Virus record (IMG/VR): IMGVR_UViG_3300013018_000010
Span: 1-33,488 of that record
Reading direction: 5' to 3' (one strand)
DNA from: a virus
DNA length: 33,488 nt
This document shows, one piece after another, positions 1 to 33,488 of this stretch. The position numbers and the translations under genes are program-made. Each line of letters opens with the position of its first letter. The first letter of the stretch is position 1. The notes below the pieces were generated by a model. That model saw nothing but the letters and a program-made list of their open reading frames with translations, searched no databases and had not been told where the DNA came from.

Positions 1-1
1 A

Positions 2-607
2 ATCTTTAAGGCTATGACCAAGCACGGATGGACAACTTTCGACAACGATAGAAGAGAAAAGTATCCTGAAGCTGGAACTACTGGTTTAGATGAGTATGGT
101 AATCTAAACAATACATTAAGCACAGAGGATATGTTCGATATCGTTCTTGCTCTAATGAACAACGAGTATATGCCAACTGATATTTTAGTACATCCGCTGA
201 CATGGGGTGTTTTTGCTAAGAATGGTCTTATCGATTTATTCAGTAAGCCTGCTTTAGGTGGAGACGCTAGTATTGGTACTATCGATAGAGATGCAACTAA
301 GGGTAGATTACCTTTCAGTTTAAATATTACTGCTTCACCATTTATTCCTTTCAACCAGGTGGACAAAACTTTCGATATGTACGCAATCGACAGAAACAAT
401 GTTGGTGTAATCGTACAGCGTGAAGATATGACAACTGACCAGTTTACTGACCCATATAAAGATATCTATAACTTAAAGTTCAAAGAGCGTTATGGACTGG
501 GCATACTTGATGAAGGTAAAGCTATCAGTGTAGCTAAGAATATTGCTCTTGATACAACTTACGAAAAGCCACAGCTTGTTCGTACTTTAGATGTAACTCA
601 GAACTAG
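2..607 (+). CDS. Major capsid protein, C-terminal part (5'-truncated by window edge)
   Basis: The reading frame is open from base 2 and ends at TAG (605-607), giving 201 codons of a protein that starts upstream of the window. An ATG at 14 is internal: the frame continues before it and there is no ribosome site. The visible part has features of an HK97-fold major capsid protein of SPO1/Twort-like myophages: an aromatic/acidic turn followed by DEYGNLNNTLSTEDMFD, and then PTDILVHPLTWGVFAKNGL, a surface-helix motif common in these shells. It would form the icosahedral head. The position directly before neck and tail genes, and the terminator immediately downstream, fit a very abundant virion protein. 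The family call rests on motif resemblance and gene order, not on a search. Confidence 0.85.
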   Translation: MFKAMTKHGWTTFDNDRREKYPEAGTTGLDEYGNLNNTLSTEDMFDIVLALMNNEYMPTDILVHPLTWGVFAKNGLIDLFSKPALGGDASIGTIDRDATKGRLPFSLNITASPFIPFNQVDKTFDMYAIDRNNVGVIVQREDMTTDQFTDPYKDIYNLKFKERYGLGILDEGKAISVAKNIALDTTYEKPQLVRTLDVTQN

Positions 608-623
608 AAATAAATAACAACTA

Positions 624-658
624 AATAGGGGCTTTTAACTTAAGCCCCTATTATTTTA
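624..658 (+). terminator. Intrinsic terminator after the capsid gene
   Basis: A perfect 11-bp stem pairs AATAGGGGCTT (624-634) with AAGCCCCTATT (642-652) around a 7-nt loop and is followed by ATTTTAT. It sits 17 nt past the capsid stop codon. The T tract is broken by an A, so some readthrough into the neck genes is expected. No good promoter is visible between this hairpin and the next gene, which also implies readthrough. Confidence 0.85.
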
Positions 659-680
659 TCAAATTTACGGGGGGTAAAAA

Positions 681-1094
681 ATGTATAAAGTAACTTTAAA
701 TAAAGGAACATCTTATTTTGACCCAAAGACAAATACAAGCTTAAAGCTCAGCAAAAAGACAAGAACTTTTAGCGATGAAGAGCTTGAAAGACTTGATATG
801 GAAAATATTGAGTTTGCTATAAATGTAAATGTACTTAAAAAAACTGAAGTAGATGCAGAAGAAGTAGTGCAGGAAGAAACAAATGAAGTTAAACAGGAAG
901 TAACTGAAGAACCTGTGAAGGAAGAAACAGAAGAAGTTTTGCAGGAAGAAGAGTTGGCTTTAGAAGAGTTTACTGACGATGGTGACCCTAGATGTCAGGA
1001 GATTACAGGCTCTGGAAGCCAGTGCAAAAACGCTGCTAAATACCCTGAAGAGGACCCAAAATACTGCGGAACACATAAAAAAGACGAAGAGTAG
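681..1094 (+). CDS. Small acidic virion/neck-region protein with C-terminal Cys3His zinc-like cluster
   Basis: This 137-aa protein starts at ATG 681, after a GGGGGG ribosome site (669-674). It has three parts. Residues 1-55 form a small domain beginning MYKVTLNKGTSYFDPKTN. Residues about 56-100 are a Glu/Val-rich, probably disordered, acidic linker. The C-terminal tail has C105, C115, C129 and H132 (spacing C-x9-C-x13-C-x2-H), with the RCQxITxSGxQC pattern found in small bacterial zinc-binding modules. Small proteins directly after the capsid gene are often head decoration, scaffold-related or connector proteins, and one of these is likely here. The metal site is inferred from residue spacing only. 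I do not recognise a named family for the whole protein. Confidence 0.8.
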   Translation: MYKVTLNKGTSYFDPKTNTSLKLSKKTRTFSDEELERLDMENIEFAINVNVLKKTEVDAEEVVQEETNEVKQEVTEEPVKEETEEVLQEEELALEEFTDDGDPRCQEITGSGSQCKNAAKYPEEDPKYCGTHKKDEE

Positions 1095-1102
1095 GTGGTT
1101 AA

Positions 1103-2818
1103 ATGCCAAATCTAGCCTATTCGACACTATTTGTAGAGAGTATTGAACCAGAAAACAAAGCTCAAAATGTTGATGTAGGCACTGATATAAAGATAATTTT
1201 CTCTGACGATGTCGATAGGGCAACTTTAAACCAAAGGACTGTAATATTCTCAAGCTCTTTAGATTATCTTAAGGTAAATCTTGATTATGATAGCGAAAAA
1301 AGAATGCTCACAGTAAGTCCGGATAACAGATTAATTTCTGGCGAAGAGTACACTTTAAAGCTTGATTCTGAGATACAGAATATATCAGGTGAAAGTTTAG
1401 AAAAAGATAAGTTCTTTGAATTTAAAACAAACGACCTGGATATTTTAAAATCTCCAGAAATTATAAAGCCCTTAAATCAATCCATAGTAAATAATCCAGA
1501 TGTAGTCTGGAAAAAAACAGACCTTGCTGAAGCTTATGGAGTAGAGATTGCCGAAGACCCTAACTTCAAAAGACTTGTTTATTCAAATAATTTTATTAAT
1601 GATTACCAAATAATTATTGATTCAGACAAAGAAAGAGTTGGCATAACTCCTAAGAATCTTGAATTCGATAAAGAGTATTTCCTAAGAGTTAGAGCGCTTG
1701 ATGTAATCTATGATACGGCAAATATAGAGACTGAAATAGAAAAAGGTGATATCTACTATTACGAGGATACAAAAAGAAAAGTTGTAATAGATGATAAGTA
1801 CACACCTGTAGAAACAATCAATTCGGTCACAGCATTTGATGAGCTAAACAATGCTTATAATCTAAAGCCTGAAAATTTCGAAATAGGCCCACAGATGGAA
1901 AGCATCCTGATAGATGCAGGCAATATAAAGCTAGAGTCAGTTCTGGTTGATATGGATTATGGAATTAAAAAAGACAACAGCAGCTGGTCTGAGACAGTTT
2001 CATTCTATTACGAGAAAAAAATAGAGGAAGATTTTAAAAATTCCATACTAAGCTCTCTCGAAGGTATGTCAGTTGGAGACGTAGAGATAGTATCACCTAA
2101 AAGCCTTGTAAATGTAAAGACCGACATAAGTGAAATAAAATTTAAGGTTTATGGTGCAGAAAGTATTGAAGATATTTCAGTTGAGCTTGATGGTCTTGCT
2201 ATAAATGACATTCCATATATAGAAGGACACGGAGAAGTTTCAGGCACTTTAAGCCTCTTAAGCAGAGAAGATAATTATCTAAGTTTGAGTTATTCAGTGC
2301 CAGAACTTTTTGAGAATAATGAATACACACTAAAAGTAAATGCTTTAGGTAATGAACAAACATTTAAATTGATATCTAAAATAAGCCCTGCACTTACAAC
2401 CATAAAGATTATAAAAAACAGTAATGTCGGGTCCTTTTTAAAAGATATAAATGATGAAATTGTACTCTACAGCATTTATGATAACTCAGTGCTTGCTATT
2501 GATATAGCAGAATCAAGTGGGAACGAAATAGATATTGATAAACCCTCTTTTGAGGCAGTTAAATATACGACATTAAAGTCCGAGCTTGACCTCTTGTATG
2601 CTTTGTATCTCCAAAAAACAAGTACAAAGTCAACAACACTTGGAGACTTTTCAGTTGATGCCTTTAAGTTTGAGGAGATAAGTCCAATACTTGATGAATT
2701 AAGAGAGCAGATAGACTACTGGGAAGGTGTCTTAAGAGGAAATGAAAGCAGTTTTGCCAGTCCTCTAAGTGTAACAAAATCAGAAGGCACATATTCTCTA
2801 AGCGACAGAACTTTCTAG
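1103..2818 (+). CDS. Virion protein with N-terminal bacterial Ig-like (SbsA/Big_5-type) domain
   Basis: 571 aa, starting at ATG 1103 after TAGGTGGTTAA, where the stop codon of the previous gene is part of the ribosome site. Residues about 8-112 have the pattern of a Big_5/SbsA Ig-like domain: an early PENKAQNVDVGTDIKIIFSD segment, a long beta-rich middle, and GEEYTLKL before the final strand. Residues about 120-200 look like a fibronectin-III-type domain (VVWKKTD, EYFLRVRALD). The rest is beta-rich with another EYTLKVNALG strand near residue 410 and a helical C-terminus. Such modular beta-sandwich proteins decorate phage heads or tails, or bind cell-surface carbohydrate. Its place between capsid and connector genes suggests a head or neck (collar/whisker) location rather than a tail fibre. 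No enzyme motif is seen. Confidence 0.75.
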   Translation: MPNLAYSTLFVESIEPENKAQNVDVGTDIKIIFSDDVDRATLNQRTVIFSSSLDYLKVNLDYDSEKRMLTVSPDNRLISGEEYTLKLDSEIQNISGESLEKDKFFEFKTNDLDILKSPEIIKPLNQSIVNNPDVVWKKTDLAEAYGVEIAEDPNFKRLVYSNNFINDYQIIIDSDKERVGITPKNLEFDKEYFLRVRALDVIYDTANIETEIEKGDIYYYEDTKRKVVIDDKYTPVETINSVTAFDELNNAYNLKPENFEIGPQMESILIDAGNIKLESVLVDMDYGIKKDNSSWSETVSFYYEKKIEEDFKNSILSSLEGMSVGDVEIVSPKSLVNVKTDISEIKFKVYGAESIEDISVELDGLAINDIPYIEGHGEVSGTLSLLSREDNYLSLSYSVPELFENNEYTLKVNALGNEQTFKLISKISPALTTIKIIKNSNVGSFLKDINDEIVLYSIYDNSVLAIDIAESSGNEIDIDKPSFEAVKYTTLKSELDLLYALYLQKTSTKSTTLGDFSVDAFKFEEISPILDELREQIDYWEGVLRGNESSFASPLSVTKSEGTYSLSDRTF

Positions 2819-2825
2819 GTGGTGG
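2817..2825 (+). promoter_or_regulatory. Ribosome binding site that sets a TTG start
   Basis: AGGTGGTGG begins inside the stop codon of the Ig-like gene and lies 5 nt before TTG 2831. In-frame GTG codons at 2819 and 2822 are part of this site, so they cannot be the start. The same GGTGGTTAA context precedes the ATG of the gene at 1103. Confidence 0.8.
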
Positions 2826-2830
2826 TTAAT

Positions 2831-3331
2831 TTGAGCTTTACAAAAAATGAATTTGACAGATTTTCAGAAAAGCACGGAACTCTAAGACTTGTAGGGCATA
2901 CTAAAAGAAAAAACCACTGCACCTGCTTTGATGGAGAAAATGCAGACCCTAAATGTCATAAATGTTTTGGTACCGGCTGGAAGTATGACTGGTTTTTAAC
3001 AAAAGCAAGAAGAAGCCAAGGTTCAACTGGTATATCGGCATCAAATGACAAGATAGATTTTAGGCTTCCGTTTGATATAAGCACTTTAAATTTTAAATAT
3101 TATTTTAAAACAGAATGTGACGTAAGTTCTTATGACTTCATTATAGAGTTTATGAACAGTGAAGGTAGAGATAAGTATCCATTATATTTTATCAAAAATG
3201 ACAAACTTAATGAGGGTGATGGAGGAACAGCTGCATTCAAGTCATTTATAGCCAATAAAGTCCTTATAGAACAGGACGTAATGCAAAAAGCCCTAAGAAA
3301 TATAACTTCAAAAGATTTAGGGAAGGTGTAA
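2831..3331 (+). CDS. Head-closure/neck-like protein with Cys4 zinc knuckle
   Basis: 166 aa from TTG 2831, chosen because the ribosome site occupies the upstream in-frame GTG codons. Near the N-terminus, C30, C32, C42 and C45 form CxC-x9-CxxC followed by FGTGW. This resembles half of a DnaJ-type CxxCxGxG zinc knuckle and is also typical of small phage head-tail connector (head-completion) proteins. The rest is a mixed alpha/beta domain with no catalytic motif. The place between head genes and tail sheath/terminator genes supports a role at the head-tail joint, closing the portal channel. The weak TTG start fits a protein needed in few copies. The structural role is inferred from context plus the Cys motif. 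Confidence 0.7.
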   Translation: MSFTKNEFDRFSEKHGTLRLVGHTKRKNHCTCFDGENADPKCHKCFGTGWKYDWFLTKARRSQGSTGISASNDKIDFRLPFDISTLNFKYYFKTECDVSSYDFIIEFMNSEGRDKYPLYFIKNDKLNEGDGGTAAFKSFIANKVLIEQDVMQKALRNITSKDLGKV

Positions 3332-3334
3332 TAA

Positions 3335-4849
3335 ATGGCTAAAAATTACAGAAACTACTACAGTCGCTCGGTTGTTTTGATTGGAGAGTCTCAAAAAGGA
3401 GAGATTCTTGAGCCTGTATTTATAGAATCAATAGAGGATGCATACGATATTTTTGGTGGTGGAGAGCTTGTAGAATCTGCCAGAGAGATTATAAATGCCG
3501 GCACTGAGTATATCTACTTAATCAGAATAGACCCCGAAAACGAATACGAAAGATACTACGATTTAATAAATGCATACTTTGTTTTAGAGAGCATGGGAGA
3601 TGTAGATGTCATCCTGCCTCTTGGAATATCGCTTACTGATAAGATAGTTGAATATCCAAACATCTTTAATTACAAAGAGGAATTTTCCTACAACGGTGAC
3701 CTGATGTTTGAAACAGAGAGAATAATGGAGTCAATCAACTACGTCAAAGTAAAAGGAGAAAAAACAAAGTTTTACTCTTTAAGAGATAGCGGAGTAAATG
3801 GTAACTTTGATGCTGTTATTTTAAGCAGAGAGGACTTTGATTTAGATAGAGGAGACACCATAACTATAGATTACAACTGTATAAAGAATCTAGAGATTGA
3901 GTTTGAAATTTTAAAGTTTTTAAACGGAAGAATAGAAAATAGTATAACCCTTAATAAAAACATCAATGTTGATATTAAAAACAGTGTTCTAACAGAAAAG
4001 AAGGCCAAAGAGTTCTTCTACGGTGATGAGGAGGCTGTTTATGTAGCAAGATGTAAGAATGAAGCCTTTAATGTCTACACTCAAAAAGATGGAGAAGGTC
4101 TTGTTTATGCTGAATTTGACTACCAAAAATATATCTCAGATAACACAGAGTATAAATATTTTGTAGAGAAACTGGCACAAATTGCAGAGCTTACAAATTC
4201 GGTTGGGGTTATTAAAAAATCAAGCAAAGATTACCTGACTATGTCAGAAAATATACTTGACATTAAGGCTATGTTAAACGAAAAAAGAAACTACGGCAAA
4301 AATGTAGTTGCAATAGCATCTGATTGTTTATGCCGTATCAACTCAAGCAGCTATAAAACAGGCTACGAAAAAGCTTTTACGGGTATCCTTGGTAGCTTCC
4401 CAAGCAGCATAAGTCCTACAAACAAAAACTCAGAGATTGTTGTTGAGGTAAAGGATGAGTTTAGCAACTTAGAAATTAAAAAGCTGACAGAAGATGGTTA
4501 TACTTTTGCTTACAACTCAATCAGGAATGGAATTGTCCCATATAAAGCTGTCACATTATCGGAGACTACAGAATTTAAGTCGCTAAAAAATGTGAGAGTT
4601 GTTAAAGAAGTGCAGAAAAGACTGAAGGAAATAACCGATGTCTTCATCGGCAGGGGCAACATTAATATACAGTCAAAGCTTTACTCAAAATCAGTAGAGC
4701 TTCTGGATAACCTTGTGATAGAGGGAAAGATTGATGATTACAGCTTCAAGATAGTAAATGCAACAACAAGCTATATCAAAACAGAAGTTGAGTTAAAGCT
4801 TATCAATGAAGTAAAAACTCTCAAAGCAGGAATAGTATCCGGGAGTTAA
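3335..4849 (+). CDS. Short tail-sheath-like protein (sheath paralogue)
   Basis: 504 aa from ATG 3335, just 3 nt after the upstream stop, with GGGAAGG (3319-3325) as ribosome site. The N-terminal 70 residues match the start of the large sheath protein at 5461: SRSVVLIGESQKGEILEP here, GKNVYLIGTAIDGPVLEP there. In both this is followed by a YDIFGG/KTFG turn and a helix ending in YIYLIRI or NVTLLRV. The C-terminal 120 residues have the sheath-type layout with FIGRGN (compare YIGQGN) before a long helix and a final beta hairpin. It lacks the large beta insertion of the 882-aa sheath. Known contractile tails mostly use one sheath protein, so this may cap the sheath at the neck or form a specialised ring. 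It could instead be a minor sheath isoform. Confidence 0.75.
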   Translation: MAKNYRNYYSRSVVLIGESQKGEILEPVFIESIEDAYDIFGGGELVESAREIINAGTEYIYLIRIDPENEYERYYDLINAYFVLESMGDVDVILPLGISLTDKIVEYPNIFNYKEEFSYNGDLMFETERIMESINYVKVKGEKTKFYSLRDSGVNGNFDAVILSREDFDLDRGDTITIDYNCIKNLEIEFEILKFLNGRIENSITLNKNINVDIKNSVLTEKKAKEFFYGDEEAVYVARCKNEAFNVYTQKDGEGLVYAEFDYQKYISDNTEYKYFVEKLAQIAELTNSVGVIKKSSKDYLTMSENILDIKAMLNEKRNYGKNVVAIASDCLCRINSSSYKTGYEKAFTGILGSFPSSISPTNKNSEIVVEVKDEFSNLEIKKLTEDGYTFAYNSIRNGIVPYKAVTLSETTEFKSLKNVRVVKEVQKRLKEITDVFIGRGNINIQSKLYSKSVELLDNLVIEGKIDDYSFKIVNATTSYIKTEVELKLINEVKTLKAGIVSGS

Positions 4850-4862
4850 AGGTGGTGAGTAA

Positions 4863-5435
4863 GTGACTACAGAGATTAAAGAAGGAACAACAGTTAAGCA
4901 TTTTTTAAGTCAAATAAACAGTATAGGAAAGAAAATAAATCAGGATTTTACTTTTTATCCCGAGACATCAATCTACCTAATAGAAGATATAAGCTTTCCC
5001 TGTATAACCTACAGGATAAAAGAGAGAAAGCCATATCAGGGCCATAAGCCTAGAAGAAAAGATAGCTACCCTGATAAAAATGATAAGGATAACACAGTGC
5101 TTAAATACTCTCAGATGTTTGCAGGAACAATAGAGTTTGCTATTTGGGGCAAAGACTATAAGACTGTCGATGATAAAAGAGAGTGGTTTGAGAAATTTAT
5201 GCTTAGGTATACAGATAAGTTTAGGGAAGAGGGGATGCTTGAGGTAATATTTCAAGAACAGCTTGAGGATAAGATAGTAGAGGTTAAAGACAACAACTTT
5301 ATAAAACAACCACTTCATTACTATTTTAGAAATGAGAGGGTTTTAGAATTACCAGTTGAAAATATCAGCTCTATTGACACAGCAATAAACGATAGTGTTG
5401 ATAATTATCAATATATAAAAGACAGAATAAAGTAA
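4863..5435 (+). CDS. Tail terminator / tail completion-like protein
   Basis: 190 aa from GTG 4863, with AAAGGTGGTGAG (4848-4859) upstream. No in-frame ATG exists near the N-terminus. The centre carries FAGTIEFAIWGKDYKT followed by a helix REWFEKFMLRYTDKFREEG and then a beta pair. This order (edge strand with an aromatic-rich IEF-WG segment, amphipathic helix, strands) is typical of tail terminator/completion proteins of SPO1-like myophages and of the gpU-like fold. Such proteins form a ring that ends tube and sheath growth and joins the tail to the head. Its place just before the main sheath gene agrees. The rare GTG start suggests modest expression. The fold assignment is inference from pattern and synteny. 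Confidence 0.6.
   Translation: MTTEIKEGTTVKHFLSQINSIGKKINQDFTFYPETSIYLIEDISFPCITYRIKERKPYQGHKPRRKDSYPDKNDKDNTVLKYSQMFAGTIEFAIWGKDYKTVDDKREWFEKFMLRYTDKFREEGMLEVIFQEQLEDKIVEVKDNNFIKQPLHYYFRNERVLELPVENISSIDTAINDSVDNYQYIKDRIK
5398..5411 (+). repeat. Perfect 14-bp palindrome upstream of the sheath gene
   Basis: TTGATAATTATCAA reads the same on both strands. It lies inside the last codons of the terminator-like gene, about 50 nt before the sheath start. It could be an operator-like site, but it is short and AT-rich, so chance is a real possibility. Confidence 0.4.
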
Positions 5436-5446
5436 TTAAAATTCAG

Positions 5447-5454
5447 TAAGGAGG
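5447..5454 (+). promoter_or_regulatory. Near-perfect ribosome binding site of the sheath gene
   Basis: TAAGGAGG lies 6 nt before ATG 5461. It is one of the two best matches to the 16S rRNA anti-Shine-Dalgarno in the window, as expected for a protein needed in hundreds of copies. Confidence 0.85.
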
Positions 5455-5460
5455 AATAAA

Positions 5461-8109
5461 ATGCCTGAAACCGGAATTTATCCCGATTTTTACAATAACC
5501 TACCTGGTAGTGTTATGGAGTTAAAAGACGGGATTAAAAACATGCAAAACAACAGTCTTAGTGGCAAGAACGTGTACTTAATTGGTACAGCAATCGATGG
5601 ACCTGTTTTAGAGCCAATCAGTCCACAATCATTTAACGATGGTGAAAAAACATTTGGTCGCTATTATGACAAGGCAACAAAAACTTATAATGGTGCTAGT
5701 TTGATGAAAGGGTACGAAAGAGCTTTAAGAGCGGGTGCTGCAAACGTAACTCTCTTAAGAGTATCTGGAAGTCATGCAGAAGCTTCTATTAAGATGAATG
5801 AGGAACTTAAGACCAAAACTTATCAGGCTAGAGAATATGCGGGTAAGTATGCAGGAAATATTGAGCAGACATTCGACTTAGGGCTTGCTGTAAAAGAGGG
5901 CTTTGATGATGTTTATGCTAACGATGTTTCAGTATATGCAGATGGAGCAATGCTTAATTCATACAAGTACACTGTAAACAGCAATGCTGGTACAGTAACA
6001 CTTCATGAAGATGCAGCAAACTCTGGTGCAGTTATTGATATTCATTACAAAGAAGTAGATGTAAATATCTATAATGTAACAGCTGCCACCCCAGAAGATA
6101 TGACTGGAGAGGGTGTTCAGTTTAAGCTGGACAATGAAAACTTAATCGAAGGAAGCGATATTTTAACCTGGAGCGATACTGGTGTCTTAGAAGAGCCAGC
6201 TTACAGCATTGACTATCAGGCTGGTATTGTAACATTCGAAAGAGCTATCGAAGAAACAGAGACTATCGAATTCGACTATGACTGGAAGGACTTAACAGAA
6301 GAAGAAGCACAGGCTTCATTTGATGCAGAAGGAAGCGACTTCTTTGTTGACCTAGAACATACAGCTGACGCTTCTAAAGCTATGGTTGTTACAGTCGGAG
6401 GAATTGAGGTAGACCCAGTACATTACAACGTAAACTACACAAGCTATGACACATCCAGAGTCTTTATTGATGCTGGTGTAGGAGAGCTTAATGAAGATGT
6501 TTATGTTAAGTACTACTACTCTAAAGAAGAGTTAATTCAGCCAGAAATAGAAGCAGAAAGTGTTTACGGAGGTAACCTATACAACAAGGTTAAATTCGAG
6601 ATGCAGGATGTTTTATATGAGGATGAATTAGGAAACAAAACTGAGTCAGTTGATGCTGGTGAAGAGTTTAATGTTATCTCTTCTACAAAAGCAAGACTTA
6701 ACAATGAATACATTGTTCCAAATGACGCTTTTGGAATAACTATCACAAGAACTGATGCTTCAGAAAGCACCTTAACAGTAGCCAACGGCGATATCAGTGT
6801 TAACTGGGCAAATGGTATTATCACAATTTTAGACAATGCCTTAGCTTTTAGACCTGATGATATTTCAGCAACAGCTGATGCTTACGAATATTACAATGTA
6901 AGTTCAAAGGTATTAAAGCTTTATAAGCCTGAAGAAAAGAGAATCGAAAAAGAGGATTTAGTTATTGAATTCCCTGTTGGAGATGTAATTAACACTCTAG
7001 GTGAACTGGTTGCAGCTGTAAACGCTCATCCTTCAAACAATGTTGTAAGATTAAGCATTCCTGAAGAGTATGTAGCTATTTCAGCAATGAACCTAAAAAC
7101 ACCTGATGTCAAAATCAATGCAGAAGGTAATACAGCTAGAACAGCAACTTACTTAAGCAAAGGTAAAGACGGCATCAACATCACAAAAGAAGAAATCTAC
7201 GAGCTTTTAGGAGGCTCTGAAGAGAGACCTGGAGCTTACGATATCCTCTTAGAAGATGAAGAAGCTGACATTGTTGTTCCATTGGGCGTTTATGCAGATG
7301 ATATACTTGCCAGCGAGTTTAAGAAATTCGACCAGCAGCTTGCAAACTTCTGTGCCAAGGCGTTCTTTAGAAACAATGAAATCCGAGGTATTATCGGAAC
7401 TAAGCCTTTAAGCAAGCCAAGCAGAATTAATGTAATCAACAGAGTTAAAGAACTGCAGTTGCTTGATACAAACTACTTCCTGACAGATGATAACGGGAAC
7501 GAAATCAGAGACAGAGAAGGAAATAAAGTTGATGTAGGTAAATTTATCTCAGTTGTGGCTCATGACTTCTTGGTTGCTGACAGAAACTTAGCTGTAGCAT
7601 CACCAGAAAACGGAGCAGCACTATATGCTGGATTAGCTTCACAACTTGCAGAGACAAACTCTCCTACAAACGAGAAGGTTCCTGGAGCACGCTCAGCATA
7701 CAAACTGTCAAATACACAGGCTAACCTCTTAGCAGGAAACAAACTTGTAGTATTTATGGTTAAAGGCGGAATACCAAAAGTAGCTTCTGCTTTGACATGT
7801 GCACAGCCAAATTCAGGATGGACAAGATACTTGACAGTTGACATTGTCTTTAATGCAATTAACTTATTAAGAGATATCTATGACCCATATATCGGACAGG
7901 GTAACACAATCGAGAAGAGAAACTCTCTTGATTCCGATATTTATAATGCCCTGAAAAAGAAAAATACTATTGCAGACTTTGATTATACTTTAATTCAGAG
8001 TCCTTCAGATAAAGTAATGGGAAGAATGGTTGTCGAGCTGGATATAGTACCTATTGGAGAATTACAGAAGATTCATACAGTTGTTTCCATCAATGCTCAG
8101 CTTGACTAA
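5461..8109 (+). CDS. Major tail sheath protein, with large beta-sandwich insertion
   Basis: 882 aa, longer than the usual 450-700 for phage sheaths (T4 gp18 has 659). Residues 1-105 form the conserved N-terminal sheath domain (GKNVYLIGTAIDGPVLEPIS, then AALRAGAANVTLLRV-type helix-strand). Residues about 600-882 hold the conserved core and C-terminal domain: DIVVPLGVYADD, HDFLVADRNLAVASPENGA, a segment ending LTVDIVFNAINLLRDIY, YIGQGNT, and the terminal strands. Between them lie at least three related beta modules (about 146-197, 235-276, 300-354), each ending with a strand-turn-strand pattern like YSIDYQAGIVTFERA, and perhaps a fourth at 415-478. These probably project outward and do not take part in contraction. 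The sheath surrounds the tube and contracts to drive it through the envelope. The start is fixed by an excellent ribosome site. Confidence 0.92.
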   Translation: MPETGIYPDFYNNLPGSVMELKDGIKNMQNNSLSGKNVYLIGTAIDGPVLEPISPQSFNDGEKTFGRYYDKATKTYNGASLMKGYERALRAGAANVTLLRVSGSHAEASIKMNEELKTKTYQAREYAGKYAGNIEQTFDLGLAVKEGFDDVYANDVSVYADGAMLNSYKYTVNSNAGTVTLHEDAANSGAVIDIHYKEVDVNIYNVTAATPEDMTGEGVQFKLDNENLIEGSDILTWSDTGVLEEPAYSIDYQAGIVTFERAIEETETIEFDYDWKDLTEEEAQASFDAEGSDFFVDLEHTADASKAMVVTVGGIEVDPVHYNVNYTSYDTSRVFIDAGVGELNEDVYVKYYYSKEELIQPEIEAESVYGGNLYNKVKFEMQDVLYEDELGNKTESVDAGEEFNVISSTKARLNNEYIVPNDAFGITITRTDASESTLTVANGDISVNWANGIITILDNALAFRPDDISATADAYEYYNVSSKVLKLYKPEEKRIEKEDLVIEFPVGDVINTLGELVAAVNAHPSNNVVRLSIPEEYVAISAMNLKTPDVKINAEGNTARTATYLSKGKDGINITKEEIYELLGGSEERPGAYDILLEDEEADIVVPLGVYADDILASEFKKFDQQLANFCAKAFFRNNEIRGIIGTKPLSKPSRINVINRVKELQLLDTNYFLTDDNGNEIRDREGNKVDVGKFISVVAHDFLVADRNLAVASPENGAALYAGLASQLAETNSPTNEKVPGARSAYKLSNTQANLLAGNKLVVFMVKGGIPKVASALTCAQPNSGWTRYLTVDIVFNAINLLRDIYDPYIGQGNTIEKRNSLDSDIYNALKKKNTIADFDYTLIQSPSDKVMGRMVVELDIVPIGELQKIHTVVSINAQLD

Positions 8110-8130
8110 GTAATATTTTAAACACAAATA

Positions 8131-8153
8131 AGGGAGGGGCAGCCCCCCTCTCT
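8131..8153 (+). other. GC-rich stem-loop between sheath and tube genes
   Basis: AGGGAGGGG (8131-8139) pairs with CCCCTCTCT (8145-8153) through 9 bp with one G-T wobble around a 5-nt loop. It is followed by AAAAAG, not by a T run, so it is not a standard intrinsic terminator. It may shield the 3' end of the sheath mRNA or mark a processing point just upstream of the tube ribosome site. Confidence 0.65.
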
Positions 8154-8162
8154 AAAAAGTAG

Positions 8163-8169
8163 AAGGAGG
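8163..8169 (+). promoter_or_regulatory. Strong ribosome binding site of the main tube gene
   Basis: AAGGAGG, 6 nt before ATG 8176, matches the anti-Shine-Dalgarno perfectly. Together with the stem-loop before it and the terminator after the gene, it marks this as the highly expressed tube copy. Confidence 0.85.
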
Positions 8170-8175
8170 AAAATT

Positions 8176-8856
8176 ATGCCTAGCTATCAGAGTTTTTCAG
8201 GTTCAGATATAACAGCGACCTTTGGCGGTCGTGTAATTGGTGAACTTTTAAGTATCAATTGGAGTGTCACTAGAGAAAAAGCTCCAAACTATACAATGGG
8301 CTTTAAAAACCCAAGAGGATTTGCTCGTGGACGCAGAGGTATTGCAGGTTCTTTGGTGTTTGGTGTTTTTGATAGAAACGCACTGCTTGCTGAAATGAGA
8401 AAGGGTGGACGTAGTTCACTTATAGATGGAGAAGCTGCAAGATACTACTCCTATAAAGCATCTTCTGAAACAGGAGAAAGATTCGTAGAACTTCCTGGTG
8501 GAAGAGACCTTTATCAGCCAGAATCATTTAACGATATGATGAGCAGAACAGCAAACAATCAGGGCTTACTAGAAGCTACTGAATTTACAAATGATGTAGA
8601 GTATGCAGACCAGCTGATGCCCTTCGACATAACAGTAAACTTCGTTAATGAGACGGGAGCAAGAGCTAAACTTACTCTTACAGATGTAGAAATTTTAAAT
8701 CAGGGTATGGGTGTTAGTGTTGATGATTTGGCAACAAGTCAAAACTATACATTCGTCTGCCGTGACATTCAGGAACTAACTCCTGTTGATAGAATTGGAA
8801 ATCGTCAGGATAAACCAAGCACATACAATCCAGACCCATTTACAACAGTAGGATAG
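8176..8856 (+). CDS. Major tail tube protein
   Basis: 226 aa, ATG 8176. The N-terminus MPSYQSFSGSDITATFGGRV is followed by GELLSINWSV, a loop rich in Gly/Arg (GFARGRRGIAGSLVFGVFD), and a C-terminal strand pair ending NYTFVCRDIQEL. Two neighbouring genes share this plan (FSGSDI start, GS[RL]I-type loop, FxAQDI end), which marks one tube fold: a small beta-barrel that stacks as hexameric rings to make the inner tube. This copy is the compact one with the best ribosome site and a terminator directly after it, so it is the best candidate for the main tube protein. The insertion at residues about 75-145 (KGGRSSLIDGEAARYY) is a surface loop missing from the second paralogue. Confidence 0.85.
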   Translation: MPSYQSFSGSDITATFGGRVIGELLSINWSVTREKAPNYTMGFKNPRGFARGRRGIAGSLVFGVFDRNALLAEMRKGGRSSLIDGEAARYYSYKASSETGERFVELPGGRDLYQPESFNDMMSRTANNQGLLEATEFTNDVEYADQLMPFDITVNFVNETGARAKLTLTDVEILNQGMGVSVDDLATSQNYTFVCRDIQELTPVDRIGNRQDKPSTYNPDPFTTVG

Positions 8857-8876
8857 AAAAATAATTGACAAAACTT

Positions 8877-8911
8877 AAGGGTGTGAGGCGAGAGTTTCAT
8901 GCCCTTTTTTT
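8877..8911 (+). terminator. Intrinsic terminator after the tube gene
   Basis: AAGGGTGTGAG (8877-8887) pairs with TTCATGCCCTT (8896-8906), including three G-T wobbles, and the arm runs into a stretch of seven T (8905-8911). It lies 20 nt after the tube stop codon and would reduce transcription of the two minor tube paralogues downstream. Confidence 0.85.
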
Positions 8912-8929
8912 AAGAAAAGAGGTGTTTGA

Positions 8930-10039
8930 ATGCCTACTTATCAAAGTGGATATGCAGGTACTGATATAGTCTGTGTTTTTAAATTTCCTGACTTTGTAAA
9001 AAAAGAACCCTTAGTTTTTGGAGAACTTGCAACAATAAGCTTTAGTACCTACAGAGATAAATTTCCTGTAAGAGCACTGGGCCATGTTAATGCAAAGGGC
9101 TATACAAAAGCTGGCAGAACAGTAGCCGGGTCTTTAATCTTTACGATGTTTGAAAAGTCAATAATAAATCAAATTGTAGAAGAAATATATTCAAAAAAGT
9201 TTAATATTATACCTGATGAACTGCCTGCATTTTCAATAGATATAACAATGGCTAATGAGTACGGCAACAAAACCCATATAGCATTATTTGGTGTTGAGAT
9301 TGTAGAGGGAAATCAGGACATGACAGTTGATAATCTGCAGACAAATGAGCAGTATTCTTTCGTTGCTCAAGATATTGTTTTGGTAGACTCCGAAAAAAAG
9401 CCTGGAGTTTTATCCTATTATAACCCGGTAACAGAAAGCAGAGAGGTCAATATCGATAAGGATATGACACTAAGAGAGTTGGAAAAAGAGTTCCACTACA
9501 CATATCAGGTACCAGAAAATCAAAAAATTGAAGAAACAAAAGTAGCATCAAAAGTTAATGAGAACACTCCGTATGATGAAATTAGAGCAAGCAATGAAAA
9601 GAGAATAGAAGAGTTTATAGGAAATGAAGGTTTGGCAACAGTACTTGCTGCTATTAACTATGCAGAGGGTGACATAAACCATCAAAACCCTGAAAAAAGG
9701 GCCTCAGTTCCTTACGGAACAACAGGCTTTAAATCTAACGGATATAAATTTGTCCATCAGTCAAACAATGACTTTTTTAATAATGTGGTCGACAACCTAG
9801 ACTTAAAAGATAATACAAATGCCTGGTTTGCCGCAAGCTCTGCAACTACTGTAACTGACTGGTGGGAAGGTTGGCTTGAGAACAACAACAGAAGCTTGAG
9901 TACCAACTTTAATGATTTGAGCGAGTCAGAACAGAAAGATTTTCTTTATTATCTTGGAAGCAATTACGCTCCTGGAGATGCTCACCATCTTAATGAGAAC
10001 TGGTATCCAAACGTTATTAAATATATTTATGGGAGCTGA
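8930..10039 (+). CDS. Tube-fold paralogue with C-terminal extra domain (possible lysozyme-like)
   Basis: 369 aa, ATG 8930, ribosome site AGAGGTG. Residues 1-165 align by eye with the main tube protein: MPTYQSGYAGTDIVCVF, FGELATISFSTYRDKFP, GRTVAGSLIFTMFE and YSFVAQDIVLV occur in the same order. Residues about 166-215 form a charged linker. Residues about 216-369 are a separate, mostly helical domain with AAINYAEGDINHQNP (E246) and YGTTGF, then a Trp-rich stretch (DWWEGW). The AEG...NP...YGT arrangement recalls lysozyme/transglycosylase-like folds where the Glu is catalytic, but I cannot confirm that and confidence in it is low. In T4, extra tube-fold proteins (gp48, gp54) start the tube on the baseplate. 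A similar initiator carrying a wall-degrading domain would fit. Confidence 0.75.
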   Translation: MPTYQSGYAGTDIVCVFKFPDFVKKEPLVFGELATISFSTYRDKFPVRALGHVNAKGYTKAGRTVAGSLIFTMFEKSIINQIVEEIYSKKFNIIPDELPAFSIDITMANEYGNKTHIALFGVEIVEGNQDMTVDNLQTNEQYSFVAQDIVLVDSEKKPGVLSYYNPVTESREVNIDKDMTLRELEKEFHYTYQVPENQKIEETKVASKVNENTPYDEIRASNEKRIEEFIGNEGLATVLAAINYAEGDINHQNPEKRASVPYGTTGFKSNGYKFVHQSNNDFFNNVVDNLDLKDNTNAWFAASSATTVTDWWEGWLENNNRSLSTNFNDLSESEQKDFLYYLGSNYAPGDAHHLNENWYPNVIKYIYGS

Positions 10040-10044
10040 TAATA

Positions 10045-10785
10045 TTGCAACCACAACCAAGTGTTAATTACGAAAGATTTCCAAGTGAATACTTTTCTGG
10101 CAGTGATATCAGGGTATATTTTGAAGATGTACTAATCGATGAAATCACAGACTTACAGTTCGTGATGGAGGAAAGGGTTTTGCCGATACACGGCTATAAT
10201 TCTTTTACCTACGATGCTGTAGCAAGAGGTTCAAGAATAGTGCAAGGCACATTTGCAATAAACTTCAAAGAAGCTGACTATTTAAGAAAGGCTATCAGAG
10301 AAGTTATAGAAGATAAAAGTGAGTTTGATATCTCTCAAAACTATATAGCAAAAGAGCAGGATGTAAATGAGGGTTATTTAGAAAATGAGCTTGAAGAAAG
10401 AGATAAGCTTTATGAATATCTTGAAAGAGGCTGGAGCACCAAATTCGACAGGATGGCCACAGAATATGAAGATAAAATCTGGGGCGGAGTCAATAAGAAT
10501 ATAAACTACAGCAGAGATAATAAAGCTTTTTTTCAGTCAAAAGATAATTCAGATGAAACCTTTGATATTCTAATTACTTACGGTCCTTACAGCAAAGATA
10601 GACTCTATGCTAAAGAGGGTTTTGGCAATGAGAAAGAATTAAACTATTACCAAAATGTTAATAACGGCACAGTCCGTTCAATAAATAATATACAGATAAC
10701 AGGCTTATCACAGGTCATTGATGGCAGTGGTAAACCAATCAAAGAAGTTTATAATTTTCTAGCACAAGATTTAGATAGAGCATAA
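10045..10785 (+). CDS. Third tube-fold paralogue
   Basis: 246 aa from TTG 10045, with GGGAG (10031-10035) in good position. No in-frame ATG lies near the N-terminus, and the sequence before FSGSDIRVYFEDV is needed to match the paralogues. It shares the FSGSDI start, a strand-loop around GSRIVQGTFAINF, and the final YNFLAQDLDRA, which correspond to the equivalent segments of the two genes before it. A charged helical insertion (residues about 95-165) replaces the Gly/Arg loop. The weak TTG start and the terminator upstream of the pair suggest a minor protein, probably a special ring at the baseplate or head end of the tube. The paralogy is seen directly; the exact place in the virion is inferred. 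Confidence 0.72.
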   Translation: MQPQPSVNYERFPSEYFSGSDIRVYFEDVLIDEITDLQFVMEERVLPIHGYNSFTYDAVARGSRIVQGTFAINFKEADYLRKAIREVIEDKSEFDISQNYIAKEQDVNEGYLENELEERDKLYEYLERGWSTKFDRMATEYEDKIWGGVNKNINYSRDNKAFFQSKDNSDETFDILITYGPYSKDRLYAKEGFGNEKELNYYQNVNNGTVRSINNIQITGLSQVIDGSGKPIKEVYNFLAQDLDRA

Positions 10786-10794
10786 AAATATTAC

Positions 10795-10813
10795 ATAACC
10801 TTAAGGGGGTTAT
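10795..10813 (+). promoter_or_regulatory. Hairpin holding the ribosome site of the first chaperone gene
   Basis: ATAACC (10795-10800) pairs with GGTTAT (10808-10813) around the loop TTAAGGG. The Shine-Dalgarno AAGGGGG (10803-10809) lies in the loop and 3' arm, 8 nt before ATG 10818. Folding would lower translation and could make chaperone output depend on ribosome traffic. Confidence 0.5.
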
Positions 10814-10817
10814 ATTA

Positions 10818-11189
10818 ATGGCAAAAGAACAATTCAACAATCAGATGGAAAAAGGAACAGAAAAGGTATTTGAGGGTGGCCCAACAAAAGACGCTGTAGA
10901 AAACTGGAAAAACCAATTCGGTGGAGATATTTATATGACAGAATTCGACACAGAGACTTTTATCTGGAGACCAATCTCAAGACTAGAATTTAAAAAGATT
11001 GTTAATGCAGAAGGCAATCAGGACGATTTCTATAGAGAAGAAAGGGTAACAGAGCTGTGTGTATTATGGCCAGAAAATTACAGCCATGATGATATTATTG
11101 ACGGCAAAGCTGGTGTTCCTGCTGTTTTAGCAGACCAGATTATGAATAAATCAGGCTTCTTACCAACAACAGGAGCTAAAAAGCTGTAA
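10818..11189 (+). CDS. Tail assembly chaperone 1
   Basis: 123 aa, ATG 10818. It lies in the fixed position of tail assembly chaperones, between tube genes and the tape-measure-position gene. The core FIWRPISRLEFKKIV, then EERVTELCVLWPENY and GVPAVLADQIMNKSGF, corresponds segment by segment to the next gene (FVFRPLTKFEYFEYI, EKISEICVLYPRDY, GIPDVLFKEIKEVSGF). This core resembles the N-terminal domain of the G/GT-type chaperones that coat the tape-measure protein during tube assembly. Its last codons are GCT AAA AAG CTG TAA. The downstream gene is in the -1 frame relative to this one, and that frame is open from the AAAAAG to the next ATG, as in chaperone pairs made by programmed frameshifting. 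The heptamer T AAA AAG is not a standard slippery site, however. Confidence 0.75.
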   Translation: MAKEQFNNQMEKGTEKVFEGGPTKDAVENWKNQFGGDIYMTEFDTETFIWRPISRLEFKKIVNAEGNQDDFYREERVTELCVLWPENYSHDDIIDGKAGVPAVLADQIMNKSGFLPTTGAKKL

Positions 11190-11203
11190 AGAGGGGATTT
11201 AAT

Positions 11204-11836
11204 ATGCTAAAAAAAATTAAGAGATTTTTAAAATCTTTAATAAAAGATGACGGCATAAAACCTCAAAAAACTGAAAGTAGTTCTCTTCTTGAAAGTAAGA
11301 CGAAAATAGTAGAGCTTAAAAGAGAGCATAAAGATATTTTTGTAATAAACATCAAAGGGCTTGAATTTGTTTTCAGGCCCCTTACAAAATTTGAATATTT
11401 TGAGTATATTTTAAATAATCCAGGTGTTAAAGAAGTTTGTCTTGCAGAGAAAATATCGGAAATCTGTGTATTATATCCAAGGGATTACGATTTCAAAAAT
11501 CCGGACTATGCAGGGATTCCTGATGTGCTATTTAAGGAAATAAAAGAGGTATCTGGTTTTACAAATAACGACCTTTTAAAAGCAAAAGCAAATGAGTATC
11601 GTTCCGTGATAGCAAATGATTTTGACAAACAAATGGAAAACATTATAATAACAGCCTTTCCTCATGTAACTTTAGAAGAGATTAGGGGCTGGGACATGTA
11701 TAAACTTTTAGATTATTTTACTAGGGCTGAATGGATTATCCAGAATTTAATGCCTATGCACCAGCTTCCACATCAGCAAAGCGATGAGGTTCAAGAGCCG
11801 CAAAACAGAGGCTCCTCATTTTTCGGACAAAGATAG
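11204..11836 (+). CDS. Tail assembly chaperone 2 (duplicate with C-terminal extension)
   Basis: 210 aa, ATG 11204, own ribosome site AGAGGGG (11190-11196). Residues about 45-120 are a diverged copy of the previous protein. Residues about 125-190 add a helical domain (ANDFDKQMENIIITAF, then GWDMYKLLDYFTRAEWIIQNLM), followed by a Gln/Pro-rich tail. The long-form chaperone (gpGT type) likewise has the short form plus a C-terminal tape-binding part. Here the two forms seem to be separate paralogous genes, though a low-level -1 fusion from the first gene cannot be excluded. An eight-A run (11209-11216) near the start could cause slippage. It would act only during assembly and be absent from mature tails. 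Confidence 0.7.
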   Translation: MLKKIKRFLKSLIKDDGIKPQKTESSSLLESKTKIVELKREHKDIFVINIKGLEFVFRPLTKFEYFEYILNNPGVKEVCLAEKISEICVLYPRDYDFKNPDYAGIPDVLFKEIKEVSGFTNNDLLKAKANEYRSVIANDFDKQMENIIITAFPHVTLEEIRGWDMYKLLDYFTRAEWIIQNLMPMHQLPHQQSDEVQEPQNRGSSFFGQR

Positions 11837-11847
11837 AGGTGAAATAG

Positions 11848-14800
11848 ATGGCTGCAAACAGATACATAGAGAGGTATAAAAAAGGCCTCCAGCAAAGAGA
11901 AGAAAAAAGACAGTCTAAAATGGCCTGGTCTAAAACAAATAAATTTCTAACAGGTGCAGCCGCAATTACAGCAGGTGCATTTGCAGCCCACACACTTCAC
12001 CCCAAAGGTATAATAGGAGCTTTAGAGAGTGTAGCAAAGCCCACAAATGCTGCCTTTGGAGCCTTCAAAAGCACAATGGATAGATATGTGTCAGGTTCCG
12101 GGCACGGAGTTTTAAAGGGTGTTGATACAGCTATAAACGCTGTTGATGTATTTAATAATCCAAAGGGTGCAGTAGACCATTTTAGAAGTACATATAAAAG
12201 TATTGCAAAAAGAACAGACGACTTACATATAGATATTTTAAGAAAACAGAAAACAAATGTTATTGACGGAATTAAAAAGGCATTAAAAAGAGATGCTATC
12301 AGCACTCAGGCAAATAAGAATTTAAATAAATTTATCGAAGATAATGAAGGCGACTTAGCCAAAATAGCCTCTGATTTTCAGAAAAAAAACCAGTACAGAC
12401 TTTCAAAGCTAAGTTCTGGCGATAAAAAAGAAGTTAACTATGCACTTGCAAAATTAGACTCATTTAATGAAGCTAATAAAGAAATTAGAGATAGTGCACA
12501 AAAAATGATATTTGACAGTATATCAGGGGCTTCAGAGGCCAGACCAAAGAATGTAGAGAATATTCAGGCAGATGCCTTAAAGAAAATGATGGATGAGATT
12601 GTAGAAAACCAGCAGTCCCAGAGTTCATTTATAAAGAAAAAGTTTAATAATATTTTTGGATACAAAAACGCAACGGTGGATGACCTTTTAAATTATGGTG
12701 ACGACTTTTTAGATGATGAGAGCAGAAAGTTTTTAAACACTTTAAAGATAAACCACGGTGCTGACTTTAAAAAGTTTGTAGTAGATGACAGCCTATACAT
12801 GTACAAAGGTAAGGTTGTTGATTCCAGAAACTTCAAAAAGCTTGGCAGAAATATTCGCTCAGGATTTTCTGGTGGTATTTTAGGTCACTTAACTTACCAG
12901 AGAGACTTAATGGCCATGAATGATTTCTCTAAGAGAGCTGGAACACTGATTCGTTCAGGCTACAATGTACCAACACTTGAAGGCTATGGAGTTTTAGGAA
13001 AAGACGGAGTTTTAAAAGAGTCATTAATTTCTGTTGGAGATAACATATACAGACTAAATGATATGTCAAAACCTCTGGCTGAAGGCTTCCACCTAGCTTC
13101 AGGAAGGTACGGCTCTACTAAGAGATTAGTGTCAAGTATGTCTGGAGTTAACGCTCCTGACTGGAGTAATGAAAGGACATACAATTGGCTTTTAGATGTA
13201 GGGGGCAAGAGACAGCCGGGGCTTTTAACAAAGTTTAAATCTATTTTTACAAAATCTAAAGACCCACTATATTTCAAAAATGAAATGAACAGGCTCTTTA
13301 CAGTAACAGAAGATATGGCTCAAAAAATACAGTCCGGCACAGCATCATCTGTTCTACCTGAAATAGATTACAGAATGATGAAAGACCTAGAACAGTATAT
13401 GAGACATCAATCATCAGGCTTTGGTCATGAGATGTTAGAAAAGGTCCTTCGTGATTTAGATGGTACAGAAATCAGCTCAAAACTAAAGGGATTAAAATTT
13501 GATACAGAAGATGACCTTGTTGAATCATATATTAAAGTTACAAAAGAGCATCTAGGTAAACAAGGCGCTAAGATGCCAGATGATACATCTCTTAGGGCAA
13601 GGGCTTATAATATTCTTAATACATCAACTCAGAGAAAAAATAAAAGAATATTTGCCGGAAACAAACTGAACGAAGGTAAAGACAGGCTCTTAAGAGATAT
13701 CTCAGAGAAGGTAACTAATCTAAGGGGTAGTGACAGAACCCTAGAGATTGCAGAATCAATGTATAAAAATAAGGAGATATCAGGGGCCCAATTTGTTGAA
13801 ATAAATAAATCAGTTGCAAGCTTTAAAATAAGCGGTTCTATGGACGGCTCATCATTTGATGGAGCTGAAATCACTAAGATTCTAGCAGGCAAGAAAGACC
13901 CTTATGTAAGGCTTGCTATTGAAGATTCACTAAAAGAAACACACCCTGCTTTTGGCTTCGGAAGGGTTAAGGAATTCCAAGAAAACTTCCACGGAGATGT
14001 ACTTCCGGTAAAGAAGTTCAACCCTAAGATTTTAAACGACTGGAAGTCAGTTATAACCGGCGGTCGCAATGACATGTCCAAAGTTAATAAGGGAACCCTT
14101 TTAACTTACGGTATGATGCACAGACTAAATGATATGGTAAGGCATTTTGATTTTATGCCTCTTGCTATGTCAGATGACAGTATGGGCTCACCTTTATCAA
14201 CATTTGGCAACATTATGGCTAAAAGAGTTATGCCGATTTACGCTGGTGTTACAGCCTTAAAATATACAAGCGATTACTGGTCTGAAATATCAGGTAGTGG
14301 ATACACACTAGAACAGCACAAAGAAAGAGCAAAGGCAAATGCAACCTTAAGACTATCAAAGTTTAAAGATGCAACAGGCCTTACAAGTGCTTTCAAATTT
14401 TTTGATAGGGTAACTCCGGGAAATGAAGGTATAAAGGCAAGTGTTAATAAGCTTCCTTTCATTGGACCTTTAGCTCCTTTAACAATAGGTATGGAAGCCC
14501 TAAATTCTGTCGGAACATTCAGCGGCAGAACTGAAAAAGAGTGGGTAGATTACTTCAATACAGGAGAGGACCCGGTCAGAAAGGGTAGGTACTGGATATT
14601 AGGTTCAACCCCCTGGATGGGTGAAAGTATAGACCACTACGAACCAAATAGCTATAGACAGGCTATGAGTCAGTGGGAATATACAGATACGGTTTACGGC
14701 TCAAGAGAAAATTACTGGGCTCACAGCTGGATGCCTACTCCAACAGAACCTCTTGCACCAGTTAAACGCTTCGTGACGGACAGGTACTGGTTTGAAAAGA

Positions 14801-17673
14801 TGCACTTAAAAGACAGACCATACCCTCTAACAGGAGAAATGTTTGACCCTAATACACCATGGGGCACACTCTTAAACCCAACAATAGGCAGGATATTAAA
14901 ACCACAATTTAAACTGTCTGCAGGCGCAACAGATGAAGACTTAGAAAGAATAGAGAAAAATAATGCTTATGCCAAAGATGTAATAGCCAGATTCTCAGGT
15001 GGAGATTTACAGCTTTCAACCTATATACCTAAATACACAATGTCAACAAATGTTGGCGTTGCCACAGGTGGAGGAAGAATAGGTTCGGGTAATGTCATGG
15101 TAAATGGTGTTGCAGGCAATAAGGCAAATGCAAATGCAGTTGGTGTTCAAGGTGGTGGTCCGGGAGGTTCAGGAGCTGCTATTAGGCTTACTGAAAACCC
15201 TGAAAGAAGTGGTCTTGTAGTAAACGGCCAGAACTACTCACTAAAAGATTTAAAGAATATAAACCAATCAATTATAGATAAATCAGGTAAGATAAGCAGG
15301 ATAAACAAAAAGAGCATTTTAAATACAGGATTTACAATGTCATATTACGAGCCGAGAGAAGAGGGCGAACTTGCTTTAGATGTGCAAAGCCCAACTGATA
15401 TCGGCTACAGTATGGAAAGAACATTAGACATCTTCAAGGATATCACAGGTGCAAGAGGATTCTTAGCTTCTATGGTAACTGGAGGAGACGATTACGGTGA
15501 AGGTCAGGCTGTTTTAGCGACAGCATCTGATGCTTACGCTGCCTCATCAAGGTTCTGGGATACAGGGCTTGGTGGCCGTGGTGGAGAGCTTTCAGAGATT
15601 TTCAGAAGATTTATCAACAAAAGACCGGGATTATACAAGGTAATAAACGACATACCAAATACAATGCCCGGCTGGATGCCTGATAGGTTCCGCACTGGAG
15701 ACCCTTATACAGAAGTAAACCGCGGCGAAATAAGGCTCCCAGGAGAAGCTTACGAGTCAATGAATAAGCTCCACCCAGATGAGTATGGAAGGTATGGAGC
15801 AGTTGATAGAGCAGCCATCTTAGCTGATATAGCACCATATTCACAGGAATATAAGCTCTGGTCTAAAATAGCTTCAGAACAGAATCTCTCACAGGAGGCC
15901 AAAGAGTTCTTAGCTCAGGCTAAGGAACAAAAAGAAGAGGCAAATAAGAAATATCATATAACACCATATAAGTTTTTGGGTCAGGATATAGAGAGAGAAT
16001 CAGCTGTTGTAGAAAAGTTTTTAGATTCCAGCCGCTTTACGGTTAAAGGTTCAGACAGAATATACCGCCTTGCAGGTGTTAATACCAACTTCAATGCAGA
16101 GACCGAAGAGGGCAAAAACACCCTAAACATATTAGAACAGACAATGATGCCTGGAAGCGAAATAACACTTCTAGCATCAAAAGACAGCAACCCCAACGCC
16201 TCAACTCCAGCCGTTGTCTACAGTCAGGACTCAAATGTAAATAGAAGGCTTTTAGACAGCGGAGTTCAGGCCAAAGAAGAAGATGGGGCTATTGATACTT
16301 ATGTAAACTTAGGCGTAGGAGGAAGGGCTTTAGGAAGGATATGGGAAGGAGTAGCACACGCCCCAATCCCTATAGTCCATAATAAATTCTTCAATGTACG
16401 CTCACCTATGGAACACTACAAAGACTATCAAGTTTACGGCAAAGAATGGCAGTCATGGAACGAGCCAGTTGACGACCTTTTAGTACCGTCATTCCAGAGT
16501 GCCTGGGCCAGAAATCCTTTCTGGGCTACATTATCTGGTGCTACAGCAGGAGCTATAACAGGACTTCTGCTTGGAGGTCCCGGAGTTAGAAAGGCAATGA
16601 GTGGCTTCGGTGCGGTAGCTGCAGGTGTCGGTTCTATTGCTCGCTCACAGTACGAGTTGGAGACGGGTAAGGCGTGGATACCGGAAAGAAGAGAAGAAGA
16701 AAGAAAGATATGGGAATACTACGACCTCTTAAAGTTTGTTAAAAATAAGAGGCTATATAATAAATATGTAGACGTAGCTAAAAAAGAAGAAAATGTTGAT
16801 GTTGAAAAGATAATAAGTGAAATGGAAGAGATTGACGAAAGGCTAAAAAAGAAAGAAGAAATGCTTGAAGGCTTTTCAAAACACTTACTAAGATACGGCA
16901 TCAGTAAAGAAGACACTGTCCAAAAACGAATAAACTCAGAGGGTAGGGTCGAATACAATTTAGTCACAGAAAAAGAGTTTATAGAATCAAAAAGAAAAGA
17001 AATACTTCAAGAATTAAGGGATACAAAAGCAGAAGAAGTACTTGTTGGCTTAGGCCCTTATGCAAGAATGGCGGTTAAATACAGACAGGAATACCGCTCT
17101 ACACTATTTGGACTTGATGGAAGTTCAACTTTCCAGCAGATGTTTTCTGCTTTTCCAAGTAAGGATAGGGAATATTTACAGCATTTCTCTAAGGTTACAG
17201 ACGAAAAGGAAAGAGAAGAAATACTAAAAATTGTTCCTGACAACCAGAAGAGAGCTTACAAAATTCTATGGGGTATGGAAACAGAAAAAGAATCTCTAAT
17301 AGATATGTTCGGAGAGTATGCACTGCCAGATGAAAATTGGTTTGGCTGGAGGGAAGAGGCAGACCTTGAAGATTCAATGATAAAACTCATTGAAAATAAT
17401 GGTTATGACCCTAAAGATTTCGGACTCTGGAAGGATTACACTGTAGAGGAAGAGCTAACACCAGCTCCAGTTGAGTATGGTAGGCGTTTCGACAGAAAGT
17501 CATCCGGATTTATCAGAACAAGATTAGAAGAAGTATTAACAGATTATGATATCAGAGATGTGGATATTAAAATAACTCCAAGAGAAGATAACAGTATAAA
17601 TATAAATTTCGATATGGTACAGGATGTAACAGGAAAAATACAGCTTGAAATACAGAGAGCACTGGGGGGCTAG
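11848..17673 (+). CDS. Giant tail protein 1 (tape-measure position) with degenerate SNase-like domain
   Basis: 1941 aa, ATG 11848, ribosome site AGAGGTG. Visible parts: a basic N-terminus, then an Ala/Gly-rich hydrophobic helix (33-50); a long helical region to about 800; an aromatic-rich segment (about 905-1020) with RYWILGSTPWMGE, DRPYPLTG (989-) and TIGRILKP (1012-); a Gly/Asn-rich linker (1070-1113); a block with GDPYTEVNRGEIRLPGEAYE (1284-) and ILADIAPYS (1324-); an SNase-like domain (1390-1475); a second hydrophobic Gly/Ala segment (1558-1604); charged helices (1612-1690); and a beta-plus-helix C-terminus. The SNase-like part has YRLAGVN and VVYSQDSNVNRRLLDSGVQ but lacks the catalytic Glu and second Arg, so it is probably inactive. 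The position after the chaperones is that of the tape measure, though it is not simply a long coiled coil. I cannot name the family. Confidence 0.85.
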   Translation: MAANRYIERYKKGLQQREEKRQSKMAWSKTNKFLTGAAAITAGAFAAHTLHPKGIIGALESVAKPTNAAFGAFKSTMDRYVSGSGHGVLKGVDTAINAVDVFNNPKGAVDHFRSTYKSIAKRTDDLHIDILRKQKTNVIDGIKKALKRDAISTQANKNLNKFIEDNEGDLAKIASDFQKKNQYRLSKLSSGDKKEVNYALAKLDSFNEANKEIRDSAQKMIFDSISGASEARPKNVENIQADALKKMMDEIVENQQSQSSFIKKKFNNIFGYKNATVDDLLNYGDDFLDDESRKFLNTLKINHGADFKKFVVDDSLYMYKGKVVDSRNFKKLGRNIRSGFSGGILGHLTYQRDLMAMNDFSKRAGTLIRSGYNVPTLEGYGVLGKDGVLKESLISVGDNIYRLNDMSKPLAEGFHLASGRYGSTKRLVSSMSGVNAPDWSNERTYNWLLDVGGKRQPGLLTKFKSIFTKSKDPLYFKNEMNRLFTVTEDMAQKIQSGTASSVLPEIDYRMMKDLEQYMRHQSSGFGHEMLEKVLRDLDGTEISSKLKGLKFDTEDDLVESYIKVTKEHLGKQGAKMPDDTSLRARAYNILNTSTQRKNKRIFAGNKLNEGKDRLLRDISEKVTNLRGSDRTLEIAESMYKNKEISGAQFVEINKSVASFKISGSMDGSSFDGAEITKILAGKKDPYVRLAIEDSLKETHPAFGFGRVKEFQENFHGDVLPVKKFNPKILNDWKSVITGGRNDMSKVNKGTLLTYGMMHRLNDMVRHFDFMPLAMSDDSMGSPLSTFGNIMAKRVMPIYAGVTALKYTSDYWSEISGSGYTLEQHKERAKANATLRLSKFKDATGLTSAFKFFDRVTPGNEGIKASVNKLPFIGPLAPLTIGMEALNSVGTFSGRTEKEWVDYFNTGEDPVRKGRYWILGSTPWMGESIDHYEPNSYRQAMSQWEYTDTVYGSRENYWAHSWMPTPTEPLAPVKRFVTDRYWFEKMHLKDRPYPLTGEMFDPNTPWGTLLNPTIGRILKPQFKLSAGATDEDLERIEKNNAYAKDVIARFSGGDLQLSTYIPKYTMSTNVGVATGGGRIGSGNVMVNGVAGNKANANAVGVQGGGPGGSGAAIRLTENPERSGLVVNGQNYSLKDLKNINQSIIDKSGKISRINKKSILNTGFTMSYYEPREEGELALDVQSPTDIGYSMERTLDIFKDITGARGFLASMVTGGDDYGEGQAVLATASDAYAASSRFWDTGLGGRGGELSEIFRRFINKRPGLYKVINDIPNTMPGWMPDRFRTGDPYTEVNRGEIRLPGEAYESMNKLHPDEYGRYGAVDRAAILADIAPYSQEYKLWSKIASEQNLSQEAKEFLAQAKEQKEEANKKYHITPYKFLGQDIERESAVVEKFLDSSRFTVKGSDRIYRLAGVNTNFNAETEEGKNTLNILEQTMMPGSEITLLASKDSNPNASTPAVVYSQDSNVNRRLLDSGVQAKEEDGAIDTYVNLGVGGRALGRIWEGVAHAPIPIVHNKFFNVRSPMEHYKDYQVYGKEWQSWNEPVDDLLVPSFQSAWARNPFWATLSGATAGAITGLLLGGPGVRKAMSGFGAVAAGVGSIARSQYELETGKAWIPERREEERKIWEYYDLLKFVKNKRLYNKYVDVAKKEENVDVEKIISEMEEIDERLKKKEEMLEGFSKHLLRYGISKEDTVQKRINSEGRVEYNLVTEKEFIESKRKEILQELRDTKAEEVLVGLGPYARMAVKYRQEYRSTLFGLDGSSTFQQMFSAFPSKDREYLQHFSKVTDEKEREEILKIVPDNQKRAYKILWGMETEKESLIDMFGEYALPDENWFGWREEADLEDSMIKLIENNGYDPKDFGLWKDYTVEEELTPAPVEYGRRFDRKSSGFIRTRLEEVLTDYDIRDVDIKITPREDNSININFDMVQDVTGKIQLEIQRALGG

Positions 17674-17676
17674 TAA

Positions 17677-20600
17677 ATGTACGATTTTGATAACATGCCG
17701 GCAGTCTCGTCGGATTACAAAGAAGAAATGTATAATAAATACGGTTTAAAGGTTACAAATAGGGTCTCTGACCCTCAGCCTTCCTTTCTCTTTCAAGTAA
17801 GCAGTCAAAGAAAGGCTAAGGCAAAGCTTGATAAAGCTGCCAATAAAGCCGTTCAGTATTCGCACAACTTTGAAGAGATAAATGCAATATATAATGACCT
17901 TGGTAAAATAAAAAATGCAATGACAGAAAATGGTGTTAAAAGAGGAACCCTTGATATTTTCAAGGATGTAAATGCAGTAACTTACGGCAGGAATCCACAT
18001 AAAGCTATTAGAAACTGGCAGAAGGCCATCAACACAAATTCAAAAATAATTGGTTTCGATATAGAGAGTTTAGGAGATATGAATGAAGGTAATATTTTTA
18101 CACCGACAGAAATCTCCTTCTACTCTGCCACAATGAACGGTGATGAGCTTTCTAAAAGAGCCTTAGAGCGTTCATTTATTGTAGCACCAAATAGAGCTTC
18201 TGTTGATAATATCAACGAGCTATTTGATAAAGTACAGGCTTTTTACGAAAACGGCAGAACTCCAATGCTCAGCGACTCCGAAAGAAGGACTCTCGGAGAT
18301 TTAATCAAATACTCAAACGGTGCAGAGTTTGTACAGAAAAATTCTATGACAGAACTAGGAAAAGCTTCTAATATGTACAAACAGTTTGTTACTGATGGAG
18401 GTCAGCTTAAAAGATTAAGCTCTGCAAGTTCAGGTAAAAAGATGCTGGCCCTAGCAAGAGAGGGTTTGGGCAACTTACAAAAATATGGTAAAGATGCAAG
18501 TAGTGTAGCTCAAAACTTAAGCTACTATCTTGCCGAACAGAATGCAAATTCAAATGCCTTCTTTATGGGTCACAATATAGAAAATTTTGATAATATAGGC
18601 CTGACAAAATTCATGCAGGCTAACGGCTTTGATAACGGATTTAAACCAAAACAGTATATAGATACACTGGATTTAGCAAACGCCTTTTATTCCACACCGC
18701 TTGACCTGCAGAAATTAAGCAGTGTAGATACAGGGCAGTTAACAAGACTTAACTCAGGTCATTTAAAAATGGAGAACCTGACCAAAGTTATGGGTTTTGG
18801 AAACTATACTCACTCAGCAGCTGATGATACAAGAAAAGCTTTTAACGTAGTCTCAAACTTATTTTTCAGCCAAGAGGGCCTCGACCACATAAATAAAAAC
18901 ATCTTATCTAGTGGTGGAGATTTTTCAAAGAACTTTAATATAAGCTCCCTAAAACCCGGAGACGAGCTGTTTTCTACAGCAGGGGCAATGGATACAGGTA
19001 AAGGTCCATTGAGTTTTGTTACGGCATTCAATGACGGCAAAGAAGTAGTAGATGGAAGCAAATTTTACATAAGTTCACACACAAAATACAGATTTGTAGG
19101 AAGTTTTAGGAATAAAGACTCGGTCGGAGTTAAGCTGCAGAATGCTATGACAGGGGAAAATGTCTATGTCAATAAGTCAAACGAGAAGGAATTAAGACAG
19201 TTTATCTATTCCAAATTTGACAATGCTGCAAAGTATTCAAATACCGATATGCAGAGAATGTATATGAATACCAGAAACGATATCGCTCGTTCTAAGTTCA
19301 GACAGATGACAAACAATATCAGCTTTAAAAACTACAAAAACTTACAGGCAACATTAAAGGCCTATAACTTAGAAAAAGCACAGGGAAGAAGTCTTTTAAA
19401 TAACGAACTTGATGAAATATTCTCATATACAGATAAAAGCGGCTCTAAAATTATAAGGGGCAACTGGAAAGAAAACTACAGAAGAATGAGGGGCAGACTT
19501 ACAAGTGATGCTCCTATACTAGACAAGCTTGTTAAGGAAGTAGAAGCACTGCATGGTGGAGATAAAGAAAACCCAAACTACTGGCCGGTGCAAAAAAGAC
19601 ACGCAGCAGTTGTAAATGCCTATCAGGAAATGCAAAAAGATTTTGGAAAAAATAAAGATATTATAAACCTTAAAAGCAACAAGGCTTACGGAATAGACCT
19701 TCTGGGGCCAGATGGTAGAAACACAAGAATCTCACTTGCGAGAAAATCAAATGCAAGACGTGACTTAAGAAGACTATTCAACTATACAGAGTCAACAGCA
19801 GGAAGAAACTTCAAAACAGCTGACGGATTTTTTATTGAAGTTTTAGACAGCGTAAAAGACCATGCAAGTCAGTACCAGAAGAATATGGCCAACAAAGATT
19901 ATGAGGGCTTTATGTACAGGCTTGACGAAATTATAAGACCTATGGCTAAAAGTCAGGACAATGCCTTCACCCAGATAAATGCACTTTCAGACCTACTGGT
20001 TGATTATAGAGATAAAATACCGGGACTTAAAAAAAGCGTGATGGAAGTTGAGGGACTTGGAGCAAGAAATGCTTTCACAACCCAAAAGATGATGGATAAT
20101 GTGGATACATATTTAAGAAAAGGTTTAGACTATGCTAGTGGAATAACCATCAATCACGGCTTTGCTAAGGGTCTTTCAGGTGGAGCTAACAACAGTGTTT
20201 TAACTACTGTAAGGGCTTTAGATGAAGCTTTGCAGAAAAACTATATGGCACTTGGAGTTAAAAAAGAATTCGTTTCAAATATACCTACAATGGAAAACTC
20301 GCTAAATAGCACCATACGCAAATTTGGGACAGCGTTCTCAAGCAAAGGAGATATCGACTTAGGCTTTGAGCTCTTCAACACAGGTACGGTAGAAAAGCCG
20401 CAGGTATCAATGGCTATTTTCAAGCAGGGCTCAGATGATGTGCTCACACTTGATGCATTAAAAGCAAATAAAAATGCTGCTATAATAGATATACCTCTGG
20501 TTAATGCAGACCAGTATATTCATTACGGAAACCAGAAAAAAATATCACCACTTGCACTCCTTTATAGGGATAAATTCAGTGCAGGAGCCGATATAAAAAC

Positions 20601-23600
20601 AGGAACCTCTTTCAGCTACATGATGCATGAGCTTAACGGAGAGGCCAACAGTATGATTAAGGCAGCTCAGGAAGGCGACTTTAGAAGAATAGAAATGATA
20701 GCAAACGGTAAGATACAAAAATCTTTAGGCTATCTCTCGGGCTCAAACAAGTATGTAAGAGACGCAGAGAAGATGTATTCTTCAACAGCAGAAGCCGACT
20801 TTCTTAAAAAAGGATATGTACTATTTAGAGGTGTCTTTGAAAATCAAGGCGAACAGGTAGGGCTTGATGGTGAAACATTGTACCCATCTAAAAAGTTTAA
20901 CATGTTTGCTGATGGCTCAGTTCAAAAAATGATTAAAAATAAATTAGGAATTGATGCATCCTTAGAATCGACAAGAGGTGCACACGCAGTAAATCAGTTC
21001 TTTTTAAGCTCAATCGAAAACAGAAATTTTGTTAACTTCGGGATGTACAACTCTCCCGGTCGTGACAACATGATACAGATGAGAAATAAAAGAACACTTT
21101 CTAAAAAGGCTATAGAGTCAATACAGGACAATATAAATAAAGCTAAGGGTTATTCAGGACTCTCTATTGACCCCTTACTTATCACACAGTCCGAACAGTT
21201 TTTAAGAGATACTGATAATGCTTTTGCTAAATATCCAGGCGTTAATGTCAGCATAGCAAATGTTGATGAGCTTGAGGGAATAGAGAAGCTAAAAAATGCC
21301 TTTGATAAAAGCGACAAATATACTATGGAAGGTGTTTTTGGTAAATCTCCAGCTAACTTCCCTTCTTTCTGGGAAAACCAGGCTATTGTATCTCAAAGTT
21401 TTGCAGACTCGCTACATTCAGTAAACTCATATACAAAAGACTACAAGCTGTCTGATTTAGATGAAGGCTTTATTAATAAAGTTAAACGTTCACTTAAAGA
21501 TGGCGGCTCAGGTTACAGAATGGGTTACATGGAGCAGATGGGTCCTGACGAGATATTTAAAAGGGTATCCAGAAAAGATGGGGTTGAACACTTCATTACA
21601 GGATTCAACATCAATGACGGCAAGATAAGCTTCAAGTTCGAAGAGAACTTCAGCACAAGGGCTGGGGTAACCAAACTATTTTTGGCTTCAGAGAAGGTTA
21701 CTGTCAGAAATATTGTGCCTGATGAAATTATGAAGGCAGCATTCGGCGAAGGCGTTCATGTTGCAGGTAATATAAACCACGCAGGACATCAGGGTTATGG
21801 AGAAGTAGCAGAGGGCTTAATCAAAGAGTCGATAAATAAAATAAACCATTCAAATATAGATAGACAAATCAAACAGGAAGCTATACAGGAAGTTCAGGAT
21901 ATTGTAGATAGAACCTTTGGTCTGGCAACAACAATCAAAGAAGAGGGCAAAACAGGTAGCGGTAAGTTTAGACTTGTAATCAACAACAACAAAGCCGGAT
22001 TCAAGCACCTGATGGTAGCCGAAGGAGGAATAGACCAGGCAAATCTAGGTCTTAAAAATATTGACCCAAGAGTTGCCAACGTAGTTAGAAACAAAGGGGC
22101 CTTAAGTATCAAAGATTTAAGAACTAACTTAAACAACATAAAATCCTTCAACCTAGGATTAAAAGATAATATCTTAAACCTAGAGGCAGTCTTAGCTCAA
22201 AACAGTGAAGACATAAACTTCATGTCAGTCGGAGGCTACGGCAAAAAAGGCGTAAAAGTAGGTCCAAGACATATCGGAGTCATGATGGACAAGGGTTACA
22301 CAGAATACGCCAGATGGCTAAAAGACTCAGTTTTAGAAGAAGCAAAACAGGCAAACAGGATTTCATCACTACCTGGAACAAGAGGCTTAAATGGAGCACT
22401 TGAAGGCCAATCAATAGCTATGGAACTGCTTGCAAGAGCAGCTCGAGGTGAAGGTGCAGTACCAGATGGTTCCAGAATAAATGAATACACAGAAGTTCTA
22501 GAAGAGTTAAGCGAATTAAGAGAAGGTGGAACTCAGGGGCAGGAAAAAGGCCTTTTCTCTAAATCGGATTTAACAAAGACAGTTTTTGACCCCGAATACA
22601 GAAGAAGAGGGAAAAACGGCCTTTATATTTCACTGCCAGAAGAACTTGAGATAGAGTTTGGAAACGAAAAAACAGGAAGAACAAGGGTTAAATTAAACGA
22701 AATATTCCTTTCAGATACGGCAATTGAGATGTCCAAGAAAAAAAATGGAGAAGCCCTTTACTCTTTAGGAGAAATAGGTAGTGCAGAATCAGACATCTTT
22801 AATGCGATGAGGGAATATAATACAGCAGTCCAAAACTCCTCGCAACTTGCTGGAGACCTTTCAGCAAGGGAGGCTAAAGAAAAAGCTTTAAGAAGTATGA
22901 AAACAGGTATCAAAAATTACTATAACGCAATCTTCCATCAGTCTACAAGCTCTCACGGGCAAAAATATAACAGGGCATTATCGGCAAGGTTTAAAGGCTC
23001 GGGAAGGCTTAACCTGCAGATTATGTCTCCAGCTCTAGAAATTGCAGATGAGGTTAATAGAGCAAGCGGCACTACAGAAGAGAAAATATCAAAGGTAGCA
23101 AGAAAATTTGATATAGATGAAAAAGTAATAAAAAAAGCATATGCAGGGGTAAAGGGTGCTGGCTACAAAGGCCTTGACAAATCTAATGCTATTTATATCA
23201 GTCGAGATAGAGCAAAAGACATGCTTAAAGGTTTGGAAAAAACAGACAAAAAACAGTTTGACAATATAATGTCAGGACTTGAAGAAGGTAAAGGAATGCC
23301 TGGAATGATGTTCCGCTCACCTGTAATCCATACAGAGTCAGCAATGCCTGTTGAATACAGAATAGATGATGAGCTTGATTATGATACTGTTAGAATATCA
23401 TCAACAATGGCAGCTGCTCAATTTGGTGATTCTGATGGTGACGGGGTATCTTTTGTAATGGCCTATAATAAACAAGGTGTCAGAACAAATGCCAAAAAAA
23501 TGGAAGAAGAAGTAGCCAGAGTTGCTGATGAAATGAGAAACACTTCATACAACTCAAAAGGGCCATGGGTTAAAAGGAATATGGTGGCCCTAGAAAAAGA

Positions 23601-24741
23601 TGTAACTTTAGGTAAGAAGAATTATGTAGATTCAGTATTTGAAACAATAGAATCAAATTCAGACTTTAAGGGCAAACTTGATGTCTGGGATACAAGGCAA
23701 ATGACAAAATCAGAGCTTGAAAATTATGCAACAAGGCTTTCTAAAGCTAAACTTACAAATGCAACTTATACAGGTATGATTAATAACCTGACAGATGAAA
23801 TCAAAAGACTTGGTAAGGGTTATGCAACATCCGACAAAGAGCTTGTTAATTTTGCTTCTGGGCTTGGATTAATCACTCAGGAAGCTGTATCGGGTAAACA
23901 CTCAATGACTAAAAAGTCCGGCTCATCAGTATCAACAGACCAGATTATAAAATGGGTTAGAGAAGGTAAGTTCAGCAACTTTGAAGGCATGATGGACCTA
24001 TCACCAGAAGAGATACAGGCGATGAATGATGTCCACTTTAGAATGAGAAAAGATGCAAATAATCCGCTTGAAAATGTGGCAAACAAGATATTTTTAAGTG
24101 AGAAAGTTGCAAGAGAAGTTAACGTTGCAGATTATTCCATGATAAAAGATACAATGGTAGATAGTTTAGAAAAAGAAATGGCAAGTGTTTATACAACTGG
24201 CCCGGGCAGAAATATCTACAAGGGCAATCAAAACTTATCAAAAAATGCTGGTCATATAGCTGAAAACGGAATCAACTATACAGGCAATGCAGCTTCGGAA
24301 TTTTTAAAGGTAGCAAATACCAAAACTGCAGCAATTATGTCATCAGAAGTAGCACAGCATAAGGCTTTCGGTCCTATGGCGGCCGCAGGATTAGCTATAG
24401 GTGGAGCTATAATGGGTGCTGGAGCTGCAATGAGCACACAGCCTCTACCTATGGACTACATGAATAATCCGGCAATGAATGCCGTTTCTGGTGCAGGCTC
24501 AAGACAGCCCATGATGGATATGAACAGCATCCAGAATATAGTAAATAATCAGGGTATGGATATCATAATTAATGGAAACACAACAATAGATAAAGATGTA
24601 AACGAATTGGCAGGAGTTGTATCACAAAGCGTAGGTTCTGCAATGAATATACCGGTTAACATAAATGTCAACGCCAGTGATAATCGAGGTTCAATAAACC
24701 AAAGCTGGATAGAAGATAGAATTCTTGCTGCACTTGAATAG
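17677..24741 (+). CDS. Giant tail protein 2: DEDDh exonuclease domain plus RNA-polymerase-like DxDGD barrel
   Basis: 2354 aa, ATG 17677, 3 nt after the upstream stop; its ribosome site GGGGGG lies in the end of that gene. Residues about 118-400 form a DnaQ-like 3'-5' exonuclease: Exo I FDIES (D128, E130) with PTEISFYS behind it, Exo II GHNIENFD (D305), IDTLDLANAF, and Exo III HSAADD (H379, D384). Residues about 1870-1935 carry FRSPVIH (R1880), then QFGDSDGDGVSFVMAY (D1918, D1920, D1922). The layout matches RNAP beta' (NRAPTLH ... NADFDGD, about 35 residues apart) and single-chain phage RNAPs. A Lys/Arg-rich strand region (R1328, K1333, K1340) might be the beta-like barrel, and LITQEAVSGKHS (2065-2076) a later polymerase element; both are tentative. 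A hydrophobic Gly/Ala helix lies at 2234-2257. It is probably carried in the tail and delivered to the cell. Confidence 0.85.
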   Translation: MYDFDNMPAVSSDYKEEMYNKYGLKVTNRVSDPQPSFLFQVSSQRKAKAKLDKAANKAVQYSHNFEEINAIYNDLGKIKNAMTENGVKRGTLDIFKDVNAVTYGRNPHKAIRNWQKAINTNSKIIGFDIESLGDMNEGNIFTPTEISFYSATMNGDELSKRALERSFIVAPNRASVDNINELFDKVQAFYENGRTPMLSDSERRTLGDLIKYSNGAEFVQKNSMTELGKASNMYKQFVTDGGQLKRLSSASSGKKMLALAREGLGNLQKYGKDASSVAQNLSYYLAEQNANSNAFFMGHNIENFDNIGLTKFMQANGFDNGFKPKQYIDTLDLANAFYSTPLDLQKLSSVDTGQLTRLNSGHLKMENLTKVMGFGNYTHSAADDTRKAFNVVSNLFFSQEGLDHINKNILSSGGDFSKNFNISSLKPGDELFSTAGAMDTGKGPLSFVTAFNDGKEVVDGSKFYISSHTKYRFVGSFRNKDSVGVKLQNAMTGENVYVNKSNEKELRQFIYSKFDNAAKYSNTDMQRMYMNTRNDIARSKFRQMTNNISFKNYKNLQATLKAYNLEKAQGRSLLNNELDEIFSYTDKSGSKIIRGNWKENYRRMRGRLTSDAPILDKLVKEVEALHGGDKENPNYWPVQKRHAAVVNAYQEMQKDFGKNKDIINLKSNKAYGIDLLGPDGRNTRISLARKSNARRDLRRLFNYTESTAGRNFKTADGFFIEVLDSVKDHASQYQKNMANKDYEGFMYRLDEIIRPMAKSQDNAFTQINALSDLLVDYRDKIPGLKKSVMEVEGLGARNAFTTQKMMDNVDTYLRKGLDYASGITINHGFAKGLSGGANNSVLTTVRALDEALQKNYMALGVKKEFVSNIPTMENSLNSTIRKFGTAFSSKGDIDLGFELFNTGTVEKPQVSMAIFKQGSDDVLTLDALKANKNAAIIDIPLVNADQYIHYGNQKKISPLALLYRDKFSAGADIKTGTSFSYMMHELNGEANSMIKAAQEGDFRRIEMIANGKIQKSLGYLSGSNKYVRDAEKMYSSTAEADFLKKGYVLFRGVFENQGEQVGLDGETLYPSKKFNMFADGSVQKMIKNKLGIDASLESTRGAHAVNQFFLSSIENRNFVNFGMYNSPGRDNMIQMRNKRTLSKKAIESIQDNINKAKGYSGLSIDPLLITQSEQFLRDTDNAFAKYPGVNVSIANVDELEGIEKLKNAFDKSDKYTMEGVFGKSPANFPSFWENQAIVSQSFADSLHSVNSYTKDYKLSDLDEGFINKVKRSLKDGGSGYRMGYMEQMGPDEIFKRVSRKDGVEHFITGFNINDGKISFKFEENFSTRAGVTKLFLASEKVTVRNIVPDEIMKAAFGEGVHVAGNINHAGHQGYGEVAEGLIKESINKINHSNIDRQIKQEAIQEVQDIVDRTFGLATTIKEEGKTGSGKFRLVINNNKAGFKHLMVAEGGIDQANLGLKNIDPRVANVVRNKGALSIKDLRTNLNNIKSFNLGLKDNILNLEAVLAQNSEDINFMSVGGYGKKGVKVGPRHIGVMMDKGYTEYARWLKDSVLEEAKQANRISSLPGTRGLNGALEGQSIAMELLARAARGEGAVPDGSRINEYTEVLEELSELREGGTQGQEKGLFSKSDLTKTVFDPEYRRRGKNGLYISLPEELEIEFGNEKTGRTRVKLNEIFLSDTAIEMSKKKNGEALYSLGEIGSAESDIFNAMREYNTAVQNSSQLAGDLSAREAKEKALRSMKTGIKNYYNAIFHQSTSSHGQKYNRALSARFKGSGRLNLQIMSPALEIADEVNRASGTTEEKISKVARKFDIDEKVIKKAYAGVKGAGYKGLDKSNAIYISRDRAKDMLKGLEKTDKKQFDNIMSGLEEGKGMPGMMFRSPVIHTESAMPVEYRIDDELDYDTVRISSTMAAAQFGDSDGDGVSFVMAYNKQGVRTNAKKMEEEVARVADEMRNTSYNSKGPWVKRNMVALEKDVTLGKKNYVDSVFETIESNSDFKGKLDVWDTRQMTKSELENYATRLSKAKLTNATYTGMINNLTDEIKRLGKGYATSDKELVNFASGLGLITQEAVSGKHSMTKKSGSSVSTDQIIKWVREGKFSNFEGMMDLSPEEIQAMNDVHFRMRKDANNPLENVANKIFLSEKVAREVNVADYSMIKDTMVDSLEKEMASVYTTGPGRNIYKGNQNLSKNAGHIAENGINYTGNAASEFLKVANTKTAAIMSSEVAQHKAFGPMAAAGLAIGGAIMGAGAAMSTQPLPMDYMNNPAMNAVSGAGSRQPMMDMNSIQNIVNNQGMDIIINGNTTIDKDVNELAGVVSQSVGSAMNIPVNINVNASDNRGSINQSWIEDRILAALE

Positions 24742-24746
24742 GGGTG
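24739..24746 (+). promoter_or_regulatory. Ribosome site that sets the hub gene start at ATG 24753
   Basis: TAGGGGTG overlaps the stop of giant protein 2 and is followed by TTTTTT and ATG 24753. The in-frame GTG at 24744 is part of this site and is too close to it to serve as the start. Confidence 0.75.
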
Positions 24747-24752
24747 TTTTTT

Positions 24753-27700
24753 ATGGCAAAGTACAATTACGCAACAACTAAAAATATAATAATGAAAGAA
24801 AATCTTCAGTCAAAGCCTGTTAAAGCAAAAGTCGTAAGAGTTCAGGATGGTGACACTATATATGTTACCAGTTCAGACCCTATATTTAAGGGTACTGAAA
24901 AAGAATTTGACGGCACTTATTCAATAAGACTCTCGGGTGTTCAGGCTCCCGAGGGCACATCTTTCTGGGATATGGAAGATGATAAGTCTGGCTTAAGAGA
25001 TTATGATGATTATAGGTACACAGGTTATGAAGAAAAAGATGAGTTTTCTGAAGAGTCCTTTCTTTTTATGAAAGACCTACTTTTGGGTAAGGAAGTAATA
25101 CTTGATTTAAGGACTAAAGAAAACGGGAGCTTGATAACAGGAAGGTTTTCACGGCCGATAGCAATTATCTTTGCTAAAATGGGAGAAGAATATGTAAATG
25201 CCAACGTTTCTCTTTTAACAAACTCTCTCGGGACACCTTATTATGTTGAAGCTATGAACTTAAGTGACAGCGAGAAAAAAGAGTGGTCTAACCTATCTAT
25301 TATAGCAGATATGCTGAAGATGGAAGAAGAAACAGAAAAGATTGAAGAGGACTTAGATGAGTTTGTAGGTTCTTTTGACCCTGAAACAAACATCAAAATA
25401 GGTGACAGCATTCTTCCGATACCTCCTGAAGCTATTGTGGTAAACGACATAAATGAAGTCAATCCAACATCAGTCATTCGTGGTGGAAGCACTTTAATGT
25501 CCTCAACAGGCCACAGGCAAAAACAGGTACAGATGGAGTTTTATTTCGACAGCAACAAAAGAACAAAAGAACTTATAAAGGGAAGAACCTATGAAGGTGA
25601 CCAGATTAACGGCTTTCCTAAATTAGCTGCCGGTAAAAGCGCAGTTATCATGCAGGATGGAGAGGAATTTAGACCAGTATATTACATAAACGGATTGAGG
25701 CCTTTAATGGCCCAATTTAAATTGACACCTTTTTTACCTATAGAAAATGAATACCTAAACAAAACTCATGATATCTCAGCTTTAACACTTCAAAACCTAT
25801 CAATCAGTAATGTTGAGGGATTTCCGGGACTTGTTAAGGCTACATTAATAGCACTGGAGTTTAATCATGAAGCTTACATAAATATGGTTGGACCTTTTAA
25901 AGATGTCTTCGACTGGGGTTTATTTAGATTTTACTACCAGAGACTTATAGATGGTACCGGAATAAAGCATAGGGGTACAAAACTACCCTTTTACCAGAGA
26001 GACGGAGAGGATTTTTCCTTCTTTACAGTAGATAGCTGGTCCTTACAGAAAAGAGAAAACCTTGAAGCTTCACTGGAAGATGTCTTAAGAGAATACCAGA
26101 TAGACCTTGAAGAAGGCAGTACAGAATACGAAAAGCTAGTCTTTGAATATGAGGTGTTTACAGAAGCTCTGGAACAGTATGAACTTTTTAATGAGCTAAA
26201 GGGAAGTTATAACCTTAATAATGAGGATTCAAAAAAAGAGCTTTACCTAGAATACATAAGAAAAATTGCTGACAAACAGGAAAGAAGAAATGACAGCTTC
26301 AACGATGGGCTCTATTATGAGCCTAATATCCACAACGAGCTTGATTTCTTGGAAAATGGAAGACTTAGCCGCTACGATAATCTAATTGAAGACCTTGTTA
26401 AAATTGAAGGCTATGATGGTGACTATTTCGATATAGCTTTAAGAAGCGAGAAAAATAAAGAATTTTTAATCAACTACTTAAAGCAAAAAGAAGAAGATAA
26501 TTTAATACCAACAGAACTCGATTTAGTTAAGTCAACTGAAAAAGAAATCGAGAGGATAAAAGAGGCTAATTCTTTTAATATTAAAATCTCAAGAGACAGC
26601 TTTTTATATATAAAAGACAGAGTAATAGCCGGTGGTAAAGACCTCTTAAAAGAAAGAGAAGAAGCTGTATCTATGACCGACAATCAGATGGATGATTACG
26701 AGTGGAACAAACATTATTACAGCGACCTTCATTTAAACCAAATAAATGTATCGATGTCAAACGGCGTAAATACCGTAAAGTTAAATATGCACACAAAACC
26801 AACTCATCAGTATTTAGGCTCAAAAGATATAGTTATTTCAACTAGCTTTGTCACAGATAACGAACATACATTAGAGAGCATTAACTTTCTTGCATCTCAT
26901 ACTAGTGCTATGGAGCTTAGATACAAAAAAGTTTTAGATAATCCGGTAATGAAAGTCCAAAACAATATAGTTGATATGTTTGGATTAGATGGTGCTTATA
27001 TTAAAAATATAGAGACAAATACTGTACCTTCTATGCCGGGATTATTCCAAATTGAGATTTCATTTTTCGGCTATATTGGTGCGCCAGGAGACAAAGACTC
27101 TCTATCACTTCAGTACCGTTCGGAGCTTGGTGTCGACGGAAAAATGGGTCACGATAATTTAACAGACTATTTCAATATGAAAGAGAGACTTAAATACATC
27201 AACCTTTATCCGGACCTTGAGCTTCCTAGATATTCAGAGCTTCCATTAAGGCACGAACTATTTGATGCTAATGATGACAGCTTTGTAGACCCTGATTTTT
27301 ATGCTCTTGATGTGCCAAAAGTATTTTCAGAAGATGTAATCAGGGCTTTATATGATGAAGATGATGCAGTAATTATCGGTAGAGACACAGAGGGTAATGC
27401 TGTTAGAGCTTTAGTTGATGATAAAGGTAATATAAATTTAATTGACTCTAATATTCAAAGCGAATACAAAAGAGATTCCAAGCCAACACTTGCAGATATA
27501 GCATACGAAAAAGGAGATGTAGGCTACAATGAGTTAAGCGAGTTTATGGATAATAGAAGTTTGGATAGAAGCAACATGTCTTTTGTATCAGACAAAGAGC
27601 TTAAAAGCTACCTTGCCTCTGAAGATAAAATGGTAAGTAATGTTAAACATAAAAAAATAAAGATTAGTGACTTCTGGGAGTCATATGTTATTAAATGGCT

Positions 27701-30700
27701 TGATAGCACTGTTCAGAAAGATATTAGTGAAATAGAAAGAATAATTGCAGCAGGTTTTATTGTAGGAAACTGGGATAAGGACTACATAGATGATGACTAC
27801 CTGGAGTTTCCAAAGAAAAGCCTTTACAGAAACAGCAGTGGAGAATTGGTAGATGAACTATCTGAAGCTAGCTATTATGGTGTTTTAAATTTAAATGGAG
27901 ATAATTTAAACCAAGATGTTAAGAAAAAAATAGCTTCTAATTACAGGGCCAGTATACTAAAGTATGAGCTTGAATCTGGAAAAATATATGACATATTAAA
28001 AGAAAAATCTCCACAAATAAACTTTGACAGAATCGAAGGCACAGGTGTAAGCAATCTTTATGAGAACTATTCTAAAAGAGAAAGTGTTGACTATATGTTC
28101 AAGATGCTTTCATACTTTTTAGTTAAAGGCATCTCACTAAATGATATATCTAATTACGAAGGAGGTTATCCTGAGTCTGCAAATAATGTCAAGGAAGCAT
28201 ATTTAGAGTTTGAAAAATCAGCTAAAAATATTATAGGTTCTAAGGGTATTTATATAAATCCCACAGAAATGATTGATATGCTTCCTAATTTTGCGATGTT
28301 AATTAAAAAATCTCTAGAATCTATTAACGGAGATAATTTCGTATTAACCTCTGAAGGAACATACATGCAGTCAAGAAGAGAAGATGTTAGGTTTGCAAGC
28401 TCGTTCAACGACATGCTTGAGTATGACAGAAAAGGAAGGCTAATTAGAGCTTTTCCATCATATTACATGCTCCTGATTGATGAGGGTAGAGAGTTTATGT
28501 TCTGGAAAATGCAGGATTTATTCTACCACTACAATGGTGTACAGAGTATAGATGTTGTCAGAGATAAGAAGAACATATCAGATACATGTATGATTACAAT
28601 GTCAAACTCAAAGGGCAGATTATCAGATGCTTCTGGTGGTTACAGAAATAAATACTATCAGGAAAAAGGAGTAATGGAGACTTTATGGTCTTTAACACCT
28701 TTTGCTGAATTTGAGTGGGAAAAAGCTAAGAGAAACTCAGAGTTTGAAAGCGTACAGCTTGCAACAGGTGCCAGGCTTCATTTAAGAATGGGCTATGGTT
28801 CAACACCAGATAAGCTTCCAACTGTATTCAACGGAACTATAACAGAGCTTCAGCTTGGTGATACTATAACCTTTGTAGCTCAAAATGACGGCATAGAGTT
28901 AAACAAACCAATACCAGCATCTCCCAACGAAAAGACTGATTTTGACATACTTGGACAGCTAGATGAACCAAGAACTATAATCAGCAAGATAATAGGAGAT
29001 AGAGGCAACTTATGGTCTAGGTTTATGAATAACATTTCAGGTAACTTACTCTATAATGAGAGTGCTTACGGAATACAGCATTTTGGAGAGCCCAAAAGGC
29101 CTGAGTGGTGGGATGAGAGTCAGTATTTAACAAAAAGACATCCAATAACTGATATATATATAAATCAAAACTCAAGGTCTAGCGACAAGATGGAAAGAGC
29201 AGTCAGGGATGAAGAAAGAACTTATGAGGTTACACAGAACATAAACTCATCTCTTTATGAAAACAAAGACTTCTCTATGTATCTCTATGGTAAGACAGTA
29301 TGGGATGTTTTGGAAACATGTGCTCTTGTAGCACCTAACTATATAGCAGCAGTCCACCCATTTGCTTTTAGAAATACAATCTTTTTTGGCCACCCAAACT
29401 TTGATTTGGCTTATGACTATGAAGCTGAAATGGATGAAAAGGGCAACTATATCAGGGAAGAATCTAAAGAGGAAGAAGTTGAGCTTTCGTTTACAGGTAA
29501 CGGAACTAGAAAAACCTTTGAACTAAGAATGAATATAATTGAAGGAAGTCTTGAAGTTAGGGATGGAGACAAAAAAATAACAGATAATATCGACAAGATT
29601 GACCATAGATTAGGTCGTGTTATTTTCAGTATCCCTCCAAAAGACGATGTAAAAAATGTAATTTTTACCTTCAAAACCTTGGTTCGAGGAAAGATAGAGC
29701 CGTTAAATGTTAGAGAAAAGTTAAAATCTTACAGGCAGAACCATTTCTATTCAAGCTATTATGACATAATAGCAAATAATATTAGAGCTACAGAAAAGAA
29801 TATGTACACAGCAGTTAAGCCTGTCCTTTCAAAAGACGGAAGCTATAAAGAGCTTGATGAGATGTTTGTAGACACAGATATTTTTCCTGATAGACAGAGG
29901 TTAAAAAAGATAGATACTTCAATACCAACCCCTGATTTTGTCAAGAAATTTACAAACACCTTTCAGGTTACACCAGAAAACGCTGAGATAAATGCAAGAA
30001 GGTATGGGGCTGGAGCCTTAAAACAGGCAGTAGAGAATATGTACGACGGAGAGATAGTAGTTACAGGAGACCCTTCTGTTAAACCATATGATTATGGATA
30101 CCTAGCAGATGTAAGAGATAGAATTTCAGGAACCTTTGAAGTCTCATCAGTTGTCCACAGCTTAAATGATACAACTGGTTTTGTAACATCAATCAATCCA
30201 TCACCGGTAGTTTCTGTAAATGAGGGCCTTCAATACGACAAGGATTTTTGGAAGTGGACAAACTCCAAGTTCTCAAGTCTTTATGCTAACAGTGTTGTAG
30301 CAAGGCTTTCGACATACACAGCTTTAGCAAGCCTGAAAAGCGTTCTAGAATCACTAAAGATAACAAGTGCAGCTGGCTCACTTCTCCCGGCAACAAATGC
30401 CGGTATGGCAGCTACTAAATACCTTGACGTAACAACAGACGCTTTAAAGCATTCAAATCTTGGTTACCTTCCATTTCTTTTAGGAAAAAATGTTTTAGAA
30501 AGAATAAAGGACCTCGGAACAAAAACAGATAAGTTTGTTATTTGGGTTTCAAGATTTTTAGATAATGCAAATAAAATGAGCGACATATCCAAGCTTGGTG
30601 GAAAAGGGCTTAAGAACGTAGACTATTTGAGGAAGATGATGATTTCAGGTAAGTTTTCCAGCAGGGCACAAAAGATAAGTGACGGATTAAATGATTTCAG

Positions 30701-31919
30701 AAACGGTTATGTAAGAATGGGAGAATACCTAAAAACTGCATCTAGAAATGCTGACGATTTTCCCGGATTTATGAATGATATGAGAAAGTACAGCAAGCTC
30801 AGAAAATCCGGAATGAAGGTCGGAGATATACTTGACGATGTCAGGGTTTTTAGAAGGCTAACAACTTACGGACTTTCAAATGCCAAAGATGTAGCTAAGA
30901 TACTGTCAGGCCCAATGTTCTTTCTCGTGACTGAGGTTGTGGAATTTGTAATAGTAAGCCACATCATGAAGTTTCTAAAAAATATGAGGGCTAATAGAGA
31001 AGTTCTTACAATAATGCCACTCAAAAGAGATGGCAAAGAATTTACGGCAGGACTTGAAGGACACAAGGGCTGTATCATAGGTGACGACCCAAGCAAGATG
31101 GATAAGTTCTGGGACAGCAGTATAATAAACTTCTTCATCGGAAAGTCAGAAGAGTCAATCAGTAAAGACGAGATGAGGCAGTACATGATTGACAATAGTG
31201 AGAGGATAACAAACTCGGCAAGCCTTTATGGTGCCAAACAAAATAGTGAAATGACAAGGAAGGTAATGGGTGTAACAAATATAGATGATGTTAAAGGAAT
31301 CTATAAAGACTCATACAACTTAAATTTCACTAAAGAAATTGAAGAAGAGGCCAAAGAAGAAGCTAAGAAAAGAGAAGTAGAAGATGCCGTTCAGGTAGAT
31401 AAGAATAATAAAGACGAGGGAAAGAAAAAGACTCAGGAGCTTAAGTCAATATACGATATCAAAGAAGATAGCAGAATTGGATGGTCCATGAAAGCTTCTC
31501 TTTTTGTAAAAGACAATCCTGATATTCTAGCAGATTACAAGGGGCACAAAGTTCACCCTAAAATAATAACACTTTTTGAATCTGTAAAAAGGTCTTTAGG
31601 CTCTACTAATGTAATAGCTCTAGTAGATGGAAAATCTTTCGGCTCCTATAATGAGGATAAAATCCTCTATGATAATGGACTTGCAATCAGATTTGAGCCA
31701 AGAACAGGTGAGATGGATATCAATGATACAGTAAAAATAATTAAGGAAGCAGCAGTTAACGGATTCGGAACAGTAAAGGTATTTAAAGACAACTCTGTTC
31801 AGGTTGATTTATTTCCTTTATTTGACAATAAAAAGCTAAAAAGCGACACTTACAATAAGGCATATGGAGATGCTAAGAACACTGTCAGCAATACTATTGA
31901 CGACTGTTACGGAAGTTGA
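24753..31919 (+). CDS. Giant baseplate hub protein with N-terminal SNase-like nuclease domain and M15-like C-terminus
   Basis: 2388 aa from ATG 24753. Order of parts: SNase-like domain (20-170) with DGDT (D32, D34), IRLSGVQAPE (R59, E67) and SRPIAIIF (R134); a tube/hub-like beta domain (235-400); a charged helical insertion (400-650); a second hub-like beta domain (655-795); a D/VgrG-like hub segment LHLRMGYG ... VFNGTITELQLGD (1342-1375); LYGKTVWDVLETCALVAPNYI with NTIFFG (1511-1550); a beta module like those in the sheath (1573-1643); a segment with MYDGEIVVTGDPSVKPYD and ISGTFEVSSVVHS (about 1763-1810); a hydrophobic helix (2056-2075); a charged coil (2193-2231); and an M15-peptidase-like end (2262-2360) without zinc ligands. 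The hub plugs the tube end and holds the spike. This one is far larger than T4 gp27. The hub role rests on motifs and position. Confidence 0.85.
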   Translation: MAKYNYATTKNIIMKENLQSKPVKAKVVRVQDGDTIYVTSSDPIFKGTEKEFDGTYSIRLSGVQAPEGTSFWDMEDDKSGLRDYDDYRYTGYEEKDEFSEESFLFMKDLLLGKEVILDLRTKENGSLITGRFSRPIAIIFAKMGEEYVNANVSLLTNSLGTPYYVEAMNLSDSEKKEWSNLSIIADMLKMEEETEKIEEDLDEFVGSFDPETNIKIGDSILPIPPEAIVVNDINEVNPTSVIRGGSTLMSSTGHRQKQVQMEFYFDSNKRTKELIKGRTYEGDQINGFPKLAAGKSAVIMQDGEEFRPVYYINGLRPLMAQFKLTPFLPIENEYLNKTHDISALTLQNLSISNVEGFPGLVKATLIALEFNHEAYINMVGPFKDVFDWGLFRFYYQRLIDGTGIKHRGTKLPFYQRDGEDFSFFTVDSWSLQKRENLEASLEDVLREYQIDLEEGSTEYEKLVFEYEVFTEALEQYELFNELKGSYNLNNEDSKKELYLEYIRKIADKQERRNDSFNDGLYYEPNIHNELDFLENGRLSRYDNLIEDLVKIEGYDGDYFDIALRSEKNKEFLINYLKQKEEDNLIPTELDLVKSTEKEIERIKEANSFNIKISRDSFLYIKDRVIAGGKDLLKEREEAVSMTDNQMDDYEWNKHYYSDLHLNQINVSMSNGVNTVKLNMHTKPTHQYLGSKDIVISTSFVTDNEHTLESINFLASHTSAMELRYKKVLDNPVMKVQNNIVDMFGLDGAYIKNIETNTVPSMPGLFQIEISFFGYIGAPGDKDSLSLQYRSELGVDGKMGHDNLTDYFNMKERLKYINLYPDLELPRYSELPLRHELFDANDDSFVDPDFYALDVPKVFSEDVIRALYDEDDAVIIGRDTEGNAVRALVDDKGNINLIDSNIQSEYKRDSKPTLADIAYEKGDVGYNELSEFMDNRSLDRSNMSFVSDKELKSYLASEDKMVSNVKHKKIKISDFWESYVIKWLDSTVQKDISEIERIIAAGFIVGNWDKDYIDDDYLEFPKKSLYRNSSGELVDELSEASYYGVLNLNGDNLNQDVKKKIASNYRASILKYELESGKIYDILKEKSPQINFDRIEGTGVSNLYENYSKRESVDYMFKMLSYFLVKGISLNDISNYEGGYPESANNVKEAYLEFEKSAKNIIGSKGIYINPTEMIDMLPNFAMLIKKSLESINGDNFVLTSEGTYMQSRREDVRFASSFNDMLEYDRKGRLIRAFPSYYMLLIDEGREFMFWKMQDLFYHYNGVQSIDVVRDKKNISDTCMITMSNSKGRLSDASGGYRNKYYQEKGVMETLWSLTPFAEFEWEKAKRNSEFESVQLATGARLHLRMGYGSTPDKLPTVFNGTITELQLGDTITFVAQNDGIELNKPIPASPNEKTDFDILGQLDEPRTIISKIIGDRGNLWSRFMNNISGNLLYNESAYGIQHFGEPKRPEWWDESQYLTKRHPITDIYINQNSRSSDKMERAVRDEERTYEVTQNINSSLYENKDFSMYLYGKTVWDVLETCALVAPNYIAAVHPFAFRNTIFFGHPNFDLAYDYEAEMDEKGNYIREESKEEEVELSFTGNGTRKTFELRMNIIEGSLEVRDGDKKITDNIDKIDHRLGRVIFSIPPKDDVKNVIFTFKTLVRGKIEPLNVREKLKSYRQNHFYSSYYDIIANNIRATEKNMYTAVKPVLSKDGSYKELDEMFVDTDIFPDRQRLKKIDTSIPTPDFVKKFTNTFQVTPENAEINARRYGAGALKQAVENMYDGEIVVTGDPSVKPYDYGYLADVRDRISGTFEVSSVVHSLNDTTGFVTSINPSPVVSVNEGLQYDKDFWKWTNSKFSSLYANSVVARLSTYTALASLKSVLESLKITSAAGSLLPATNAGMAATKYLDVTTDALKHSNLGYLPFLLGKNVLERIKDLGTKTDKFVIWVSRFLDNANKMSDISKLGGKGLKNVDYLRKMMISGKFSSRAQKISDGLNDFRNGYVRMGEYLKTASRNADDFPGFMNDMRKYSKLRKSGMKVGDILDDVRVFRRLTTYGLSNAKDVAKILSGPMFFLVTEVVEFVIVSHIMKFLKNMRANREVLTIMPLKRDGKEFTAGLEGHKGCIIGDDPSKMDKFWDSSIINFFIGKSEESISKDEMRQYMIDNSERITNSASLYGAKQNSEMTRKVMGVTNIDDVKGIYKDSYNLNFTKEIEEEAKEEAKKREVEDAVQVDKNNKDEGKKKTQELKSIYDIKEDSRIGWSMKASLFVKDNPDILADYKGHKVHPKIITLFESVKRSLGSTNVIALVDGKSFGSYNEDKILYDNGLAIRFEPRTGEMDINDTVKIIKEAAVNGFGTVKVFKDNSVQVDLFPLFDNKKLKSDTYNKAYGDAKNTVSNTIDDCYGS

Positions 31920-31944
31920 AAAGTGGACCGATATGTGATATAAT
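31916..31944 (+). promoter_or_regulatory. Sigma-A-type promoter with extended -10 for the baseplate genes
   Basis: TTGAAA (31916-31921), a 17-nt spacer and TATAAT (31939-31944), preceded by TGA as an extended -10 (TGATATAAT). The -35 box overlaps the stop codon of the hub gene. It is the only near-consensus promoter I find in the window. It would start transcripts about 45 nt upstream of the OB-fold gene. Confidence 0.85.
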
Positions 31945-31980
31945 AGAATTAGAGGTAGAAAAAGAAATTAATTGAAAAAA

Positions 31981-31989
31981 GTGGAGGGG
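31981..31989 (+). promoter_or_regulatory. Ribosome site that sets ATG 31996
   Basis: GTGGAGGGG lies 6 nt before ATG 31996. An in-frame TTG at 31972 lies upstream of this site and has no ribosome site of its own, so it is not the start. Confidence 0.8.
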
Positions 31990-31995
31990 CAGCAA

Positions 31996-32397
31996 ATGAA
32001 TGAGAGAATAAAAAAAGCGATAAATGATAATATAGTTAAGCCACTTCTTGATGAAAAAATGTACACTATTAGTGGTACTGTCGTAAGAACATATTACGAC
32101 GAGGAAACATCAGATGTAGAGGCCAGAAATTACAACGCTGCAGATGTTGAGGTGGTGCTGCCTTCCACTGGTTTTAAACATATATTTCATAGAGTTCCTA
32201 TCATAATAAGTGGGACTATGGGAGGTGTGAAAGGCGCAAGGATTAAAAAAGGAGATAAAGTTTCGATGTCATTTGAGGGTGGAGATGCTAAAAATCCAAG
32301 AATTAAAGGTAGGGTTTATGAAAACCCCAAAGAGATAAATGAAAGCCTGAAATCAGATGCAGGAAACTACACTCCAGAATATACATCTAGAATTTAA
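31996..32397 (+). CDS. Baseplate OB-fold (gpV/gp5-OB-like) protein
   Basis: 133 aa from ATG 31996. After an N-terminal helix, residues about 22-105 have the strand pattern of the OB-fold of baseplate spike-assembly proteins: MYTISGTVVRTYYDEETSDV, then ADVEVVLPSTG, HRVPIIIS, GARIKKGDKVSMSFEGGD and PRIKGRVYE. In particular, the KxGDKVxMSFEGGDxxNPxIxGRVYE segment is the closing barrel strand seen in gpV-like and gp5-like proteins. Such proteins sit on the hub and carry the membrane-piercing spike. It is the first gene behind the promoter at 31916, and the next gene looks like the spike shaft. No lysozyme domain is fused to it, unlike T4 gp5. Confidence 0.75.
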   Translation: MNERIKKAINDNIVKPLLDEKMYTISGTVVRTYYDEETSDVEARNYNAADVEVVLPSTGFKHIFHRVPIIISGTMGGVKGARIKKGDKVSMSFEGGDAKNPRIKGRVYENPKEINESLKSDAGNYTPEYTSRI

Positions 32398-32412
32398 TCC
32401 CTGCAACAAGTT

Positions 32413-32994
32413 ATGGCAGAAAAAAGAAGCTGGAGAATAAGAAAAGAAAGATTAAGAGACCCTTTCAATCCTGAAGAAGAGCTTAAAAAAAGAGCTCTTC
32501 CTAGCGATAATGATATAGTTATTAAACACCCCGACAATGAAAGCAATATCAGAATTAAAGATAATGGTATAATTCAGATGTTTGCAAACGGCAAGACTGG
32601 AGTCAGGCTTGACCCAAAATATAACTCAATCAATATCTTTGCTGATAAAACAAATATGTTCAGCTCAAGCATTCATTTTTTAACAGATGACAACGGACTA
32701 AAGTGGAACTTTACACCCTTTAACAGGGCTTTAAGCGACCCCTTAAGAGAGATTGTGACAACAACACCTATGGGTACAGAAGCTTTAATTGACAGCCTAA
32801 CATCATCAGGTGCTTATGTTGCCAAGGATGGCCCGGTAAGCCCAGGAACAGTTAAGTCTCTAAATAACTTTGAGTTTAAGGGAATAAGAGCTTACAACGG
32901 AGAGGAAAAGCTGAATATGCTTAGAACTATAAAAAACGCTATGAGCGGGATAGCTCAGGATTTAGACATGGAAAATATAAAGGATTTGGTATAG
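32413..32994 (+). CDS. Baseplate/spike-like beta protein
   Basis: 193 aa from ATG 32413. This is the only start codon of the usual kinds between the upstream in-frame TAA (32395-32397) and residue 50. There is no recognisable Shine-Dalgarno before it, so translation probably depends on ribosomes ending 15 nt upstream. Residues about 32-95 are a run of short alternating strands with Asn/Asp/Gly turns (DIVIKHPDNESNIRIKDNG, MFANGKTGVRL, NSINIFADKT), suggestive of a beta-helical spike or beta-prism. The C-terminal 90 residues are helical. The position after the OB-fold gene fits a spike shaft or spike-hub adaptor. The family is not recognised with certainty. Confidence 0.65.
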   Translation: MAEKRSWRIRKERLRDPFNPEEELKKRALPSDNDIVIKHPDNESNIRIKDNGIIQMFANGKTGVRLDPKYNSINIFADKTNMFSSSIHFLTDDNGLKWNFTPFNRALSDPLREIVTTTPMGTEALIDSLTSSGAYVAKDGPVSPGTVKSLNNFEFKGIRAYNGEEKLNMLRTIKNAMSGIAQDLDMENIKDLV

Positions 32995-33375
32995 ATGGAT
33001 TCTATCAGAGATTTCAAAGGGGCAAGTTCTGGCGATATTATAATAGATGAAGGTAAACTGCTTTTAGCAGATTTTAAACAAACGGTAAAGCAGGGCATAG
33101 AAAAAAGACTCAAGACAGATAATCCAGACTGGTACAGGCATTTTAATATAGGAAGTGACCTTGAGGACTTAAGGGGTATGGATAACACTAGACAAACTGG
33201 AGAGTCCGGTCGGGCCAATATAGTAAGGGCGCTGACACATGACGGTTTTATTGAAGAAAAAGACTTAAATGTTAGGGCAGTACCTACAGGAGGAACCGAA
33301 ATTACATATTATATTGCAGTAAGACTCGGTTACAACGAACAGATAACAATGGAGTTTCCAATAGATATAGCTTAA
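32995..33375 (+). CDS. gp25-like baseplate wedge protein (GPW/gp25 or DUF2634-type)
   Basis: 126 aa. ATG 32995 follows the previous stop directly (TAGATG), and AAAGGA (32981-32986) is the likely ribosome site. The order GDIIIDEGKLLLADF, KQTVKQGIEKRLKTDNPDWY, FNIGSDLEDLRGM, a helix and a closing strand pair matches the W/gp25 family: beta hairpin, helix starting near QxIxxRL, then a GxxLxxLxG loop. In T4, gp25 joins sheath to baseplate wedge and starts sheath polymerisation. The next gene begins like a baseplate J protein, the usual partner in the wedge. Length is close to the family norm (about 110-135 aa). Confidence 0.7.
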   Translation: MDSIRDFKGASSGDIIIDEGKLLLADFKQTVKQGIEKRLKTDNPDWYRHFNIGSDLEDLRGMDNTRQTGESGRANIVRALTHDGFIEEKDLNVRAVPTGGTEITYYIAVRLGYNEQITMEFPIDIA

Positions 33376-33387
33376 GGCGGTGATAAA

Positions 33388-33488
33388 ATGCTTTATGATG
33401 AGGCGATTTTAAAAGATTATAATACGATGGTGGAAGATGCCATAGATAGACTTAAAGATAAAACTGAGCTTACTGACTTTTCTGCAGG
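33388..33488 (+). CDS. Baseplate J-like wedge protein, N-terminal fragment (cut by window end)
   Basis: ATG 33388 follows AAGGCGGTGA (33374-33383), and the frame is open to the window end, giving 33 codons. The fragment MLYDEAILKDYNTMVEDAID continues with RLKDKTELTDFSA. A short helix followed by a LTDFSxG turn is the usual start of baseplate J/gp6-like proteins, where LTDFxxGSVxRxL leads into the first domain. The gp25-like gene before it supports the call. Only the first 33 residues are visible, so this stays provisional. Confidence 0.6.
   Translation, partial: MLYDEAILKDYNTMVEDAIDRLKDKTELTDFSA

Follow-up and report, generated by a model that had tools for sequence, protein, structure and literature searches.

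The 2354-aa product of one open reading frame in the 33,488-base virus record analysed here (the window) is probably a single-chain, two-barrel DNA-dependent RNA polymerase (RNAP) with an N-terminal DEDDh 3'-5' exonuclease, carried in the virion, injected into the host and active early in infection. Our computations support this with both halves of the polymerase core, the aspartate triad together with its R-x-P partner, the exonuclease residues, and a slot in front of the baseplate hub gene that recurs across a wide range of large phages with contractile tails. From these we infer the presence of the protein in the virion, its ejection, early transcription, the role of the exonuclease and the catalytic activity of the polymerase. 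The arrangement suggests that, along with its DNA, the virus delivers a transcription enzyme of its own into the host.

The gene and its place in the tail block

The following features, all on the plus strand, define the tail block around the gene.

3335–8109, plus strand: two tail sheath genes (3335–4849 and 5461–8109) with a virion protein gene between them, indicating a contractile tail
11848–17673, plus strand: long tail protein of 1941 aa upstream of the gene, in the position held by ME3_35
17677–24741, plus strand: ORF of 2354 aa, predicted exonuclease and single-chain two-barrel RNA polymerase
24376–24462, plus strand: hydrophobic, glycine-rich helix near the C-terminus of this protein, about residues 2234–2262
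24744–31919, plus strand: baseplate hub family protein, 2391 aa, similar to the 'putative baseplate protein' of KLEB27-3 and the 'baseplate hub protein' of ME3

Genes of the sheath block match phrog_279 (6.8e-12), phrog_16991 (1.3e-112) and phrog_20284 (1.8e-18). Three proteins upstream of 17677–24741 match phrog_9206 ('major head protein'), and KLEB27-3 carries tail tube protein annotations in the corresponding position. The short related genes 10818–11189 and 11204–11836, both matching phrog_29362, form a chaperone-like pair, and a baseplate protein match follows the hub gene at 32995–33375. In gene order the block resembles Bacillus phage KLEB27-3, Acinetobacter phage ME3 and Moorella phage MTATph1; a link to Bacillus phage 0305phi8-36 is given by notes in the record of ME3. 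By eye, staphylococcal-nuclease-like stretches were noticed in the window proteins P0003 and P0004; a PDB search with the stretch of P0003 gave no match.

The identical 2354 aa (P0002) are encoded by a 203.6 kb IMG/VR contig (L007), and a 55.7 kb IMG/VR contig (L008) encodes a version with four residue differences, among them G1923R directly after the aspartate triad. With P0002 as query, only two near-identical loci were recovered from IMG/VR.

The predicted catalytic motif

An initial annotation of the window had placed an RNAP-type catalytic barrel in this protein on the basis of an R-x-P motif followed by a DxDGD motif. The translation bears out every position it gave, namely R1880, P1882, D1918, D1920 and D1922, with 38 residues from R1880 to D1918. 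The motif lies in EGKGMPGMMFRSPVIHTESAMPVEYRIDDELDYDTVRISSTMAAAQFGDSDGDGVSFVMAYNKQGV, the translation of 23284–23481 (plus strand) within the ORF 17677–24741, and comprises three features.

23278–23481, plus strand: RNAP beta'-like barrel B (predicted), about residues 1868–1935, from PDB profile matches and Foldseek
23314–23331, plus strand: R1880-S-P-V-I-H1885, with R and P in 28/28 rows of alignment A5
23428–23442, plus strand: D1918-S-D1920-G-D1922, predicted metal triad, with D at all three sites in 27/28 A5 rows

We take R1880-S-P-V-I-H1885 to be the counterpart of RAPTLH in beta', with R1880 presumably equivalent to beta' R425 and D1918/D1920/D1922 to beta' D460/D462/D464. In its strict form, R-x-P-x-x-H-(25..45)-D-x-D-G-D, the pattern was found a single time across all six frames of the window and never when the residues of the protein were shuffled 20,000 times; the loose form R-x-P...DxDxD came up in 198 of these shuffles and DxDGD by itself in 865. 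These counts place the pair of R-x-P and DxDGD above chance, but not DxDGD alone.

The frequency of DxDGD among shuffles, together with the likeness of DSDGDG to the start of an EF-hand, would be compatible with a calcium loop or a chance match. We regard this reading as practically negligible: it is contradicted by the predicted folds and the family profiles described below, and by the R-x-P partner. Moreover, among the 27 rows aligned there the glycine directly after the triad, position 6 of such a loop, is found only in the window protein, the near-identical L008 having arginine instead, and EF-hand position 12 is not acidic in the window.

Distribution and conservation

The family was surveyed in 50 loci gathered by similarity of the hub gene, not by motif, with ME3 among them as L050; from one batch of 16 such loci, 14 were omitted as they lie on contigs already sampled. 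The long gene preceding the hub carries R-x-P...DxDxD in 35 of the 50 loci and matches the family RNAP profile in 36, all 36 with DxDxD. The profile matches 37 ORFs (33 distinct in sequence), one more than the number of loci because the gene of L014 is in two pieces. Among the 14 unmatched loci (L023, L027, L028, L029, L033, L035, L036, L039, L040, L043, L046, L047, L086 and L087) are several in which the upstream gene is absent or truncated by the locus end; six, of which five are distinct (L023, L027, L029/L046, L039 and L087), give no RNAP profile match despite a long pre-hub gene. DTDGD without R-x-P is present in L029/L046, DNDGD in a cut ORF of L043, and L087 shows a weak match to the exonuclease profile (5.5e-4). 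L088, a locus that entered none of the profiles, is matched by the RNAP profile at 5.8e-34 and by the exonuclease profile at 5.9e-44, and it reads GERFPLIH...GDMDGD.

Two proteins of named phages, traced by gene order and by their resemblance to P0002 or P0003 without use of the motif, contain versions of it: RYPTIN...KADYDGD in KLEB27-3 gp34 and REPAQ...GDHDQD in ME3_36. In tblastn P0002 aligns with gp34 over residues 89–314 only (27% identity), but L011, a relative, shares 25% identity with gp34 across 90% of its length. With ME3_36 as tblastn query the phage collection returned ME3 itself only, and with part of L038 it returned nothing. MTATph1 keeps the exonuclease, and profile searches including phrog_2987 found no RNAP in it.

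Alignment A5 comprises the window protein and 27 loci, each picked after a motif was visible, with duplicates and KLEB27-3 omitted; the invariance of its motif columns is therefore partly by choice. The one row not counted for the triad, L049, has a gap at these columns yet contains DFDGD. In the first alignment, which has 27 proteins, no row departs from R1880, P1882, the aspartate triad or G2033; this is not an independent count, since 26 of the 27 were picked after the motif had been seen.

It is unlikely that the fold, though derived from a polymerase, is no longer catalytic and has become a structural or DNA-gating component of the tail. Such a loss would agree with the fast divergence of the family, whose A5 members share 12–27% identity with the window protein, with variant triads (for example DHDQD in ME3 and DNDSD in L018), and with a candidate basic pair (see below) that is changed in a few members. 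However, in the aligned members, which were chosen by motif, almost everything diverges except the three aspartates and R-x-P, and DxDxD is present in all of the profile-positive loci.

Profile comparisons with RNA polymerases

A profile search, which the initial annotation had proposed, led to RNAP beta' at the motif when family profiles were used and not with the window protein singly. The A5 RNAP profile, run with hmmsearch against 177,635 PDB sequences, gave 38 matches at E <= 10, the first 33 of which are RNAP largest-subunit chains. These 33 chains, including beta', PhiKZ055 and vaccinia rpo147, were matched over the motif region (alignments inspected for three). The best is PHIKZ055 with E 0.003; the others, at 0.05–0.12, are singly not significant. 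In the profile-PDB alignments that were inspected, R1880-x-P1882 is aligned with the R-x-P of PHIKZ055 and of bacterial beta'.

Family searches with individual proteins point the same way. At E <= 0.1, phrog_2987 ('RNA polymerase beta subunit') matches 6/28 A5 members (best 9.9e-7) and PF00623 3/28 (best 0.0014); phrog_2987 also matches KLEB27-3 gp34 at 1e-7. In seven whole records PF00623 matches two, under its curated cut-off, and phrog_2987 three, and all five places correspond to the motif of this gene only. No match to phrog_2987 was found in ME3, MTATph1 or the 203.6 kb contig. The window protein singly matches no polymerase family in PHROGs or Pfam and gives no match to PF05183 at E <= 1. 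Comparison by hhalign is in register but weak both with the PF05183/YonO-type proteins of relatives (E 0.011, probability 3.7%) and with gp96 of phage P23-45 (E 0.024, probability 2.0%).

Predicted folds of the two core halves

Structure prediction and fold search, likewise suggested by the initial annotation, were carried out on two overlapping models and matched RNAP folds for both halves of the core. The AlphaFold2 model of residues 1120–2300 has a mean pLDDT of 55.5, with 376 residues at 70 or above. Foldseek returned 297 PDB matches for it at E <= 0.001; the best 50 of these 297 are all RNA polymerase entries, with the AR9 nvRNAP in the top row (6.3e-7) and low TM scores. By VIA-align, residues 1120–1513 were placed on the PhiKZ nvRNAP chain 7ogp_C (Z 14.1, 279 residues) and likewise on E. 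coli RNAP chains over the residues 669–1244 of those chains (Z 13.9). The second AlphaFold model, of residues 520–1560, has a mean pLDDT of 62.7. Its residues 871–1514 align with E. coli RNAP chains over almost their full length (33–1243; Z about 15, 388–450 residues, rmsd 7.3–9.6 A) and its core 1111–1512 with the PhiKZ nvRNAP chain 8que_C (Z 16.2, 281 residues, 4.3 A). Foldseek gave E values of 0.0085 or worse for this model, none reaching 0.001; of its best 50 rows 49 are RNA polymerases and the other is a Mediator. The structure-aligned PhiKZ and E. coli chains are taken as beta from chain letter and numbering. From the fold alignments of both models it therefore seems that the single ORF holds both core halves in one chain, the beta-like before the beta'-like. 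Three features outside the motif follow from this comparison and from conservation.

20287–22218, plus strand: RNAP beta-like half (predicted), residues 871–1514, with barrel A within 1111–1512, from VIA-align of the models
21670–21696, plus strand: K1332 and K1340, which may form the basic pair in barrel A
23773–23898, plus strand: G2033...Q2068-x-x-V-x-x-K2074, candidate bridge helix or trigger loop, conserved after the triad

A basic pair K-x(6,7)-[KR] is found in the beta-like barrel of 24/28 A5 rows (spaced 7–8), among them L065 with the pair one column off, and L009, L049, L050 and L051 are without it as aligned. In the window the pair is K1332/K1340, spaced 7, and in our estimation it resembles K1065/K1073 of E. 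coli beta (spacing 8). G2033 is present in 26/28 and K2074 in 27/28 A5 rows; model confidence is low in this block, which by eye resembles the VGxI...EIDxAKTG region of YonO-type proteins.

Searched against predicted viral proteins, the first model matched a 'minor tail protein' (7.9e-20), an unnamed protein (1.7e-18) and an 'uncharacterized protein' of ME3 (3.4e-9), and many RNAP subunits occupy the rows below ME3. There is also a weak BFVD match (E 0.0056) to the 'structural protein' S0A2C3_2 of Cellulophaga phage phi14:2, which may be the RNAP of that phage. QDE-1, P23-45 and phi14:2 are absent among the best 50 PDB rows of the fold searches, and this is no evidence against kinship.

Taken with the family profiles that match beta', the predicted folds of both halves uphold the central claim of the initial annotation, a two-barrel RNAP core in a giant tail-operon protein of a contractile-tailed phage. 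It had stated that a fold lacking the barrel, or aspartates not conserved in homologues, would speak against that claim; barrel folds are predicted and the aspartates are kept in the family.

The predicted N-terminal exonuclease

The N-terminal part of the protein contains one further predicted domain.

18043–18846, plus strand: DEDDh exonuclease domain (predicted), about residues 123–390, with D128, E130, D305, H379 and D384

In the window protein the residues read D128-x-E130, D305 and H379....D384, plus N300. The exonuclease residues are invariant in 14/14 rows of alignment A7, whose 14 members were mostly picked for a visible DxE; in the 27-row first alignment D128 is found in 19 rows, E130 in 18, D305 in 22, and H379 and D384 in 24 each. 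The exonuclease profile finds known exonucleases among PDB sequences, the best at E 7.1e-9 over profile positions 232–353, followed by DinG, ExoI, TREX1 and RNase T. When searched singly, the exonuclease part of the window protein matches no Pfam family, and one of the 14 N-termini matched an RNase H-like family.

Among the 36 loci with an RNAP profile match, 24 also match the exonuclease profile. In nine of the remaining 12 the ORF runs off the locus start; the complete ORFs of L049, L050 and L051 (the ME3 type) give no exonuclease profile match. With DEDDh exonucleases (exodeoxyribonuclease III according to the depositors, DinG, ExoI, TREX1 and RNase T) the domain shares the catalytic residues, and it differs from them in its large insertions and in its fusion to a polymerase. 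Neither the exonuclease nor the beta-like half had been seen in the initial annotation.

Possible role in the tail

The same protein might also be the tape measure, with the fused polymerase coupling transcription to the opening of the tail, a reading that is possible but that we consider rather doubtful. The orf146 of 0305phi8-36, which occupies the same slot, has been given the role of tape measure chiefly because it correlates with tail length (PMC2147016), gp96 of P23-45 combines a tape measure with an RNAP at its N-terminus (PMC10770324), and the window protein has a hydrophobic helix near its C-terminus, where alone in the protein a 19-residue segment scores above 1.5 on the Kyte-Doolittle scale. 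On the other hand, the exonuclease and the polymerase take up much of the 2354 residues, the proteins of the pre-hub slot vary from 1603 to 3197 aa, and 11848–17673, the gene that directly follows the chaperone-like pair, could equally well encode the tape measure.

It is very unlikely that the protein is a late polymerase outside the virion, encoded among the tail genes by incidental placement. The slot in front of the hub gene is kept over a broad range of phages, and KLEB27-3 gp34 has been deposited as 'structural protein'. In addition, according to Hardies et al., the neighbourhood of the tape measure genes in 0305phi8-36 contains no non-structure genes other than orfs 143 and 144.

Comparison with known systems

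Giant virion proteins that contain a polymerase are already known from P23-45, crAss-like and N4-related phages (PMC10770324). The initial annotation named crAss-like and phiKZ-like phages as precedents but missed P23-45 gp96 (PMC10770324, 2024). This protein resembles ours as a two-barrel RNAP in a giant tail protein, with R-x-P and DxDGD aligning in register, and P23-45 has a second, separate RNAP like part of the present group. Its RNAP forms the N-terminal part of a tape measure of 5,002 residues, which belongs to a long, non-contractile type of tail (PMC10770324). In the window protein, by contrast, an exonuclease precedes the RNAP, the tail is contractile and a separate long tail protein lies alongside; the similarity is weak (E 0.024), and the word exonuclease is absent from the main text on P23-45 (PMC10770324). 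In phi14:2 and crAss-like phages, which belong to a different phage order, the virion RNAP likewise unites the two barrels within the single chain of a giant protein (PMC10770324). The RNAPs of PhiKZ and AR9 provide the best PDB sequence match (PHIKZ055) and the best PDB fold matches, but are split over several proteins, whereas the window protein is one chain. YonO, gp99 of 0305phi8-36 and other PF05183 proteins share the single chain and R-S-P...GADxDGD; gp99 is encoded outside the structure genes of its phage (PMC2147016).

Our literature search, which covered sources other than subscription papers and the supplement of PMC10770324, returned no report of such a polymerase in this group and, in the same scope, no exonuclease–polymerase fusion of this kind. 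A predicted polymerase stands in the tail block of many large contractile-tailed phages, ME3 included, with an exonuclease–polymerase fusion added and named isolates available among the carriers. If real, it would show how such phages can start transcription without help from the host enzyme, and it questions the tape measure assignment of 2007. Gene position suggests that gp146 of 0305phi8-36 is homologous to the window protein. We tentatively consider, at somewhat less than an even chance, that a lineage of large contractile-tailed phages including 0305phi8-36 has a tail exonuclease–RNAP, that gp146 is such a protein, and that exonuclease and polymerase act jointly on the DNA as it comes in or on the RNA being made, which would couple nucleic-acid processing and transcription to DNA entry.

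Proposed early transcription and second polymerases

In the preferred reading, that of a virion-borne exonuclease–polymerase, the protein would be packed in the tail or baseplate and ejected with the DNA through the tail, and its C-terminal hydrophobic helix may hold it at the membrane. The polymerase would then transcribe the first viral genes during DNA entry. Chaban et al. proposed that the P23-45 polymerase is pore-associated and transcribes entering DNA (PMC10770324), and such a course would fit here. The exonuclease could work on the ends of nucleic acids at the entry site: it might trim or proofread the 3' end of RNA, or it might break down DNA or RNA of the host. A separate YonO-type enzyme, produced once infection has begun, might take over in some relatives.

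A second RNAP was sought in the relatives. No match to the T7-type RNAP family PF00940 was found in seven records, a search in which the control was also unmatched. The 203.6 kb contig showed no second RNAP with PF05183, the A6 profile, PF00623 or phrog_2987, a null result that is weak because PF00623 and phrog_2987 also miss its P0002-type RNAP. A profile built from five PF05183-type proteins (A6) matched 4/10 records, three of them its own sources and one new (G011). A separate PF05183 match elsewhere in the record was found in five of ten records searched, four of them above the curated cut-off. P23-45 and PhiKZ are known to have both a virion RNAP and a non-virion one; given the separate PF05183 enzymes in some records, such a pairing is plausible for part of the present group.

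Predicted exonuclease-polymerase genes and their viral relatives

The contig DUOT01000172.1 (L088), although assigned to a bacterial bin (Acholeplasmataceae MAG), is a relative of the window phage and also carries the predicted exonuclease-polymerase gene. Two further loci share one and the same polymerase gene, which is split into two pieces in L014 (1417-8693) and forms a single open frame in L015 (1419-8693). In Moorella phage MTATph1 (L005:15513-22869), the exonuclease part stands alone and is followed by a transposase and its helper gene, IS21-like by eye, as well as by a separate gene resembling the C-terminal tail. DxDGD is absent from the + strand of this locus, and the MTATph1 record yielded no matches to PF05183 (YonO/QDE-1-type polymerases) or phrog_2987 ('RNA polymerase beta subunit'), two models that frequently miss this polymerase family. 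Among predicted viral proteins, the top fold match of the polymerase model was BFVD A0A8S5SD80 (7.9e-20), a predicted 'minor tail protein' of Siphoviridae sp. ctnpt50.

Genes neighbouring the predicted polymerase

The protein encoded at 24744-31919 (+) (P0003) matched PHROG 20474 at 1.5e-174. The name of this family, 'endolysin', contrasts with the annotation of relatives in Acinetobacter phage ME3 and Bacillus phage KLEB27-3 as baseplate hub or baseplate protein. The polymerase is flanked by two structural proteins, P0003 and the long tail protein P0004 (11848-17673, +), and by eye each of the two shows a Staphylococcal-nuclease-like stretch: VVRVQDGDTIYV...IRLSGVQAPE in P0003 (24825-24954) and YRLAGVNT...VNRRLLDSGV in P0004 (about 16000-16347). 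The P0003 stretch had zero matches in the PDB. Hardies 2007 notes a Staphylococcal-nuclease-like domain in the BtI1 hub. Further upstream, two neighbouring small genes at 10818-11836 have phrog_29362 in common and resemble the tail chaperonin of Bacillus phage 0305phi8-36, which is described as consisting of two genes, orfs 143/144.
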